The position numbers were made by a program, and so were the translations under genes. The notes beneath the pieces were generated by a model that searched no databases, was not told the origin of the DNA, and saw only the letters and a program-made list of their open reading frames with translations. Positions 1 to 64,000 of a DNA stretch of 64,000 nucleotides are shown one piece after another (positions within the stretch are counted from its first letter, which is position 1; every line of letters starts with the position of its first letter). This stretch comes from an uncultured Lachnospiraceae bacterium (GTDB lineage: Bacteria > Bacillota > Clostridia > Lachnospirales > Lachnospiraceae): positions 62,001-126,000 of the forward strand of contig CANPUE010000005.1 of assembly GCA_947577185.1 (NCBI GenBank), in the 5' to 3' direction.

Positions 1-109
1 GATACATACTGCAAAGGATTACGTTTTTTAAACGTGTTCAGGACGATTCTATAGTTAAGGTCTTTTGATCTGAAAAGGAATAATCAAATATCACACGGAG
101 GTGATTATA
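1..109. other. Upstream region of flaG, no gene seen
   Basis: I see no open reading frame and no convincing SigD or SigA promoter in these bases. The only clear signal is a GGAGGTG ribosome binding site at 97-103, which serves flaG. The flagellar operon may begin to the left of the window. Confidence 0.5.
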
Positions 110-550
110 ATGGCAGTGGAACCATTAAGCAGTGCAATGGCTTACCAGGCACAGAGCACGGTAAAGCCGCAGACACAGCCAGTACAACCGGCGGACACGG
201 ATGTTTCACCGGTGAACCAGACGGCAAATGTGGATGCAGCCACTTCGTCTGTACAACAGACGCAGGCAGAAGAAGATAACGGAAACGGCAGTGCGGACAG
301 CAATCCGCAGCAAAAGCAGCAGGGCGCTTCCGAATCGCTGAAAAAGGCTGTTGCGGAGATGAACCGCAAGATCAACAATACAGACTCGGAAGCGGTCTTT
401 GGCATTCACGAGAAGACGAACAGAATTACGATCAAAATTGTGAACAAGGACACAAAAGAGATTCTGAAAGAATATCCGCCGGAAAAGACGCTGGATATGA
501 TCGCCAAAGTCTGGGAAGTGGCAGGAATTCTCGTTGATGAGAAATTATAG
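110..550 (+). CDS. flaG: FlaG family flagellar protein
   Basis: FlaG proteins are small cytoplasmic or filament-associated proteins encoded next to fliD; they influence filament length. The first 75 residues are a low-complexity linker rich in Q, T, P, A and S. The conserved FlaG domain fills about residues 75-146, with the family-typical core 'ITIKIVNKDTKEILKEYPPE' followed by 'KTLDMIAKVWEVAGILVDEKL'. The start is set at the ATG at 110 because GGAGGTG (97-103) is correctly spaced for it; an upstream in-frame GTG at 101 lies inside that ribosome binding site. It is followed by fliD after 12 bases, so the two are probably co-transcribed. The family call is secure from the C-terminal motif and context; the exact role in this organism is inferred. 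Confidence 0.9.
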   Translation: MAVEPLSSAMAYQAQSTVKPQTQPVQPADTDVSPVNQTANVDAATSSVQQTQAEEDNGNGSADSNPQQKQQGASESLKKAVAEMNRKINNTDSEAVFGIHEKTNRITIKIVNKDTKEILKEYPPEKTLDMIAKVWEVAGILVDEKL

Positions 551-562
551 GAGGGAATAAAG

Positions 563-3103
563 ATGGCAATTAGAATTACCGGTATGTATTCCGGGCTCGA
601 TACGGAGAGCATTATCAGCGAACTTGTATCGGCACAGAGCGTGAAGAAGAGTTCGCTTGTAAAGGCGCAGACCAAACTGAGCTGGAAGCAGGATGCCTGG
701 AAAGCATTAAATACGAAAATTTTTGACTTTTATACAAACGTATTGAGTGATATGCGTTACGAAGGCTCATACATGAAAAAAACCACCAAGATATCCAATC
801 CCAATGCGATTAGTGTTATCACCGGAGCAGATGCCGTAGACGGCGTGCGCACGGTTAAGGTTGACCAGCTTGCGCAGGGCGGTTATCTGACGGGCGGTAA
901 TCTGACGACGCCAAAGGGTGTCATGTTTACAGGCGGCGCAACTTTGGATCAGATCTGCAAGCAGTGGGGTGACTCTGCAGGATTCAGCGGTTCCGGCAGC
1001 ATTAACGTTGTGGGTGCGAACGGTGTATCTGTAAAAATTGATGTAAGCGGCGCTACGACGATCGATGATTTTGTCAAGAAAATACAGTCGACCGGCCTGA
1101 ATGCAAGCTATGATCAGGAAAACCAGAGAATCAATATCAGTTCCAAAGGAACCGGTGAGGCATGTAACTTTAATCTGGTAGCCAATGACGGGAACGGACT
1201 GAAAGCACTGGCAACGCTTGGATTATTGACGACAAGCGATCTTGGCAGTGAGGAAAATAAGAAATGGGCGGCATATTCGGATGGAGCCGGCGGATATACA
1301 CAGGCATTTTACGATGCGGTGGATGCGGAAATCAAGAGACGCGCGGACGCACTGAAGGCACAGAATGACAAACTGACAGAGGCTAATGGCAAGCTCGATG
1401 AGGCCAATCAGAAGTTATTTGACGATATGGATGATACCGATCATATCGGTGCCGGTTTCATGGCGAAATACGGCGTGAATCTTTCCGATCTGGAAGGACT
1501 CTACGATACGCTGATGAGCGCAAAAGCCGATTATGATGATAAGGTAAAGAACGGCGCTTCCCAGACAGATATCGACAATGCGAAAGCAGCGGCCGATGCG
1601 GCGCAGACGGCGTATGACGATCTGATGAAGAAAGCGGTTGATTATATCAATGACGAGTGCTATGGTCCTCTTGTTGATAAGAAGGACGCGGACGGCAACA
1701 TCGTATACGAGCAGAAGAAGGATGCCGATGGCAACCTTATGTATGAGCAGGCGAAAAATGATGACGGCAGCCTGAAATATGAACAGAAAAAAGATGCAGA
1801 CGGCAATCTTGTCTTTGAAGCGGATGGAACGACGCCTGTATACGATATGGATAAACCGGTCTATGACAAGACCAAGCCCATATATGACACTACAAAGCCT
1901 GTTAAAGTGCGCGAAGGCGGCGGCCTGAAAGATCAGTGGGAAGAGCAGTATAAGGCGGGCAGTGTAGATCCTGCACTGCAGGCGAAGGTCGATTCTCTGA
2001 ATAAGTGGAATTCGGCGCTGACATCACTGGAAAAGAACAGGACTGCGATCGATGCCAACAATGCACAGATGGTCAAAAATGCAGAATCAATCGAGGCTGA
2101 CGGTACGGCGAAGCAGCAGCTGAAGGATGCGGTGAATACGGAGTTTGAAAATAAAGTAAGCGCCGCTTTAGATTCTGAGAAGATATTAGAGGATTGGGAT
2201 AAACTGCAGGCAGATCCCAATGACCCGACCGTTGCGGCTGACAGTCTGGCAAGGAAGATGGTGGGAAGCAAAGTGGATGCGCAGGATGCCATCATCCATG
2301 TCAATGGGGCAGAATACACTTCGCTTACCAATAATTTCAGCATTAACGGCCTGAAACTGACTGTTCAGGAAGTAACAGATAAGGAAGTGACCCTGACGAC
2401 ATCCACCGATACCGATGGTATTTACAGTATGATCAAGAACTTCCTTACGGAATATAATAAACTGATCAACGAGATGGATGGGGCGTATAATGCAGAATCT
2501 TCTAAGGGATATGATCCGCTGACATCGGAGGAGAAAGAAGCGCTGAGCGAATCAGAAATAGAAGAATGGGAGAAAAAGATCAAGGACTCTCTTCTGCGCA
2601 GGGATTCCACACTGAGTTCAGTATCCTTTGCCATGGTATCCGTTATGATGCAGGGAACGACCGTAAACGGCAAAAACATGTATCTGTCGGATTTCGGTAT
2701 TAATACGCTGGGCTATTTCAAATCTGCGGAAAATGAGAAACATGCTTACCACATCGACGGCGATCCGGACGATTCCAGCGTGAAAGCCAATGCGGATAAG
2801 TTAAAGGCGGCGATCGCGACCAATCCCGAGGCGGTTACAGGTTTCTTTACAAACCTTGCGACCAATATGTACGATACGTTGACAGAGAAGATGGCTTCCA
2901 CCACATTAAGCAGCGCCTTTACCGTTTATAATGATAAACAGATGAAGGAAGAATACGACAGCTACAAAGACAAGATCGCTGCACAGGAAGAGAAACTCAA
3001 TAAGATGATGGATAAATGGTATAAGAAGTTTTCCGCGATGGAAGTTGCCATGTCCAAGCTGGAGTCCAGAAGCAGTTCACTGTCCAGTCTGTTTGGCGGT
3101 TGA
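563..3103 (+). CDS. fliD: Flagellar filament capping protein FliD (HAP2), long form
   Basis: FliD forms the cap at the growing filament tip and promotes flagellin polymerisation; it is exported by the flagellar type III system. The N-terminus 'RITGMYSGLDTESIISELV' is the classic FliD_N signature. A FliD_C domain follows at about residues 585-840, ending in a helical region. At 846 residues it is much longer than typical FliD (about 450-600). The extra length is a central insertion at about residues 225-560, made of charged coiled-coil-like sequence plus tandem repeats (residues 373-446). That zone corresponds to the surface-exposed variable D2/D3 part, so the insertion probably changes the cap surface. 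The ribosome binding site GGAGGG precedes the ATG. Chaperone-like genes fliS and a FliT-like gene follow. Confidence 0.93.
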   Translation: MAIRITGMYSGLDTESIISELVSAQSVKKSSLVKAQTKLSWKQDAWKALNTKIFDFYTNVLSDMRYEGSYMKKTTKISNPNAISVITGADAVDGVRTVKVDQLAQGGYLTGGNLTTPKGVMFTGGATLDQICKQWGDSAGFSGSGSINVVGANGVSVKIDVSGATTIDDFVKKIQSTGLNASYDQENQRINISSKGTGEACNFNLVANDGNGLKALATLGLLTTSDLGSEENKKWAAYSDGAGGYTQAFYDAVDAEIKRRADALKAQNDKLTEANGKLDEANQKLFDDMDDTDHIGAGFMAKYGVNLSDLEGLYDTLMSAKADYDDKVKNGASQTDIDNAKAAADAAQTAYDDLMKKAVDYINDECYGPLVDKKDADGNIVYEQKKDADGNLMYEQAKNDDGSLKYEQKKDADGNLVFEADGTTPVYDMDKPVYDKTKPIYDTTKPVKVREGGGLKDQWEEQYKAGSVDPALQAKVDSLNKWNSALTSLEKNRTAIDANNAQMVKNAESIEADGTAKQQLKDAVNTEFENKVSAALDSEKILEDWDKLQADPNDPTVAADSLARKMVGSKVDAQDAIIHVNGAEYTSLTNNFSINGLKLTVQEVTDKEVTLTTSTDTDGIYSMIKNFLTEYNKLINEMDGAYNAESSKGYDPLTSEEKEALSESEIEEWEKKIKDSLLRRDSTLSSVSFAMVSVMMQGTTVNGKNMYLSDFGINTLGYFKSAENEKHAYHIDGDPDDSSVKANADKLKAAIATNPEAVTGFFTNLATNMYDTLTEKMASTTLSSAFTVYNDKQMKEEYDSYKDKIAAQEEKLNKMMDKWYKKFSAMEVAMSKLESRSSSLSSLFGG
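1679..1900 (+). repeat. Tandem coding repeats inside fliD
   Basis: Four imperfect 36-base units (1679-1714, 1715-1750, 1751-1786, 1787-1822) encode 12-residue repeats of the type KKDADGNLxYEQ. After a 15-base linker come three 21-base units (1838-1858, 1859-1879, 1880-1900) encoding seven-residue repeats of the type VYDxxKP. Synonymous differences between units show they are not very recent copies. They lie in the variable middle of FliD. Confidence 0.9.
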
Positions 3104-3141
3104 TTTTTTAGAACAATGGTGTGTTAAGATCAAGGAGGAGA

Positions 3142-3525
3142 ATGACTATGCCGGCACGCAACCCGTTTGCGGAATATCAGAATAACAAAATACTGACAGC
3201 TTCCCCTGCGGAAGTGACGCTGATGTTATATGAGGGCGCGATTAAATTCTGTAATATCGCGATCATTGCGATCGAGCAGGGTGAGACTGAGAAAGCGCAT
3301 GTAAATATCAAAAAAACGCAGCGAATCATCGAAGAATTCAGAAATACACTGGATCATAAATATCCGGTAGCGGAGGACTTTGACAAGATTTATGTGTATC
3401 TTCAGCGCAGACTGCTTCAGGCCAATATCAAAAAAGATAAGGAGATCCTGGAAGAAGTCAATATGCATCTTCGGAGTGTCAGAGATACATGGAAAGAGGT
3501 TATGAAACGCTGCAGGGAAGCGTAG
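3142..3525 (+). CDS. fliS: Flagellar secretion chaperone FliS
   Basis: FliS binds the C-terminus of flagellin in the cytoplasm and prevents premature polymerisation before export. The sequence 'NPFAEYQNNKILTASPAEV' followed by 'TLMLYEGAIKFCNIAI' is the family signature. The length of 127 residues is typical. The start is placed at the ATG at 3142, directly after AAGGAGGAG (3131-3139). A GTG upstream at 3121 precedes that ribosome binding site and is unlikely to be used. The gene lies between fliD and a FliT-like gene, as usual in firmicutes. Confidence 0.93.
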   Translation: MTMPARNPFAEYQNNKILTASPAEVTLMLYEGAIKFCNIAIIAIEQGETEKAHVNIKKTQRIIEEFRNTLDHKYPVAEDFDKIYVYLQRRLLQANIKKDKEILEEVNMHLRSVRDTWKEVMKRCREA

Positions 3526-3536
3526 AAAGGTTGGGC

Positions 3537-4013
3537 ATGGGTCAGAACATCGCACAAATATTATTGCAGAGTCTTATTAAAAAGAATCAGGTTCTTGATG
3601 CGATCATAAAACAAAACAGCATACAGGAGAATATCCTGAAGCAGGAAGATCTGGATATGGAGGCGTTTGAGGCTTCCCTGGACGAGATAGGAACGCTGAT
3701 CGAGGAACTTGAAAAACTGGATCAGGGATTTGAGACAGTATATGATAAGATGCGCGTAGAAATTTTGGAGCACAGGTCCCTGTATCAGGCGGAAATCGCG
3801 CAGATGCAGGAACAGATTCAGCAGATTACGGATAAGTCGGTCAAGATCAATGCGGCGAAAATGCGTAATCAGATGAGAGCTGAAAATCATTTTAAACGGA
3901 AATCCCAGGAAATTAAGAATGCAGCGTCTAAAACGAGGGTGGCGAGAAACTATTATAATAACATGAACAATCTGCATTGCGTCTCGCCGCAGTTTTACGA
4001 CAGTAAGAAGTAG
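3537..4013 (+). CDS. FliT/FlgN-like coiled-coil flagellar protein
   Basis: This is a small helical protein of about 158 residues with no enzymatic motif. It is almost entirely predicted helix: an N-terminal helix 'NIAQILLQSLIKKNQVLDAI', then Glu/Gln-rich heptad-like stretches and a basic C-terminus. FliT and FlgN export chaperones have this character and sit directly after fliS, so a flagellar chaperone is the best guess. The ATG at 3537 is preferred: it is 11 bases after fliS and has an AAGG ribosome binding site. An in-frame ATG at 3489 would overlap fliS. The assignment rests on position and overall composition; similarity to named FliT is not obvious by eye. Confidence 0.65.
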   Translation: MGQNIAQILLQSLIKKNQVLDAIIKQNSIQENILKQEDLDMEAFEASLDEIGTLIEELEKLDQGFETVYDKMRVEILEHRSLYQAEIAQMQEQIQQITDKSVKINAAKMRNQMRAENHFKRKSQEIKNAASKTRVARNYYNNMNNLHCVSPQFYDSKK

Positions 4014-4073
4014 TATTGGGCGTTTTGAGCATATTTTCTTATGAAAAAAATGAAAAATTTTTAAAAACAGCCC

Positions 4074-4100
4074 TAAAGTAAATCGGGAAAGCACCGATAT
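4074..4100 (+). promoter_or_regulatory. SigD (sigma-28)-type promoter of flagellin
   Basis: TAAA (4074-4077), a 15-base spacer and ACCGATAT (4093-4100) closely match the flagellar sigma-28 consensus TAAA-N15-GCCGATAA. The element lies about 130 bases upstream of the flagellin start codon, where a late flagellar promoter is expected. Confidence 0.85.
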
Positions 4101-4230
4101 ATAATACAAGTAAAGTAAAACAAAAAACTTACTTGACCAAAGTAATGGACCGAAGGCAGCGTACGAGCCGGAGGTATCATTACAAAACAGGCGGCAAGGA
4201 AGCCGTATCAAATTCAAGGAGGAATATAGT
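4101..4230 (+). promoter_or_regulatory. Flagellin mRNA leader with a probable CsrA binding hairpin
   Basis: The 130-base untranslated leader contains GGA triplets at 4147, 4170, 4198, 4218 and 4221. The one at 4198-4200 lies in the loop of a small hairpin: stem CGGC (4192-4195) and GCCG (4202-4205), loop AAGGAA. GGA in an apical loop is the classic CsrA/RsmA target. The last two GGA triplets overlap the ribosome binding site AAGGAGGA (4217-4224). In Bacillus subtilis CsrA represses the flagellin gene by binding two such sites in the leader, so similar control is likely here. The role of CsrA is inference. Confidence 0.6.
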
Positions 4231-5283
4231 ATGGTAGTACAACACAACATTACAGCGATGAACGCGAACAGAATGCTTGGTTTGACAACAAGCGCACAGG
4301 CAAAGTCAACAGAGAAATTATCTTCCGGATATAAAATCAACCGCGCAGCAGATGATGCAGCAGGGTTGGCAATTTCCGAGAAGATGAGACGTCAGATCAG
4401 AGGTCTGAATCAGGCTTCCGCTAACGCTCAGGACGGTATCAGTGCAGTACAGACAGCAGAAGGTGCATTGAACGAAGTTGAGGATATGTTACAGAGAATG
4501 AACGAGCTGGCTGTAAAGGGTGAAACAGGAACTCTTACAACAACAGACCGTTCCGCGATCCAGTCCGAAGTTGCTCAGTTGATGAGTGAAATCGACCGTG
4601 TACAGAGCACAACGACATTCAACGAGATGAGCCTTCTTGACGGTACATTCATCAAAGGTATCCAGGTTGGTGCAGAAGCTGGTCAGCATATCAGCATCAG
4701 TATTGCCAACATGAGTATGTATGGTCTTGCAGCGGGCATCGACAACAAACTTTACACAGGCGTATCTTACAACAACCTGAGAGCAGGTTCAGTTACGATC
4801 GGCTCTACTACTTATGCAAACAATGGTAATGGCCAGATGATTGGTAGTGTTGGTAGCAGCAACGTAGCTACATGGTCAACATTTGCTGCAGGTGCAGGCG
4901 GTAAGTACAACAAGATCCCGATGACCACTGCGATTGCGAAAAAAGTAATCGCTACAATGACGAACCTGAAAGCTGGCGATCCTACTACGGTTGCTACATC
5001 ACAGGCGTTCAACTCTCTGAATGCATTTGTTAAGGGCGCATTGTCAGTTGTTTCCCAGCAGAGATCTGATCTTGGTGCAATCCAGAACAGACTTGAGCAC
5101 ACAATCAACAACTTGAACAACATCGCTGAGAATACCACATCTGCAGAAGCTGAAATCCGTGATACAGATATCGCTACAGAGATGGTTAAGTACTCTAACA
5201 ACAACATCTTACAGCAGGCTGGTACATCAATGTTGTCACAGGCAAATCAGTCCAATCAGTTGGCACTGTCCTTACTTGGCTAA
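4231..5283 (+). CDS. hag: Flagellin
   Basis: This is the main filament subunit, exported and polymerised outside the cell. The N-terminal D0/D1 domain begins 'MVVQHNITAMNANRMLG' and contains 'KLSSGYKINRAADDAAGLAI'. The C-terminal D0/D1 contains 'ATEMVKYSNNNILQQAGTSM' and ends in LLG. The length of 350 residues leaves a short central domain (about residues 170-250) rich in Ser, Thr, Gly and Asn. This region offers many hydroxyl residues that could be O-glycosylated. It is transcribed from a SigD-type promoter with a CsrA-type leader and ends at a strong hairpin terminator. Its codon use is that of a highly expressed gene, unlike the downstream island. A large glycan-assembly island begins right after it. 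Confidence 0.97.
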   Translation: MVVQHNITAMNANRMLGLTTSAQAKSTEKLSSGYKINRAADDAAGLAISEKMRRQIRGLNQASANAQDGISAVQTAEGALNEVEDMLQRMNELAVKGETGTLTTTDRSAIQSEVAQLMSEIDRVQSTTTFNEMSLLDGTFIKGIQVGAEAGQHISISIANMSMYGLAAGIDNKLYTGVSYNNLRAGSVTIGSTTYANNGNGQMIGSVGSSNVATWSTFAAGAGGKYNKIPMTTAIAKKVIATMTNLKAGDPTTVATSQAFNSLNAFVKGALSVVSQQRSDLGAIQNRLEHTINNLNNIAENTTSAEAEIRDTDIATEMVKYSNNNILQQAGTSMLSQANQSNQLALSLLG

Positions 5284-5325
5284 TAGCATTGAAAGCACAT
5301 TGCAAAGTAAATTAGTTAAACTACC

Positions 5326-5351
5326 AAGCGCCGCTCTTTTGAGCGGCGCTT
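5326..5351 (+). terminator. Rho-independent terminator of the flagellin gene
   Basis: A perfect 11-base-pair stem, AAGCGCCGCTC (5326-5336) with GAGCGGCGCTT (5341-5351), closes on a TTTT loop. It is followed by a T-rich tail (tctagtattttta). It sits 43 bases after the flagellin stop. It may also act on the convergent minus-strand gene ending at 5376, although the tail in that direction is less T-rich. Confidence 0.92.
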
Positions 5352-5375
5352 CTAGTATTTTTATTATGATAGTTA

Positions 5376-6431
5376 TTATACTTGATTCATCCTTTCCAGT
5401 GCCTCCAGTGAAGGCGCATAGTCACCGCTGTTCTGATAATGTATTCTTGCGATGTCCTTCTTGCCAAACAGTTCGTAGATATATCCGATATAATAAGAAA
5501 TGGTTTTGGTTTCCACAGAATCCCGTCTGGGGGCGCTGAGCGCTTTGACGTATTCTGATAATGCTTTTAACTGTTGGTTTAAGTGAAGATACAGATAGCC
5601 GATCATACATAAATAGTCCGCATGATCAGCGAGATCTTCATAAAAATCCAGGAGCGGCAATGCGTCCTGCGGTCTTCCGGCATCGATTGTCATATAACCA
5701 TAATTGCAGACTAGCACAGAGGCATAGTCGTCTTGGCCGGAGGGGGGATGTTCGATGGCAAGTTTCAGGTAACGATAGGCCTCTTCTTCCTGTCTCATCA
5801 GCAGATAACTTTGTCCCATTTGAAAATAGAAGTAAGGATTGGAAGGATTTGCTTCTATTTCCTTCTGCAGAAGCGCAATGTTTCGCAGTGCTTTTTCCTG
5901 TCGCTTTTCTTCGGATCCCAAATAGCCGATATGGTCTGCCGTGACAGGAACATAATAATCCGGAACAGAAGCGCATCCCGCGTTTGGGACCAGGATTTCA
6001 TGGATCGGGTATTCATAGTGATAATAGTTACGGTTAAAAAGACGCTGCAGTGTGCAGATCTGATGCTGCATTTCCTGACCGGATTCAAAATAATCAAGTC
6101 TTGTGATACAGCCGATCGCTTTTGGATTTTCTTCTATTAATTGTGCGGTTTTCTCTAAGTCTAATTCCGTAATAAACTCATCCGTATCGAGAACCAGAAT
6201 CATATCGTTGGAAGCGCATTGAATCGAAAAATTTCTGGCGGCGCTGAAATCATTTACCCATTCGAAGTCAAAGACCTTGTCGGTATATTTACGGGCAGCT
6301 TCTCTGGAATTGTCGGTAGAACCGGTGTCAACCACGACAATTTCAAATGGGCAGGGCTGTAAGGCAGCCAGGCATTGATCGAGGTGTCCGGCCTCATTTT
6401 TGGTAATCATACATACGGAGACAGGAATCAT
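5376..6431 (-). CDS. GT2 glycosyltransferase with C-terminal TPR-like region
   Basis: Probable cytoplasmic glycosyltransferase of the SunS-like GT2 group. Residues 1-90 hold the GT-A fold: 'VSVCMITKNEAGHLDQCL', 'VVVDTGSTDNS', 'DFSAARNFSI' and the metal-binding DxD-type 'LVLDTDEF'. Residues 180-351 form tandem helical pairs with TPR character ('NPYFYFQMGQSYLLMRQEEE', 'MIGYLYLHLNQQLKAL'). Such a tail can recruit a protein substrate. It is the most flagellin-proximal of three adjacent paralogs (5376, 6455, 7635), with two more at 61303 and 62532. The start ATG has an AAAGGA site about 11 bases upstream. A role in flagellin glycosylation is inferred from position; the sugar is unknown. Confidence 0.85.
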   Translation of the reverse strand: MIPVSVCMITKNEAGHLDQCLAALQPCPFEIVVVDTGSTDNSREAARKYTDKVFDFEWVNDFSAARNFSIQCASNDMILVLDTDEFITELDLEKTAQLIEENPKAIGCITRLDYFESGQEMQHQICTLQRLFNRNYYHYEYPIHEILVPNAGCASVPDYYVPVTADHIGYLGSEEKRQEKALRNIALLQKEIEANPSNPYFYFQMGQSYLLMRQEEEAYRYLKLAIEHPPSGQDDYASVLVCNYGYMTIDAGRPQDALPLLDFYEDLADHADYLCMIGYLYLHLNQQLKALSEYVKALSAPRRDSVETKTISYYIGYIYELFGKKDIARIHYQNSGDYAPSLEALERMNQV

Positions 6432-6454
6432 AGCAGGTTTTTCCTTTCTATTAT

Positions 6455-7534
6455 TTACACATCAACATTTTTCAGGATTGACAGCCGCTCTTTCGCCGGA
6501 GCAAAGTCACCGCATTGTGTATAGCAGGAAACCGCACTTGGAAGATCGCCCAGAAGTTCACAGATTTCGCCAATCTGATAAAGCGGAAGAAAGCTGTTGG
6601 AGCCGTTTTGCTTACAAAGAGGCGTTCCGATTGCTTTCTGAAACTGTTCCAATGCCTGTTCATACATTTGATTCTGCTTATAGATATTGCCCATCAGATA
6701 AACGAAATCAGCCAGGGTGCAGAAAGAATCATAGATGCTCTCAAAACCAAGCGCAGTTTCCTGATTACCGGTATTGAGCAGGGCATTTCCATAAGACACG
6801 ACCATAGCCTGCACGTAGGCGAGTTCCGGGTCCAGATCGAAGGTAAGACCTTTGCTGTAATAGTCGCAGGCTTTGGCATAATCTCTGATCATTTCATAGC
6901 TTTTGCCCAACTGGAAATACAGGTAGGGATTTTCGCTGTCTTGCTGTGACTGCTTCAATAATAATGTAAGATTACGATTGTACTTTGCAACACGCGCTTC
7001 TTCCGTCATATCGTATCCGGTATGCTCTATGATTGTTTTCAACAGATAGTTTGGAAACTCTTTCCCGCGGACCGGCGTAAGCTGCTCGTGGATACACCCG
7101 GTATAGCGGTACAGCCGCCTGTCAAAAAAACGTTCTGTATAATCTGTGTTATCAAGTGTGAGAACGCCGTTTTTTGTCACAAGATTTTCTCTTGAAACAG
7201 AGCCGACACTATCTGACAGATGTTTGCGAAAATAGGTCAGCTCCTCCAGATCTATTGTTTTGATAAATTCATCGCAGTCGAGCATGAAAATCCAATTATT
7301 GGAAGCCTCACGCAGGGAAAAATTTCTGGCGGCGCTGAAATCGTCACACCACTCGAAATCAAGCACTTTATCCGCATATTTTTTGGCAATTTCTTTTGTT
7401 TTGTCGGTGGAACCGGTATCCGCGACAATAATTTCAAAGCCATAAGGCATTATGGAAGAGAGACAGGTCTCAATCCGGCTCTCTTCGTTTTTTGCAATAA
7501 TACATACAGAGATTGGTTGTGTTTTTAACTGCAT
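6455..7534 (-). CDS. GT2 glycosyltransferase with C-terminal TPR-like region
   Basis: Paralog of the neighbouring gene, about 359 residues. The GT-A domain shows 'ISVCIIAKNEESRIETCL', 'IIVADTGSTDKTKEIA', 'DDFSAARNFSL' and 'FMLDCDEF'. The C-terminal half has TPR-like helices ('NPYLYFQLGKSYEMIRDYAK', 'LPLYQIGEICELLGDLPSAV'). The start is set at 7534 because AAAGGAA precedes that ATG at good spacing; an in-frame ATG at 7567 lies upstream of this site. It is separated from the next gene by 23 bases, so it is probably in one transcript with it. The conserved segment encoding FSAARNF is nearly identical in DNA to that of the other paralogs. Confidence 0.85.
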   Translation of the reverse strand: MQLKTQPISVCIIAKNEESRIETCLSSIMPYGFEIIVADTGSTDKTKEIAKKYADKVLDFEWCDDFSAARNFSLREASNNWIFMLDCDEFIKTIDLEELTYFRKHLSDSVGSVSRENLVTKNGVLTLDNTDYTERFFDRRLYRYTGCIHEQLTPVRGKEFPNYLLKTIIEHTGYDMTEEARVAKYNRNLTLLLKQSQQDSENPYLYFQLGKSYEMIRDYAKACDYYSKGLTFDLDPELAYVQAMVVSYGNALLNTGNQETALGFESIYDSFCTLADFVYLMGNIYKQNQMYEQALEQFQKAIGTPLCKQNGSNSFLPLYQIGEICELLGDLPSAVSCYTQCGDFAPAKERLSILKNVDV

Positions 7535-7634
7535 AAAAAGATTCCTTTTCCTGACCGTATCCCACACGGCATTTTGTATTCGGGCAGAGAGCGTCAGAAT
7601 GTGAGCGGCTCCGGGAGAATGCTTCGCATTTGCT

Positions 7635-8723
7635 TCACGATTCTGTTTCTAAAGGGATGCCCAGCTGCGCCAGCCGCTGAAGCGCCAGCGGATAACCGTA
7701 GCGGCCGGATTTCTGATAAAAATTCACTGCGGCCGGAAAATTGCCGAGCATTTCATTGATATATCCCATATTATAGTAAGGAATATAAGTATTTGAGCCC
7801 TGTTTATGATCTACAGGCGCCTGGACCGCCTTGACAAATTCCATCATGGCTTTTAAAGGCTGGTTACTGTTTAAGTAGGCAACACCGATATTGCATAAAA
7901 AGTCCGTATCCCCGCAAAACTGATCATAAAGGGGCAGAAAAAAAGCAAGCGCTTCCTCGGAACGTCCTGTCTGGTTCATGGAATTGAGATAAGCAGTGAC
8001 GATAATAGGAAGCCATGGCTGATCCGGGCTGATGGGCAGGGCAAAAGCCTTGTGATAATAAATGTAAGCATTTTCGTAATCTTCAACACTGTTGAAAGAC
8101 TGTCCCACCTGAAAATAGAAATAGGGATCGTTCGGATTTTTTTCAATTTCCCTGAAGAGCAGAGAATTGTTTCGTTCCACTTTCTTATTCTTCTGATCAT
8201 CATTTCCACAATACCCTACGTGGTCGACGATAAACGGAATGTCATAGCGCTCGAAGTAAGTTGCGTCCGTCTTAATGTCCGCAACATTCTCGTGGATAGA
8301 ATAGATATAGTGATAATAACGCTTGTGAAACAGACGCTCTACCCGGTGGGGCGAGTTTTCCTGTTTTCCATTCAGTTCATAATAATCATTTCTGAGGATC
8401 ATGCCGACACCGCGGGGATGCTCTTCGAGCAGACGATAGATCGCGTCAATATCAATATCGATCAGGAATTCATCACAGTCCAGAACGAGCACATAATTGT
8501 GCGAAGCCTTCTGTAAAGAAAAGTTTCTGGCGGCGCTGAAATCGTTGATCCATTCAAAATCATAGACTTTATCTGTGTATTTGAGAGCAATTTCTTTTGT
8601 ATGGTCAGTGGAGCCGGTATCTACGACAATGATCTCGAAGCCATATGGCATTAATGGTTTAAGACAGCTTTCGATATATTTTTCTTCATTTTTGGCAATG
8701 ATGCATACTGAAATAGGAATCAT
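7635..8723 (-). CDS. GT2 glycosyltransferase with C-terminal TPR-like region
   Basis: Third tandem paralog, about 362 residues. It has 'ISVCIIAKNEEKYIESCL', 'IIVVDTGSTDHTKEIALKY', 'NDFSAARNFSL' and the acidic metal motif 'LVLDCDEF'. TPR-like repeats follow ('DPYFYFQVGQSFNSVEDYEN', 'IPYYNMGYINEMLGNFPAAV'). The start is set at 8723: the AGGAGG site directly abuts the upstream ATG at 8732, leaving no spacing there, but is nine bases from 8723. The 100 bases to the next gene and the 100 bases to the CgeB-like gene behind hold no gene. Acceptor and donor cannot be read from sequence; flagellin is the likely acceptor by context. Confidence 0.85.
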   Translation of the reverse strand: MIPISVCIIAKNEEKYIESCLKPLMPYGFEIIVVDTGSTDHTKEIALKYTDKVYDFEWINDFSAARNFSLQKASHNYVLVLDCDEFLIDIDIDAIYRLLEEHPRGVGMILRNDYYELNGKQENSPHRVERLFHKRYYHYIYSIHENVADIKTDATYFERYDIPFIVDHVGYCGNDDQKNKKVERNNSLLFREIEKNPNDPYFYFQVGQSFNSVEDYENAYIYYHKAFALPISPDQPWLPIIVTAYLNSMNQTGRSEEALAFFLPLYDQFCGDTDFLCNIGVAYLNSNQPLKAMMEFVKAVQAPVDHKQGSNTYIPYYNMGYINEMLGNFPAAVNFYQKSGRYGYPLALQRLAQLGIPLETES

Positions 8724-8827
8724 ACGATTCATCCTCCTGTTGCTTGTATGGTTTTCTTTTCGCGGGCAATGAGCCGTTCAGGTTTCATATTATGCGGCTA
8801 AACGGTTCGGAAGCGTGTCAGCCGTTT

Positions 8828-9940
8828 TCATTTTAAGCCGGCAAGCATTTCCTGAACACGGTGTCTGTAAGTATGCCCTGCGGCAATTTTATCGTGTCCG
8901 TTTCTGGCAATTGTAAGTCGTTCTTCCTCATGTGCCAGATAATAATCTATTTTTACTGACAAATCTTCTTTGCTTTCATAAAAATCAAAATCTTCTCCCG
9001 GTTTAAAATAATCAAAGAAATCATTTTGATAATTGCTGAGCAGAAAACCGCCGCTGCCCATAATATCAAAGGCACGCTGCGGAATACCGCTTTTAATACT
9101 CCGCAGAGAAATATTTAAGTTTATTTTACTCTGCTTAAAGGCCAGCGGCATTTCCTGATAATTGTCTAAAGGTCCGTGATTTCGCAGATTGGGAAGCGTA
9201 AAATGCGGATCATGTGTAAATAAATCAAAAGTATGACATTGTGTGACGGCGCGGATCAAATCAGTCCGTTCCAGTCCGGTAATCTTGCGGTTGATCACAT
9301 ATTGCGCATAGAGATATTCCCTGGTCTCCACACCGTCCGGATTGGGATCCATGGGCAGGGCACGATACAGATCATCCATCACGGGAGAGAGAGATTCCTG
9401 GATAAAATTATAGCCCTGTACCTTCATCTGTGCCGACATCAGCGCATCCAGATAACCCTTCGTATAATCCGACAGATTCGTCATCCTTTCAAAAAAATTA
9501 TGTTTCTCCGTGTAGAGGGAGCCGACGAAAGAGACATCGTACTGAAACGGTATCGGTGAAGGCGTGTCAAAAATGATACGGTCCAACCGTTCCACATTTG
9601 CGGCCATCGGCATATAATGTACCGTTTTGATCCCTGCATTATGAAATTCCAGGCAGACCTCCCTGTCAAATACATAGATTGTATTGCATGGATTAATTGC
9701 CGTATAGGAATACAGCATGACATAAGGACTGTCATAGATCCAGGAGATATAGTTGATATTTTCTTTTTTGCAGACATTGGAAATGACAGGAAAATAATTA
9801 AAAGAAAAGACCGCGTCAGGTACTTCCCGGTGCAGGACGGAAGAAAGCTCTCCTGCGACCGCCTCATCCCGCCTCGAATCCCTGTTAGAAAAGGGAAAGC
9901 AGACGACTGCATGGCCTTCTCTGCGGAAAGCCTCTTTCAT
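8828..9940 (-). CDS. CgeB/DUF3880-type glycosyltransferase, start uncertain
   Basis: Probable GT4-like glycosyltransferase of the CgeB family found in spore-coat and surface glycan loci. The N-terminal half shows 'VFSFNYFPVISNVCKKENI', 'YISWIYDSPYVMLYS' and 'DVSFVGSLYTEKH'. The C-terminal domain has 'INLNISLRSIKSGIPQRAFD' and 'IMGSGGFLLSNYQNDFFDYF', which is the Glyco_trans_1_2 signature. The first ATG is at 9940, but in-frame codons upstream to about 9985 read I-I-K-I-L-F-I-E-W-A-S-F-G-N-E-D, a typical N-terminus for this family. A GGAGG site precedes them, yet no ATG, GTG or TTG is present. A non-canonical ATC start (9985 or 9988) or a start-codon mutation is possible. Confidence 0.8.
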   Translation of the reverse strand: MKEAFRREGHAVVCFPFSNRDSRRDEAVAGELSSVLHREVPDAVFSFNYFPVISNVCKKENINYISWIYDSPYVMLYSYTAINPCNTIYVFDREVCLEFHNAGIKTVHYMPMAANVERLDRIIFDTPSPIPFQYDVSFVGSLYTEKHNFFERMTNLSDYTKGYLDALMSAQMKVQGYNFIQESLSPVMDDLYRALPMDPNPDGVETREYLYAQYVINRKITGLERTDLIRAVTQCHTFDLFTHDPHFTLPNLRNHGPLDNYQEMPLAFKQSKINLNISLRSIKSGIPQRAFDIMGSGGFLLSNYQNDFFDYFKPGEDFDFYESKEDLSVKIDYYLAHEEERLTIARNGHDKIAAGHTYRHRVQEMLAGLK

Positions 9941-9985
9941 ATCTTCATTTCCAAAACTGGCCCATTCGATAAATAGTATTTTGAT

Positions 9986-10553
9986 GATGCGCCTCCGATG
10001 GTCCCATACTTTTTCATGTCAGCGGCAGCGAAGTGGTAAAACAAACGAAGCAGCTGACCTTTCATAAAAGAAAAAGCAGGTCTATTGCTATTTGCGTTAT
10101 AATAATAGTATAATACTAATATAACAGAAATTCATTTGTTTGAATAGTTTGGAATGGAAAAATTATAAAGCGGAACTGAAAAAGAATGAGAAATTACCGG
10201 GTGTATGCCTGATCTATGAACGATTGGAGGGCAGGAGATTTGCAGGAATTGGTATTCTTATTCCCACTAAAGAAACTTTGATTAACTGCCGATATATCTA
10301 TTGTAGTTCAGGAAGAATGAAAAAAATGCACGGATGCAGGAATAAGAATGGAGTATCATCTGTTTATCGCTGTATTTGTGACGTGGCAGATGATATTTTT
10401 TCTGTCTGGAACTATTTTATTGTGCGTAGATGTGATTTGTGGTAGACTCATAATTAGTTTATGTATCATATTAAATAAATTAATATATGTTTGAATTTAT
10501 TGATTACGCAATGGCAAGTCCTGCACGCATATGGTAGAAAGGAGTATTTCAGT
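9986..10553. other. Divergent intergenic region with no confident gene
   Basis: This gap separates the minus-strand glycosyltransferases from the plus-strand island. It is AT-rich. It holds a SigA-type promoter (10085-10114) and a possible open frame from a TTG at 10140 to 10445. That frame has no ribosome binding site and no recognisable family, so I do not call it a gene. The region may hold a degenerate gene remnant. The ribosome binding site AAAGGAG at 10538-10544 belongs to the next gene. Confidence 0.5.
10085..10114 (+). promoter_or_regulatory. SigA-type promoter reading into the island
   Basis: TTGCTA (10085-10090), an 18-base spacer and a perfect TATAAT (10109-10114) form a plausible vegetative promoter. 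It is the best candidate I see for the start of the 50-kb plus-strand gene run, although it lies about 440 bases before the first confident gene. Confidence 0.5.
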
Positions 10554-13091
10554 ATGAGAAAGGCGCATAAAAAAATGGCGTTAGATATGATTGCGTCATT
10601 TGATGAGGCACATGGTGAAATACGTCGGTATATAGAAGAAAAGAAATTGCAGCAGGCCATGGATTTGCTTGTACAGTGTCAGGAAGGTGCTGTTAAGCTC
10701 GGAGAGTTTATTGACGATATGGAAGGCGCAGGAACTGAAACAGTATCCCTGATAGAAACGTATTGCGAACGGATTTATCAGGTTTATGAAGATCTTTACA
10801 GCAGCCGGATATTTAACGTAAATAATAGTTACAAACGATTTCGGAAATTATTGATTCGAATAGAAAACAGTATCAGAAATGATATTAAAACCAGATTAGA
10901 AATTGCGTTTTTGCCGTATAAGGCATCTATGTGGGACTCATTGGAAAGTGTATGGATGGCCGCTGATGCTGATCCTGACTGTGATGCATATGTAGTTCCA
11001 ATCCCTTATTATAGAAGAAACGAAGACGGTTCTTTGGGAGAGTATCATTATGAAGGAAAACAGTTTCCGGAATATGTGCCCGTGATTTTTTACGAGGACT
11101 ATCTCCTGAAAGAACGTCAGCCGGATATTATTTATATCCATAATCCATACGACCAGGGGAACCATGTGACCAGTGTTGATCCCAGATATTATTCCGCTGA
11201 GTTAAAAAAGTATTCGACAACGTTAGTGTATATACCATATTATATAACGTCCGGCGGCATGAGCGAGGGACAGTCATTATGTCTTGGATACCTGAATGCT
11301 GATTATATTATCGTACAGGCAGAAAAATACAGGAAATATTTTGATTCCATGATTTCTCAGGAAAAATTGCTCCCGTTAGGTTCACCCAAAGCGGATCGAA
11401 TTATTCGTCTTTGCCAGAACCCTCCGGAACCGCCAGCAGGATGGAAAGAAAAAATGGCGGGTAGAAAAGTATATTTCTATAACACCAGCATATCCGGGAT
11501 GTTAAGCAATACGAGAAAATTTTTATTAAAAATGGAATATGTATTTAAGTGTTTTCAGGGGAGAGAGGATGCCTGCCTTTTGTGGCGTCCACACCCTTTA
11601 TTGGAGTCTACTTTTGACTCTATGAGGAAGGAATATAAGCCGTTTTATGAACAGTTAAAACGGATTTTTATAGCAAATAAAGGATGGATCTATGATGATA
11701 CACCGGATATTGAGATGACGATCGCAAACAGTGATGCCTATATAGGAGATGAGGGATCCTCGGTAACAGCGATGTTTGGTCTGGCAGGCAAACCTCTCTT
11801 TATTTTGAAGAATGCAATTCATACGCTGCCGCAGGAGGATGACTGGCGGGGAGAAATTATCAGGGGTTTTGCGGTAGACGGCAAAGATGAATGGATGATT
11901 ACACAGGGCAACCGGCTTTATCATTCACCGGAAAATGATCACCATTACGAATGGTATTGTGATCTGTCAGAGTTTGCATATGGGAATTATTATCTGGGGG
12001 TTTTTGAGATTCTGGGAAGAGTATATGCGTGTCCGGTAAATGCACAGGCGATTCTTGTGATTGAGGAGCATAAAGTTGTTAAAAAGATTCCTCTGAAAGA
12101 AGCGACAGAAAAAGCGAGGGCATTTTATAATGCAGGACGTGTCGGAGAATATTTATTCCTGATTCCGTTAAACTACCATGCGATTGTCAGGTATGATACG
12201 CAGCGAGATCAGGTTGATTACATAGAAGGATATAAAGAACTGTTTGTGCAGAATGTACAGGGAGAGTGGAGAAACGGAGGAGGCATTACCTGGAAAAATT
12301 ATGTTTTGCTTGCATCTCCGACGGATAACAGGGTTCTTTTTATCGATGCTGAAACGATGCAGGTTCAGGTTCTTACTACAGGCGGCAAAAGCACATGCGG
12401 CTGTTCGGTAATTGTCGCGGAACGGGATGAAATCTGGCTGCTGCCTTATGTCGGCCGGACAGTGACAAGATGGAATCCTGAGACTGGATTCGTAAAAGAA
12501 TATACAGACATGCCGGAAGGATTTCAATGCATGGATAAATCGCGGGACATTATGGTGGAAGAAAAACCGTTTGGATGGGGGGTCTCTTACCAGGGAAAAT
12601 TCATTTTATCTCCCTTGCGCGGAAACATGTTTGTGGAAATAGATAAAGAGACAGGTGAAGTAAAAGAGTGGAAACTGCCATTTGAGGTGCCATTCGGGGA
12701 AAGCGGTTATTTCCCGGCAAATAGTGTAGAACTGATATTTAAGACAGATAGGTCTGAAGAGAATATTTATCGTTTATGGCATGGAGCAGAGTGCCGGCTA
12801 TATGATTTTAACATGGAAACCGGAGCAGCCTGGGAAATTGAAATTATATTCGACCGGGATGAACTGCGCAAGCATGAAGCCGGATTCAGTGAGGATAGTG
12901 ACTGGCTGGCATATGCATGCAGAGAAAATGCAATGAATTCACTTCCGGATTTTTTGAATGACGGAATATGTGGCAGTCTTTTTGACCGGGAAAGGCAGCT
13001 TGCAGCTTATCGTAACATGACGGCCAATAATGACGGAAGCTGTGGAGAAAAGATCCATCAGACAATTTGCGCTGCATGTATGAAAGGATGA
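10554..13091 (+). CDS. CDP-glycerol glycerophosphotransferase-like protein with C-terminal propeller-like domain
   Basis: The middle of this 845-residue protein resembles TagB/TagF enzymes, which transfer glycerol phosphate from CDP-glycerol. Characteristic motifs are 'LWRPHPLLES' (about residue 342) and 'YIGDEGSSVTAMFGLAGKP' (about residue 397), the equivalents of the RxHP and T/DxxSS elements. Residues 1-110 are helical. After residue 465 come repeated beta-rich segments ('YLGVFEILGRVYACPVNAQA', 'RNGGGITWKNYVLLAS', 'FGWGVSYQGKFILSPL') that look like blades of a beta-propeller. The start is the ATG at 10554, nine bases after AAAGGAG; a TTG at 10491 lies before that site. It is first in a run of tightly spaced genes, four bases before the cytidylyltransferase fusion. 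The polyol transferred is unknown. Confidence 0.75.
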   Translation: MRKAHKKMALDMIASFDEAHGEIRRYIEEKKLQQAMDLLVQCQEGAVKLGEFIDDMEGAGTETVSLIETYCERIYQVYEDLYSSRIFNVNNSYKRFRKLLIRIENSIRNDIKTRLEIAFLPYKASMWDSLESVWMAADADPDCDAYVVPIPYYRRNEDGSLGEYHYEGKQFPEYVPVIFYEDYLLKERQPDIIYIHNPYDQGNHVTSVDPRYYSAELKKYSTTLVYIPYYITSGGMSEGQSLCLGYLNADYIIVQAEKYRKYFDSMISQEKLLPLGSPKADRIIRLCQNPPEPPAGWKEKMAGRKVYFYNTSISGMLSNTRKFLLKMEYVFKCFQGREDACLLWRPHPLLESTFDSMRKEYKPFYEQLKRIFIANKGWIYDDTPDIEMTIANSDAYIGDEGSSVTAMFGLAGKPLFILKNAIHTLPQEDDWRGEIIRGFAVDGKDEWMITQGNRLYHSPENDHHYEWYCDLSEFAYGNYYLGVFEILGRVYACPVNAQAILVIEEHKVVKKIPLKEATEKARAFYNAGRVGEYLFLIPLNYHAIVRYDTQRDQVDYIEGYKELFVQNVQGEWRNGGGITWKNYVLLASPTDNRVLFIDAETMQVQVLTTGGKSTCGCSVIVAERDEIWLLPYVGRTVTRWNPETGFVKEYTDMPEGFQCMDKSRDIMVEEKPFGWGVSYQGKFILSPLRGNMFVEIDKETGEVKEWKLPFEVPFGESGYFPANSVELIFKTDRSEENIYRLWHGAECRLYDFNMETGAAWEIEIIFDRDELRKHEAGFSEDSDWLAYACRENAMNSLPDFLNDGICGSLFDRERQLAAYRNMTANNDGSCGEKIHQTICAACMKG

Positions 13092-13095
13092 GATC

Positions 13096-14448
13096 ATGAC
13101 GAAAGTAATTACGTATGGAACATTTGATCTTTTTCATGAAGGTCATTATCGTTTACTGCAAAGAGCAAAAGCACTGGGTGATTATTTGATTGTCGGAGTT
13201 ACTACGGAGACTTATGATAAGGCCAGAGGGAAGCTTGGTGTGATGGATTCGCTGGTGACGCGCATTGAAAATGTAAAAAAGACCGGATTTGCGGATGAAA
13301 TTATTATAGAGGAGTCATCAACGCAAAAGTTTAGTGATATCAAAAAATATAATATAGATATCTTTACCGTCGGATCCGACTGGGTAGGAACGTTTGACTA
13401 TTTGAGTGATTATTGCAAAGTAGTTTATCTGGAACGGACCAGGGATATTTCCAGTACGATGCTTAGGGAACAGAAGCGGCATATCCAGCGGATCGGAATC
13501 GTCGGAACCGGGAGGATTGCCGGCCGCTTTGTAAAAGAGGCCAAGTTGGTGAGCGGGGTCAGCACACAGGGAGTCTACAACCCTCATACGGATAGCGCAA
13601 AGAGGTTTGCAGAAAAATGGGATATCAATGTATATACGGAAAAAGAGGCATTTTACAAAGAGATAGACGTGGTATATATTGCATCACCGCATGAGACTCA
13701 TTATGAGTATATTAAAGAAGCACTATCGAAACATAAGCATGTTATATGTGAAAAACCGTTAGTGTTGCAGAAAAAGCAGTCGGAAGAGATCTTTGCTGAA
13801 GCAAAGGAAAAGGGACTGATTCTTTTTGAAGGAATTAAGACTGCGTATTGCCCCGGCTTTCAGCAGCTTTTGGGAATAGCCTGCAGCGGTATCATTGGGA
13901 GCATTAGAAATGTGGAGGCCTGTTTCACAAAATTAGAGAATCCGGAGAACAGGGAAATGACTGACCGTGTATATGGCGGCAGTTTTTTGGAACTGGGCAG
14001 CTATGTCATGCTTCCTGTATTAAAACTTTTTGGGACAGAATATGAAAAATTAGAATTCGATTCCATAGAAGCAGAAAATGGGCTGGACTTATTCACGAAA
14101 GTCTCCCTTCGTTATCCTATGGGGATTGCAACGGCTACCTGCGGACTTGGTGTAAAGTCTGAAGGCAGACTGTTGATATCCGGTACAAAAGGTTATATTG
14201 TGGCGGAGGCTCCCTGGTGGAAAACAACTTACTTTGAGGTTCATTATGAAGATGCTGAAAGAGTAGATAAGTATTCCGAAACCTTTTTAGGAGATGGAAT
14301 ACGGTATGAGCTGAGTGAGTTTTTGTCCATGATAAACAGTAAAGAAAAAAATGGATTTAAACTGACAAGGGGAGAATCTATCGCGATTGCGGGGATCATG
14401 GAAAAATTCATGAGGGTGAATGGAAGAGAAAAGCATGAAGAAACATGA
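13096..14448 (+). CDS. Fusion: TagD-like cytidylyltransferase and Gfo/Idh/MocA oxidoreductase
   Basis: The N-terminal domain (residues 1-130) is a nucleotidyltransferase of the glycerol-3-phosphate cytidylyltransferase type, with 'YGTFDLFHEGHYRLLQRAK' (HxGH motif) and 'RDISSTMLREQ'. It would make a CDP-polyol from CTP and a polyol phosphate. The C-terminal domain (residues 133-445) is an NAD(P)-dependent oxidoreductase with 'GIVGTGRIAGRF' and 'HVICEKPL'. The fusion suggests consecutive steps: reduction or oxidation of a polyol or ketose precursor and its activation with CTP. Neighbouring CDP-glycerol-type transferases are the obvious users. An ordinary TagD is about 130 residues, so the fusion itself is clear. 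The exact polyol cannot be read from sequence. Confidence 0.85.
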   Translation: MTKVITYGTFDLFHEGHYRLLQRAKALGDYLIVGVTTETYDKARGKLGVMDSLVTRIENVKKTGFADEIIIEESSTQKFSDIKKYNIDIFTVGSDWVGTFDYLSDYCKVVYLERTRDISSTMLREQKRHIQRIGIVGTGRIAGRFVKEAKLVSGVSTQGVYNPHTDSAKRFAEKWDINVYTEKEAFYKEIDVVYIASPHETHYEYIKEALSKHKHVICEKPLVLQKKQSEEIFAEAKEKGLILFEGIKTAYCPGFQQLLGIACSGIIGSIRNVEACFTKLENPENREMTDRVYGGSFLELGSYVMLPVLKLFGTEYEKLEFDSIEAENGLDLFTKVSLRYPMGIATATCGLGVKSEGRLLISGTKGYIVAEAPWWKTTYFEVHYEDAERVDKYSETFLGDGIRYELSEFLSMINSKEKNGFKLTRGESIAIAGIMEKFMRVNGREKHEET

Positions 14449-15784
14449 GGAAACAAAAGACTGGATCAGCCACATCGCCAAAACAGTTCATGAAAATTAT
14501 AAAGGAAGAAAAGTTGTCCTTTGGGGAAAATATAAGGCATCGGATCTGATTCGGGATAAATTAAGGACAGAGTATGGAATTAATATGGCATTCTATGTAG
14601 AAAGCGATGTTGCTAAAACAGATGGCTGCCAGGTGCTTTCCGCAGAATGTCTGTATGGAAAGGCGCAGGAGCATTATGTGGTGGTTCCGCTGTCATTTTC
14701 CCAGTCATTGAAAGACCAACTGACAGAGGCTGGCTTTCAGCCGAATATAGATTACTACTATTTTAGTGACTGCATTTTGCAGAAAGATCCGGATTATTAC
14801 GAAGACGCGCATGGAAACAGAGTAATAGGAAATTATCAGGGGTTAAAATTTGCATTTTCCGGATTCGATTCAGTGATCGAAATTGGAGAGAATGTTTCTT
14901 TTGCAGATAGTGTTATCTATATTCACAGTGACTGCAGGGCAGTGATTGGAAAAGGGAGCCGGTTTCGTGACAGTACGCTCTTTTTGAATAATTTTTCCAA
15001 CCTCATTGTAGGTGCAGACACGTCACTTACGAAATCGGCTGTCCATATTGAAAAGAATGCAAGCGCTCTGGTTGGAGAAAACTCTGTACAGGAAGACAGC
15101 TATCTGTATGCAGGAAATGATTCTGCTATAGAAATCAAACAGCAGTGCAATACAGTACATTTCTCTATGGTTGCCGAGAATCATACGAAAGTACGAATCG
15201 GAGAAGAAGTGAAAATCTGTGGGTATAGTATTGACAGAAAGACAAGATGGACAATACGAAAGGACTCTGAGATCAGTATTGGATGTAAAAGTTTTTTTGC
15301 GCCGGGACGTATTGAAATGAGCGAAAGAGCTTTGCTGAAAATAGGAAACGAATTCACCATCTGTAATGATTATCTGTTTATCGTTGATCAGGATACGGAT
15401 ATCGTTATTGGGGATGACTGCATGTTTTCTTACGATATCAGGATGTTCAGTAATGACTGTCATTCTATATTTGATATTGCAACGGGTGAAAATATCAATG
15501 AAGTCTGCGAAGATGGTCAGTTCAGGAAGATTATAATTGGAAATCATGTGTGGGCAGGAATGACTACTCATATTTTGTACCATAGTGAGATTGGCGATGG
15601 AAGTATTATCGGGACAATGAGTCTGGTAAAAGGGAAAATTCCAAATAATTGCATGGCAGCGGGTATCCCTGCAAGGGTGATAAAGAAGAATATTGCATGG
15701 AGCCGCAAAAATGGATCGCACGATATTATGGACTGCGGTGAAGAATATATCCGCCTGACACAGGAAGAATGGAAGAAAAAATGA
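14420..15784 (+). CDS. Left-handed beta-helix (hexapeptide) acyltransferase with N-terminal Rossmann-like module
   Basis: Residues 125-430 are built of many hexapeptide-type turns ('VIGKGSRFRDSTLFL', 'VIGDDCMFSYDIRMFSNDCH', 'IIGNHVWAGMTTHILYHSEI') and end in 'GIPARVIKKNIAW', typical of CoA-dependent O- or N-acyltransferases. The catalytic His candidate lies in 'SNDCHSIF'. The N-terminal 120 residues contain 'KVVLWGKYKASDLIRDKL', a variant of the Rossmann-like module found in many proteins of this island. The gene overlaps the previous one by 29 bases if the ATG at 14420 is used; an ATG at 14435 with GGAAGAG before it is also possible. It probably acetylates a sugar of the glycan. Confidence 0.8.
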   Translation: MEEKSMKKHEETKDWISHIAKTVHENYKGRKVVLWGKYKASDLIRDKLRTEYGINMAFYVESDVAKTDGCQVLSAECLYGKAQEHYVVVPLSFSQSLKDQLTEAGFQPNIDYYYFSDCILQKDPDYYEDAHGNRVIGNYQGLKFAFSGFDSVIEIGENVSFADSVIYIHSDCRAVIGKGSRFRDSTLFLNNFSNLIVGADTSLTKSAVHIEKNASALVGENSVQEDSYLYAGNDSAIEIKQQCNTVHFSMVAENHTKVRIGEEVKICGYSIDRKTRWTIRKDSEISIGCKSFFAPGRIEMSERALLKIGNEFTICNDYLFIVDQDTDIVIGDDCMFSYDIRMFSNDCHSIFDIATGENINEVCEDGQFRKIIIGNHVWAGMTTHILYHSEIGDGSIIGTMSLVKGKIPNNCMAAGIPARVIKKNIAWSRKNGSHDIMDCGEEYIRLTQEEWKKK

Positions 15785-16530
15785 AAATATGGGCACACCG
15801 CGGATGTAGCCAACGATATCCGGAAAATACGTTGTCTGCATTCCAAAAGGCAGCAGACTTGCAGGAACTTGCAGGGATCGAACTTGATATTCAGTTAACG
15901 AAAGATGGAAAACTGGTTGTAATCCATGATGAACGGGTAGATAGAACGACAAATGGAACAGGGGAATTGTCTTCTTTTTCTCTGAAAGAATTAAAGAAAT
16001 TGGAAATAGATGCAGGCAGAGGACAGATCGAACGGATACCAACGATGGAAGAGGTCTTTGATCTGCTTGGGGACAAATTAAGAAATCATAAGTTGAAGCT
16101 GAATATCGAATTGAAGAACAGTATATGTCCCTATACAGGCATGGAAGAAAAAATCGTGGACATGGTACATAACAGAGGCGTGCAGGATAGTATTGTATAT
16201 TCCTCATTTTATGCAAAATCTCTGGAAAAAATAAAAATTCTGGATTCTGATGCGCGGCTGGGTATTCTGGATGTGAAAGTTTCGGACTGCTTATACAAAT
16301 TGAAAGGCGGCTGTGGGGCAGATGCGCTCCATCCATTTGGGAAAGCGCTGGATCTGGCAACAGAAGAACTTGAAGGATACACAGTGCGTGCATGGTTTAC
16401 AGGACATCTGTATCCGGAAAAATCGACGGGAGCGAAACTGGATTTGGATAAGCTAAAAAAGCAGGGGATTACGGATGTATTTTTAAACGAACCGGAGAGG
16501 TACGCGTCAGAGCATTGGTTACGTAATTGA
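15781..16530 (+). CDS. Glycerophosphodiester phosphodiesterase family protein
   Basis: GDPD enzymes hydrolyse glycerophosphodiesters to glycerol-3-phosphate and an alcohol. The N-terminus 'IWAHRGCSQRYPENTLSAF' is the GDPD signature, followed by 'GIELDIQLTKDGKLVVIHD' with the metal-binding Glu-Asp pair and the catalytic His. The length of 249 residues fits cytoplasmic UgpQ-type enzymes; there is no signal peptide. The start at 15781 overlaps the previous stop as ATGA, which suggests translational coupling; an ATG at 15769 is also in frame. In this context it may supply glycerol-3-phosphate for CDP-glycerol formation or trim phosphopolyol decorations. Confidence 0.9.
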   Translation: MKIWAHRGCSQRYPENTLSAFQKAADLQELAGIELDIQLTKDGKLVVIHDERVDRTTNGTGELSSFSLKELKKLEIDAGRGQIERIPTMEEVFDLLGDKLRNHKLKLNIELKNSICPYTGMEEKIVDMVHNRGVQDSIVYSSFYAKSLEKIKILDSDARLGILDVKVSDCLYKLKGGCGADALHPFGKALDLATEELEGYTVRAWFTGHLYPEKSTGAKLDLDKLKKQGITDVFLNEPERYASEHWLRN

Positions 16531-16555
16531 AGCAATCAGGGAAGGAACAGATAAG

Positions 16556-18088
16556 GTGAAGACAATACTTGTTCTAAATATGGGAATGAAGAGCATCAGG
16601 AGTATTATATTTGATGAGGCGGGAAATAAACTGGCATCTTCCGCGATACCAATTGTTACATCATTGACAGGAGAAACTGTAACACAAAGTCCTGCCGAAT
16701 GGTGGCAAAAAGTATGTAAAGTGATAGAAGAAACCGTGGCAGAAGTAAACCATATTTCCATAGACTACCTTACAGTGACTGCTTCTGCATCGTGTCTGGT
16801 GTGTGTTGATAAGAATGGGGATGAACTGTTGCCCTGCATGATGGTATCGGATAAGAGGGCGAAGGCGGAAAGCGATTCGATTAAGCAGACGGCTGCATTT
16901 TTGCAGGTAAAAGAGCAGACCGGTCTTGAAATGGATCCTTCCCTGCTGATTCCGAAAGCATTATGGGTCAGGAATCATGAGAGAGAAGTATATGAGAAAA
17001 TAAATAAGTTTTTGTCCCCTAATGATTTTTTGATCATGAAATTAAGCGGACGATATGTGACAGATTATATGAATGCTAATAAATGGCATTATGATATAGA
17101 GAATCTGCAGTATCCGGATGAATTGCTGAGAATACTTGGTATTTCGGCAGACTTACTGCCAGAAGTGGTAACGCCCGGAACCTGTGTAGGAACTGTAACC
17201 AAAAAGGCGGCGGAAGAAACCGGATTAACAACTAAGACAAAAGTTGTGGTTTCCACCTATGACGCGATCTGCTCATTTGTGGGAAGTGGTGTACTGGAAG
17301 AGGGTGAGGCAAGCGACGTGTCCGGGACAGTTACCGTTTTTCGCGCGGTATCAGGGCAAAAAAGAACGCTGGATGCAGGTAAAATACAACAACTTCCGTA
17401 TCATGAAGCGGGTATACATATAATAGGCGGTTCCAATAACCTTGGCGGCGGTTTGATTGAGTGGGTTAAGCAGTGCTATTACCAAAATGAAATGCTGCCC
17501 TATGAATTGATGGAGAAAGATGCAGGAGAAGCATCGTTGGGAGCAGGAGGCGTTATTTTCCTGCCGTATCTTTTAGGAGAACGTACACCAATCTGGGATA
17601 GCAATGCAAGAGGTGTGTTTTTTGGGTTGGAAAGAATGCATACCAGAAAGGAAATGACAAGGGCAGTGTTTGAAAGCACAGGCTTTATTGATTTGGATAT
17701 GCTTGCGGCAATTGAAGAGACAGGAATACAAATAAGCAAGATCAGACTGTCGGGAGGGCTGGCCAGATTAAATTTGATTTCACAGATTAAAGCAGATATC
17801 ACAGGAAGAGAGATAGAAGTGCTCTCGGAATTTGAGACAACAGCCACAGGTGCTGCGATGATGGCCTTATATGGTCAAGGCGTATATACATCGCTGCGGG
17901 ACGCTGCAGACAGGTTTGTTAAAGTGAGAATGATCATTCGGCCGGACCGTCAGAACTATGAGAAATATCAGGGACTTTATTGCCTGTATAAAGAAACCTA
18001 TCATACATTAAAGTCTCTTTTCCCCAAGCGGATTGCCCTGACAGAGAAGTTATACAGCAAGAAGAGAATACGAATAGAAAATCTATAG
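16556..18088 (+). CDS. FGGY-family carbohydrate kinase with altered phosphate-binding motif
   Basis: FGGY kinases phosphorylate pentuloses, glycerol and other polyols. The length of 510 residues and elements such as 'SPNDFLIMKLSGRYVTDYMN', 'STYDAICSFVGSG' (catalytic Asp) and 'LSGGLARLNLISQIKADITG' fit the xylulokinase-like branch. The first phosphate loop, normally DxGT, reads 'LVLNMGMKSIRSIIFDE' here, so the usual Asp is Asn and the Thr is Met. This may mean weak or altered ATP handling. The start codon is GTG at 16556 with GGGAAGGA upstream. It lies with an iron-type alcohol dehydrogenase and a nucleotidyltransferase, suggesting a route to an activated polyol phosphate. The substrate is unknown. 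Confidence 0.85.
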   Translation: MKTILVLNMGMKSIRSIIFDEAGNKLASSAIPIVTSLTGETVTQSPAEWWQKVCKVIEETVAEVNHISIDYLTVTASASCLVCVDKNGDELLPCMMVSDKRAKAESDSIKQTAAFLQVKEQTGLEMDPSLLIPKALWVRNHEREVYEKINKFLSPNDFLIMKLSGRYVTDYMNANKWHYDIENLQYPDELLRILGISADLLPEVVTPGTCVGTVTKKAAEETGLTTKTKVVVSTYDAICSFVGSGVLEEGEASDVSGTVTVFRAVSGQKRTLDAGKIQQLPYHEAGIHIIGGSNNLGGGLIEWVKQCYYQNEMLPYELMEKDAGEASLGAGGVIFLPYLLGERTPIWDSNARGVFFGLERMHTRKEMTRAVFESTGFIDLDMLAAIEETGIQISKIRLSGGLARLNLISQIKADITGREIEVLSEFETTATGAAMMALYGQGVYTSLRDAADRFVKVRMIIRPDRQNYEKYQGLYCLYKETYHTLKSLFPKRIALTEKLYSKKRIRIENL

Positions 18089-18126
18089 AATTGGCATTTG
18101 AGATGATTAGTGAGGTGGGAGTCCAT

Positions 18127-19284
18127 ATGAATCCGTATCGTATTATGATTCCGACAAAAGTTTACTTTGGAAGAAATATATGGAAAGAAGCGCTTAAAAC
18201 ACAGGAAACACTGTTGCGGGGAAATGTGATGCTTGTCACAACGGGGAGATCTCTGCACCGATTGGGATATGTTGATGCATTAAAACAAGAACTGCAGCAA
18301 TGCGGGCGGACCGGAAATATTATCGTATTTGATAACGTCAGTGCGAATCCGAAACTATCAGAGATTCAGGAAGGAATCTCCTTGGGACGTCAGGAAAAAG
18401 TGGATGTAATAGTTGGCTTTGGCGGTGGAAGCGCTATAGACGCAGCGAAAGCGATAGCGGCAGGTGTGGGGGAAAAAGAAGACATAGAGGTATTGTTTTG
18501 TCAGGGCAGGGAACCCGGTGACGGCACGCTTCCAATCGTAGCAATCCCCACGACCGCAGGAACGGGGAGTGAGCTAAGCAGGGCAGCGATCCTTACAGAT
18601 GAAACGCGCAAAGTGAAAAATGGTATCAGAGGAGACGCGCTGTATCCGACTGTTGCGATTGTCGACTCTTGTTTTACCGAATCCGTTCCATTTCAGGTTA
18701 CTATGGAAACGGGATTTGATGTTTTGGCGCATGCTGTAGAAAGCTATCTTTCCAGGGCGGCATCCCCCTATACAAAGATGCAGTCGGAAATGGCTGTTCA
18801 GATTGCCGGACAATGCCTGCCGCGTCTTGCGGCATGTCTGGATGATACAGATGCAAGAGCGCAAATGAGTTTCGCGAGTATGATTATGGGCATCAATCTT
18901 GGAAATGCAAGTACATGTTTACCGCATAGATTACAGTATCCAATCGGAGCGCATACGGAAACCAGTCATGGTGCCGGACTTGCCGCATTATTTACAGCAT
19001 GGATTCAGTGTGAACATATGTATGAAGCCGGGAAAATAGAGAGAATACTGGAATTGATGACAGGACATGAGGTTAGGGGAGCAAAGAAATGTACAGAAAC
19101 TTTTTGTGAGTTTATAAAGTTTTTGGGACTGCCGTCTTCTTTGTGTGAGCTGGGGATAGAGAAAGAAAAACTGCCGCTTCTGGCAGATGAAGTTTCAGGA
19201 AATATCAAAAATGATCCTGCTTCACAACAGGAGGGAATTATCCTCAAACTATATGAGATGGCATGGCCGGAAAACAGGATGTAG
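18127..19284 (+). CDS. Iron-containing alcohol dehydrogenase
   Basis: Group III (Fe) alcohol dehydrogenase, about 385 residues, interconverting an alcohol and a carbonyl with NAD(P). The dinucleotide-binding motif 'GFGGGSAIDAAKAIA' is at about residues 98-112. Metal-ligand candidates are the Asp and His of 'FDVLAHAVESYLS' and the two His residues of 'HRLQYPIGAHTETSHGAG'. The family motif 'PTTAGTGSELSRAAIL' is present. The ATG at 18127 follows GAGGTGGGA; a TTG at 18091 lies before that site. Beside an FGGY kinase and a nucleotidyltransferase, it probably reduces a sugar or keto-polyol intermediate. Related enzymes reduce phosphonoacetaldehyde in phosphonate loci, but no PEP mutase is present here. 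Confidence 0.9.
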   Translation: MNPYRIMIPTKVYFGRNIWKEALKTQETLLRGNVMLVTTGRSLHRLGYVDALKQELQQCGRTGNIIVFDNVSANPKLSEIQEGISLGRQEKVDVIVGFGGGSAIDAAKAIAAGVGEKEDIEVLFCQGREPGDGTLPIVAIPTTAGTGSELSRAAILTDETRKVKNGIRGDALYPTVAIVDSCFTESVPFQVTMETGFDVLAHAVESYLSRAASPYTKMQSEMAVQIAGQCLPRLAACLDDTDARAQMSFASMIMGINLGNASTCLPHRLQYPIGAHTETSHGAGLAALFTAWIQCEHMYEAGKIERILELMTGHEVRGAKKCTETFCEFIKFLGLPSSLCELGIEKEKLPLLADEVSGNIKNDPASQQEGIILKLYEMAWPENRM

Positions 19285-19312
19285 TGTGTGACTGTGGTAT
19301 GGAGGAATTATT

Positions 19313-20041
19313 ATGCAGGCAATCATAATGGCAGCCGGAAAAGGAAGCCGGCTGGGGGATTTGACGGGAGGAAAACCGAAGTCTTTCGTGGAAATACAAG
19401 GGAAAAAATTAATCGAATATAATCTGAAACTTTTAGAGAAGTACCATATAGATGAAATTATTATTGTTACCGGATATCAGAGTGAAGCGTTTGAAGCGCT
19501 GAGTGCGGACAGGAAGAATGTCCGACTGGTATTTAATCCGTTTTACGAGATGGTTAATGTGCTGGGCTCCTTTTATATGGGAATGGAAATGCTTCATGAT
19601 GATTTTATTTATTTACATGCAGATACTTTGTGTGAACCCATTATATTTGAAAAACTGGTTCGCCTGGATGCAGATATTGTACTGCCTGTCGATTATAAGA
19701 TATGTGATGATGAAGCAATGAAAATCCGCAGTGAAAACGGAAAAATAGTGCAGATAACGAAACAGATGCCTTCAGATGAAGGAGAGGGCGAATTTATTGG
19801 CATGGCGGCTTTCAGAAAAGAAGTTCTACCTGCCTTAAAAGAAGCGGCCAAGCAGCTTATGAAGGAAAAGGCCTTTTCAGTTTATTTTGAGAGTGCCATA
19901 CAAAGGCTGATTGAGGAAGAAGATTTTTGTATTAAGACAGTTCCTACTGAAGGAGCTTTCTGGGCAGAGATTGATTTTATAGAAGATTATAACAAGGCAA
20001 AGGCACAAATGCCTAAAAGTCTGACAGAAATATTTATATAG
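19313..20041 (+). CDS. Sugar or polyol phosphate nucleotidyltransferase (LicC-like)
   Basis: Residues 1-25 carry the nucleotidyltransferase signature 'IIMAAGKGSRLGDLTGGKPK'. The metal-binding element 'IYLHADTL' is near residue 100, and 'EIDFIEDYNKA' sits close to the C-terminus. The length of 242 residues resembles phosphocholine cytidylyltransferase and related CTP- or UTP-using enzymes. It follows the alcohol dehydrogenase at 28 bases and precedes a CDP-glycerol glycerophosphotransferase at 17 bases. It probably makes the activated alcohol or sugar used by a neighbour. A second, distinct nucleotidyltransferase at 27668 belongs to the phosphoramidate cassette. Confidence 0.85.
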   Translation: MQAIIMAAGKGSRLGDLTGGKPKSFVEIQGKKLIEYNLKLLEKYHIDEIIIVTGYQSEAFEALSADRKNVRLVFNPFYEMVNVLGSFYMGMEMLHDDFIYLHADTLCEPIIFEKLVRLDADIVLPVDYKICDDEAMKIRSENGKIVQITKQMPSDEGEGEFIGMAAFRKEVLPALKEAAKQLMKEKAFSVYFESAIQRLIEEEDFCIKTVPTEGAFWAEIDFIEDYNKAKAQMPKSLTEIFI

Positions 20042-20058
20042 AGGGAACGACAAGGATA

Positions 20059-21276
20059 ATGGGATATCATCAAAAATGTGATTTGTCGGAAAATATATAT
20101 ATTACAAAAAGAAAAATAAAAGCGCTTGTTCACAGCCTTGCTTATTACGCATGCCGAATCTTTCCGATTGACAGAAATAAAGTCGTTATGTGGACATTTG
20201 AAGGAGGCGGCGGATATGGATGCAGTCCTAAGTATGTGGCGGAAGAAATTTTGAAAAGAAATAAAGAAAAAGGAACGAATTACAAGATTGTGTGGCTGGT
20301 CAATGATACGAATAAAGAGTTCCCGTCTGAGATAGAAAAAGTTAAGAGTACATTGTGGAATCGAGCTTATCATTTAACTACGGCAGCAACATGGATCAGT
20401 AATACGAGGACTTTTTACGGAACCAGAAAAAGAAAGGGACAGCGCTATATTCAAACCTGGCATGCAACCATCTGCATTAAACCAATTGGGAAATATCGTG
20501 GAAATCTTTTCCCCAGGATGGCGTACCTGGTCAGTGCGTATGATTCCAAACTCATAGATTACGTTCTGTCAGGATCTAAATGGTGTGATCACATGTATCG
20601 GGACGGCTTACTATATGATGGTGAGATAATCAAAACCGGCACACCCAGATGCGATGTGCTGTTTAATCAGCGGAACGAAAAATATCGCCAGCTAAGATGT
20701 GAGTATGAACTTCCGGAGAATGCAAGGATTATGTTGTACGCTCCAACATTTCGCGGAGGCAGTCAAAATAAAAATCGTGTTGTAAATTCGGAAGACGCTA
20801 CCGTTGATTTTAGAAGGCTGATTCACGCATTGGAGCAAAGATTTGGAGGCACTTGGTATATTTTTTTGCGGCTGCATCCGCAACTGGCAGCAAAGACGAA
20901 AACGCTGAAAACGAGTCAGGTTATGAATCGTTTAATAGATGTCAGCCAAAGACCTGATATGAATGAGATCATAGCCGGATCGGATGCGTTTCTTACTGAC
21001 TATTCAAGCGCTGTTTTTGAGGCCAATATGATAAGGATCCCGGGATTTATTTATGCAGATGATTTGGAGGAGTACATTGCTGAACGAGGAGATTTATTTT
21101 TTGATATGTATAACCTGCCGTTTTCGGTTGCATTAAACAATGATGAACTAATGGAAAATATTGAGCGGTTTGATGAATGCGAGTATAGGAAAAAAACGGA
21201 AGCATTTATGAAGAAAGTAGGAATATTCGAAGATGGTAAGGCAAGTGAAAGGGTTGTAGATTTAATTGGTTTGTAG
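20059..21276 (+). CDS. CDP-glycerol glycerophosphotransferase family protein
   Basis: TagB/TagF-type enzymes transfer polyol phosphate from a CDP-polyol to a growing chain. Diagnostic motifs are 'QTWHATICIKPIGKY', 'MLYAPTFRGG', 'FLRLHPQLAAK' and 'FLTDYSSAVFEANM', with the Asp and Ser residues of the nucleotide site. At 405 residues it is close to the size of a single catalytic domain. There is no membrane segment; family members are usually peripheral. It follows the nucleotidyltransferase closely and is one of four such domains in the island. Whether the transferred group is glycerol phosphate, ribitol phosphate or something else cannot be read from the sequence. Confidence 0.9.
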   Translation: MGYHQKCDLSENIYITKRKIKALVHSLAYYACRIFPIDRNKVVMWTFEGGGGYGCSPKYVAEEILKRNKEKGTNYKIVWLVNDTNKEFPSEIEKVKSTLWNRAYHLTTAATWISNTRTFYGTRKRKGQRYIQTWHATICIKPIGKYRGNLFPRMAYLVSAYDSKLIDYVLSGSKWCDHMYRDGLLYDGEIIKTGTPRCDVLFNQRNEKYRQLRCEYELPENARIMLYAPTFRGGSQNKNRVVNSEDATVDFRRLIHALEQRFGGTWYIFLRLHPQLAAKTKTLKTSQVMNRLIDVSQRPDMNEIIAGSDAFLTDYSSAVFEANMIRIPGFIYADDLEEYIAERGDLFFDMYNLPFSVALNNDELMENIERFDECEYRKKTEAFMKKVGIFEDGKASERVVDLIGL

Positions 21277-21323
21277 AAAAGAATCAAAGAAACAGAAAAA
21301 TCCGGGAGCAGAGGAAAATTTCA

Positions 21324-22481
21324 ATGAAAAGCAAAATAAGAGTATTGCAGTTCCCTATCGCCAATTCAAATGGCGGCATAACTCACTATGCATTAAATAA
21401 TTGGCAATGGATGGATAAAAGTCAGTTTTCATGCGATTTTGTTACTATGAGTGCACAACTGACATTCGAAGATGACATATTGAGTTCGGGGAGCAAAGTG
21501 TACCATATTTCCTGTTATGCAGAAGAGGACAGACAACAGTTTATAAAAGAATTTCGAAGTATATTGGAGCAGGGATATGATGTGGTCCATCTTCATACGA
21601 AGCAATGGAAGAGTTTTTTGATAGAAGATATATGCAGGGAATATCATATTCCAAAGGTGATTGTGCATGCTCACAATACGGCGATAGATGGAGTCGATAA
21701 AGACAAACGGGAGTACGAATTATGCCTTCATGAGAAAATAAAAGCAGAGTTTAATGAGAATCTGGCAACAGATTTTTGGGCCTGCTCAAAGCTGGCGGCA
21801 GATTTTCTGTTTGGAAAGCAGATACCGGAATCGAAGATTGCCGTTATGCCAAATGCAATAGAATTGGATCGTTTTTCTTTTGATCAGACGGTGCGCAGTC
21901 AATATAGAAAAGAATATGGGTTGGAAAACTGTTTTGTGATAGGGAATGCCGCACGGTTTGAATATCAGAAAAACCATGAATTTTTGATCGATTTATTCTA
22001 TGAAATATCGCTTGAAATAGATAATGCGAGATTAGTATTGCTGGGAGACGGCTGTCTTTTTGAAGAAATTCAGGAAAAAGTAAGAAACTTAAATCTGGAA
22101 AATAAAGTTTTATTTGTTGGCAGACGGGATGATGTAGACCACTGGTATCAGGCAATGGATGTTTTCTGTCTTCCGTCAAGGTTTGAGGGTCTGCCGATTG
22201 CATTGGTAGAAGCACAGGCGTCAGGACTTCTGTGTGCTGCCAGTGATACAATTACAGACGAGGCGGCAATTTGTGATCACGTGTGGATGCTGCCTTTAAA
22301 ACCTGAAGTATGGAGAGACAAAATCCTCCGCCTGCATCAGGATCAGGTACATAAGCACAGAAAGAGTCAGGCAGAACGTAATATCATTGACCTGCAAAAA
22401 GCAGGATATGATATACAAATTCAGATTAAATGTATTGAAGAAGAATATCGAAGGCTGAGAAAGGAATGTAGGTCAGAGTGA
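21324..22481 (+). CDS. GT4-family glycosyltransferase
   Basis: GT-B fold glycosyltransferase of 385 residues. The N-terminal domain begins 'IRVLQFPIANSNGGITHYAL', a typical GT4 start. The C-terminal nucleotide-sugar domain shows 'NAARFEYQKNHEFLIDLF', 'LLGDGCLFEEI' and the E-x7-E type motif 'RFEGLPIALVEAQASGLL'. It acts in the cytoplasm on a nucleotide sugar donor. The final four bases overlap the start of the APS-kinase-like gene (GTGA), so translation is probably coupled. The donor sugar is unknown. Confidence 0.9.
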   Translation: MKSKIRVLQFPIANSNGGITHYALNNWQWMDKSQFSCDFVTMSAQLTFEDDILSSGSKVYHISCYAEEDRQQFIKEFRSILEQGYDVVHLHTKQWKSFLIEDICREYHIPKVIVHAHNTAIDGVDKDKREYELCLHEKIKAEFNENLATDFWACSKLAADFLFGKQIPESKIAVMPNAIELDRFSFDQTVRSQYRKEYGLENCFVIGNAARFEYQKNHEFLIDLFYEISLEIDNARLVLLGDGCLFEEIQEKVRNLNLENKVLFVGRRDDVDHWYQAMDVFCLPSRFEGLPIALVEAQASGLLCAASDTITDEAAICDHVWMLPLKPEVWRDKILRLHQDQVHKHRKSQAERNIIDLQKAGYDIQIQIKCIEEEYRRLRKECRSE

Positions 22482-23005
22482 GTGTGGAACGTGGGAAAGT
22501 TTTCTGGATTACCGGTTTGTCCGGAGCAGGAAAGACGACGATAGGCAAAGAACTATTCAAATTGGTAAAGGAAAAAGAAAAGAACACGGTACTCCTGGAT
22601 GGAGATGAAATGAGGGAAGTGTTTGGCAATGATTTGGGCTATTCGAAGGAGGACAGATTTCGCTGTGCCATGCGCTATGCCAGAATATGCCGTATGCTTG
22701 CCAATCAGGGGATTCATGTCATTATCTGCACAATTTCCATGTTTGAGGAAGTCAGGGCATGGAACCGGGAAGAAATAGCCGGATATATCGAAATCTATGT
22801 AAGAGTCCCGATGGAATTACTGAAAGAGCGCAATCAGAAAGAATTATATTCGGAATGCGAAAATGGCAGTACCGGAAATGTTGTGGGAATGGATCTGGAA
22901 CTGGAACTGCCGAAGAATCCGGATTTGATTATTGACAATACAGGGGAAAGTACACCAGAGCAGATTGTAGATAAGATATGGAAGAAATTTTTACAGGACA
23001 TTTGA
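22478..23005 (+). CDS. APS-kinase-like protein, probable cytidine diphosphoramidate kinase
   Basis: The P-loop is 'VFWITGLSGAGKTTIG' (residues 8-23), followed by 'LLDGDEMREVFGNDLGYSKE', the APS kinase signature. At 175 residues it is a single-domain CysC. In the known Campylobacter jejuni pathway, the CysC-like enzyme Cj1415 phosphorylates cytidine diphosphoramidate at the 3'-hydroxyl. Here the gene is followed by candidate glutamine kinase, amidotransferase-like hydrolase, methyltransferases and cytidylyltransferase, the same families as in that pathway. No ATP sulfurylase is present, which argues against PAPS synthesis. The GTG start overlaps the previous stop by four bases. A real APS kinase cannot be excluded from sequence alone. 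Confidence 0.8.
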   Translation: MSVERGKVFWITGLSGAGKTTIGKELFKLVKEKEKNTVLLDGDEMREVFGNDLGYSKEDRFRCAMRYARICRMLANQGIHVIICTISMFEEVRAWNREEIAGYIEIYVRVPMELLKERNQKELYSECENGSTGNVVGMDLELELPKNPDLIIDNTGESTPEQIVDKIWKKFLQDI

Positions 23006-23054
23006 TTATTGCTGCGGAAAATGCAGACATCTGAAGAGAGGGAACCAGTCAGGA

Positions 23055-25379
23055 ATGAAATGTAATTTAGGTACGAAAGCAGATACGTTGCATCAAATAT
23101 TCGGTAAGTTGAAATATGCGAAAGTTTTGCCGCAGTTTGCATTTACCGTAAAACAATGGAAGGAACAAAATAATGATTTGATCCAAAAATATCGTGACAG
23201 CAATTGGGATCAGGTAATTGTCCGCAGCAGCGCGTTAAATGAGGATACGAACGTGTCTTCGCAGGCAGGCAGATTTGAATCTGTAGGAAATGTCACGGAT
23301 GAGAGGGCTTTCAGAGATGCTGTTGAGACGGTGATTGATTCTTACGAGGATGAAGACGAATCCAATCAGGTTCTGGTACAGCCAATGCTGAAACATGTAA
23401 AAATGAGCGGCGTTGCATTTACACTGGATCCTAACACGGCAGGAAACTATTATGTTATTAATTATGACGAATCAGGTTCTACGTCGTCCGTTACATCAGG
23501 AAATGTTAAGAAGGATCGTCTGCTGTACATATTTAAGGGCACGGAGATTACGAAAGGAAAGTTCGAGACAACAATTTGCAATTGTCTGCGGGAACTGGAA
23601 CAGATATTTGACAGATCAAGCCTGGATGTGGAATTTGCGGTCAATGAAGAAAACGAAGTTTATATCTTACAGGTTCGGCCGTTGTGTATTTCCGGGAGAG
23701 AGATGTCAATTGAAACGCAGCAGAAATGCCTGAAGGACATCAGCAATAAAATAGCATTCCAAAATTCGCCGAAACCTTTTTTGTATGGCAAAAAGACGAT
23801 CTATGGAGTTATGCCGGACTGGAATCCTGCAGAAATTATAGGTGTCCGGCCAAAGCCGCTGGCATTGTCCTTATATAAAGAAATTGTAACGGATACCACA
23901 TGGGCGTATCAGAGGAACAATTATGGATATCGAAATCTCAGAAGTTTCCCACTTCTGCTTGATTTTTGCGGACTGCCTTACATTGATGTCAGGGTGAGCT
24001 TTAACTCGTTTATACCGGCACAGCTGAGTGCGGATATTGCGGAAAAACTCGTCAATTATTATCTGGAAAAGCTGGAAAAGCATCCGGATCTGCACGATAA
24101 AATTGAGTTTGAAATTGCGTTTACCTGCTATACGCCTGACCTGTCAGACAGAATAAAATGTTTATCAGATTATGGATTCAGTGAGAAAGAAATATCAGAA
24201 ATTGTCGAAGCACTGCGCGACATGACGAATGTGATCATAGACAATGAAGAAGGACTGTGGAAGATGGATTATAAGAAAATTCAGATTCTGGAGGACCGAT
24301 ATCAGGAGATCATGAACAGTGATCTTGATTATGTATCAAAGATCTATTGGCTTTTGGAGGACTGCAAACGATATGGAACACTTCCCTTTGCAGGGCTGGC
24401 AAGAGCAGGATTCATTGCGGTACAGCTTATGAAATCTCTGGTCAATATGCAGATAATATCGGAGAAGGAATACAATGAATTTATGGGAGAGCTGGCTACT
24501 GTAAGTTCTACGATGAAAAAAGATAAATTGGAAATGTCTAAAAAAGCCTTTCTGAATAAGTATGGACATTTGCGGCCGGGTACTTATGACATTTGTTCTA
24601 AGAGGTATGATGAGGCGCCGGATATTTATTTTGACTGGGATCAGACAGAAACGGAATCCGAAGAGGGGAAAATACCTTTCAGACTGTCATTGAAACAGAT
24701 AGAGGCGTTGAAAATCATGTTTAAAGAGCATGGAATGGCAGATGATATTCTGGGTTTCTTTCACTTTATCCGAACTGCAATCGAGGGACGTGAGTATGCC
24801 AAGTTCGTGTTTACGAAGAGTCTCAGTGAAGCCATTCGGCTTTTTGGAAAATTGGGAGAAGAGCAGGGGATACCACTGGAAGAGTGTGCCTATGCTGATA
24901 TCGGGATAGTCACAAAATTATATGCGTCCAGTATAGCGTGCGGGGATGTAATGAGGGATTCCATCGCAAAGGGAAAAGAAAAATATCACATTACGGAAAG
25001 TATCACGCTTCCTCCGCTTATATGCAATCAGGATGATGTATTCTGCTTTTATTATATGGAAGCACAGCCCAATTATATTACATTAAAGCAGGCGCTTGGA
25101 GAGACATTTGTCATTGATACAGAATTAAAACAGTTTGATCTGGAAGATAAAATTATTTTAATGGAAAGCGCCGATCCGGGATACGACTGGATTTTCTCAC
25201 ATAAAATCTCAGGGTTCATTACAAAGTACGGCGGTGCCAACTCTCATATGGCGATCCGTGCGAATGAACTTCAGATACCGGCTGTGATTGGTGCAGGTGA
25301 AAAGATATTTGAAAAGATCAAAAGTGCAAAAGTAGTACAGATTGATGCATCCGGAAGAAAGGTGGATATCTTAAAATGA
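23055..25379 (+). CDS. PEP-synthase-like protein, probable L-glutamine kinase
   Basis: The protein has 774 residues and three domains: an N-terminal ATP-grasp domain of the PEP/pyruvate-phosphate dikinase type with 'VIVRSSALNEDTNVSSQAGR' (from about residue 55) and 'VYILQVRPL'; a long central helical domain; and a C-terminal phosphohistidine swivel domain with 'YGGANSHMAIRANELQIPAV', where His731 is the expected phospho-carrier. It lacks the PEP-binding TIM barrel of true PEP synthase. That architecture matches Campylobacter jejuni Cj1418, which phosphorylates the amide nitrogen of L-glutamine, the first step of phosphoramidate synthesis. The next gene overlaps it as ATGA and encodes a Cj1417-like hydrolase. 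Other dikinase-like antibiotic kinases exist, but the neighbourhood favours glutamine kinase. Confidence 0.85.
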   Translation: MKCNLGTKADTLHQIFGKLKYAKVLPQFAFTVKQWKEQNNDLIQKYRDSNWDQVIVRSSALNEDTNVSSQAGRFESVGNVTDERAFRDAVETVIDSYEDEDESNQVLVQPMLKHVKMSGVAFTLDPNTAGNYYVINYDESGSTSSVTSGNVKKDRLLYIFKGTEITKGKFETTICNCLRELEQIFDRSSLDVEFAVNEENEVYILQVRPLCISGREMSIETQQKCLKDISNKIAFQNSPKPFLYGKKTIYGVMPDWNPAEIIGVRPKPLALSLYKEIVTDTTWAYQRNNYGYRNLRSFPLLLDFCGLPYIDVRVSFNSFIPAQLSADIAEKLVNYYLEKLEKHPDLHDKIEFEIAFTCYTPDLSDRIKCLSDYGFSEKEISEIVEALRDMTNVIIDNEEGLWKMDYKKIQILEDRYQEIMNSDLDYVSKIYWLLEDCKRYGTLPFAGLARAGFIAVQLMKSLVNMQIISEKEYNEFMGELATVSSTMKKDKLEMSKKAFLNKYGHLRPGTYDICSKRYDEAPDIYFDWDQTETESEEGKIPFRLSLKQIEALKIMFKEHGMADDILGFFHFIRTAIEGREYAKFVFTKSLSEAIRLFGKLGEEQGIPLEECAYADIGIVTKLYASSIACGDVMRDSIAKGKEKYHITESITLPPLICNQDDVFCFYYMEAQPNYITLKQALGETFVIDTELKQFDLEDKIILMESADPGYDWIFSHKISGFITKYGGANSHMAIRANELQIPAVIGAGEKIFEKIKSAKVVQIDASGRKVDILK

Positions 25380-25984
25380 AAAAAATCATCTTTACGCAGC
25401 GGGTGGAAATTGTGGAGAGTTATGGAGAGCGAAGGGACTGTGCGGATCAAAACATTGCCTGTTTTCTGGAAGCATGCGGATATATACCGGTGCCTGTACC
25501 TAACGTTCTCAAAGATATGGATGCTTTTTTGAAAGCAATACAACCGGAAGGAATTCTTTTAACCGGCGGAAACAGTTTACAAAAGTGGGGAGGCAATGCA
25601 GCCGAAAGAGACCGGACAGATTATGAATTGATTCGTCTGGCAATCCAAAATAAGATTCCTCTATATGGATTCTGCCGGGGCATGCAATCTATATTGGACT
25701 ATTTTGGATGTGAACTGTCGCAGGTACAGGGGCACGTTGCAGTGCGTCATGAAGTTTGGGAACAACAGGCAGATACGAGATTCCTGACAAACAGTTTTCA
25801 TAATCAGGCATGCTTTAGAGAGAACCTGAAAGTCCCGCTATATGCGGCTGCGTGCACGGAGGACGGCGTAGTGGAATGGGTCAGGCATGAGTCGCTGCCA
25901 ATCGAAGCAACGATGTGGCATCCGGAAAGAGAGGTTCCATTTGCAGAAACTGATTTGGAAAGAGTTAAGAAATTATTTCAGTAA
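25376..25984 (+). CDS. Class I glutamine amidotransferase-like hydrolase, probable CDP-L-glutamine hydrolase
   Basis: A peptidase C26/class I amidotransferase fold of 202 residues. The nucleophile elbow is 'PLYGFCRGMQSILDYFG' with Cys100; His182 and Glu184 in 'MWHPEREVPF' complete the triad. It begins 'KKIIFTQRVEIVESYGERRD', like small gamma-glutamyl hydrolases. In the Campylobacter jejuni phosphoramidate pathway, Cj1417 of this family releases glutamate from CDP-L-glutamine to give cytidine diphosphoramidate. The start codon overlaps the glutamine-kinase-like gene by four bases, a strong sign of coupled function. No separate synthase partner is adjacent, so it probably acts as a stand-alone hydrolase. 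Confidence 0.87.
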   Translation: MKKIIFTQRVEIVESYGERRDCADQNIACFLEACGYIPVPVPNVLKDMDAFLKAIQPEGILLTGGNSLQKWGGNAAERDRTDYELIRLAIQNKIPLYGFCRGMQSILDYFGCELSQVQGHVAVRHEVWEQQADTRFLTNSFHNQACFRENLKVPLYAAACTEDGVVEWVRHESLPIEATMWHPEREVPFAETDLERVKKLFQ

Positions 25985-26018
25985 ATAAATGAAAACAACA
26001 TAGTAAAGGAGAAAAGAA

Positions 26019-26795
26019 ATGAAACATGGGGACTTTACAGAATTGGCAAAATTCTATGTGGACAGACCCGGATATTCAAAAGTAGCGTTGGAGTGTCTGA
26101 AAAATTATGTTTTTAACATGGTCGGAGAAGGTAAAGTGGCGGATATCGGGGCGGGAACCGGAAAGCTGACAGAAAACCTGATTGAGATTGGATTGCGTGG
26201 TTATGCAGTAGAACCTAATTGCGCAATGCGCGCCGAAGCCGCTAAAAATCCCGGGGGGGGGTATGTCTGGTCTGAAGGAACGGCCGAGGACACTGGGCTT
26301 GAGGACAACTGTGTTCATTGGGTGTTAATGGGTTCTTCTTTTCACTGGGCGGATAGTGCGAAGGCAGTCCGGGAGTTTTACCGGATTTTGATACCGGGAG
26401 GTTTTTTTACGGCAATCTGGAATCCAAGGGATATTGAGAGCAGCGAACTGCATAAAAGAATTGAGGATGCCGTTTATGGTGAATTACCGGAAATGAAAAG
26501 AGTCTCTTCGGGGAAAACAGTTTCGACAGAGGAAATGAAAGAAAAACTGCTCAGCGGAGGGTATTTTAAGAATATTCTTTCTGTGGAAGCTCCGCATGTG
26601 GAGCTGATGACAAAAGAAAGATATATGAATATATGGAAGTCTGTTAATGATATTCAAGTGCAGGCAGGTGAAGAAGGATTTCGGAGAATTTTACATAGAA
26701 TTGAAGAAATCATACAAAAATATGATGAAATAGAAGTTCCATATCTTTCCAGGTCATGGACTGTGCAAAGCTGTAAGCAGACGATGACCGATTAA
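26019..26795 (+). CDS. Class I SAM-dependent methyltransferase (phosphoramidate cassette, first copy)
   Basis: This protein has 258 residues. SAM motif I is 'VADIGAGTGKLTENLIEIG' (about residues 40-58), with the acidic 'AVEPNCAMR' after the next strand. Motifs further on include 'WVLMGSSFHWAD' and 'GGFFTAIWNPRD'. It begins 'FTELAKFYVDRPGYS', very like the next gene, so the two are tandem paralogs. Campylobacter jejuni has two methyltransferase genes (Cj1419, Cj1420) beside the phosphoramidate genes; they are thought to install the O-methyl group. AAAGGAG precedes the ATG. Which copy methylates which intermediate is unknown. Confidence 0.87.
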   Translation: MKHGDFTELAKFYVDRPGYSKVALECLKNYVFNMVGEGKVADIGAGTGKLTENLIEIGLRGYAVEPNCAMRAEAAKNPGGGYVWSEGTAEDTGLEDNCVHWVLMGSSFHWADSAKAVREFYRILIPGGFFTAIWNPRDIESSELHKRIEDAVYGELPEMKRVSSGKTVSTEEMKEKLLSGGYFKNILSVEAPHVELMTKERYMNIWKSVNDIQVQAGEEGFRRILHRIEEIIQKYDEIEVPYLSRSWTVQSCKQTMTD

Positions 26796-26860
26796 GTGAG
26801 GCGCCTGTATTTCTTCATTTGCAATTGCCTTGGATAAGAATAAAAAGGAGGATTGTAACT

Positions 26861-27610
26861 ATGAAAACAGAATGGGATTACACAGATCTTGCGGAGGCAT
26901 ATCTGAAAAGACCGGATTATGCACAGAGTGCGATCGACAAAATGCTTGAGATTTCCGGGGTGAGAAAAGGAGACGAAGCCTGCGATGTTGGAGCCGGTGC
27001 AGCTCATCTTACATTAAAGCTGGCAGAATATGGATTGAATATCTGTGCAGTGGAGCCAAACGATGCCATGCGTAATAACGGAATAAAGAAAACAGGCCAG
27101 TATGCAAATGTGCAATGGTTTGAAGGTGTTGGAGAGCATACCGGGATGGAAAGCAGCCGTTTCAATCTGGTGACCTTTGGTTCTTCGTTTAATGTATGTA
27201 ACCGTCAGGAAGCTTTATTGGAAAGTAAGCGGATTTTAAAAGACAACGGGTGGTTTGCCTGTATGTGGAATCACAGGGATCTGAATGATCCGCTTCAAAA
27301 AGAGATAGAGGAAATATTGATGGCGCAAATCGAAGATTATAGCTATGGAACCCGTCGGGAGGATCAGACAGAGATCATTGACCAGAGCAATCTGTTTGGG
27401 GAAGTAAAATATGTTGAAGGAACTGTTTTGCATGAGATTCTTGCCGAGGACTTTATTGAAGGATGGAAGTCTCACGGGACGGTACAGCGTCAGTCAAAAG
27501 ACAAATTTGATCTTATCAATCAGGAGATTCGGAAACTGGTAGAAGCAAAAGGCAAAGAATACATCAAAGTGCCTTATACGACCAGAATCTGGATGGCCCA
27601 GGTAAAATAA
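26861..27610 (+). CDS. Class I SAM-dependent methyltransferase (phosphoramidate cassette, second copy)
   Basis: Paralog of the preceding gene, 249 residues. Motif I reads 'ACDVGAGAAHLTLKLAEYG', with the second Gly of the usual GxGxG replaced by Ala, followed by 'AVEPNDAMRNNG'. 'LVTFGSSFNVCNRQEAL' and 'NGWFACMWNHRDLND' align with the first copy. The start is the ATG at 26861 after AAGGAGG (26845-26851); an earlier in-frame start at 26819 lies before that site. The altered glycine could make this the non-catalytic or modulating partner of a heterodimer, but that is inference. Together they mirror the Cj1419/Cj1420 pair. Confidence 0.87.
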   Translation: MKTEWDYTDLAEAYLKRPDYAQSAIDKMLEISGVRKGDEACDVGAGAAHLTLKLAEYGLNICAVEPNDAMRNNGIKKTGQYANVQWFEGVGEHTGMESSRFNLVTFGSSFNVCNRQEALLESKRILKDNGWFACMWNHRDLNDPLQKEIEEILMAQIEDYSYGTRREDQTEIIDQSNLFGEVKYVEGTVLHEILAEDFIEGWKSHGTVQRQSKDKFDLINQEIRKLVEAKGKEYIKVPYTTRIWMAQVK

Positions 27611-27667
27611 GATCAGGGATCAGACGTATCGATAGAAACAAATAAAGCGATGCAAAGGGGATTGGGA

Positions 27668-28447
27668 ATGAAAGTAATAATTTTGGCAGCAGGACAGGGA
27701 ACGCGGCTTCGGCCGCTAACCGACAACTGCCCGAAGTGCATGGTTGAAGTTAATGGAAAGAGCATAATAGAAAGACAAATAAATACGATGCGTTCCTGCG
27801 GCATACAGGATAGTGAGATTACAATCGTATGTGGTTACTGTCATGAAGTTTTGAAAGAGAAATTTCGCGATACACAGATTCGATTTATAGTTAATGAAGA
27901 GTATGAGACAACCAATATGGTATGTTCGCTTATGTGTGCCAGAGAGGTCATGAATACAGCGGATGATATCCTGATCTCATATGGAGATATTATTTATAGT
28001 GAAGAGGTTTTGAACAGACTGCTTCAGACGACGGAGGATTCAGCGGTTATTGTAGATGACGGCTGGTATGGATACTGGTCGGAGAGATGTGAAAACCCGT
28101 TAGATGATGCGGAAACATTATTGTTTGATGCGGAAGATTTTCTCATTGAGATTGGGCAGAAAACGACGGATCTCAATAAAGTGCAGTCACAATATATCGG
28201 TTTAATGCGTTTTAGAGCGGCGGGCTTAAAATCGATGCTTGATGTGGCGGCATTGGCAGAGAAACGCAGCGATGAAGGAAAAGAATTGTGGCGTACCACC
28301 AGAACTTATCGGAAAATGTATATGACAGATTTGCTGCAGGGTATTATCGATGAGGGACATCAACTGAAAGCGGTACATATAAACAGGGGTTGGTTTGAAG
28401 TGGATGACTGCGATGATTTAAAATTGGTTGAGCAGAAAATAAGGTAG
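27668..28447 (+). CDS. Nucleotidyltransferase, probable CTP:phosphoglutamine cytidylyltransferase
   Basis: Residues 4-23 carry 'IILAAGQGTRLRPLTDNCPK', the nucleotidyltransferase signature. 'LISYGDIIYSEEVL' provides the metal-binding Asp near residue 100. 'NPLDDAETLLFDAEDFLIEI', 'QSQYIGLMRF' and 'MYMTDLLQGII' resemble what I recall of Campylobacter jejuni Cj1416, which couples CTP with L-glutamine phosphate. It is clearly different from the LicC-like gene at 19313. The start at 27668 has AAAGGGG (27654-27660) at seven bases; an upstream ATG at 27650 lies before that site. With the neighbouring kinase, hydrolase and diphosphoramidate kinase it completes the four-enzyme donor route. Confidence 0.85.
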   Translation: MKVIILAAGQGTRLRPLTDNCPKCMVEVNGKSIIERQINTMRSCGIQDSEITIVCGYCHEVLKEKFRDTQIRFIVNEEYETTNMVCSLMCAREVMNTADDILISYGDIIYSEEVLNRLLQTTEDSAVIVDDGWYGYWSERCENPLDDAETLLFDAEDFLIEIGQKTTDLNKVQSQYIGLMRFRAAGLKSMLDVAALAEKRSDEGKELWRTTRTYRKMYMTDLLQGIIDEGHQLKAVHINRGWFEVDDCDDLKLVEQKIR

Positions 28448-28453
28448 CAGGAT

Positions 28454-30517
28454 ATGAAAGTCAGTATTATTACGGTTTGCAAAAACAGTGAGAAAACAAT
28501 AGAGCAGACGATTGAAAGCGTAGCAGGGCAGACCTATAAAGAGATTGAATATATCGTGATTGACGGCGCATCAACGGACAGCACACTAAATATCCTTGAA
28601 AAATATCGAACATGTATTTCCGTATTGGTGAGTGAAAAGGACAATGGACTTTATGATGCGATGAACAAGGGAATTGCTGTGAGCACAGGAGAGATCATAG
28701 CAATTCTTAACAGTGACGACTGGTATGAACCCAATGCGATTGAGACCGTAGTAATGGCTTTTGCTTCAGGCAGTGCAGACATCGTGTATGGTGCCATGAA
28801 CGTGGTATATGAAGACGGGACACAGAGCAATTGGAGTGAGGGGGATCTGGAGGACCTGCCATATAGGATGTCTGTACCTCATCCGGCAGAATTTGTAAGA
28901 AGAGAGGTCTATGACAGAATCGGGAATTTTGATATCAGATATCAGATTGCGGCAGATTATGAATTTACGTTACGCGCTTATGCAGCCGGGATGAAATTTC
29001 AAAAAATATCTGCCAGAACGACCTTTTTCAGAGACAATGGGCTAAGTAATGTCAGTTTGGAAAAAGCAGCCGAAGAAGTGCGGAAAATATCGTGTCAATA
29101 TCTAAAATATTTTGATGAAAAGTTTATTCCGAAAATTGAAGCTTCCTATCATCAGCGTATGGATTATGCAAAGATCAAAACATGGGAAAAGGAATTAGCA
29201 GAGGTAAATCTGGTGCATGTACATGAAATTGCAGATACCATTCATTCCGGACGGGATATTATTGTTTTTGGCATGGGCATCAGGGGAAAGGAATCGATTC
29301 GCTTTTTAAAAAAGGCCGGATTCAGAATACAGGAAATATGGGATAATGATGAAACAAAATTGGGGACTGTTTTTGAAGGGATACCTGTAAAAAAAATCAG
29401 GAGCAGAAACGAAGAGCGTAGATTTATTATCATATCCTCTTTGTTTCATGTGGAGGCGATCAGCAGACAGTTGGAAACATTAGGATATAAAAAAGAAGAA
29501 GATTTTGGGGGATACTTTGATTTGATCCATTCTTTAAAAGAAACGATCATGAAAACGGAAGCAGATTATAATATTTCACTGAGAGAAGATATTGAATGGG
29601 TCAATAAATGGGTGGAAGACGCAGACAAACAATGCAGAAGAGTTTTGACAATTGGAGATTCTGTAGCCAGACAATATAGAACCTGCCTGAATGATTGTCT
29701 TAAAAGCGAAGGATATGTCGCAGATTTACTGGCAGTTTCTTACAGTATTTTTGATCCTCGTTTTATGAAGGAAATAGAAGCGTTTTTGGAGACAGAAGAA
29801 TATAAGTACGATCACATTTTATTCCATGTGGGGGCTCATCATGGCTATCGTGTAAGATGTTTGAACGATGAAGGCATTAGTAAGCTGTATACGGATAAGC
29901 TGTTGGAGATTTTGCATAAACTGGACGGCTATTGTGGTCGTTTATTTGTTGTAACCGGAACACTGGAAAACGAGCAGGAATATTCGTATGTTAAGGACGA
30001 CGGTCATAATCCGGAGATCATTGTGAGAAACCACCTTTTGACCAATGCTGCGAAAGCAAACGGCTGGGAGGTGATCGATCTCAATTCCCATATGCTGAAG
30101 AGCGGATTCAGATATATTGACTGGGTACATTTTGAAGATGCGGCCAAGTCCTATATAGCAGATCTTTTAGCGAATGCGGTGATCAAAAAAAACAAAAACT
30201 ATAATATCAGTAACTATATTGCCAATATGAGAGAATTTTTTGAAAAGTTATCCGGTAAGAGTACGATCTATATTTACGGAGACAACAGAAAAGCCCGGAT
30301 TTTGCTGCAGTATCTAAGCAGAAAAGGGATTTTGTGTGAGAACATAGATAACGGGCATTTGGGAGATGGTCAAAATGAAAAAAGGACAGAAGGCATTATC
30401 ATCAATACCATATCCAATTTCAGGGAGTATTTATTTTTAGATAAATCAGGGATGCCTTATATTACTTTGGGTAAAAAAATATATGAATATATGGAAGAAT
30501 ATTTAGCCGTTGAATAG
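28454..30517 (+). CDS. Multidomain GT2 glycosyltransferase with two Rossmann-like modules and an SGNH-like domain
   Basis: The protein has 687 residues. Residues 1-220 are a GT2 domain ('MKVSIITVCKNSEKTIEQTI', 'EYIVIDGASTDSTLNIL', 'ILNSDDWYEPNA'). Residues 265-360 are the island's Rossmann-like module ('IIVFGMGIRGKESIRFL', 'IWDNDETKLGTVFEGIPV'). Residues 395-570 look like an SGNH/GDSL hydrolase or transferase ('RVLTIGDSVARQYRTCL' with the Ser, 'DWVHFEDAAKSYIA' with the His). A second, diverged module follows ('TIYIYGDNRKARILLQYL'). It starts six bases after the cytidylyltransferase, at the end of the phosphoramidate cassette. It might carry a phosphoramidate or acyl transferase activity, but that is speculation. 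Confidence 0.78.
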   Translation: MKVSIITVCKNSEKTIEQTIESVAGQTYKEIEYIVIDGASTDSTLNILEKYRTCISVLVSEKDNGLYDAMNKGIAVSTGEIIAILNSDDWYEPNAIETVVMAFASGSADIVYGAMNVVYEDGTQSNWSEGDLEDLPYRMSVPHPAEFVRREVYDRIGNFDIRYQIAADYEFTLRAYAAGMKFQKISARTTFFRDNGLSNVSLEKAAEEVRKISCQYLKYFDEKFIPKIEASYHQRMDYAKIKTWEKELAEVNLVHVHEIADTIHSGRDIIVFGMGIRGKESIRFLKKAGFRIQEIWDNDETKLGTVFEGIPVKKIRSRNEERRFIIISSLFHVEAISRQLETLGYKKEEDFGGYFDLIHSLKETIMKTEADYNISLREDIEWVNKWVEDADKQCRRVLTIGDSVARQYRTCLNDCLKSEGYVADLLAVSYSIFDPRFMKEIEAFLETEEYKYDHILFHVGAHHGYRVRCLNDEGISKLYTDKLLEILHKLDGYCGRLFVVTGTLENEQEYSYVKDDGHNPEIIVRNHLLTNAAKANGWEVIDLNSHMLKSGFRYIDWVHFEDAAKSYIADLLANAVIKKNKNYNISNYIANMREFFEKLSGKSTIYIYGDNRKARILLQYLSRKGILCENIDNGHLGDGQNEKRTEGIIINTISNFREYLFLDKSGMPYITLGKKIYEYMEEYLAVE

Positions 30518-30548
30518 AAAAGGTGCGTAGAGCGGGGAAGGAAAAAAG

Positions 30549-31991
30549 ATGATCGATTCAACAATCTTATGTATCTGTATCTCAACATATAACAGAGCCG
30601 AAAAAGCAGAAATGCTGGTAAAAGAAATTTTGAAATGCAGATCCGAGCAACTGTCGATTGTGGTGGTAGATGATCATTCTACAGATGATACTGTTTCAAG
30701 AATAAAGAAAATAGATGACGACAGGCTTAGAGTTTACTCAAACAGTACCAATTTAGGCGCCAAACAGAACTGGTATGAAACATTACAAAGAGGAGAAGGG
30801 AAATATCTGCTGCATTTGGTAGACAGAGACTGGATAAGAGTTCAGTATTTAAGCCCGCTTATTGAACTACTGAAAACATGCGATGCCGGATTTGGTTATA
30901 TTGGCAGTATGATTTCCCATGTGAGTTATGCTGGCGGAAAAAACTGTTCTGTTGAGCTTTACAGGAAGGGATATGAAGCAATGGAAAAATTTGCTTTCAC
31001 ATTGGTTCATCCTTCGGGATTTTTAGTCTTACAGGAAGCGTGGAATCAATTATCTTCCAAACGGCAGGTTTTTAAAAAGGACCGCTGCGGCATTTATCCG
31101 CATGCGTACATTTTTGCGATGCTGGGGCAAAGATATCATGGCATTAAGATTAACTACAGGATGATTTCTATTGCGGGCGGCGGGTTTGCCAGATATAAAT
31201 CAAAGTTTTATGTGAATCAAAGAAATAAGCGGTCATACTGGTGGACGCCGGAGGCATTCCGGAACGAATTAAATTCTTTAAGCAGGTTTGCCGTTCATAA
31301 AATGAAGTTTGATGAGCGCCTAATAAGAAAAATTTTGAAATATCGTTTCAGCGAAAATTTATATATGGCAACTCTTTGCTATAAAGAGAACATGCGCGAT
31401 ACGGAAATAGCAATACATTATGGACAAAAAAAAGAATATATTTCCCTTCAAAAACTGAAGCAGATCAATGCATGGTTTACCAGTCGATATATAGCGGAAC
31501 TGCATAAAAATGAAAAAAGTATATTGAACTTTGATTTTATGGTAACCTTACTGCGCATTGCGAAGAAGAATGACAGGAGTATTGAAGCGGTATACTGCAA
31601 AGAGGGACAGCAGACGGACAAATTTAAGAGCCAGTACCAGATGTTAGCCGCATGGATGAAAATAAAGCAAAGAAATATCGCGATAGAAAGCGAATGGAAG
31701 GCAAAGCAGATAAATAAAGTCGCCATTTATGGAAACGGGGAAAATGCGCAGTTGCTTTATCAGGAACTGAAGAACACGGATATTGAAGTGAACTGTTTTA
31801 TTGACAAAAATGCTTCACATTATATAGAAAATATTCCTGTATTGACTATATGTGAGGAAATTCCGCCGGTTGATCTGATCATTGTGTCAATTATCGATGA
31901 GTTTGAGACGATCAGGAGTGAACTGGAAAAAGTATGCCATTGCCAGATTATGCCGATGGATGAGATGATTTATCAAAATGTGTTGTTTTAA
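30549..31991 (+). CDS. GT2 glycosyltransferase with C-terminal Rossmann-like module
   Basis: The protein has 480 residues. The GT-A domain starts 'ILCICISTYNRAEKAEML' with 'IVVVDDHSTDDTVSRI' and 'SNSTNLGAKQNWYETL'. The metal motif region is 'YLLHLVDRDWI', so the second acidic position is intact but the context differs from classic DxD. Residues 385-480 form the shared module: 'KVAIYGNGENAQLLYQEL', 'VNCFIDKNASHYIENIPVL'. It is closely spaced (25 bases) with the following gene. The sugar transferred cannot be read from the sequence. Confidence 0.83.
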   Translation: MIDSTILCICISTYNRAEKAEMLVKEILKCRSEQLSIVVVDDHSTDDTVSRIKKIDDDRLRVYSNSTNLGAKQNWYETLQRGEGKYLLHLVDRDWIRVQYLSPLIELLKTCDAGFGYIGSMISHVSYAGGKNCSVELYRKGYEAMEKFAFTLVHPSGFLVLQEAWNQLSSKRQVFKKDRCGIYPHAYIFAMLGQRYHGIKINYRMISIAGGGFARYKSKFYVNQRNKRSYWWTPEAFRNELNSLSRFAVHKMKFDERLIRKILKYRFSENLYMATLCYKENMRDTEIAIHYGQKKEYISLQKLKQINAWFTSRYIAELHKNEKSILNFDFMVTLLRIAKKNDRSIEAVYCKEGQQTDKFKSQYQMLAAWMKIKQRNIAIESEWKAKQINKVAIYGNGENAQLLYQELKNTDIEVNCFIDKNASHYIENIPVLTICEEIPPVDLIIVSIIDEFETIRSELEKVCHCQIMPMDEMIYQNVLF

Positions 31992-32015
31992 CTGAAATGA
32001 GAGGAAGCAGGTAGA

Positions 32016-33935
32016 ATGGTTTATTACAAAGAATATATGGAAACCTATGGCACATCGGATGCGAACTGGAAAAACTTTCTGGCCGAGGTAAAAACAAACG
32101 GCAGACCAGTGATCCTATATGGACAGGCGGGGCAATATGCGATCAAAGTGTACAATGCAATGCTGGAAGAAAAAGTGGAAGTCGTTGCGGTATGCAATGA
32201 AGAGGGATGGGAAACTCTGTATGGCCTTCCGGTTTACTCGCAGGAACAGGCAGAGCGGGAATGGCCTGACGCAGTCTATTGCTTTCCGGTTCCGGCGAAC
32301 GGACGCATTGCGCAGGACATGGAACAGTGTGCAGAAAAGCTTTGTCTAAAAGGCTATCAGCTGGATAAGGATGTTTTTACTTTTTTTCAGATGTATGATG
32401 TCTTTGAAGATACTGGTCTTCGCAACGTTCTTCTTCGTAGCGATGAAATTGTATTATTGGGAAATCGGAAGCTGTGTACGGCTCTCGGCAGAGTATTATC
32501 GAGAGCGTGGGCATATACAGGAAATATTTTAATACTGGATCCTGATGAAAAAATGGAAGGCGCGGCAGAGTCAGTAAAGCGAAATGCTGTATGGTTTTAT
32601 ATTGATTTACCGGAAAGCAGAGGGCGCCTGGGGTATATAAAAAAGAAGTTTCCTTTATTCGGACAGGATAAAAAGATATATCTAAGCGATTACTACAACA
32701 GTAATTTATATATGCTGTATTTGGCGGGTGAAAAGTATCCGGAAGGATTAGAAGAAGAAAGAAAGATCCTTTCTGTTGCAAAGGAAATGGAATCTTTATT
32801 GACAAAACAGCGCCATAATCCGATCGGGGCAGCACAATGCCAGAAAATAATGTTTTGGATGTCCACTCAAAATATTCTGGTTGAAACGATGTGGCGATTA
32901 TTTGAAGAATATCGGAAACATGGAGCTGTGTGTGTAGTTTTGTTTCCTGAATTATATTCTGTTTTTTCAGCGGGCGCTATCAGCAACGGAACCAGAGGTT
33001 CCCTTAACGCAGAACGGATGCTGACGGACATGAGAAAATTTGTCGAGGCTGGTGGGGAATGCTATTTTCAAAATGATCTGTGGCGTTACAGAGATGATTA
33101 TGATATCTGTTATTTTACAAGCGGGTATTCCAATGGCAATGAATTTTATTTGCGGGGAATGGCTGAAAAGATCGTGGGCATTCAGTCAACCGCGATCTAT
33201 ACGCATTGTTATGACAAAAACGGGGAATTTGAAAGGATCTTTAATGAGAAGCATGATATAGATTATGTGGTAGCATCTGATTTTACAGCGGATTGGGTAA
33301 AGAGGCATAAAGAAGATTATGAGAAAAAAATAATCAGGCTGGGATACCCGAAACTGGATATTTTGTATAGAAAAATGAACAGTGCAGTGATCGTGCCGGA
33401 ACAGTGGCAACAGAAATGTCAGGGCAAAACAGTATTTCTTTGTGCGGTGATACATTGGGAGATCTATGAGATGCTGGTAAAAATGGCAAAAGAAAATCCG
33501 GACATCGTTATGATATTGAGGCCCCATCCTATACACCTGGAAGACTGGTCGATGAGAAGGTCGCTGGAAGCGTTTGGCGAAGAGGATAATATCATTTTGG
33601 ACAATCTTTCTTCCTATATGGCAGCATTTTACATATCGGATGCGATGATCACAACATCCGGCCAGTCCGTATTCATGAATTATCTATACACAGGGAAACC
33701 GGTCTGTTGGGTAGATAATCATATGTTTCAATATCTTGATTATACAGAAGATGACTGGTACAAGGCAATGTACGTATTGGAGTCGGCGGACGGGATCAAA
33801 GATTTTGTGGAAATGGTCAAAAAGGGGGAAGACCATGAAAAGGATTCCAAGGAGAAATACCGAAAACGGATTACACGGCATTTCGACGGAAAAGTATGCG
33901 CGCGGATCGTGGAATATTTTGCGAAGAACCAATAA
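32016..33935 (+). CDS. CDP-glycerol glycerophosphotransferase-like protein with N-terminal Rossmann-like module
   Basis: The protein has 639 residues. The N-terminal 110 residues are the island module ('PVILYGQAGQYAIKVYNAML', 'VAVCNEEGWETLYGLPVYS'). The C-terminal 350 residues resemble the TagB/TagF nucleotide-binding half: 'IIRLGYPKLDILYRKMNSA', 'VMILRPHPIHLEDW' and 'AMITTSGQSVFMNYLYTGKP'. The usual T-D-Y-S-S element is replaced by T-T-S-G-Q-S, so the donor pocket probably differs. There is no membrane segment. It likely transfers a phospho-group from a nucleotide-activated donor to the glycan. It is one of four such domains in the island. Confidence 0.75.
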   Translation: MVYYKEYMETYGTSDANWKNFLAEVKTNGRPVILYGQAGQYAIKVYNAMLEEKVEVVAVCNEEGWETLYGLPVYSQEQAEREWPDAVYCFPVPANGRIAQDMEQCAEKLCLKGYQLDKDVFTFFQMYDVFEDTGLRNVLLRSDEIVLLGNRKLCTALGRVLSRAWAYTGNILILDPDEKMEGAAESVKRNAVWFYIDLPESRGRLGYIKKKFPLFGQDKKIYLSDYYNSNLYMLYLAGEKYPEGLEEERKILSVAKEMESLLTKQRHNPIGAAQCQKIMFWMSTQNILVETMWRLFEEYRKHGAVCVVLFPELYSVFSAGAISNGTRGSLNAERMLTDMRKFVEAGGECYFQNDLWRYRDDYDICYFTSGYSNGNEFYLRGMAEKIVGIQSTAIYTHCYDKNGEFERIFNEKHDIDYVVASDFTADWVKRHKEDYEKKIIRLGYPKLDILYRKMNSAVIVPEQWQQKCQGKTVFLCAVIHWEIYEMLVKMAKENPDIVMILRPHPIHLEDWSMRRSLEAFGEEDNIILDNLSSYMAAFYISDAMITTSGQSVFMNYLYTGKPVCWVDNHMFQYLDYTEDDWYKAMYVLESADGIKDFVEMVKKGEDHEKDSKEKYRKRITRHFDGKVCARIVEYFAKNQ

Positions 33936-33972
33936 TGTTATGGAAGAGATGATGGCCGGGAGAGTTTAAAAG

Positions 33973-35649
33973 ATGCGAAGAGAAATAGGAAATGTAGTTT
34001 TGGATTATACATATTACTGTGGAAAAGATCTGTATTCGGATGGAGAGATAGAAGATATATTACTGGAGGCTGTCAGGAACGGAAATGAGGAACAGTTACT
34101 TCATGCCAGCAGTAACTGGGCGGTATTATATCATCTTTCATCCATCAGGGAGAATCTGCTGGAATGGTATGATTTTGGTAAGGATGCAGAGATATTGGAG
34201 ATTGGCTCCGGATGCGGAGCGGTTACCGGGATCCTTGCAAAGAAAGCAAAATCGGTTACTTGTGTGGAATTGTCCGAGAAGCGTTCTATGATCAATGCAT
34301 ACCGTCATAAAGAGATGGATAATATTCGGATTCTTTTGGGAAATTTTCAGGATATTGAGCTGCAGGAAAAATATGATTGTATTACCCTGATTGGCGTATG
34401 GGAATATGCGGCACAGTATATCGGCGGCGAAAACCCTTATGTAGAAATGCTGAAAAAGCTTAAACATCATTTAAAAGCGGATGGTAAGATCATAATCGCT
34501 ATCGAAAATAAGATGGGGATTAAATATTTGAATGGATCCCCGGAAGATCATACGGAGAAATTATATAGCGGCTTGAGGGATTACATCGGTGTGACGAGAG
34601 TCAGGACATTTTCCAAACCTGAAATCCAGAGTTTGTTTTCAGAGGCGGGAATAGAAAACTATCAATTTTACTATCCTGTACCGGATTACAAACTTCCGAT
34701 CTGTATTTACTCAGATGAGCTTCAGCCAGCTCCTGCAGAATTGAGAACGTATCGGAGCAATTATAATACGGCCAGAGTATATCATGCATATGATGCCGCC
34801 CTCAATGACCAGATCTGCTCAGATAAGATGTTTTCCTATTTTTCGAATTCGTTCCTCATTGTATGCGGAGAGGAAGAAGTAAAACACAGTTATGTGAAAT
34901 ATAACCGGGAAAGAGTGGCGGACTGCCGCATAAAAACGCAGATTGAAAACCACGAGAGCGGCAGACTGGTGAAAAAGCAGGCACTGGAGACGTGCGGCAG
35001 CGCTCATATAGAGCGGATGGCGGATCATAACCTGAACTGGCATTGCACATTTCCGAATCTGGATGTCCCGCAAAGCAAGTATGAAAAGAACAGTTTTGAG
35101 ATGGCGTATATAGAGGGAGAAAGTCTGGAGGCTTCTTTATATCCGCTGAGGCATCGTTTAAACCGCTTCCTGGAGGCAATTCGAAGGATGATACAGGAAT
35201 ATTTCATCCCCTTGCAGGATCAGTTAAGACCTTTTGTGAAAACAGAGGCGTTCGAGCGGGTATTCGGGCAAAATCTGGAAATACCGGATACGGAGCAAAG
35301 TCTCCCGGTTACGAATATAGACATGTTGTTTTCTAATATGAAAAAAACGAAACAGGGTAAAGTGTATTGTTTTGATGCAGAATGGGTCTTTGACTTTCCT
35401 GTGCCTTACCAATTTGTAGTGTGGAGGGCATTAGAGATTATTTATGCAAAGTACGCAATCTATCTTCGCGGCAATATTACCAAAAATCAGTTTTTCAATG
35501 AATTTGGCTTTCACGATAGTCAAATTGCTGTCTACGGCGCTATGCAGCAGAACTTTTACCTGTATGTACATGGACAGCATATGAGAGAGATGTATACAAA
35601 GAACTACCGCAAGAGTGTCATAAACGAAGAAATCAGTATCCAGGGATAG
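33973..35649 (+). CDS. SAM methyltransferase fused to a kinase-like domain
   Basis: The protein has 558 residues. The N-terminal half is a class I methyltransferase: 'AEILEIGSGCGAVTGILAKK' (motif I), 'TCVELSEKRS' and 'DGKIIIAIENKMGIKYLNG'. The C-terminal half has features of an aminoglycoside-phosphotransferase/kinase-like fold: 'SYVKYNRERVADCRIKTQI', the hinge-like 'FEMAYIEGESLEASL', and 'VTNIDMLFSNM...YCFDAEWVFDFPVPYQFV', where the Asp-Glu pair could bind metal. This recalls WbdD, a methyltransferase-kinase that caps O-antigen chains with methyl phosphate. Chain capping is therefore a possible role here, but similarity is by architecture only. The same layout, with a degenerate methyltransferase half, appears at 55447. 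Confidence 0.72.
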   Translation: MRREIGNVVLDYTYYCGKDLYSDGEIEDILLEAVRNGNEEQLLHASSNWAVLYHLSSIRENLLEWYDFGKDAEILEIGSGCGAVTGILAKKAKSVTCVELSEKRSMINAYRHKEMDNIRILLGNFQDIELQEKYDCITLIGVWEYAAQYIGGENPYVEMLKKLKHHLKADGKIIIAIENKMGIKYLNGSPEDHTEKLYSGLRDYIGVTRVRTFSKPEIQSLFSEAGIENYQFYYPVPDYKLPICIYSDELQPAPAELRTYRSNYNTARVYHAYDAALNDQICSDKMFSYFSNSFLIVCGEEEVKHSYVKYNRERVADCRIKTQIENHESGRLVKKQALETCGSAHIERMADHNLNWHCTFPNLDVPQSKYEKNSFEMAYIEGESLEASLYPLRHRLNRFLEAIRRMIQEYFIPLQDQLRPFVKTEAFERVFGQNLEIPDTEQSLPVTNIDMLFSNMKKTKQGKVYCFDAEWVFDFPVPYQFVVWRALEIIYAKYAIYLRGNITKNQFFNEFGFHDSQIAVYGAMQQNFYLYVHGQHMREMYTKNYRKSVINEEISIQG

Positions 35650-35657
35650 GAGGTAAA

Positions 35658-36896
35658 ATGCAAAAGGTATATATATGGGGGGCAGGGAAAAACGGCAGAA
35701 AGATATATCATATGTTAAATCTGGCCGAAGTGCTGTTTATGGGATTTGTAGATAATAATCCCCAAATGCAGGGAAAGAAATATGAGGGTTGTTCCATTGT
35801 GTCCCGGCAGGAGATAGATTTGGATTATGACTATATGATTCTTTCCCTGACAGACCCGACAAGTGTGCTGTATCAAATGAGATTAGAGGGTATGGATACT
35901 GACAAGTGTGTTTCCTTTTTTGCGGAGGAAAATATTGACCGTAAAGACTATGCGGGGCTTTTGGATCGTGATAAATGGAAAATCGCGGTATTGGAAGAGA
36001 AGCTTAGACGGCTGGAAGTAAACACAGGGCTGAAAATACGCAACTGCGCTTATGAAATTGCGCAGGAGGTGATGAGCGGAAAGTATCGCTATCCTAAAAT
36101 AGCCGATCGTGCGTGTACGATAGACAAAATAGTAAACGAGAAGTATTCTTTTATTCGTTTTGGAGATGGCGAATTCGAAATTATTGCCGGAAAAGAAAGG
36201 GCGCCCTTTCAAACCTGTACAGCGGATTTATCCAGGCGGCTGAGACAGGCGCTGCAAAATAAAGAGGAGAAAATATTAGTCGGTCTGGCGGATCATTACG
36301 CTTCTTTGGAAAGATATACGGAAGATACGGCAAATGGGATTCGGGATTACTTAACGGAGGAGACCAGGACGTTTCATTATTCGCTGATGGATTTTGATAA
36401 AGAGTATCATGATGCGTATATTTTCAAGCCTTATCTGCCCTATAGAGATAAAGAAAATACCCGGCAGCGGGTGAACGCAGTTCAGCGGATATGGGACCAA
36501 AAAGATGTAGTGATGATTGAGGGCAAAGAAACCAGAACGGGGCAGGGAAATGATCTGCTCGATAATGCCGCTTCTGTGGAACGGGTTTTATGTCCGACGA
36601 AAAATTCGTACCGCAAGTACGAAAAAATATTTGAGTTATGCCGGACGCTGCCTGAGGATAAGCTCGTACTGATCACGCTTGGCCCTGCGGGAAAGGTTTT
36701 GGCTTATGATCTGTACCTGGAGGGATATCAGGTGGTGGATATCGGGCAGATTGACATGGATTATGAGTGGTTTCTTGCGGGCGCAGGAAAACGGGTTCCG
36801 ATTCCGCATAAGTATGTTTCTCAGATCTCGCCGATGGAAATCGAAGAAATTCATGATGAAAAATACGAAAGGCAGATTCGATATATTATTGACTGA
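35658..36896 (+). CDS. GT-D (DUF1792)-type glycosyltransferase with N-terminal Rossmann-like module
   Basis: The protein has 412 residues. Residues 1-95 form the shared module, with an almost perfect consensus: 'KVYIWGAGKNGRKIYHML', 'FMGFVDNNPQMQGKKYEGCS'. Residues 150-400 resemble the DUF1792 family, the GT-D fold described in streptococcal serine-rich adhesin glycosylation. 'YSFIRFGDGEFEIIAG' holds the Asp-Gly-Glu metal-binding motif; 'LVLITLGPAGKVLAYDLYLE' and 'VVDIGQIDMDYEWFLAGAGK' also match the family. The ribosome binding site AGGAGGT is ideal. The streptococcal relatives glycosylate a protein-linked sugar chain, which fits a protein-glycosylation locus. Confidence 0.8.
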   Translation: MQKVYIWGAGKNGRKIYHMLNLAEVLFMGFVDNNPQMQGKKYEGCSIVSRQEIDLDYDYMILSLTDPTSVLYQMRLEGMDTDKCVSFFAEENIDRKDYAGLLDRDKWKIAVLEEKLRRLEVNTGLKIRNCAYEIAQEVMSGKYRYPKIADRACTIDKIVNEKYSFIRFGDGEFEIIAGKERAPFQTCTADLSRRLRQALQNKEEKILVGLADHYASLERYTEDTANGIRDYLTEETRTFHYSLMDFDKEYHDAYIFKPYLPYRDKENTRQRVNAVQRIWDQKDVVMIEGKETRTGQGNDLLDNAASVERVLCPTKNSYRKYEKIFELCRTLPEDKLVLITLGPAGKVLAYDLYLEGYQVVDIGQIDMDYEWFLAGAGKRVPIPHKYVSQISPMEIEEIHDEKYERQIRYIID

Positions 36897-36937
36897 CAGC
36901 GCATGTAATGTTTACTGACTGAGAGGAATTGTGCGGT

Positions 36938-38038
36938 ATGAAAGTGTCTATTATAACAGTGTCTTTAAACAGCGTCAATACGATAGAAAGAACCATGCAA
37001 AGCGTTATCGGACAGACTTATTCTGATGTGGAATATATCGTGATAGACGGCGGTTCGACTGATGGTACAAAGGATATGATTGAGCAATACAAAGACCATA
37101 TTGCCTGTTGGATCAGTGAAAAGGATAATGGCATTTATGACGCAATGAACAAAGGGCTGGATCTGGCATCCGGAGAAATCATCGGAATTTTAAACAGTGA
37201 TGACTGGTATGAGAAGGATGCGGTTGCCAAAGTCGTTGGTGAATTTGAAAAGTCAGATGCAGATATGGTTTATGGAAGAGTCGCATTCGTATATTCAAAC
37301 GGAGTACAGTATGTGAATAAAAATGCGGGTCTGTCCACCGTGAGATATCAGATGGCGCCGCCGCATCCGGCGACTTTTGTCCGCAGAAGCATATATGAAA
37401 GAGTCGGAAAGTTTGATACGAGGTATCGGATAGCGGCAGATTACGATATGCTTTTGAGGATTTATACCCGGCATGGCAGGATAAGGGAAATTCCTGAAGT
37501 TCTGACGTATTTCAGGCGTGGCGGTGCAAGTAATAGGTATTTGACTGTATGTGCGGAAGAGACCAGGATGATTTCTTATCAATATACATCATATTTTCCG
37601 GGAGAAGATTATAGAGAAAAAATTGAGAACACTTATCAGAACCTGTGTGAGCGTGCTTCTCTTCTGGACAAACTGGAGCAGATCAGGACATTAGAAAACG
37701 ATGAACTGGAACGCCGAAAGAGAATGATATTGAAACGTTCTCACATATATATGTTTGGTACGGGAAGAAGGATGCTGGATAGTCTTGTTTTTTTGAATGA
37801 ATTAAATATTCAGGTTCATTGTTTCTGGGATAATGATCCGGCCAGGAAAGGAATGACCCTTTATGAGATTCCGATAGAAGCTCCATTCGGAAAAAAAACA
37901 GAACATCCCTTTATCATTATTTCAAGTCTGAAATACAGGAGAGAAATAGAAGCGCAATTGACGACGCTTGGCTACGAAGAGGAAGAGGACTTTCTGGCCT
38001 TTGACGCGTTGATTGATAAACTTTTGCAGGAGGTTTAG
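36938..38038 (+). CDS. GT2 glycosyltransferase with C-terminal Rossmann-like module
   Basis: Closely related to the N-terminal part of the protein at 28454: 'MKVSIITVSLNSVNTIERTM', 'EYIVIDGGSTDGTKDMIEQY', 'KDNGIYDAMNKGLDLASGEI', 'ILNSDDWYEKDA' and 'PHPATFVRRSIYERVGKFD'. Residues 270-365 are the island module ('HIYMFGTGRRMLDSLVFLNE', 'CFWDNDPARKGMTLYEIPI'). The ATG at 36938 is preferred over an upstream TTG because GAGAGGAA lies before it. The two paralogs probably add the same or similar sugars. It ends just before the next gene. Confidence 0.87.
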   Translation: MKVSIITVSLNSVNTIERTMQSVIGQTYSDVEYIVIDGGSTDGTKDMIEQYKDHIACWISEKDNGIYDAMNKGLDLASGEIIGILNSDDWYEKDAVAKVVGEFEKSDADMVYGRVAFVYSNGVQYVNKNAGLSTVRYQMAPPHPATFVRRSIYERVGKFDTRYRIAADYDMLLRIYTRHGRIREIPEVLTYFRRGGASNRYLTVCAEETRMISYQYTSYFPGEDYREKIENTYQNLCERASLLDKLEQIRTLENDELERRKRMILKRSHIYMFGTGRRMLDSLVFLNELNIQVHCFWDNDPARKGMTLYEIPIEAPFGKKTEHPFIIISSLKYRREIEAQLTTLGYEEEEDFLAFDALIDKLLQEV

Positions 38039-38045
38039 CGTTGGG

Positions 38046-39596
38046 ATGAACAGAATCAGGATAGCGTATTTTCTCAGTTCCAAAGCACAGAATATTGGCG
38101 GGGCAGATCACACTTTACTGATGCAGGCTTTTCTGATGCGATCCTGTTTTGATGTCACTGTGGTTCTGCCATGTGATGAATATGGAAATTATAATGTACT
38201 GTTTCAAGAGAAATGTGAAAAATTGGGATTGCAATACAGCATATTAAAATATGATACGGCATATAGCATAAAGGATATTAACCTGATAGACTGCGGCAGA
38301 GATGTCAGACAGATAGAAGAGTTTATAGAAAGAGAGTGCATTGGCTTTTTACATAGTGTTCAAGTGAATCCGGCAGTTGAATGTATTGCAAGAAAGAGGA
38401 ATATTCCACATTTAATGAATATTTATTCCTTGGAAGAATGGGAATGGAAAATCCCATGTGCGGACATTTTCCCGGAATATGTTTCCTGTGACTCTGATTA
38501 CTGTTTGAAAAAATGGAAAGCATATTTGAACTGTAAGGGGAAATGTGTCAGGGTATTCGATGAGCCGGGATTTAAAAAGAAGGTGCTGAAAGAGAAAGAG
38601 ACGATCATCGTCGGTGCTGCGGGGGCGTTCTTTGAATACAAAAATCAGTTAGAAGTGATTCGGGCGGTTGAAATTGAAATTTGTCAGGGAAGAAAAATGA
38701 AATTAGTATTTGCAGGGAATACAAATACTGTCTATGCAAATGAATGCAGGGATTATGTCAGAGAACATCATCTGCAGGAACAGGTTAGTATACTGGGCCT
38801 GTTGGATGACATGAAAGGTTTCTATGAACAGATTGATGTTTTTATCTGCGGAAGTAAACGGGAATCCTTTCCGGCTGTCGTTGTAGAAGCGTTTGCCTGT
38901 GGAATCCCTGTTATTTCGACTCCGGTTGCAGGAATACCGGAGATACTGGCAGACCAAAAAAACGCTTATTTGACGAAAGGATATGATGCTTCAGAATTGG
39001 CGGAGGCATTGGAACGCTTTTGGAGGGACTATCGATGTGATTTTGATCGTCTGACTGCGCTGCTTGACAATGAGGAGAAAACATATCGACAGTATTTTTC
39101 TGCACAGGCTGTGAGAAGACAGCTTGGAGAACTGTATGATGAAATCTGGAAGAATTCCTTCGGGACGGAGAAAGTGCAAAGATGGAATGACATAAGCAAA
39201 GAATTGAGTGAGATGTCAGACAGAGTAGAAAACAGGATGAGAGAGATGGGAATGGGATCAGACGATGTGTCGCGGATGCATAAACGATTGTTCTTTTTTT
39301 CCATGATCAGGAAGAAACTTGGCGTACAGGATTGTTATATATGGGGAGCGGGGAAATGGGGGAGCATAACCAGGGCGCTGCTTGAATGTTTAGCGGATAA
39401 TATTCAGATAATAGCATTTATTGATGCAAAAGAAAGAGAACCTGTGCTGGGCATTCCGGTGATCTCCAAAGAGAATATGAGTATTGGGAAGGATACCGTG
39501 ATCTTTATCAGTTTTGCAAAAGAACAGGAGGAAGCAGCCGCATTTTTGCAGAGCAAAGGGATGGAGTTTATGAAGAATTTTTATATCATGGCCTGA
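38046..39596 (+). CDS. GT4-family glycosyltransferase with C-terminal Rossmann-like module
   Basis: The protein has about 516 residues. The GT-B fold begins 'RIRIAYFLSSKAQNIGGADH' and has the donor-site motif 'CGSKRESFPAVVVEAFACGI' followed by 'PVISTPVAGIPEILAD'. Residues 420-515 are the shared module ('DCYIWGAGKWGSITRALLEC', 'IIAFIDAKEREPVLGIPVIS'). Between them lies a helical linker. The ATG at 38046 is chosen; AGGAGG at 38026-38031 is somewhat far, and an upstream in-frame start at 38013 would overlap the previous gene by 26 bases. The specific sugar is unknown. Confidence 0.87.
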   Translation: MNRIRIAYFLSSKAQNIGGADHTLLMQAFLMRSCFDVTVVLPCDEYGNYNVLFQEKCEKLGLQYSILKYDTAYSIKDINLIDCGRDVRQIEEFIERECIGFLHSVQVNPAVECIARKRNIPHLMNIYSLEEWEWKIPCADIFPEYVSCDSDYCLKKWKAYLNCKGKCVRVFDEPGFKKKVLKEKETIIVGAAGAFFEYKNQLEVIRAVEIEICQGRKMKLVFAGNTNTVYANECRDYVREHHLQEQVSILGLLDDMKGFYEQIDVFICGSKRESFPAVVVEAFACGIPVISTPVAGIPEILADQKNAYLTKGYDASELAEALERFWRDYRCDFDRLTALLDNEEKTYRQYFSAQAVRRQLGELYDEIWKNSFGTEKVQRWNDISKELSEMSDRVENRMREMGMGSDDVSRMHKRLFFFSMIRKKLGVQDCYIWGAGKWGSITRALLECLADNIQIIAFIDAKEREPVLGIPVISKENMSIGKDTVIFISFAKEQEEAAAFLQSKGMEFMKNFYIMA

Positions 39597-39652
39597 TGTT
39601 TTGGACGAATGCAAAGATGTGACAGACAGGAGACAGGAGGGAAATCAAGAAA

Positions 39653-40888
39653 ATGAAGATTGCGACAATACTTTTTACCTATAACAGAAGCAGGCACACG
39701 CGGGCGGTTCTGGATGCACTTGCGCTCAATACCATTCTGCCACAGAAGCTGTTTATTTTTCAGGACGGAAAAAAGGAAACCACTGATGAAAAGGAGTGGG
39801 AAGCGGTCAGCAGCATTATATCATCGGTGACGTGGTGTGATAATGAGGTAATGATATCGAATGAAAATAAAGGGCTGGCGAAATCGATAGCGTCTGGAGT
39901 CACCCATGTTTTTAAAACGTTCGATGCTGTGATCGTACTGGAAGATGACTGTGTACCACATCCGCAGTTCATGGAATATATGACAAAAGCGCTTACAAAG
40001 TATGAGGACTACAGTGAGGTGTATCATATCGGCGCTTCGTCAGAACCGGTGAATGCGATAGACAACGGAACGGACGCATATTTCCTGGGACGTATTAATT
40101 CCTGGGGATGGGGCACATGGAGAGACAGATGGGATAAGTTTTGCGTGGATTATACGATGCTCGGTAAGGTCAGGAAAAATGCAGAGCTGAATGACTGGTT
40201 CCACTTGTGGGGAGAAGATCTGGAACTGCACATAATAGGAAATATTTATGGAAAAACGGATACATGGGCGGCATTTTGGGCGCTTACCGTAATCATGAAT
40301 AAAGGCTATTGCATGTCTCCTTATGAATCTTTGATTGACAATATTGGCCATGACGGCACAGGAGTTCATTGCGGCGTCGGAGACAGTCAATTGAAACTTC
40401 GCCCCCGGGATAAACTGTCAGATATCGTTTTGCCGGATCGGATTGAGATGGTAGAAGATTATGAAAAAACGTTTTCCAACTATTATCCATGGGTCAGTAA
40501 AGAGGTCAAAAACGGATACTATAAGGAGGTAACCCTGGATTTACTGGAACTGCAAAAAGACAAAAACAGTTTAGGAGGGTGGCTGAAAGACAGTGGAATT
40601 CATAACGTTATGATATGGGGGCGAGGCAGGCTGTGCGATTATTTAATCGAGGAGATTGGCAGTATGGTTTCAATCGATGCAATTGTAGAGACAGTGCCTG
40701 TTTCGAATACCTATAAAAACCTGCCGGTAATTGGCTGGCAGGAAATTCCGGACGACATTTTGCTGGTCATTTTGATTCCCGGATATGATATCGGCAGAAT
40801 CACTAAAATGATTGGGGATAGAAAGCTGGGGGATAAGATAGTACCTGTTGACAGGCTGGTTAGAACTGTCAGTGAAAAAAATAAGTAA
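39653..40888 (+). CDS. GT2-like glycosyltransferase with C-terminal Rossmann-like module
   Basis: The protein has 411 residues. The N-terminal 270 residues resemble bacterial GNT-I-like/GT2 transferases: 'KIATILFTYNRSRHTRAVLD', 'NENKGLAKSIASGV', the metal motif 'AVIVLEDDCVPHPQFMEY' and 'LGRINSWGWGTWRDRWDKF'. Residues 315-405 are the shared module ('NVMIWGRGRLCDYLIEEI', 'NTYKNLPVIGWQEI'). The stop lies 13 bases before the start of the next gene. Members of this group act in surface and protein glycan loci; the sugar cannot be inferred. Confidence 0.83.
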   Translation: MKIATILFTYNRSRHTRAVLDALALNTILPQKLFIFQDGKKETTDEKEWEAVSSIISSVTWCDNEVMISNENKGLAKSIASGVTHVFKTFDAVIVLEDDCVPHPQFMEYMTKALTKYEDYSEVYHIGASSEPVNAIDNGTDAYFLGRINSWGWGTWRDRWDKFCVDYTMLGKVRKNAELNDWFHLWGEDLELHIIGNIYGKTDTWAAFWALTVIMNKGYCMSPYESLIDNIGHDGTGVHCGVGDSQLKLRPRDKLSDIVLPDRIEMVEDYEKTFSNYYPWVSKEVKNGYYKEVTLDLLELQKDKNSLGGWLKDSGIHNVMIWGRGRLCDYLIEEIGSMVSIDAIVETVPVSNTYKNLPVIGWQEIPDDILLVILIPGYDIGRITKMIGDRKLGDKIVPVDRLVRTVSEKNK

Positions 40889-40901
40889 AGATGTGGGGAA
40901 T

Positions 40902-41864
40902 ATGAGGATGAAGAAGAAAAAAATACTTTTATACGGCGCAGGCAGGAGGGGGAGAAACACTGCAAGATTAATGATGGAAAAAGAAATTGAAGTAGCCGGA
41001 TTTTTGGATTCTTATAAAGCAGCAGGGACGACAGTAGAAATTGAGGGAGAAAGAGGGGCAATAAAAAAACTTGAGATACTGTCTTTAGAACAGATTAAAG
41101 AGCACAGAGAAGAGTATTCAGTTATCATAACCATTGCGGATTATGATGAAATTGCGAAAACCGAAAAGGCTTTAGAAGGTTTTGAAATTGTCACCGCAGA
41201 GCAGGTCTTATATTCCAGAGTGAATGGCGAAGTACATAATAATAGAATGTATATTATAGATTATCATACGAATGAAATGGAAGAATGGTATGATGCGGCG
41301 GAAAATGCCCTTGAAATTTTCTGGGGCAGGGACAGTGAGTTTTTGCGTGTGTTTGAAAAATTAGATTTGGATAATGTGATAGAACTGGCATGTGGACATG
41401 GAAGACATGTGACAAAATATAAACAGAGTGCAAACGCAATTACACTCGTTGATGTCGTAGATAAGAATATATCTTATTGTAAGAAAAGGTTTGCCGGTGA
41501 AGCCGGAATCACGTTTTATACAAATAACGGTTATGATTTAAGTGAGCTGGCATCGGATACCTATACAGCATTGTTTACCTATGATTCAATGGTGCATTTT
41601 GAGATGATGGATATTTTCATGTATTTAGAGGAGACAGAAAGGGTATTGAAACCTGGCGGCAGGGCATTGTTCCATCATTCTAATAACACAGAGAATTATA
41701 AGATAACTTTCGCAACAGGAAGCTGCGGCAGAAATTATATGTCCAGCCAGTTGTTTGCTTATCTGGCAAACAGGGCAGGTTTGAAGGTGTTAGAACAAAA
41801 TCTGATCTGCTGGAATGGATATAAGGATTTGGATTGCCTGACTTTGCTTGAGAAAAACGCCTGA
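40902..41864 (+). CDS. SAM-dependent methyltransferase with N-terminal Rossmann-like module
   Basis: The protein has about 320 residues. Residues 1-100 are the shared module ('KILLYGAGRRGRNTARLMME', 'VAGFLDSYKAAGT'). Residues 150-320 are a class I methyltransferase with 'NVIELACGHGRHVTKYKQ' (motif I, Ala replacing the first Gly), 'ITLVDVVDKNISYCKKRF', 'ALFTYDSMVHFEMMDIFMYL' and 'RVLKPGGRALFHHSN'. The ATG at 40902 is chosen as the first close to the domain start; an in-frame start at 40848 would overlap the previous gene. It likely O-methylates a glycan sugar. Confidence 0.85.
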   Translation: MRMKKKKILLYGAGRRGRNTARLMMEKEIEVAGFLDSYKAAGTTVEIEGERGAIKKLEILSLEQIKEHREEYSVIITIADYDEIAKTEKALEGFEIVTAEQVLYSRVNGEVHNNRMYIIDYHTNEMEEWYDAAENALEIFWGRDSEFLRVFEKLDLDNVIELACGHGRHVTKYKQSANAITLVDVVDKNISYCKKRFAGEAGITFYTNNGYDLSELASDTYTALFTYDSMVHFEMMDIFMYLEETERVLKPGGRALFHHSNNTENYKITFATGSCGRNYMSSQLFAYLANRAGLKVLEQNLICWNGYKDLDCLTLLEKNA

Positions 41865-41913
41865 ATGCAAAAAACTTCTTTAACACCGTAAATGAAGGGA
41901 AAGGACACAGTAG

Positions 41914-42831
41914 ATGAAGAGCGGCAGAGTTCTTAGCCTGTACTACCATAGAGTCAATGTTTTGGAGAACGATTACAATTTATTGAGTGTATCGCCTGTT
42001 AGATTTCGACAGCAGATGCTGTATTTAAAACAGCATTATCAGATCGTGCGCTTTGAAGAGGACTGGAATGCATTGGATTCGGATGCAGTTGCAATTACGT
42101 TTGACGACGGGTATCTTGATAATCTGCAATACGCGGTTCCGATTCTGGAAGAATTGGAGATACCTGCAACGATATTCGTCAGCACCGGAACGATGGAGCA
42201 GGATAGAGAACTGTGGTGGGATGAACTGGAATCTCTTCTGCTTGTCGGAGGCTCCTTTACACCCTTCTTTGCGTTGGAGGATGAGGAGTTTGGATGCAGA
42301 TGGGATACGAGTACTTGGGAGTACCGGAAGAATTGTTATAAAGGCATCCATTATTTAATGAAAAACTTTATTACACCGGAAAAAAGAGAGTGTTGGATGC
42401 GGCAGCTTTGGGAATGGCGCGGGCAAAGAAGAAAGGCAAGAGAGTGCAATTTGACGCTTTCCATGGATGATTGCCGGATTTTGTCAAAATCAGCGATTGT
42501 GTCTGTCGGTGCTCACACGGTTTCACATCCGTCTCTCGCAAATCTGGACAGGCGGAATCAGGAAATAGAGATCAGGGCTTCCATAGAACGATTAGAACAT
42601 ATTTTGCAGAAAAAGATTACATTATTTTCCTATCCTTTTGGAGTTCCCAAAACAGATTTCAATGAGGAAACGGTACAAATCTGTCGGGAATGCGGAATTG
42701 TGAAAGCGGCGTCAACAGAATTTGCACTTTGGAATGCGAAGTCAGATCCGTATCGAATTCCGCGTAAAGTGGTAAGAGACTGGGGAGTCCGTGAGTTTGA
42801 AAGGAAAATGCAAGACTATTGGAAGGATTAG
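41914..42831 (+). CDS. Polysaccharide deacetylase (NodB) family protein, no export signal
   Basis: CE4 deacetylases remove acetyl groups from amino sugars. The 305-residue protein starts 'VLSLYYHRVNVLENDYNLL' and has the metal-binding 'VAITFDDGYLDNLQ' (Asp-Asp) and 'SVGAHTVSHPSLANLDR' (two His). 'LFSYPFGVPKTDFNEETVQI' is the next family motif. There is no signal peptide or membrane segment, so it probably acts inside the cell on a sugar intermediate or sugar nucleotide rather than on peptidoglycan. It is one of the few genes in this part of the island without the Rossmann-like module. Confidence 0.9.
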   Translation: MKSGRVLSLYYHRVNVLENDYNLLSVSPVRFRQQMLYLKQHYQIVRFEEDWNALDSDAVAITFDDGYLDNLQYAVPILEELEIPATIFVSTGTMEQDRELWWDELESLLLVGGSFTPFFALEDEEFGCRWDTSTWEYRKNCYKGIHYLMKNFITPEKRECWMRQLWEWRGQRRKARECNLTLSMDDCRILSKSAIVSVGAHTVSHPSLANLDRRNQEIEIRASIERLEHILQKKITLFSYPFGVPKTDFNEETVQICRECGIVKAASTEFALWNAKSDPYRIPRKVVRDWGVREFERKMQDYWKD

Positions 42832-42838
42832 GTGAAGG

Positions 42839-43960
42839 ATGAGACAGAGAGTTCTGGTGTTTGGGAAAGGAAGCTTATTTCAGGCAAAGGAAGAATATAT
42901 AAGGAACACGTTTGAGATTGTGGGATTTTTGGATAATGGTGTTTCCGATCACACATTAGAGGAGACGCAGACGGATGTCCCGGTTTATCATCCGTCAGAT
43001 ACCGGCCGCTATCTCAGACCGGATGTCATGATCATCTTGATGTCTTATCAATATTTTGCCATGTGGGAGCAGCTGCGGAATCTTGGTGTTGACGGAAGCA
43101 AAATACTGTTTGGATTATCATTTCCGCCTTTTTCAGAACGTGACGAGGTCTTATTTGGAGAAGGGAGGCATCTGACTGCGCAGGCGCAGGGAATTATTTA
43201 CCATTTTGATCCGGTGCATGAGTGCATCCTTGACAACCATGGACATCTGCAGGAAATAGCAGCGGAATTGTTGAGAAAAAAGTACAGAAAGAAATTTCCT
43301 TTGATACAGGCGATCGTGGAAATGGATACGAAGCCTGCAAGCAGAGGATTTGGTATGGAACGCGGCGGAGCGGTTGACAGATATTATATCGAAAACTTTT
43401 TGGAAGAAAATAAAGAATTAATCTATGGCGTATGCCTTGAAATAGCTGAAAACACATATACTTTGAAATATGGAGAAGACAAGGTGACAGATGCCTGCAT
43501 ACTCCATTTAGAAGGCTGGGGTAAGAATTCCATAAAGGGGAACCTTGAAACCGGCGAAGGAATAGAAGAAGGCAGATTTGATTGTGCGATCATCACGCAG
43601 ACGCTCATGTTTATTTATGATTTGAAAAGCGCAGCGCAAAATATCTATAAAATGTTGAAACCAGGTGGAAGCGCGCTGATTACGGTGTCCGGAATTTCGC
43701 AGATTTCACGATATGATGCGGATTTATGGGGAAGTTATTATAGTTTTCATGAAGCGGCTGTACAGGCTTTGTTTGCGCCTTTGTTTGGAAAAGAAAATGT
43801 GAAAGTTTGCACATACGGAAATGTCAAAACTGCGGTGGCGCTGCTCTATGGATTATGCAGGGAAGATTTAAAAGAAGAAGATTATAGAGCTGTCGATCAG
43901 GACTATCCTGTCATTATTGGGGCAATTCTGAAAAAGAACCATGTAACAGAGAACGCCTGA
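42839..43960 (+). CDS. Methyltransferase-like protein with N-terminal Rossmann-like module
   Basis: The protein has 373 residues. Residues 1-100 are the shared module ('RVLVFGKGSLFQAKEEYI', 'IVGFLDNGVSDHTLEET', 'DVPVYHPSD'). The rest has the later motifs of a class I methyltransferase: 'RGFGMERGGAVDRYYIENFL', 'FDCAIITQTLMFIYDLKSAA' and 'NIYKMLKPGGSALITVSGIS'. The usual glycine-rich motif I is replaced by the segment 'IYGVCLEIAENTYTLKYG', as in several O-antigen and teichoic-acid locus methyltransferases. It starts eight bases after the deacetylase. Substrate unknown. Confidence 0.75.
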   Translation: MRQRVLVFGKGSLFQAKEEYIRNTFEIVGFLDNGVSDHTLEETQTDVPVYHPSDTGRYLRPDVMIILMSYQYFAMWEQLRNLGVDGSKILFGLSFPPFSERDEVLFGEGRHLTAQAQGIIYHFDPVHECILDNHGHLQEIAAELLRKKYRKKFPLIQAIVEMDTKPASRGFGMERGGAVDRYYIENFLEENKELIYGVCLEIAENTYTLKYGEDKVTDACILHLEGWGKNSIKGNLETGEGIEEGRFDCAIITQTLMFIYDLKSAAQNIYKMLKPGGSALITVSGISQISRYDADLWGSYYSFHEAAVQALFAPLFGKENVKVCTYGNVKTAVALLYGLCREDLKEEDYRAVDQDYPVIIGAILKKNHVTENA

Positions 43961-43979
43961 AAGCAAAGGAGTATGGTTA

Positions 43980-44303
43980 ATGGAGTATATTGGAGATATT
44001 TTATACGATGAGGCATTGCTGCAGGAAGGCAAGCGCTTTGTTATTTTCGGGGCAGGGGTATACGGACAGAAAGTGCTTCAATATCTGGAACAGAACGGAT
44101 TCAGGAACAATGTAATATGTTTCTGCGATTCCAATCATACAAAGAAGGAGCAGGAAATAGAAGGTATTTTAGTGCGTCAGACGAAAGAGGCGTTCCGCCT
44201 GTATCCGGATGCGGAATACCTGATCAGCGGAAACTATATGAAAGAGATGTATCAATGTCTGAAGGAAGCGTCCATTGGAAAGATACATTTTTTATGGTTG
44301 TAG
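43980..44303 (+). CDS. Stand-alone Rossmann-like module protein
   Basis: This 107-residue protein is essentially nothing but the module found fused to some twenty other proteins here: 'RFVIFGAGVYGQKVLQYLEQ', then 'NNVICFCDSNHTKKEQEIEG' and 'LISGNYMKEMYQCLKEA'. It has its own AAAGGAG ribosome binding site and start codon, so it is a real small gene rather than a fragment. The following glycosyltransferase carries its own copy of the module at the C-terminus. No catalytic domain is present; it may bind a nucleotide or mediate assembly. Confidence 0.8.
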   Translation: MEYIGDILYDEALLQEGKRFVIFGAGVYGQKVLQYLEQNGFRNNVICFCDSNHTKKEQEIEGILVRQTKEAFRLYPDAEYLISGNYMKEMYQCLKEASIGKIHFLWL

Positions 44304-44335
44304 ACTACCATTACTTTTATGCGAAGGAAAGCATT

Positions 44336-45520
44336 ATGAAGCAAGTGATTATTTCATTGACAACCTATCCGGCCAGAATAATGGGGATTACAAAAGTGCT
44401 GGACAGTATGAAGCAACAGACCCGCAAGGCGGATAAAATAGTACTTTACCTTTCTGAAAGACAGTTTGAAGGAAAAAAAATACCGGTTGATTTATCTGCA
44501 TATTTTGAATATGGACTTGAGATACACTGGTGTCCGGATGATATGAAATCACATAAAAAATATCTCTACGCGCTTAAAGAATATGCGGATGACTATGTGA
44601 TTACGATCGATGATGATTTTTACTATCACGAACGGATGATAGCAGAATTTCTTGAAAGTGTAGAAAAATATCCACATTGTGTGCTGGCAAGAAGGGTACA
44701 CCTTATTACGGCTGATCAGGAGGGGCATATAGCCCGATATGAGGACTGGTGGGGGGAGTGTGTCAGATTTATCGGCGTTCCGCGTATGGATCTGTTTGCA
44801 GTGGGATGCGGTGGCATTCTTTATCCGCCGCATATATTTAATGAGGAAATATTTCATGTTGAGAATATTAAGAGATACTGTATGTTTGCCGATGATGTCT
44901 GGTTGAAAGTCATGGAAACGATTAACAGCGTTCCGGTTGTTCATATCGATACAGAGTACCGTGATATATGTGATACGGAATATGCACAGGACGGGCTATA
45001 CCAGAATCATAATGAAAAGGGAGGAAATGACAGGCAGCTGCGGGAAACAATGCTGCAGTACGACCATTTTCAGGGAATGAGGGAATCGTTAACCGAGAGA
45101 ATATTTTCCGGGGGATGTGTTTATGCGTGCGAAGTGGAGAAGGGGATGCGGGAAGATTTGACGCATCTGGTTGATGGATGGGTGCGGAAGACAGATGCGT
45201 ATGAACAGATTGTGATCTATGGCGCCGGATATATGGCCAATCGCGTTTATCTATTATTAAAACAGTATCAGAAAGAACATAAAGTCAGGGCATTTGTGGT
45301 GAAAGAGACAGCAGAAAATCCCAAAAGCCTAAATGGAATAGACGTAATACAGTACCAGAGAGCGGATTATAGGGATACGGCATGTGTGACTGCGCTCCTG
45401 AAAGAAAAGACACAATTTGAGATTGTGAAACAGTTACGGTCTTTGGGACTGGCAGAGGAGCAGATATATACGTTGAACGACAAATTACGATATGTATTGA
45501 ACAGGATGAAATTAAGATAA
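44336..45520 (+). CDS. Glycosyltransferase with C-terminal Rossmann-like module
   Basis: The protein has about 394 residues. The N-terminal GT-A-type domain begins 'VIISLTTYPARIMGITKVLD', with 'ADKIVLYLSERQFEGKKIPV', the metal motif 'YVITIDDDFYYHERMI' and 'DLFAVGCGGILYPPHIF' plus 'MFADDVWLKVME'. This fits capsule/LPS-type glycosyltransferases. Residues 300-390 are the shared module ('QIVIYGAGYMANRVYLLL', 'LNGIDVIQYQ'). The start is set at 44336, preceded by AAGGAA at six bases; the reading frame is open further upstream, but that part overlaps the previous gene and has no family similarity. Confidence 0.8.
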   Translation: MKQVIISLTTYPARIMGITKVLDSMKQQTRKADKIVLYLSERQFEGKKIPVDLSAYFEYGLEIHWCPDDMKSHKKYLYALKEYADDYVITIDDDFYYHERMIAEFLESVEKYPHCVLARRVHLITADQEGHIARYEDWWGECVRFIGVPRMDLFAVGCGGILYPPHIFNEEIFHVENIKRYCMFADDVWLKVMETINSVPVVHIDTEYRDICDTEYAQDGLYQNHNEKGGNDRQLRETMLQYDHFQGMRESLTERIFSGGCVYACEVEKGMREDLTHLVDGWVRKTDAYEQIVIYGAGYMANRVYLLLKQYQKEHKVRAFVVKETAENPKSLNGIDVIQYQRADYRDTACVTALLKEKTQFEIVKQLRSLGLAEEQIYTLNDKLRYVLNRMKLR

Positions 45521-45575
45521 AGAAGAAAGCAGACGCGTGAACAGAATAGAATGGAAACAGGTGGGAAGACAGTAA

Positions 45576-47165
45576 ATGACCTTTATAAAGTGGGCGATAA
45601 ACAATAAATTACATAAATATGACGATGAAGCCGTGCAGAGTCAGACCTGGGAGCTGTTTGCGGATAAAGCACATGGGAAAAAAGTTTTTCTTTTTGGCAC
45701 AGGCGCCGGGATGGAATACTTCTTCCGCAATTGCTGCCGGCATATGGAAATTGCTGGCGTAATAGATAATGAAAAGAGCAGACAGGGACAGAAATTAGGC
45801 TGGTACAGCGCCGAGGTATGGCGGACGGAATACGAAGATATTGTAATAAGCGGTCCTGATATATTAGAACAATATGATAAGCAGGATATTGTGGTACTGG
45901 TGACTTCTGTCAGTTATTATGGCGGGATACTTGAGCAGCTAAAACAAATGGAAGTGGAGAATTGTTTTGTCCTGTTGATAATGGAAGCGGATAAAAGGGC
46001 GAAAGATAATAATTTTGTGGAAGAGGATTTCCCGGCATATAAGGAACGGTTTGTGCAATGGTGCTGTGAACAGGGAATAGAGCCTCATAAAATTGTGATG
46101 CAGATTGGAGAATATGGCGGCCATGCCAGACAGATCACAAAGCAGTTATTGAAAATGACAGAAGATTTGGATCTTGTATGGATCGTGAACAGTCTGAATG
46201 CAGAAGCTCCTGCCGGAGTCAGGCTGGTGTATGAGAATAACTGGAAACGTTATATCTATGAAATGGAAACGGCAAAGATATGGCTGTTTGATATTATGGT
46301 TCCTGATTTCATTCAAAAAAGAGAAACGCAGATATATATCCAGGCAAAGCACTGGTCCAGTATTACGTTAAAGAAATTCTATCTGGACGATAAATCAACC
46401 TGCACATCCCATAAAGCAGAACTGCAGATGAGAAATGACGGAAAAAGGATGGACTATCTGCTCTCCGGCAGTGAAATGGATGAAGCTTCCTGCAGAAGCG
46501 GATTTGCATTTGAAGGGGAGGCGGTAAGGGTAGGATCTGCAAGATCGGATGTCCTTTTTGATGCGGAAGCAAAAGAAAAAGTATTTGCAGAACTTGGGTT
46601 AGACAAAGAGGTTCACACGGTTTTGTATGCTCCGACATTCAGAAAAGAGGATGTGAACAGAGGAAGCTCCGAATCCGTATACCTGGATGCGGAAGGACTG
46701 TTAAGGGCATTAGCGGATAAAACAGGCGGAGAGTGGCGTCTGCTTCTACGGCTTCACCCGCATCTGGCATCTGTCCGGAATGAATTATGGGAAAGGCAGG
46801 AAATTATAAATGTGAGCGCTCATCCTGACTGTGATGAGCTTGTGGCTGCCTGTGATGTGATGGTTACGGATTATTCCAGCATTATGTTTGAAGGCGCATT
46901 TATTAAAAAACCGGTTTTTCTCTATGCACCCGACTGGCAGGAATATATCGGAGGAGAAAGGGAGTTTTTGCTTGATTATAATACACTGCCATTTCCTGTT
47001 TCAAAGACGAATGAAGAGCTGGCAATCTGCGTTGAAACCTTTGATCAGCGGAAATATCAGGAAGCTGTAACTGCTTTTTTGGATCATTATGGTGTTTGTG
47101 AGGATGGGAATGCAGGTAAGCGCGCCGCTGCATTTATCTCAAGTCTGATACGGAGGAATCAGTAA
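45576..47165 (+). CDS. CDP-glycerol glycerophosphotransferase with N-terminal Rossmann-like module
   Basis: The protein has 529 residues. Residues 30-130 are the shared module ('KVFLFGTGAGMEYFFRNC', 'IAGVIDNEKSRQGQKLGWYS'). Residues 180-525 form a TagB/TagF-like transferase with every classic element: 'YIQAKHWSSITLKKFY', 'VLYAPTFRKEDV', 'LLLRLHPHLASV' and 'VMVTDYSSIMFEGAFIKKPV'. Unlike the version at 32016, its nucleotide site looks complete. It uses a CDP-polyol donor, possibly made by the cytidylyltransferase domains at 13096 or 55447. Its stop shares a base with the next start (TAATG). Confidence 0.87.
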   Translation: MTFIKWAINNKLHKYDDEAVQSQTWELFADKAHGKKVFLFGTGAGMEYFFRNCCRHMEIAGVIDNEKSRQGQKLGWYSAEVWRTEYEDIVISGPDILEQYDKQDIVVLVTSVSYYGGILEQLKQMEVENCFVLLIMEADKRAKDNNFVEEDFPAYKERFVQWCCEQGIEPHKIVMQIGEYGGHARQITKQLLKMTEDLDLVWIVNSLNAEAPAGVRLVYENNWKRYIYEMETAKIWLFDIMVPDFIQKRETQIYIQAKHWSSITLKKFYLDDKSTCTSHKAELQMRNDGKRMDYLLSGSEMDEASCRSGFAFEGEAVRVGSARSDVLFDAEAKEKVFAELGLDKEVHTVLYAPTFRKEDVNRGSSESVYLDAEGLLRALADKTGGEWRLLLRLHPHLASVRNELWERQEIINVSAHPDCDELVAACDVMVTDYSSIMFEGAFIKKPVFLYAPDWQEYIGGEREFLLDYNTLPFPVSKTNEELAICVETFDQRKYQEAVTAFLDHYGVCEDGNAGKRAAAFISSLIRRNQ

Positions 47166-48181
47166 TGTTTCAATATTTCATATCATTAGGATGTAATTGT
47201 AAAGTTGCATCTTCTCTTGGCAAATATGGCCTTCGTTCTGCGGCCGGGCCTTTTGACTGGTGCATATCCTATTCTTTGAAAGGAATTATGGAAGTAATAG
47301 AGAATGAATTTGCGGATTTTATGGATGCTGAATATATAAGAAGGGATCCTCGGGATGTTCTTGCATTTATTAACAGCAAATATGATATTAATTTTCCGCA
47401 TGATATCAAATACGATTTAAAAAGCGAATTTCATGAGATCGCAGAAAAATATCAGAACAGAATAGAAAAGTTTGAACAAATGATCTGCCGGCCGACCTGC
47501 TTCGTAAGAACCGTTTTAAATGAAGACGAGGTGCAATATATTAATACCAATCATGAGAATATCGTTAAAATACTGAAAAAGTATAATAAAGAAAATGATA
47601 TTCTGTACATTTGTCCGGAGCCGGCATGGAATCTTGAGGTATCGTCTCCCTTTTTCTGCAATCGAAAATATTGGAAGGCAGAACTGCGTGATGCAATGGA
47701 CAAACCGGCGGAACTGATTGAATACTGCATAGGAAAATATGATAAGAAAAATATGGAGGCGAATACGCTTCATGATATGAAAAGAGAGAATAAAAGGCTC
47801 TATCTGACGGAAAAAAGATATAATCTGCTGAATAAAATAACGCTTATCAAAGAAGATATCATATTACCTGATGAAATCATATTATATGCATTAGGAAACG
47901 TAGGGCGGGCGTTTTATGAAAAGGTTAAAGGAATGTGTAACATAAAGTGTATTATTAACCGCAGCGCTGATCGGAATGAATATGACGGAGTACCTGTACA
48001 TACGCCGGAAATTTTGGCGGAAATTGAAGGAAATCCGATCATCATTGTAACGGCGACCTATGATTTTGAGAACATAAAGAAGCTGATTGATTTTTATGCG
48101 GGAGAGAAACGTTATGAAATAAAGTCTTTGGAAGAGTATTTACCGGAACCGGATGTATCCAGACCGAAGGGCAGCAGATGA
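47165..48181 (+). CDS. DUF1796 papain-like family protein with C-terminal Rossmann-like module
   Basis: The N-terminal 200 residues match the DUF1796 family, annotated as putative papain-like cysteine peptidases: 'ISLGCNCKVASSLGKYGLRS' then 'AAGPFDW'. Cys12 is the likely conserved residue. 'TCFVRTVLNEDE' is also family-typical. Such proteins are frequent in polysaccharide and glycopeptide loci, where their activity is not established. Residues 230-325 are the shared module ('IILYALGNVGRAFYEKVK', 'IIVTATYDFENIKKL'). The start overlaps the previous stop by one base. I do not claim a reaction. Confidence 0.78.
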   Translation: MFQYFISLGCNCKVASSLGKYGLRSAAGPFDWCISYSLKGIMEVIENEFADFMDAEYIRRDPRDVLAFINSKYDINFPHDIKYDLKSEFHEIAEKYQNRIEKFEQMICRPTCFVRTVLNEDEVQYINTNHENIVKILKKYNKENDILYICPEPAWNLEVSSPFFCNRKYWKAELRDAMDKPAELIEYCIGKYDKKNMEANTLHDMKRENKRLYLTEKRYNLLNKITLIKEDIILPDEIILYALGNVGRAFYEKVKGMCNIKCIINRSADRNEYDGVPVHTPEILAEIEGNPIIIVTATYDFENIKKLIDFYAGEKRYEIKSLEEYLPEPDVSRPKGSR

Positions 48182-48237
48182 GAGTCAGGGATTAACGCAT
48201 TCAGAGATTATGCGATTAGCGGAAAGGAGAATATGGA

Positions 48238-49590
48238 ATGCCTAAAATTTCAGTTCTGGTTCCGGTATGTAATGTGGAAAGATACCTGGAACAGTGCATG
48301 GAAAGCCTGATCAGGCAGACCTTTGGAGATATGGAAATCATCTGTGTCGATGACGGATCCACAGACGGGAGCGGGACAATACTTGACCGGTATGCCGCCA
48401 TGGATCCGCGGATTCAGGTGATTCATAAGGCAAACACAGGATACGGCAACAGCATGAACGTGGCGTTGAACCGTGCGCAGGGAGCCTATATCGCGATTTT
48501 GGAAAGTGATGATTTTGCGGAACCGGACATGCTGCAGACACTATATGAAGCGGCGGCTGCACAGGATGCAGATGTGGTGAAAGGAACGTTTTATAATTAC
48601 CAGGACGGACAGGATACGGTTTCGAGCCGATTGGATCATTTTCCTAAAAATACGCTGATGAACATTCATGCATGCCCGACGCTTTTCAATCTGGCGGATA
48701 CAATCTGGTCCTGTCTGTACAGAACTTCTTTTTTGCGGAAGCATAATATTTGTTTTCACGAGACACCGGGAGCTTCTTACCAGGACATATCCTTTGCGCT
48801 GCAAGTGTGGATGCATGCGCAGAGCGTTTATTTGATTGAAAATGCTGTTATACATTATCGAAGGGATAATCCGCTGTCATCTATGAACAATCCGACGAAG
48901 GTATTTTGTGTTTTTGATGAGTACAGCTGGGCAGAGAAACGGTTTCAGGATTCTTTGGCGGAGGATGCTTTATTATATCATTATTTTGAGGCCGCAAAAT
49001 ATCAGGATTATTTGAATCATTATTATCGTGTAGGGATACAGTATCAGTATGCATTGCTGTGCAGGTTAGAGGCAGAGCTTCAAAAAGACAGGGAGAGCGG
49101 ACGGATGCTGAAAGAGGCTTTTGAAGCGTCAGTCTGGGAAATGCTTACCAGGGTATCGCACGACAGGAATCTTTTTTTTCAGGATACTGCCAGAAAAACA
49201 GAAGATGCGAGGCTGCGGCAATGCAAGTTTCAAAATGAGACTGTTTATATGACTGCTTTTTTCGAGAGTCTCAAAGCGTATCCGCAGGTTGTGATATACG
49301 GAGCCGGAAAAGTTGGACGGCTTCTGGCTGAGGCGATCGAGAGAAGAGGCGGCAGGGTAGACGGATTTGCCGTATCCGATATGTCTGCACAGCAGTCTGT
49401 GTGTATGGGGATACCGGTGCGGGAGGTTGAGGCGTATCTGGAGCAGAAAATCCACTGTGCCATCGTGATTGCCGTAGCGGAACGGAGTCAGTATGAAATA
49501 TACGGAAAGCTGCGCAGTTGTGGATTTAGCAATGTGTTTCGGGTTGATGCCGCTGCAGCAGCAGGATTTGCCAAAGAGAATGCGGAATGA
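48238..49590 (+). CDS. GT2 glycosyltransferase with C-terminal Rossmann-like module
   Basis: The protein has 450 residues. The GT-A domain shows 'KISVLVPVCNVERYLEQCM', 'EIICVDDGSTDGSGTILDRY', 'ANTGYGNSMNVALNRAQGAY' and 'AILESDDFAEPDML', the standard GT2 layout with an acidic S-D-D metal motif. A helical linker follows. Residues 350-440 are the shared module in near-consensus form ('QVVIYGAGKVGRLLAEAI', 'MGIPVREVEAYLEQ'). AAAGGAG precedes the ATG. GC content is somewhat higher than in its neighbours. Confidence 0.9.
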   Translation: MPKISVLVPVCNVERYLEQCMESLIRQTFGDMEIICVDDGSTDGSGTILDRYAAMDPRIQVIHKANTGYGNSMNVALNRAQGAYIAILESDDFAEPDMLQTLYEAAAAQDADVVKGTFYNYQDGQDTVSSRLDHFPKNTLMNIHACPTLFNLADTIWSCLYRTSFLRKHNICFHETPGASYQDISFALQVWMHAQSVYLIENAVIHYRRDNPLSSMNNPTKVFCVFDEYSWAEKRFQDSLAEDALLYHYFEAAKYQDYLNHYYRVGIQYQYALLCRLEAELQKDRESGRMLKEAFEASVWEMLTRVSHDRNLFFQDTARKTEDARLRQCKFQNETVYMTAFFESLKAYPQVVIYGAGKVGRLLAEAIERRGGRVDGFAVSDMSAQQSVCMGIPVREVEAYLEQKIHCAIVIAVAERSQYEIYGKLRSCGFSNVFRVDAAAAAGFAKENAE

Positions 49591-49614
49591 TTATGACGAA
49601 AAGGAGCGTTGAAG

Positions 49615-51435
49615 ATGAGTGATATCAGTATTGGCAGTCAGATAGACAGTATGTTGATCAATCCGGAGATCTATCGATATAATCTGGAATTATACCGCTA
49701 TTATTTTGCCATTAATTTGATCAAAGACGTGTTGGAAAACCTTGCAGACGGAAAAAAAGCGGCTGTCTGCGGCGGGTATGCATTAAGCCATGCGTGGGAA
49801 AAAATATCGCCTGCGTTAAAGGAGAAAGTGCAATACATTATAGAGGAAGAGGGCATGGCAGACAGAGATCCATATGCCTTACAAAGACCTTATATTCAGC
49901 CGGATGAGATTACCAGCCATGGTATCGATACAGTTATATTGGCGGCATATAAGAACAGACAGCGTATCAAAGATTCTGTTCAGGATTCTGGAATAAAAAT
50001 AATAGACATATATGATGTTATGAATCATGAAAAAATCAATACAGGAGAAGATTTTTATACCGGTGTTCATTATTCGTATTCGTATCTTGTCAGGGATTTG
50101 TTCACACTGAAAGACTGTAATGAAAAACTTCGTGTGATTGTACTGAAGAAAATGATTGGAGAGTATTTCCATATCAGAGATTTTGAGAGTGCATTTCAGG
50201 CAATACAACGATTAAGCAGGATTCCCGACAGCGGATATCTGTTTTATCAGGAGCTGGAGCAGAAAATACAGGACAGTCTCTCCCTGCTGCGGGAAAAAAT
50301 ATCAACAAAGCAGCATATTCTGGTGAACTGGCTGGATGCGGTGCCTCCTTACGCGGCAGAGTATATGCCTTATGTAAAATCTAAAATGCAGGAAGGTCTT
50401 TGCTTTGAAAACGCGTATACGGTTGTTAAGCATACCAAACCGACGATGAAAACAATCTTTACCGGGGAAACTTATATTGAGAATAAATTGTTTTTGACCA
50501 GAATGGATGATCTGGAAAAGAGCCATTTATATGTGAATTTGGAGAAGAGTGGTTATCGCTTTAAATATTTTGGCGGATATATGAAATACGGAATATTTCA
50601 AAATGGACGGACAATACCATATATCAATTCTACAAGTCATTTTCTTCTGTCATGTATGCCGCTGCAATGGGCAGCAGTGAAGGAAATGGAGGAATGCAGG
50701 GAGAAAAGTTTCCTGTTGATTCATAATCTGGTGGAGGGCCATGAGTTCCTTAATGGCGATATAGATCTGCTGGAAGAAGAGAAGATAGAAGATCCTAAGG
50801 AAAGAAGAACAGCTCATAAAAATATTAGTTACAGTTATCTGGACAGGCAGTTGAAATTTTATATGCCGTTATATAAGGGGCTGGAATATCAGATTATAAT
50901 GAGCGATCATGGCGTGAATGATAAAACAGTACCGGATGACTGGAGCGAATTTACCCATGTTGTTCTGCTTATTACAGGAGAGGATATCAACGCTGAAAAA
51001 GTACAAAATATGACAAGCCTGGTTTCCTTTCCGACCATTATAGACTGTTTGCTGGAAAAGCGGGGAAATGAAATACCACAGGCAGTTTCAAGAGATTATG
51101 TTTTAGTGCAGACAGAGGACATGTATAACATGCATGCTATGGAATCTATTTATGGGGATATACATTGTTTTGAAGATTCTTATATGCAAAGAAGGGGTGT
51201 AATCACATTAAGAGATTCTTTTTATATTAAGGCAACGGGAGAAGAATTTTATTTTCTCAAAGATGACACAGAAAACAAGATCAATCGCCCGGAATATCAA
51301 AAAAGAATAGAGGAACTGAGAATATTAGCGGGAAATCAGTTCATTGATATTAAAAAACACGAAAAATATTATGGATCCCAAAGAATGTATGATCTGCTTG
51401 GGTATACAGTTGCAGAGGATATAGAACTTTTGTAA
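49615..51435 (+). CDS. Cytoplasmic alkaline-phosphatase-superfamily (sulfatase-like) protein
   Basis: The protein has about 606 residues without signal peptide or membrane helix. The N-terminal 150 residues hold a diverged copy of the shared module ('KKAAVCGGYALSHAWEKISP'). From about residue 235 it resembles the alkaline phosphatase superfamily: 'ILVNWLDAVPPYAAEYMPYV', 'VVKHTKPTMKTIFTGETYIE' with candidate nucleophile Thr, and 'QIIMSDHGVNDKTV', the metal-binding Asp-His motif. Relatives hydrolyse or transfer phosphate, phosphoethanolamine, phosphoglycerol or sulfate groups, usually outside the cell, so a cytoplasmic version is unusual. The ATG at 49615 has AAGGAG eight bases upstream. Confidence 0.68.
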   Translation: MSDISIGSQIDSMLINPEIYRYNLELYRYYFAINLIKDVLENLADGKKAAVCGGYALSHAWEKISPALKEKVQYIIEEEGMADRDPYALQRPYIQPDEITSHGIDTVILAAYKNRQRIKDSVQDSGIKIIDIYDVMNHEKINTGEDFYTGVHYSYSYLVRDLFTLKDCNEKLRVIVLKKMIGEYFHIRDFESAFQAIQRLSRIPDSGYLFYQELEQKIQDSLSLLREKISTKQHILVNWLDAVPPYAAEYMPYVKSKMQEGLCFENAYTVVKHTKPTMKTIFTGETYIENKLFLTRMDDLEKSHLYVNLEKSGYRFKYFGGYMKYGIFQNGRTIPYINSTSHFLLSCMPLQWAAVKEMEECREKSFLLIHNLVEGHEFLNGDIDLLEEEKIEDPKERRTAHKNISYSYLDRQLKFYMPLYKGLEYQIIMSDHGVNDKTVPDDWSEFTHVVLLITGEDINAEKVQNMTSLVSFPTIIDCLLEKRGNEIPQAVSRDYVLVQTEDMYNMHAMESIYGDIHCFEDSYMQRRGVITLRDSFYIKATGEEFYFLKDDTENKINRPEYQKRIEELRILAGNQFIDIKKHEKYYGSQRMYDLLGYTVAEDIELL

Positions 51436-51483
51436 ACGGGCATAAGACAAAAAAGAACGTAAGCGGGATATAGGGAGGCGGCT

Positions 51484-52641
51484 ATGGTAAAAGAAGGAAT
51501 TTTATACTGGATAACAGGACTGTCCGGGGCAGGAAAGACAACGATTGGAAACAGATTGTTTTATGAACTGCGAAAGGAAAGCCCAAATGTGATTATCCTG
51601 GATGGTGATATCTTAAAAAATATAGTGAGCGACAATCTGGGTTATTCCGACGCAGACAGAAGAAAAAGGGCCATGAAGTATGCTTTGCTATGCAGGACAT
51701 TGACGAACCAGGGATTGATCGTAATCTGCTGTACAATTGCAATGTATGATGAAGTGCGGGAATACAACAGACAGAATAACAAAGGCTATATCGAGGTTTT
51801 TCTTGATGTGCCGGTCGATGTATTGCAGCAAAGGGATCAAAAAGGGATGTACTCACAGTTTAAAGACGGGAAAGTACAAAATCTTGCAGGGTTTGATGTT
51901 CAGGTAGAGTATCCGAAACATCCCGATTTGGTGCTGAAAAATGACGGAACCCTTACCATCAGGGAATGCGTCGACGAAATACTAAAGTTGAGCGTCAAAT
52001 ATTCCAGCGATTTTGACAGGGATATTCAGTATTGGAATACATATTACACGAATAAGCAGGCGATAGATACCCCGTCGCGTTTTGCTGAATTTATTGGCTC
52101 CCGGCTGAAAAAAGGGAAAAATTTGTTGGAACTTGGCTGTGGTAATGGGCGTGACAGTATGTATTTTGCGCATATGGGACTCAATGTGACAGGTATAGAT
52201 GCATCAGATGCAACGATAGCGGATTTAATCGAGAAATGTGATACTGGAAACTGCTATTTTATATGTGATGATTTTGTGTGTTCTCCTGCACTGTTTGCCG
52301 GACAGTTTGACTATTGCTATAGTAGATTTTCAATTCATGCAATTAATGAAAAACAGGAGATAGAAGTGCTGCACAATGTTTATGGGGCACTCAAACAGGG
52401 GGGAGAATTTTTTATTGAAACAAGGAGTATAAATGACGATTTATACGGACAGGGTAAACAGGCTGGAAAAAACGCATACATATATGATGGTCATTATAGA
52501 AGATTTATTATAAAAAGCGAGCTGGAAGAAAACGCAAGACAGGCGGGATTTCACATTGTATATTCTGAAGAAAAAAAAGACTTCGCACCATATGGAGACA
52601 GCAACCCGCCAATTATCAGGATGATTTTGAGTAAGGAATAA
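51484..52641 (+). CDS. Fusion: APS-kinase-like domain and SAM methyltransferase
   Basis: Residues 1-175 are a CysC-like kinase, a clear paralog of the protein at 22478: 'LYWITGLSGAGKTTIGNRLF', 'ILDGDILKNIVSDNLGYSDA'. Residues 200-385 are a class I methyltransferase: 'NLLELGCGNGRDSMYFAHMG', 'VTGIDASDATIADL', 'FDYCYSRFSIHAINEKQE' and 'GGEFFIETRS'. Domain fusion suggests the two reactions act on one compound. If the kinase acts on cytidine diphosphoramidate, the methyltransferase may be the enzyme that makes the O-methyl ester at the nucleotide stage. The alternative, PAPS formation plus an unrelated methylation, is less economical and no ATP sulfurylase is seen. The next gene is sulfotransferase-like. 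Confidence 0.85.
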   Translation: MVKEGILYWITGLSGAGKTTIGNRLFYELRKESPNVIILDGDILKNIVSDNLGYSDADRRKRAMKYALLCRTLTNQGLIVICCTIAMYDEVREYNRQNNKGYIEVFLDVPVDVLQQRDQKGMYSQFKDGKVQNLAGFDVQVEYPKHPDLVLKNDGTLTIRECVDEILKLSVKYSSDFDRDIQYWNTYYTNKQAIDTPSRFAEFIGSRLKKGKNLLELGCGNGRDSMYFAHMGLNVTGIDASDATIADLIEKCDTGNCYFICDDFVCSPALFAGQFDYCYSRFSIHAINEKQEIEVLHNVYGALKQGGEFFIETRSINDDLYGQGKQAGKNAYIYDGHYRRFIIKSELEENARQAGFHIVYSEEKKDFAPYGDSNPPIIRMILSKE

Positions 52642-52653
52642 GGGAGAAATTTA

Positions 52654-55404
52654 GTGATAAGATTTTGCGATAAAAAACAACCGGAAAGTAAAGAACTCAA
52701 TCTTATTATTATAGCAGAAAAGCAGTATATGAATGAAAGCCTCTGGAAGAACGGCAGGGCGTACTTTAGACCGGATCATATAGAAAGAACGATCACGTTA
52801 CCGCTCTTGCCCCTTGTAGATGACGACGGGAAGATACTCTGTTATGGCTGGCAGGACGATGAGGCAGACCGGGAACTGCGCATGTTAAAAGAGCTGGGAA
52901 GCAATAAGGAGGCGTTACAGTTTCGTGATGTTTTTCCGGATGTAAAAGAGGTTCTTGTGAATGGATGCAATGAACTTGCCTGTTATTTTGTAAAGTATTT
53001 GGAGAACCAGCAAATTAAAGTATCCGTAACCGGTAAGTACTGGGAGTATTTTGGATACAAAAGTGTTGAGGAGACTGATTATGACGATGAAAAAATGATG
53101 ATCCATGCAGAGCGGGTTTTGGAGAGAACAGGAAGCCTGTACCAGCGGGTTATCAGAAGCGCCTCAGCCGAGTTTGAGTGCATTGACCTGATCTATGAGG
53201 AGAACGTAAAAAACGGGAAGATAAAAAACCGGGAAGGGGGGGGCTATTGGCTGTTTGAGAAGCTGAAGGGAAAAGATGTATTTCTGGATGGAATCAGTGA
53301 CGAAGAACAGGATGCGTATGATCTGCTCTATCGGCATGGTGTGGATATTGCCGGTTTTATATTCGGCGGAGAAGGCTGGAAGGGAGCAAAGTCATTTTTA
53401 GGGAAACAGATTGTCAGTGTCAGTCAGGTTATGAAATGCAAAGATAATGCAGTTGTAATCAACTGTAAGGACAGAAATAGCGCATTGGGGACAGAATCCG
53501 AAGAATATTATCATTATTATTGCGGATATGAAAGAAACGAACAGTATTTTATGCTCAAAGATTATTTTGAGATCCCCTGCAGTAATCTGATTCACATTTT
53601 AAAAGGTAAAACAGTGTTTCTTGCCGGCGAAGAAAGATTTTGCAAAATACTGGCGGATTATTTAGAGGAAACAGAGCAGGGTGACATTAAGGTGCAAAGC
53701 GGCGATCTGCCAATGTGCAGGGAAATGAAGGAGACTGACATTTTCTGTGCGGTGTATCCAGTTGACATTTCAGGCGCTTACAGTAAAAAGACAGAAAAAT
53801 TCTGGGATGAGGTACTAAGTATCGGAACGGTGCGGTTTACACGATATTTTTCAGATTCCAGGGTATTTGTGGAGATTGATCGGTGCCGAAGCAAAAATAC
53901 GCAAAAATATGTGATACCGGGACTGAGGCCAAAGGGAATTCTTTTGGGCGCGGTTCCCGGATATTGCGGTTGTGTGTTTTTTAAAGGAATTATGGACGGA
54001 CATCCCAATATTATAGCGCCTCCATACAATTTTTGGGGAGACAATTTGTTTCTTTATTGTATTCGGCTGGCGGAGGAAAAACCGCAAAATATCGTGAATG
54101 TTTTAAAGCATATATTAGAGGAAGAATATGATCCGGATCGAATTGCGGCTATGTTTCCCGAATGGGATCTTTTTAAACGCGGGGCTGAGAAATGGCTTTT
54201 GAACAAAGAGAGCGTTACCTCACAGGAATTATTCATAGTTTTTTGTGCATCCTATACGGAAATGATGACCGGGGAAATGCTTACAGATCTTTCTTCAAAA
54301 GTGGTGTATTGGGAACCACATGGCTTTTTCAGACACAAGTTTCGTTTTCTGGAGAAATGGCTGGGGAGTGCGGAGATAAACGGTCAGACAATGATTATAC
54401 GCAGGGATAATATGACGTTTGGCGCCGCGGCTTACAATGGACTTTTGCACAGAGGAAAAGAGTTTGCCGGTCTTGAGGTATTGTCAATATTATCTCAGGA
54501 GTACTGGATCAACGCCTCCCAGGAGGAGACTCTGAGCTGTCATTGGCAGAAATTGATACTGCGTTTTGAGGACGTTAAGCTTCATCCTAAAGAGGAGTTA
54601 TTAAAAGTCTGTGACAGGATGGACATCCCATGGTCGGATACCATGCAGTATACGACTTCTTATGGAAAATCAGATGCCTATGCGGGAAGAAGCCGTGATT
54701 TTACATTGAAACCTGTTTTTGACAGACGAGAGAACGTTTTTTCTGCGTTTGATCAATTCAGAGTGGCAGTAATCAGTGCTCCCTATCAGAAAAAATACGG
54801 CTATTCTTATGTGGACTGCATGAAATTTTCACGAAGCAGATTGTGGGAAATGTTTCTGGATGAATTTCGCTTTCAGCAGGACATGCAGTTTGAGACACAG
54901 CAAAGCAGAGCGGCGTATGATATAAAAGGATATGCATCGCTCAGGAGTCAGTTGTGGACAGCAAGAAAACATGCCGTTTTAGACGATATCAAACCGGAGT
55001 TTGAATCTGTAAAGATAGACAGGCAAGAAATAAAGGGTAAGCAAAAAACTGTTAAAATGCCGGTCAGGACAGCGGCAGAAAAAAAGGAAGATCTGATAGA
55101 GCAGGTCAGGAGACAAAAGAAACTGGTTTTGTACGGTATTGGAAGAGACTGCGGCGGTTTATTGCAATATTTGAATGAAGCGGAACAGGACAGGCTTTTG
55201 TTCTGCGATAAGAAAGCGGAACAGGGTACATGTACATATCGGGGAAAAAAAGTACTTTCCCCCCGTGAACTCTGTGAAGATTATAAAGACTATGGGATAT
55301 TGATCACTTCGAGTATGTTCAGTACTTCAATTCGATGGGAACTGGAAGATATGGGCATTTGTCCGGACAGGATCATCTGTAATACAGTCTGTCTTTGGCG
55401 GTAG
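52654..55404 (+). CDS. Large sulfotransferase-like protein with C-terminal Rossmann-like module
   Basis: The protein has 916 residues with a GTG start. The first 420 residues are unassigned and may contain further Rossmann-like repeats ('DVFLDGISDEEQDAYDLL', 'TVFLAGEERFCKILADYL'). From about residue 430 it resembles sulfotransferases: 'GAVPGYCGCVFFKGIMDGHP' in the position of the PAPS-binding loop, and 'ILRFEDVKLHPKEELLKVCD' plus 'RMDIPWSDTM', the typical C-terminal motif. Residues 820-910 are the shared module ('KLVLYGIGRDCGGLLQYL'). Sulfotransferases bind a 3'-phosphorylated nucleotide. The phosphoramidate donor in Campylobacter is likewise 3'-phosphorylated, so this could be a phosphoramidate transferase. 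Sulfation remains the simple alternative. Confidence 0.65.
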   Translation: MIRFCDKKQPESKELNLIIIAEKQYMNESLWKNGRAYFRPDHIERTITLPLLPLVDDDGKILCYGWQDDEADRELRMLKELGSNKEALQFRDVFPDVKEVLVNGCNELACYFVKYLENQQIKVSVTGKYWEYFGYKSVEETDYDDEKMMIHAERVLERTGSLYQRVIRSASAEFECIDLIYEENVKNGKIKNREGGGYWLFEKLKGKDVFLDGISDEEQDAYDLLYRHGVDIAGFIFGGEGWKGAKSFLGKQIVSVSQVMKCKDNAVVINCKDRNSALGTESEEYYHYYCGYERNEQYFMLKDYFEIPCSNLIHILKGKTVFLAGEERFCKILADYLEETEQGDIKVQSGDLPMCREMKETDIFCAVYPVDISGAYSKKTEKFWDEVLSIGTVRFTRYFSDSRVFVEIDRCRSKNTQKYVIPGLRPKGILLGAVPGYCGCVFFKGIMDGHPNIIAPPYNFWGDNLFLYCIRLAEEKPQNIVNVLKHILEEEYDPDRIAAMFPEWDLFKRGAEKWLLNKESVTSQELFIVFCASYTEMMTGEMLTDLSSKVVYWEPHGFFRHKFRFLEKWLGSAEINGQTMIIRRDNMTFGAAAYNGLLHRGKEFAGLEVLSILSQEYWINASQEETLSCHWQKLILRFEDVKLHPKEELLKVCDRMDIPWSDTMQYTTSYGKSDAYAGRSRDFTLKPVFDRRENVFSAFDQFRVAVISAPYQKKYGYSYVDCMKFSRSRLWEMFLDEFRFQQDMQFETQQSRAAYDIKGYASLRSQLWTARKHAVLDDIKPEFESVKIDRQEIKGKQKTVKMPVRTAAEKKEDLIEQVRRQKKLVLYGIGRDCGGLLQYLNEAEQDRLLFCDKKAEQGTCTYRGKKVLSPRELCEDYKDYGILITSSMFSTSIRWELEDMGICPDRIICNTVCLWR

Positions 55405-55446
55405 GAAGGTACTTGAGCAATTGAGAAGAGATTCCCGGAGATGAAA

Positions 55447-57747
55447 ATGAGCATGGAAAAGGAAGAAAAAATGGAAGCTGTGAAAAAAGCAGATAAGACA
55501 GATGGGCTGATACGGGAAATCCGTAAAGGACTATTACGCTGGTATGACTTCAAACAAGACGCCAGGGCACTGTATGTAGGAGAGGGACACGATCCATTGG
55601 CAGAGGAACTGACAGGACGGGGACTGCAGGTTGTCTGTGTGCCATTTGCAGAAACTTATGTCCGGGAATGGGCAGAGAAAAATCAGGATTCTTTTGACTA
55701 TCTGGTTTCCATTGCAGATTTGGAACGCAGCGAGGAACCTGTACATATTCTCACCTGTTGGAAAAGCCTGCTCAAGAAGGATGGGCATATGTTGCTCGGC
55801 ATGAATAACCGTTTGGGAATCCGATATTTTTGCGGTGACAGAGATCCCTATACAGGGCGGAACATGGATGGCATAGAGAATTACAGAAAGGCTTATGTGA
55901 CAAAAGCGGATCCTTTCAGGGGACGTATGTATGATAGAGAAGCCCTGAGAACTATGGTAGCAGAGTCGGGAATCAGAACTTTTCAGTTTTACTCAGTTTT
56001 ATCAGACTTACAAAATCCGATGCTGATTTATGGAGAGAATTACCTGCCCAATGAGGACCTGGCCAATCGTGTTTTTCCGACTTATAATCACCCGGATACA
56101 GTATTCCTTGAGGAAGAGGCTTTATATGATGAACTGAAGCAAAATGGCATGTTTCATCAGATGGCAAATGCCTATCTGATTGAATGTTCTATGGATGACC
56201 AGTTATCTGATGTGAATCACGTAACTGCTTCCGTGGAGCGGGGAAGGGAAGATGCGCTTTTGACTGTGATCCATCAGTCGGGAATCGTAGAGAAGCGGGC
56301 AGTTTATCCTGAAGGAGAAAAAAGAATTTATGAGCTTGATGAGCATGGGAAAGACTTGCAGGCGCATGGTTTGAAGGTTGTAGAGGCGGAAGTTGTTGAT
56401 GGGGTATACAGGATGCCTTATATGAACGCCGAGTCGGGGCAGTTGTATTTAAAAAGGCTCTTCTTTTCAGATCAGGATAAATTTTTTGCAGAAATGGATC
56501 ATTTTCGGGATTTGATTTTGCAGTCCTCGGATATTGAAAAAGCAGATGAGGGAGATGGAGAGGGCGCTATATTGCGTAAGGGGTATTTTGACTTAGTACC
56601 ACTTAACAGTTTCCATCAGGACGGGGAATTTATATTTTATGATCAGGAGTTTTGTCTGGAACATTATCCGGCCAATGTTCTTATCCTTAGAATGATTTCC
56701 AGTTTCTATCATGGAAATATTGAACTGCAAAAAGCAATTCCGATTCAAAATCTCTATATCAGGTATGGATTGCCGGAAAAGCCACTTCGCTGGTACCAGA
56801 TGGAATGGGATTTTCTGGGAAAACTCCTTAACAGTATGGATTTGCGGCCGTACTATGAGAAATGCAGGCGAAATGCGGAAGTCGTCAATACGAACCGTCA
56901 ACGTATGAATTATTCTCTGACAGAATATCAGAGAATCTTTGACGATATATTTAAGGGACTGGGAGCGAGAAAATTAATCTTATTCGGTTCAGGGGCATTT
57001 GCCAGACAGTTTCTGCAGATGTATGGCAGACAATATCCGGTTTATGCAATTCTGGATAACAGAAACGATATGTGGGGGCGTGAGTTGGAAGGCATTCCGA
57101 TCAAATCTCCGGATATATTACGGAAGATGGATTCGGACGAATATAAGATATTAATCTGTATCAAAAATTATATGGCGGTCATGAAGCAGCTGATCGATAT
57201 GGAGATCAAAAATTTCAGTATCTATGACCCGGCAAAATCTTATGCACAGAAACAAAACATTGTCGTGTCTCATACAGGTGAAACCGAGAATTCGACGCCG
57301 TCTAAAAAGTACCAGACCGGTTATGTAGCGGGTGTTTTTGACATGTTTCATGCGGGACATTTGAATCTGCTGCGCAGAGCGAAAGCACAGTGTGAGTATC
57401 TGATTGTAGGAGTCATGCCGGATGAAATGGTATTTAACAGGAAAAAAAGGTATCCGATCATTTCTGCGGAAGACCGAGCCGAGATTGTGGGCGCATGCCG
57501 GTATGTTGATCAGGCGGAAATACTGCCTTTGGCATATACAGGCATACGGGACGCTTATAAAATGTTTCAATTCGATTGTCAGTTTTCAGGATCAGACCAT
57601 AATGATCATCCGTATTGGATTGCAGATAAGGAATACCTGGAAAAGCAGGGAGCGGATCTGGTATTTTTTCCGTATACGGAGAGGGTGAGTTCGACGATGT
57701 TAAGAGAAACGCTTGCGAGGGGAAATGAAAATGAAACAGAAAAATGA
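55447..57747 (+). CDS. Four-domain protein: degenerate methyltransferase, kinase-like, Rossmann-like module, TagD-like cytidylyltransferase
   Basis: The protein has about 766 residues. The first 450 align by eye with the protein at 33973: 'LLRWYDFKQDARALYVGEGH' against its 'LLEWYDFGKDAEILEIGSG', and 'LLGMNNRLGIRYFCGDRDP'. The SAM-binding glycines are lost, so methyl transfer is doubtful. The kinase-like part has 'FDLVPLNSFHQDGEFIFYDQ'. Residues 510-600 are the shared module ('KLILFGSGAFARQFLQMY', 'ILDNRNDMWGRELEGIPI'). Residues 625-760 are a cytidylyltransferase with 'AGVFDMFHAGHLNLLRRAKA' and 'ERVSSTMLRETLA'. GGAG at 55437-55440 fits the ATG at 55447 best. The TagD-like end probably makes a CDP-polyol. 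Confidence 0.82.
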   Translation: MSMEKEEKMEAVKKADKTDGLIREIRKGLLRWYDFKQDARALYVGEGHDPLAEELTGRGLQVVCVPFAETYVREWAEKNQDSFDYLVSIADLERSEEPVHILTCWKSLLKKDGHMLLGMNNRLGIRYFCGDRDPYTGRNMDGIENYRKAYVTKADPFRGRMYDREALRTMVAESGIRTFQFYSVLSDLQNPMLIYGENYLPNEDLANRVFPTYNHPDTVFLEEEALYDELKQNGMFHQMANAYLIECSMDDQLSDVNHVTASVERGREDALLTVIHQSGIVEKRAVYPEGEKRIYELDEHGKDLQAHGLKVVEAEVVDGVYRMPYMNAESGQLYLKRLFFSDQDKFFAEMDHFRDLILQSSDIEKADEGDGEGAILRKGYFDLVPLNSFHQDGEFIFYDQEFCLEHYPANVLILRMISSFYHGNIELQKAIPIQNLYIRYGLPEKPLRWYQMEWDFLGKLLNSMDLRPYYEKCRRNAEVVNTNRQRMNYSLTEYQRIFDDIFKGLGARKLILFGSGAFARQFLQMYGRQYPVYAILDNRNDMWGRELEGIPIKSPDILRKMDSDEYKILICIKNYMAVMKQLIDMEIKNFSIYDPAKSYAQKQNIVVSHTGETENSTPSKKYQTGYVAGVFDMFHAGHLNLLRRAKAQCEYLIVGVMPDEMVFNRKKRYPIISAEDRAEIVGACRYVDQAEILPLAYTGIRDAYKMFQFDCQFSGSDHNDHPYWIADKEYLEKQGADLVFFPYTERVSSTMLRETLARGNENETEK

Positions 57748-58933
57748 GAGGCGGAAGGCAGAAGAAAGGCCGTTGGTTTCTGTGGTCGTTCCGGTATATA
57801 ACGTGGCAGCATATCTGGAAGACTGTTTGGATAGTATTGTTGGTCAGGTTTATGAAAATTTAGAGATTATTCTGGTAGATGATGGTTCTAAAGATCAGTC
57901 CGGGCAAATATGTGATATTTATGCAGAGAAGGACTCCAGAATCAGGGTAGTCCATCAGCAGAATCAGGGTGTGGTCATTGCCAGGAAAAATGGGATTTTG
58001 CACGCAGCCGGGACATATATTTGTTTTATTGATGCAGATGATAGAATCGATAACAGAATGGTAGAATTTTTTGTGAAAGAAATCGGAAGCTGTGACATAA
58101 TTACGTCAGCATGCTTTCATGAGAAAAATTCCGGAGAATATGTGATATACAAAGATGCCATGCCGGAGGGTATTTATGAGGCCGGAAGCAGCATGGATTA
58201 TCTGCTGGACAATTTGATTATGTATCAGAATCGTTTAGATATGGGGATACAGCCGTATCTTTGTCTCAAAATGTTTAAATCAGAAATTGTGAAGGAAGCT
58301 GTCAAAGATGTTGATGAATCCATTGCTTATTCGGAGGACAGGGATCTTCTGTTTCGCTGTATTCTGGCATCCGATCGTATCCGTATCACACATGAAAGCT
58401 TTTATTATTATCGTTATCGGCCGGATTCCGTAATGCGCAAAGTCAATAAAAACTTTCTTCATGATTTGAATCGTTTGTATTTGTCACTAGAAAGGGCATT
58501 TGAGCAGCATGCGAGAAAGGAAAGCCTGAAGCATCAGATGCAGTTATTTATCACTTCGCGGTTGTATGATACGGCCCGGTTTATGGGATTTTCAGCAGAT
58601 ACGAAACTTGGCGGGTATGTATTACCCTTTTCGGAACTGGAGCATGGCAGTAAAGTAGTTTTGTATGGTGCGGGAAGTGTGGGACAGGCATATTATCGTC
58701 AGATATACAGGCAGAATATTCTGGAAATGGTTGTTTGGGTTGACAGGGAATGGAAAAAGTATGCAAAGGATTTTTATCCGGTTCAGCCGCCTGAAGTTTT
58801 GGGGGAATATGAGTATACATACTTAATCATAGCCGTCAGGAAAGAAGATTTGGCGGACAGGATACGAAAGGAACTGATCACACAGGGGATACCGCAGGAA
58901 AAAATATTGTGGAGGGTGCCGGCTATATTATAG
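57731..58933 (+). CDS. GT2 glycosyltransferase with C-terminal Rossmann-like module
   Basis: The protein has about 400 residues. The GT-A domain has 'LVSVVVPVYNVAAYLEDCLD', 'EIILVDDGSKDQSGQICDIY', 'VHQQNQGVVIARKNGILHAA' and 'YICFIDADDRIDNRM' (DxD). Residues 305-395 are the shared module ('KVVLYGAGSVGQAYYRQI', 'VVWVDREWKKYAKDFYPV'). The reading frame overlaps the previous gene; the ATG at 57731 is preferred because GAGGGGA (57717-57723) is seven bases away. The sugar transferred is unknown. Confidence 0.9.
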   Translation: MKQKNERRKAEERPLVSVVVPVYNVAAYLEDCLDSIVGQVYENLEIILVDDGSKDQSGQICDIYAEKDSRIRVVHQQNQGVVIARKNGILHAAGTYICFIDADDRIDNRMVEFFVKEIGSCDIITSACFHEKNSGEYVIYKDAMPEGIYEAGSSMDYLLDNLIMYQNRLDMGIQPYLCLKMFKSEIVKEAVKDVDESIAYSEDRDLLFRCILASDRIRITHESFYYYRYRPDSVMRKVNKNFLHDLNRLYLSLERAFEQHARKESLKHQMQLFITSRLYDTARFMGFSADTKLGGYVLPFSELEHGSKVVLYGAGSVGQAYYRQIYRQNILEMVVWVDREWKKYAKDFYPVQPPEVLGEYEYTYLIIAVRKEDLADRIRKELITQGIPQEKILWRVPAIL

Positions 58934-58974
58934 GCGGGGCATCATAAAACAGGGAGCAGACGGAGGAATAAGTT

Positions 58975-60288
58975 TTGAATTTAATTTGTGCACAGCAGGG
59001 AATCGTTTCTTTGATGCATCCTGAGCAAGGAATCCGTGACTTGAAACAGGTGGGTTTTCAGGACATTTTATTGGACTTGTCGGCATGTATTCCACCGACA
59101 GAATTAGAGCACTATGTAATGAACAGTCAATCGTCTGATTTGGGAATGAATTTTGACACAGAAGAGCGAAGCTTACTGGACAGACAGAAAAGACGCAGAC
59201 TGCTGCTTAAATATCCTGAGGATTTATATGCTTTTTTAGAACCCGTATTAGGCCGGTACGATAGAGCAGGAATAAAAACATCCATAGCGCGTGCGCCATA
59301 CCTGCAGGGAACTGCGAAGAAGGACAGTACGCGACAGTTCATGGGACAGTTTGTATCAAAGTGTATTACCGCCTGCAGTCAGGCCGGGTGCTCAGGTGTG
59401 GTGGTCCGGCCTTTGGATCCCGGAACAGCGGATTGTGATATCTGGGAAGTTAACCGCCAATATTATTTGCATCTTGCAGAGGCGGCAAAAGGAACAGATA
59501 TGCTTATTTTATTGGAAAATCTAAGTAGAGACAGGAACGGACATCTGGTAAGAGGGATTTGTTCGGACTCTGGACAGGCGGCATCCTGGGTGGATGAGCT
59601 GAACAGGGAAGCAGGTGAGGAACGCTTTGGTTTCTGCATGGATGTAGGAACCTGTAATGTCTGCGGCCAGAGCATGTATGATTTTATTCTCGCACTTGGA
59701 AGCAGACTGAAGGCTGTTGTTTTGCGTGATTGCGATGGAATCAGAGAAAATGCTTTATTGCCCTTTACCTGTGTGGACAGCGGACATGCACAGACAGATT
59801 GGCTGAATTTGATCAGAGGACTGCGGTCGGTTCATTTTGACGGTTCCGTCATTTTGAATTTTGTAGATACCCTGGAAGGGTTTTCCCCCATTCTTCGTCC
59901 GGAACTTCTTGGGCTTGCTAAAGCGGTGGGAAATTATTTTATATGGCAGACAGAACTTGAACGACTTATGCAGAAATATTCGTCAATCGTCCTATTTGGT
60001 GCAGGTAATATGTGCCGGAACTATATGATGTGCTACGGAAACAAATATCCGCCTATATTTACCTGTGATAATAATCCTGCACGCTGGGGAACGGAGTTTT
60101 GCGGACTGACTGTAAAAAATCCTGAAAGTTTAAAATCGCTTCCGGAAGACTGCGTAATTTTTATCTGCAACATTTTTTATCGGGAGATCGAGACACAGAT
60201 AAAGGATATGGGGATCAGCAATCCGATAGAATTTTTTAATGATGAGTATTTGCCTGCTTTCCCGTTTGAAACAATGGAACGGGATTAA
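58975..60288 (+). CDS. Degenerate sugar phosphate isomerase/epimerase-like TIM barrel with C-terminal Rossmann-like module
   Basis: Residues 1-310 are a xylose-isomerase-like TIM barrel related to the next gene. Metal-ligand positions seem eroded: 'FCMDVGTCNVCG' has Cys where the neighbour has His ('FCFDTGHANLVG'); 'VVLRDCDG' replaces 'LHIHDNDG'; and 'VILNFVDTLEG' lacks the Glu of 'VLSFETAP'. The Glu of 'LLENLSRDRNG' is kept. Residues 335-430 are the shared module ('SIVLFGAGNMCRNYMMCYGN', 'FTCDNNPARWGTEFCGLTV'). The start is TTG at 58975 with GGAGG eight bases upstream. It may be a pseudoenzyme or have changed chemistry. Confidence 0.8.
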   Translation: MNLICAQQGIVSLMHPEQGIRDLKQVGFQDILLDLSACIPPTELEHYVMNSQSSDLGMNFDTEERSLLDRQKRRRLLLKYPEDLYAFLEPVLGRYDRAGIKTSIARAPYLQGTAKKDSTRQFMGQFVSKCITACSQAGCSGVVVRPLDPGTADCDIWEVNRQYYLHLAEAAKGTDMLILLENLSRDRNGHLVRGICSDSGQAASWVDELNREAGEERFGFCMDVGTCNVCGQSMYDFILALGSRLKAVVLRDCDGIRENALLPFTCVDSGHAQTDWLNLIRGLRSVHFDGSVILNFVDTLEGFSPILRPELLGLAKAVGNYFIWQTELERLMQKYSSIVLFGAGNMCRNYMMCYGNKYPPIFTCDNNPARWGTEFCGLTVKNPESLKSLPEDCVIFICNIFYREIETQIKDMGISNPIEFFNDEYLPAFPFETMERD

Positions 60289-60329
60289 AACAGTGAGCTG
60301 ATTAGACAGACATGAGGGGGAGAGAAAAA

Positions 60330-61268
60330 ATGCTTCAGATAGGTGTACAAACCCAAAATGTGATAAGTGATCTACAACCGGATACAGGCTTTCAACTGCT
60401 TGCGCAAACAGGTTTTACCTGTGCAGATTTTTCTCTGAACAGTTATTTGAGCAATAGCAGTATCTATCGTTCAGATATAAGTCATTTTTTTGACAGGACA
60501 GGACAGGAACTGGAAACTTTTTTTAAGCCGCATAAACTTGGTGCGGAGACTGCCGGCATTACGATCAGTCAGATGCACATGCCCTATCCTTTATATGTAT
60601 CCAAAGGCAGTAGTGAATTAAATGATTATCTGATTCACGAGGTGGCGCCTAAAAGCATGGTTGTATGTGATTTTTTGGGATGCCCGTATATTGTGGTTCA
60701 CGGATTTAAATTGGCCCGCTTTTTGGGAACAGAGGAAAGCGAGTGGGCACAAACGGAAAAATTTATTGACTCTATAGCACCGATGGCAAAGGAAATGGGG
60801 ATCACGGTATGTATCGAGAATCTGTATGAGCGCTTTGGCAGGCATATTATCGAAGGACCGTGCTGTGATGCCAAAAAGGCGGCTGACCGCATTGACAGGA
60901 TGAATGAAAAATATGGAGCCGAAGTCTTAGGATTTTGTTTTGACACAGGGCATGCAAACCTGGTCGGGATAGATTTTGAGGATTTTATCGTGACGCTTGG
61001 AAGCAGATTAAAGGTGCTGCACATTCATGATAATGATGGCATAGGAGACTTACATCAGATTCCGTTTACGTTTACGAGAAACCGCGAGAATACGTCTTCT
61101 ACGGATTGGGAGGGATTTGTCAGCGGACTGAGAAAAATAAACTATAATGGCGTATTAAGTTTTGAGACGGCTCCGGTTCTTGCGTCATTTCCACAGGAGC
61201 TGAAACAGGGTGTACTGGAATTTCTTTCGCGTATTGGGCAATATTGGGGAGAAAAGATAGTGGAGTGA
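60330..61268 (+). CDS. Sugar phosphate isomerase/epimerase family protein
   Basis: AP-endonuclease-2-type TIM barrel of about 312 residues. All expected metal-binding elements are present: Glu in 'VCIENLYERFGRHII', Asp and His in 'FCFDTGHANLVG', His and Asp in 'VLHIHDNDGIGDLHQIPFTF' and Glu in 'VLSFETAP'. These enzymes isomerise or epimerise keto-sugars or related polyols. The ATG at 60330 follows GAGGGGGAGAG; an ATG at 60312 lies inside the region before it. It is the last plus-strand gene of the island and ends 35 bases before a convergent gene. It may provide a sugar precursor for the glycan. Confidence 0.88.
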   Translation: MLQIGVQTQNVISDLQPDTGFQLLAQTGFTCADFSLNSYLSNSSIYRSDISHFFDRTGQELETFFKPHKLGAETAGITISQMHMPYPLYVSKGSSELNDYLIHEVAPKSMVVCDFLGCPYIVVHGFKLARFLGTEESEWAQTEKFIDSIAPMAKEMGITVCIENLYERFGRHIIEGPCCDAKKAADRIDRMNEKYGAEVLGFCFDTGHANLVGIDFEDFIVTLGSRLKVLHIHDNDGIGDLHQIPFTFTRNRENTSSTDWEGFVSGLRKINYNGVLSFETAPVLASFPQELKQGVLEFLSRIGQYWGEKIVE

Positions 61269-61302
61269 TTTTTCTGACCTACAAAGGCAGCAGGGGGATA
61301 TC

Positions 61303-62436
61303 TCACCCCCCAATCTCCCCGAGCCTCTTCTTCGCCATTTCGAATTCTCCGCATTTTTTATAATACGTTCGCGCCTCATTCAGCTGTCCGGTACATTCAT
61401 AGATGACGCCGATGTTGTAAAAAGCGCGGTAGCTGTTAATTCCCTCCACGGAAAACTCTTCTATCGTGGCACACTTTTTGAACATATCCACAGCCTCGGC
61501 GAAGAGACCATTATTCATATAGATTAATCCCATTAGAAATACAAAGTCTGCTCTGTGGCAGAAATCATCATAGATGCCTTCCAGCTGCAGGGCATCCGGA
61601 TACCGTTTTAAATCCAGCAGGCAGTATCCGTAGGCATCCACCATATCTTTCACATAATCCTGACTGGGATCCACATCCATGGATAAGCCCAGATCAAACC
61701 ATTCGTGCGCTTTTTCAAATTCTTTGAGCTTCATGCAGCACTGTCCCAACTGATAATACAGGTAGGAATCCGGCCCAGCGGCAGAAAGTTCTTTTTCCAG
61801 TAAAGAGAGGTTGCGCTTCGCCTTGGCCTGCATTTCTTCTTCGGAGCAGTCATAGCCGACGTGGAGCGCGGTGATCGGGGCAGTAAATGCCCTGACAGGT
61901 TCATGAAGAGCAGCCGTCTTTGCGGCTGTCCGGCCGTCTGGCAGGCGGTCCGCTGAATGGCTGCGGTCTTCGCGGCTGCTTTCGGGAAGCCGCTCCAACT
62001 GTTCATGGACCGCGCCTGTGAAGTGATAATAGTTTCTGTTAAAAAAACGGCTGACACGGACATGCTCTACAGAAATCTGTCCGTTTTGCGTAAAGCGGTT
62101 ACGCAAAAGGATCCGCCCGGCACATTGCGGGAATTGATCCATCAGACGGGATAAAAGTTTTTCATCGATGGTTTCCAGATATTCATCGCAGTCGAGTGTG
62201 AGTATCCAGTCATTCGATGCCTGGGCAACGGCGTAATTTTTGGCGGCGCTGAAATCATCCGTCCAGCGAAAGTGGCAGATATGATCGGCGTACTTTGCGG
62301 CAATCTCCAGTGTGGCATCTGTGGAACCGGTATCGACCAAAACTATTTCATAAGGGAAGAGTTTTGCGCGGTTTAAGCATTTTTCAATATGTTTTTCTTC
62401 ATTTTTTGCAATGATACAGATGGATATGGGCAGCAT
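61303..62436 (-). CDS. GT2 glycosyltransferase with C-terminal TPR-like region
   Basis: Fourth GT2-TPR paralog, about 377 residues. It has 'LPISICIIAKNEEKHIEKCL', 'VLVDTGSTDATLEIAAKYAD', 'DDFSAAKNYAV' and 'LTLDCDEYL'. A GC-rich insertion at about residues 160-190 (rich in Arg, Ser, Ala) is absent from its paralogs and may be a recent expansion. The TPR-like tail includes 'SYLYYQLGQCCMKLKEFEKA' and 'AFYNIGVIYECTGQLNEART'. The start at 62436 is by homology; no strong ribosome binding site is next to it, while GAGGAAGG lies 19 bases upstream. An in-frame ATG at 62463 is an alternative. Confidence 0.85.
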   Translation of the reverse strand: MLPISICIIAKNEEKHIEKCLNRAKLFPYEIVLVDTGSTDATLEIAAKYADHICHFRWTDDFSAAKNYAVAQASNDWILTLDCDEYLETIDEKLLSRLMDQFPQCAGRILLRNRFTQNGQISVEHVRVSRFFNRNYYHFTGAVHEQLERLPESSREDRSHSADRLPDGRTAAKTAALHEPVRAFTAPITALHVGYDCSEEEMQAKAKRNLSLLEKELSAAGPDSYLYYQLGQCCMKLKEFEKAHEWFDLGLSMDVDPSQDYVKDMVDAYGYCLLDLKRYPDALQLEGIYDDFCHRADFVFLMGLIYMNNGLFAEAVDMFKKCATIEEFSVEGINSYRAFYNIGVIYECTGQLNEARTYYKKCGEFEMAKKRLGEIGG

Positions 62437-62531
62437 TGTTCTCGTGTTTTCTACCTTCCTCATATAGTTATGCAGCTTTCGGGGTGCAAATTATTTTATT
62501 TCCGGTACATTATTGCAGGCTTCATTTTTGG

Positions 62532-63617
62532 CTATAAATGGCTGTCCTGCTCCGGCGTATCCGTTTCCTGTGACAGTTGTTCCAGCCTTTTCACTGCGTT
62601 ATTATAGTCGCCGCATTTGAGATAATATTCTTTCGCCTTTTGTTTGTCTCCGATTGTCTCATAGATGACGCCGATATTGTAATAGGCGCGGTAGCTGTTG
62701 ACGCCTTTGCGGGAACAGGAAGTCAGCGTGGTTGCTTTCGTAAATTCTTCGATCGCCTTTTCCCACATATTTTTTTTCATATAGACCATACCCATCAGAT
62801 AGACAAAGTCCGCATGATGGGAAAACAATTTGTACTTTTCTTTCAGAGACAGCGCCGTGTCATATTTTGCCAGTTCAATCAGGCTGTAGCCGTAAGTCTC
62901 AGTCATGCTCTGAACGAAAGCAGACTGTGGGTCGGCGTTGAGATCAAGCCCCAGTTTATAATATTGGACAGCCTTATCCAGATCATTTAAGGAAATATAG
63001 TTTTGGCCAAGCTGGAAATAAATATAGGGATTGGGCCCTTTCCGTTCGAGATCCTGGAGGAGCAGCTCCAGATTACGGGTAGCGCGCATCCGCTTGTCGG
63101 ATTCTGAGACATATCCTTCATGATAGAAAGTAAAAGGAAGGTTGAACGAATCCGGTTCTTTGCCGTCCAGCGATGTGACCTGTTCGTGGATACGGCCTTC
63201 ATAATGGCAATATCGGCGGTTAAAGAGTCTGCCGATACGTTCGGTCATGATAGAACGTACACCCTGAATGATGTAGGGATTGTTCCGCACGATCATGCCA
63301 ACGGAGGTGAGATTATCCTGAAGGATCTCCTCGATATTGACCAGATTTATGTTTTCCAGATATTCGTCGCAGTCAATAATCAGAACCCAGTCGTTCGACG
63401 CCTGACTGATGGAATAGTTTCTGGCAGCGCTGAAGTCATCGCACCAGTCAAAGTGGTAGACTTTTTGCGTGTATTTTTTGGCCGCTTCAGTGGTCCTGTC
63501 GACGGATCCCGTATCGACAACGACAATCTCAAATTTACATGGACGGAGCCGTTTTAAACATTCCTCAATATGAATATCCTCATTTTTTGCGATCATACAG
63601 ACTGTAATCGGTAACAT
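62532..63617 (-). CDS. GT2 glycosyltransferase with C-terminal TPR-like region
   Basis: Fifth GT2-TPR paralog, about 361 residues. Motifs are 'LPITVCMIAKNEDIHIEECL', 'IVVVDTGSVDRTTEAAKKY', 'DDFSAARNYSI' and 'LIIDCDEYL'. TPR-like repeats include 'NPYIYFQLGQNYISLNDLDK', 'DFVYLMGMVYMKKNMWEKAI' and 'AYYNIGVIYETIGDKQKAKE'. The start at 63617 is preceded by AAAGG at nine bases; in-frame codons continue to 63710 but show no family similarity. The gene downstream begins after 95 bases, so both are probably in one transcript. It belongs to the same set as the three genes at 5376-8723, on the other side of the island. Confidence 0.86.
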   Translation of the reverse strand: MLPITVCMIAKNEDIHIEECLKRLRPCKFEIVVVDTGSVDRTTEAAKKYTQKVYHFDWCDDFSAARNYSISQASNDWVLIIDCDEYLENINLVNIEEILQDNLTSVGMIVRNNPYIIQGVRSIMTERIGRLFNRRYCHYEGRIHEQVTSLDGKEPDSFNLPFTFYHEGYVSESDKRMRATRNLELLLQDLERKGPNPYIYFQLGQNYISLNDLDKAVQYYKLGLDLNADPQSAFVQSMTETYGYSLIELAKYDTALSLKEKYKLFSHHADFVYLMGMVYMKKNMWEKAIEEFTKATTLTSCSRKGVNSYRAYYNIGVIYETIGDKQKAKEYYLKCGDYNNAVKRLEQLSQETDTPEQDSHL

Positions 63618-63937
63618 AGCATCATGCCTTTCTTTCGTGTCATTATGCGGAGAAAACCCCCTGAAAACGGGCCGGTAACGGACACCGCTATGACCCATAT
63701 ATAATACCATTTTACCATTTTAACCGTCTTCCTACAACAGCCATGTTGGGAAATCATGAGAATTCCGTTATTAAATTCTATCGCTTTTTTGGCTATTGCT
63801 ACGGAATTTCGTTAAAAAAAGCAAATAGGAGGTTCCTTTTCTGAAAGTTTTGTGGTAAAGTAATAGTAATCATGAAGTAATAAGGGAGTTAACTTCACGG
63901 TGGGTAGAAAGACTTACTTTTAAGGAGGGACTGGTAT
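63618..63937. other. Divergent intergenic region
   Basis: About 320 bases without a gene, between a minus-strand glycosyltransferase and a plus-strand regulator start. It contains a possible minus-strand promoter (63709-63737), an inverted repeat with arms at 63761-63768 and 63801-63808, a second short inverted repeat (GAAGT...ACTTC, about 63875-63897) and the ribosome binding site AAGGAGG (63922-63928) of the next gene. Confidence 0.6.
63709..63737 (-). promoter_or_regulatory. Possible SigA-type promoter for the minus-strand glycosyltransferases
   Basis: Read on the minus strand, TTGTAG (63737-63732), a 17-base spacer and TAAAAT (63714-63709) make a weak vegetative promoter. It is placed about 90 bases upstream of the chosen start at 63617. 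The minus 35 hexamer matches the consensus poorly, so this is tentative. Confidence 0.3.
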
Positions 63938-64000
63938 ATGACCAAGGCAGAAATTTTAAAATCAGAAATTTTATCACAGTACAAGAGTGTAAGGCAGTTT
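63938..64000 (+). CDS. Probable small HTH (XRE-like) regulator, N-terminal fragment cut by window edge
   Basis: Only the first 21 codons are inside the window, starting 'MTKAEILKSEILSQYKSVRQ'. AAGGAGG lies 9 bases upstream of the ATG, so the start is convincing. The pattern of a helix ending in 'YKSVRQF' resembles the beginning of small Cro/C1-type helix-turn-helix proteins common in Lachnospiraceae, but the recognition helix is not visible. The family call is therefore weak. Confidence 0.5.
   Translation, partial: MTKAEILKSEILSQYKSVRQF

Follow-up and report, generated by a model that had tools for sequence, protein, structure and literature searches.

A putative donor pathway for activated (O-methyl) phosphoramidate in a flagellar island of an uncultured Lachnospiraceae bacterium

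The closest described system is the MeOPN capsule pathway of Campylobacter jejuni (Cj1415-Cj1422). According to the part of PMC11800397 cited here, Cj1415-Cj1418 jointly produce 3'-phosphorylated CDP-amidate, deletions of Cj1421 and Cj1422 lose MeOPN, and knockouts of Cj1419 and Cj1420 cause no apparent change; that part gives no function for the latter two. In the portions of two reviews drawn on here, the modification is described as only identified in Campylobacter sp. (PMC6429109), and the glutamine kinase is called C. jejuni-specific (PMC9561416). The stretch analyzed in this work (hereafter the window) comprises 64,000 nucleotides from an uncultured Lachnospiraceae bacterium, and at 22478-28447 it contains a cassette of six ORFs, all on one strand (+), intact without stops and operon-like in arrangement:

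22478..23005, + strand, CysC/APS-kinase-like protein (APS_kinase; NF004041), proposed cytidine diphosphoramidate 3'-kinase (Cj1415-like)
23055..25379, + strand, PEP-synthase-like protein with swivel His731 (PPDK_N + PEP-utilizers; NF004508), proposed L-glutamine kinase (Cj1418-like)
25376..25984, + strand, class I amidotransferase-like hydrolase (Peptidase_C26/GATase; NF045546), proposed gamma-glutamyl-CDP-amidate hydrolase (Cj1417-like)
26019..26795, + strand, class I methyltransferase, type a (MTa; Methyltransf_11)
26819..27610, + strand, class I methyltransferase, type b (MTb; Methyltransf_11)
27650..28447, + strand, nucleotidyltransferase (NTP_transf_3; LicC 1jyk), proposed CTP:phosphoglutamine cytidylyltransferase (Cj1416-like)

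An earlier sequence-only reading had proposed six adjacent genes here, and all six ORFs were confirmed at the places it gave; the 4-base ATGA overlap that it described between the glutamine kinase (23055) and hydrolase (25376) ORFs is likewise present in the sequence. The first gene (22478) is joined to the preceding glycosyltransferase gene by a GTGA overlap. Judged from translation, the starts of MTb and of the nucleotidyltransferase may be internal, at 26861 and 27668, respectively. Taken together, the sequence evidence makes it very probable that the cassette is a donor pathway for activated (O-methyl) phosphoramidate.

For the glutamine kinase, the NCBIfam profile NF004508 (PRK05849) gave 978.6 bits, against a curated cut-off of 501, while PEP synthase models gave at most 65 bits and rifamycin phosphotransferase 35.6 bits, and on these scores both of the latter identities were rejected. 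NF004508 carries the name 'hypothetical protein', and we take it to be the family containing Cj1418. Its match to the dikinase-like protein supports the earlier interpretation of the genes as a phosphoramidate donor set. The best NCBIfam family of the hydrolase is NF045546 (gamma-glutamyl-CDP-amidate hydrolase), which also matches 20/20 related hydrolases scanned. Among the family models compared, the hydrolase was not closer to an unrelated family (107.7 bits, next family 41.1), but its score falls under the curated cut-off of 250, and the protein is best said to look like a gamma-glutamyl-CDP-amidate hydrolase. Relatives were sampled by the kinase alone, as the best 80 of 580 from a scan of genome contigs, and residue alignments included only ORFs above a bit-score limit (59, 78, 66 and 58 of these 80 loci). 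The active-site residues named earlier were found at the claimed positions: swivel His731 is kept in 76 of 78 aligned kinases, the remaining two being gaps, and the class I amidotransferase triad C100, H182, E184 is kept in 59/59 aligned hydrolases. The best solved relative of the nucleotidyltransferase is LicC 1jyk, a CTP:phosphocholine cytidylyltransferase, a match that does not alone separate Cj1416 from other cytidylyltransferases; no dedicated phosphoglutamine cytidylyltransferase model was present among the NCBIfam matches listed (25 of 36).

The 22478 protein scored 201.9 bits with NF004041 (cut-off 127) and has ISMF at the position occupied by SP in the four solved APS kinases with which it was aligned. 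Among 58 aligned cassette 3'-kinases from the best 80 of 580 loci, P-loop residues G13, G18 and K19 are kept in all 58. The P of SP corresponds to position 88, which is occupied by M in 39, L in 16, I in 2 and P in 1, so that this P is missing in 57. We infer that the absence of SP marks a cytidine diphosphoramidate 3'-kinase family. A second protein of this kind is encoded further on, beside a large protein with a sulfotransferase-like fold:

51484..52641, + strand, second APS-kinase-like domain fused to a methyltransferase (APS_kinase + Methyltransf_25), proposed second CDP-amidate 3'-kinase
52654..55404, + strand, 916-aa protein with a sulfotransferase-fold domain (Foldseek) at aa 426-740 (bases 53929-54873), candidate phosphoramidate transferase

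The 51484 protein has IAMY in place of the SP motif and aligns with the 22478 protein at 45% identity. The APS_kinase and sulfotransferase folds lying side by side at 51484-55404 would also fit a sulfation island, with PAPS supplied by the APS-kinase-like proteins for glycan sulfation by the sulfotransferase-fold protein, and the other genes serving an unrelated product; in the same direction, cysD and cysN (ATP sulfurylase genes) adjoin a three-gene core on a Vibrio alfacsensis plasmid. However, profile searches of this genome, which is 67.47% complete, with ATP sulfurylase PF01747 and CysD TIGR02039 found no match, and the 3'-kinase is closely accompanied by the glutamine kinase and hydrolase. 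Because no ATP sulfurylase was found in this genome and the SP motif is lost, sulfation was rejected as the main explanation and is considered highly improbable.

In tblastn searches of the best 80 of 580 kinase loci, matches were obtained for the hydrolase (76 loci), the cytidylyltransferase (75), the 3'-kinase (68) and a methyltransferase (59), and all gene kinds including the glutamine kinase occur together in 56. As these loci were selected by the kinase alone and still hold the other cassette genes, their association is not due to chance. The 3'-kinase and glutamine kinase form one ORF in 8 of the 80 (L095, L097, L099, L105, L108, L114, L116, L120), and the glutamine kinase and hydrolase do so in L033, L035 and L036. 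The MTa type occurs in 33 and the MTb type in 35 of the same best 80 of 580 loci, nine of which have both. A methyltransferase accompanies the 3'-kinase in 58/68 loci versus 1/12 loci lacking that kinase (Fisher 3.5e-7, best 80 of 580), a link that on the tree comes down to 4 independent pairs with a median p of 0.25; the association is a trend. The cassette gene kinds are linked in at least 11 NCBI phylum-level groups of the 86-row kinase set, and no Campylobacter-titled locus is among the best 80 of 580 kinase relatives. As a point against the preferred reading, genome G402 (L034) combines all four donor genes with a formyltransferase but has neither a type a/b methyltransferase nor a sulfotransferase-like domain. 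A phage-borne cassette was considered and rejected, as a scan of viral contigs gave 44 pattern matches and 0 relatives. Separately, an unverified 'Bacteriophage sp.' record (L033) has a fused kinase-hydrolase gene and is probably bacterial DNA.

Some neighborhoods would suit a product that is a small molecule or other phospho-amide and not a surface decoration: in Agrobacterium vitis the core is accompanied by an exporter of the LysE type and by a CDP-alcohol phosphatidyltransferase, and lone kinases lack further cassette matches in L031, L037, L038, L039 and L042. The window cassette, in contrast, sits within an extended series of glycosyltransferase and sugar genes, and we regard such a product as quite improbable here.

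For the preferred phosphoramidate donor pathway, we infer the steps from family, active site and co-occurrence, and the assignment of enzymes to all steps after the first is our assumption. The 23055 protein would phosphorylate L-glutamine at the amide N, the 27650 protein would link phosphoglutamine to CMP taken from CTP, and the 25376 protein would remove glutamate to leave cytidine diphosphoramidate, onto which the 22478 protein, and probably also the 51484 domain, would put a 3'-phosphate. The 26019 and/or 26819 methyltransferases may supply the O-methyl group at some stage; in Campylobacter, we take Cj1419 and Cj1420 to be methyltransferases. Finally, the 52654 protein would bind the 3'-phosphorylated nucleotide in the way PAPS is bound by sulfotransferases, and would transfer phosphoramidate to a sugar hydroxyl. 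The enzyme of the first step, glutamine phosphorylation, is assigned following the relevant part of PMC6429109.

The gene of this candidate transferase adjoins 51484 and lies 24 kb after the cassette. All 16 PDB matches of its predicted model at E<=0.001 are sulfotransferases (Foldseek; best 5wri_A, 2.0e-6); the mean pLDDT is 69.3, with values mostly of 70-92 in the domain and a weak stretch at 601-630. A Pfam scan gave no match for the window protein or for L044:8314-10017, and L060 passed PF13469 barely, with 27.3 vs 27. PF13469 or PF00685 was found in 9 of 10 cassette-linked relatives scanned (in L102 under the cut-off; L117 has none); these ten had been chosen as matches of a sequence model built here, two of them weak. 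The domain occurs in 34 of the best 80 of 580 cassette loci versus 1 of 200 same-family genomes, the one being the window's own. In the domain alignment, Arg584 is present in 40/40 non-gap rows. Column 592 is filled in 41 relatives and is Ser in 30 of them, but the window protein has Ala592, a point against the candidate; we take the Arg and Ser positions to be the sulfotransferase 3'-phosphate-binding motif, column 592 presumably being that of its Ser. A strict dependence of the domain on the 3'-kinase was unsupported, as it occurs in 31/68 loci with that kinase (37 without it in reach) versus 3/12 without the kinase (Fisher p 0.22, not significant). It was detected in just 6 of the 17 flagellar loci among the best 80 of 580, and in 0 of the five Pseudomonas-type ones. 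We tentatively propose the 52654 protein as the phosphoramidate transferase, at somewhat short of even confidence.

Other proteins of the island could act on CDP-amidate instead, whether of the CDP-glycerol glycerophosphotransferase-like or of another GT-B kind (10491, 20059, 32016 or 45576), leaving the sulfotransferase-fold protein another role:

10491..13091, + strand, protein with a GT-B-like N-terminal domain (predicted model, mean pLDDT 61.3), possible alternative transferase or glycosyltransferase
19313-20041, + strand, second nucleotidyltransferase (NTP_transf_3)
20059-21276, + strand, CDP-glycerol glycerophosphotransferase-like protein (Glyphos_transf), rival transferase

A CDP-glycerol glycerophosphotransferase gene comes after the three-gene core of Vibrio alfacsensis, a locus in which no 3'-kinase match was found, and L049, L055 and L092 have relatives of 10491, whose fold is GT-B-like, directly ahead of the kinase. 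The 50 PDB matches listed for the 10491 model are mostly UDP-GlcNAc 2-epimerases (best among those listed, 6.1e-10). However, 10491 relatives occur in just 7 of the best 80 of 580 loci, plus L034, and a GT-B transferase would leave the 3'-phosphate without explanation; we consider it rather unlikely.

The flagellar genes of the same island include that of the proposed acceptor protein:

101..550, + strand, FlaG (PF03646)
563..3103, + strand, FliD, flagellar cap (FliD_N, FliD_C)
3121..3525, + strand, FliS, flagellin chaperone (PF02561)
4231..5283, + strand, flagellin (Flagellin_N, Flagellin_C), proposed final acceptor protein

These genes are 17-22 kb upstream of the cassette, flagellin itself 17 kb, and four glycosyltransferase genes on the opposite strand lie between flagellin and cassette. 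FlgK, FlgL and FliW are found to their left (these flank names, like that of a FliD-like protein, come from reading translations), and a FliD_C-like match slightly under the cut-off and a FlxA-like gene are found past the right end. Flippase, polymerase, priming transferase and exporter families (Wzx/Wzy/priming/ABC-export) were absent from the 48 window ORFs scanned; four of these ORFs matched nothing. Among the best 80 of 580 relatives, 17 are near flagellar filament genes (flagellin in 12 loci, flgK/flgL in 5; in L068, L070 and L079 a weak flagellin match falls on the flgL match and was not counted as flagellin), a FlaG query against the flanks of the 80 gave no match, and the fetched flanks of the other 63, some on short contigs, have no flagellar gene. 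On the kinase tree, flagellar placement shows 10 changes among the 41 of 86 rows counted and so recurs on separate branches; the 45 rows left out had no state or flanks that were too short. The setting is read as flagellar because of the FlaG, FliD, FliS and flagellin genes in the island, the lack of export or polymerase families in the scanned ORFs and the 17 of 80 relatives near filament genes. The setting beside clostridial flagellin, earlier put forward as new, is less unique than supposed: the cassette is spread over many phyla and recurs in the vicinity of flagellar genes.

The same donor pathway might instead serve a polymer at the cell surface, be it capsule, exopolysaccharide or something teichoic acid-like, and the flagellar neighborhood would then be coincidental. 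The known case is a capsule (in the part of PMC11800397 cited), the island has many CDP-glycerol-type and glycosyltransferase genes, the L030 relative has as neighbors neuC, a sugar transferase gene and one for a polysaccharide tyrosine autokinase, and both the distance to flagellin and the 63 relatives without a flagellar gene in reach are compatible with a polymer. Against it stand the missing flippase, polymerase, priming and export families, the flagellar genes on both sides and the recurrence of flagellar placement on separate branches, and we hold a polymer acceptor to be an appreciable possibility, although not a likely one. A flagellin glycan is, with modest confidence, the favored acceptor, and for the reading as a whole it is likely that the cassette makes activated (O-methyl) phosphoramidate and that the island places it on a glycan, most likely that of flagellin.

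A widespread system is conceivable, which we suggest with some reserve, in which 3'-phosphorylated CDP-amidate is a PAPS look-alike and a sulfotransferase-fold family moves (O-methyl) phosphoramidate onto glycans, including flagellin glycan in several lineages. If true, this would account for the presence of a 3'-kinase and name the missing transferase class. The linkage of the cassette in many phyla and its recurrence near flagellar genes make the role of the 3'-phosphate, the phosphoramidate-moving protein and the roles of the two methyltransferases testable, and flagella of gut and soil bacteria might bear P-N bonds readable by phages and immune receptors.

Compared by gene kind, the cassette resembles the Campylobacter MeOPN pathway in its glutamine kinase, cytidylyltransferase, hydrolase, CysC-like 3'-kinase and two methyltransferases, but it lies in a Gram-positive flagellar region and not in a capsule locus, and is accompanied by a methyltransferase fusion carrying a second 3'-kinase-like domain and by a sulfotransferase-fold candidate transferase. 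With PAPS synthesis and PAPS-dependent sulfotransferases it shares a CysC-type kinase, an enzyme that 3'-phosphorylates an activated nucleotide, and the sulfotransferase-fold candidate, whereas here the SP motif is lost, no ATP sulfurylase was found in the genome and the proposed donor is CDP-amidate. The type A flagellin modification of Clostridioides difficile, also a member of Clostridia, is comparable to the one proposed here in that a sugar on flagellin bears a phosphate-containing group whose genes lie beside flagellin; the decoration there is phosphorylated N-methyl-threonine on GlcNAc, and the part of PMC4441256 cited mentions no glutamine kinase cassette. Unmethylated phosphoramidate in Xanthomonas campestris and Shewanella (cited in PMC3907429) is a case on a surface glycan outside Campylobacter, in Gram-negative LPS and with no genes assigned in the cited part. 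While the two reviews, in the portions cited, treat the modification as a Campylobacter matter, the same gene kinds are linked here in at least 11 phylum-level groups.

The six ORFs that the sequence-only reading likened to the Campylobacter jejuni Cj1415-Cj1420 set are present at 22478-28447, all on the + strand. The ATGA overlap it described between the putative L-glutamine kinase (23055; hereafter the kinase) and the hydrolase (25376) is found in the sequence, and a GTGA overlap links the first cassette gene (22478) with the glycosyltransferase gene preceding it. Pfam and NCBIfam scans returned the gene families that it had named: in the NCBIfam scan the kinase reaches 978.6 bits in NF004508 (cut-off 501), and the CysC-like kinase (22478; the putative 3'-kinase) exceeds the NF004041 cut-off (201.9 vs 127 bits). 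The identification of the cassette stands, with the limit that the hydrolase scores 107.7 bits in its best family, NF045546 (gamma-glutamyl-CDP-amidate hydrolase), below the cut-off of 250. All 20 of 20 related hydrolases match NF045546, with the best E-value among the families tallied, and the triad C100/H182/E184 is kept in 59 of 59 aligned hydrolases. His731 is found in 76 of 78 aligned kinases, the remaining two being gaps. The CysC-like kinase carries SM at the site of SP in the four solved APS kinases shown, and across 58 aligned cassette 3'-kinase relatives the position of the P is occupied by M (39), L (16), I (2) or P (1). Six bases past the cassette starts a gene (28454-30517) with a glycosyltransferase family 2 domain and a long C-terminal part lacking any assignment.

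The kinase is rare nearby. In the phylum sample only the source genome itself (2.49 Mb, 67.47% complete, the window being bases 62001-126000 of its contig 5) exceeds the family cut-off (1 of 299 genomes), and the kinase protein was matched at E <= 1e-20 in 7 of 200 same-family genomes, the same-genus genome G358 not being among the seven. A profile of ten aligned kinases, applied with one genome per species, retrieved at least 580 relatives, of which the best 80 were kept as loci; this set is biased to the nearest relatives and contains near copies (L044/L046 and L061/L062). In tblastn searches at 1e-6 around the kinase, these best 80 loci contained the hydrolase in 76 cases, the cytidylyltransferase in 75, the 3'-kinase in 68 and a methyltransferase in 59, with all gene kinds in 56. 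The 3'-kinase and glutamine kinase share a single ORF in 8 of the best 80 of at least 580 loci, which form one branch of six Acidobacteriota and two Pseudomonadota rows, and one ORF combines glutamine kinase and hydrolase in L033, L035 and L036. The kinase tree covers 11 NCBI groups. Kinase, hydrolase and cytidylyltransferase occur together on plasmids of Azospirillum (two), Vibrio alfacsensis, Pseudohalocynthiibacter, a deltaproteobacterium and Agrobacterium vitis, and the kinase alone was detected on a Cupriavidus and a Microvirga plasmid.

Five kinase relatives (L031, L042, L037, L038, L039) have no further cassette gene matched within the fetched flanks, one of them being on the Cupriavidus plasmid with nifK in reach. 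The glutamine kinases L029:8353-11340 and L030:8260-11358 bear an additional N-terminal nucleotidyltransferase-like region, and the core of L029 is adjoined by cysD and cysN, which encode ATP sulfurylase. On the A. vitis plasmid (L041:8908-13997), the genes for kinase, hydrolase and cytidylyltransferase precede those for a LysE-type exporter and for a CDP-alcohol phosphatidyltransferase, and the product is perhaps secreted or lipid-like. In the Azospirillum protein L028:5576-8161 the 3'-kinase domain is terminal, and the first ~650 residues, which have no Pfam match, could hold another transferase type.

The surroundings of the cassette are flagellar. FlgN-like, FlgK, FlgL and FliW genes (names read from translations) lie upstream of the window, and its left end carries FlaG, FliD, FliS and flagellin, followed on the opposite strand by four glycosyltransferase genes, three with TPR repeats and one with DUF3880. 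A long + strand gene run begins at 10491 and includes the cassette, 17 kb past flagellin; the genes past the right end encode Glf, a protein matching FliD_C slightly below cut-off and a FlxA-like protein, before rpoB is reached. Pfam scans of 48 of the larger window ORFs yielded no flippase, polymerase, priming transferase or exporter family, and four of these ORFs (3489, 10491, 52654, 58975) matched no Pfam family whatever. The sequence-only reading had suggested that this location would be a new setting; it is not unique, flagellar placement being recurrent, with a filament gene in the fetched flanks of 17 relatives among the best 80 of at least 580. Twelve of the 17 have flagellin; the other five, which are Pseudomonas-type loci and include two near copies, show flgK/flgL matches ~1.5-4 kb upstream, one such locus being L079 of Pseudomonas taiwanensis. 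By a rough estimate (22 kb of ~3 Mb per genome), fewer than one such locus per flagellar cluster would be expected by chance. The flagellar label requires 10 changes on the kinase tree over the 41 rows counted.

The strongest new lead is a sulfotransferase-fold candidate transferase. Close relatives carry a large protein next to the 3'-kinase or the kinase, and its window copy is as follows:

52654-55404: large protein, candidate phosphoramidate transferase, directly after a second APS-kinase-like domain (51484) fused to a methyltransferase

Residues 426-740 of this protein match an iterated model that was found in 34 of the best 80 of at least 580 loci; L095 and L116 are examples of loci whose relative of the protein stands alone. 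The predicted structure has a mean pLDDT of 69.3, with the 426-740 domain mostly at 70-92 and weak at 601-630, and its 16 PDB matches at E <= 0.001 are sulfotransferases without exception (best 2.0e-6). Among ten other cassette-linked proteins, chosen from the matches of the iterated domain model, nine match Pfam sulfotransferase families, one of them below cut-off; the L060 protein is narrowly over the PF13469 cut-off, and the 52654 protein and L044:8314-10017 have no Pfam match. Within the family, the sulfotransferase-like domain was found in 1 of 200 genomes, the source genome, and six other kinase-bearing genomes of the family would then lack it if the same 200-genome draw was used, as shared handles suggest. 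By analogy with PAPS, on which sulfotransferase-fold enzymes use the 3'-phosphate, we infer that the 3'-phosphate of the donor would serve such enzymes as a handle. Counting against a tight rule, the domain is present in 31 of 68 loci with the 3'-kinase vs 3 of 12 without it (p 0.22) and in 6 of 17 flagellar loci, including 0 of 5 Pseudomonas-type ones, and residue 592, Ser in 30 of 41 relatives, is Ala in the window copy.

Elsewhere in the window, a FGGY kinase, an Fe-dependent alcohol dehydrogenase, a second nucleotidyltransferase and a CDP-glycerol glycerophosphotransferase-like gene stand in a row at 16556-21276 and possibly serve the same glycan through a CDP-alditol branch. Two further cytidylyltransferase-like domains occur at 13096-14448 (fused to a GFO_IDH_MocA oxidoreductase) and 55441-57747; CDP-activated building blocks seem plentiful in this island.

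Within the best 80 of at least 580 loci, 26 have only the 26819-type (type b) methyltransferase, 24 only the 26019-type (type a), 9 both and 21 none, and from this distribution the two types look interchangeable. The available text of PMC11800397 reports no apparent change in Cj1419 or Cj1420 knockouts, and such interchangeability might be the reason for their silence. In L034, a locus of the same-family genome G402, a formyltransferase-like gene (PF00551; L034:6399-7142) is flanked by donor genes and searches of the locus for type a and type b methyltransferases matched neither, a hint that the phosphoramidate may occur there in formylated form.

Among the literature matches listed, no title or abstract start describes such a cassette in a flagellar island or in any bacterium but Campylobacter; "phosphoramid-" is absent from PMC13317340 on Clostridium flagellar glycosylation, and "sulfotransferase" from the papers listed for Cj1421/Cj1422. 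Excerpts of PMC6429109 and PMC9561416 treat the modification and the kinase as Campylobacter's own, and the accessible part of PMC2674064 has a single citation of the MeOPN paper, for a Campylobacter coli flagellar sugar. Passages of PMC3907429 report that, of 30 Campylobacter strains, 13 had cj1416-1418 orthologues, and cite unmethylated phosphoramidate in the LPS of Xanthomonas and Shewanella.
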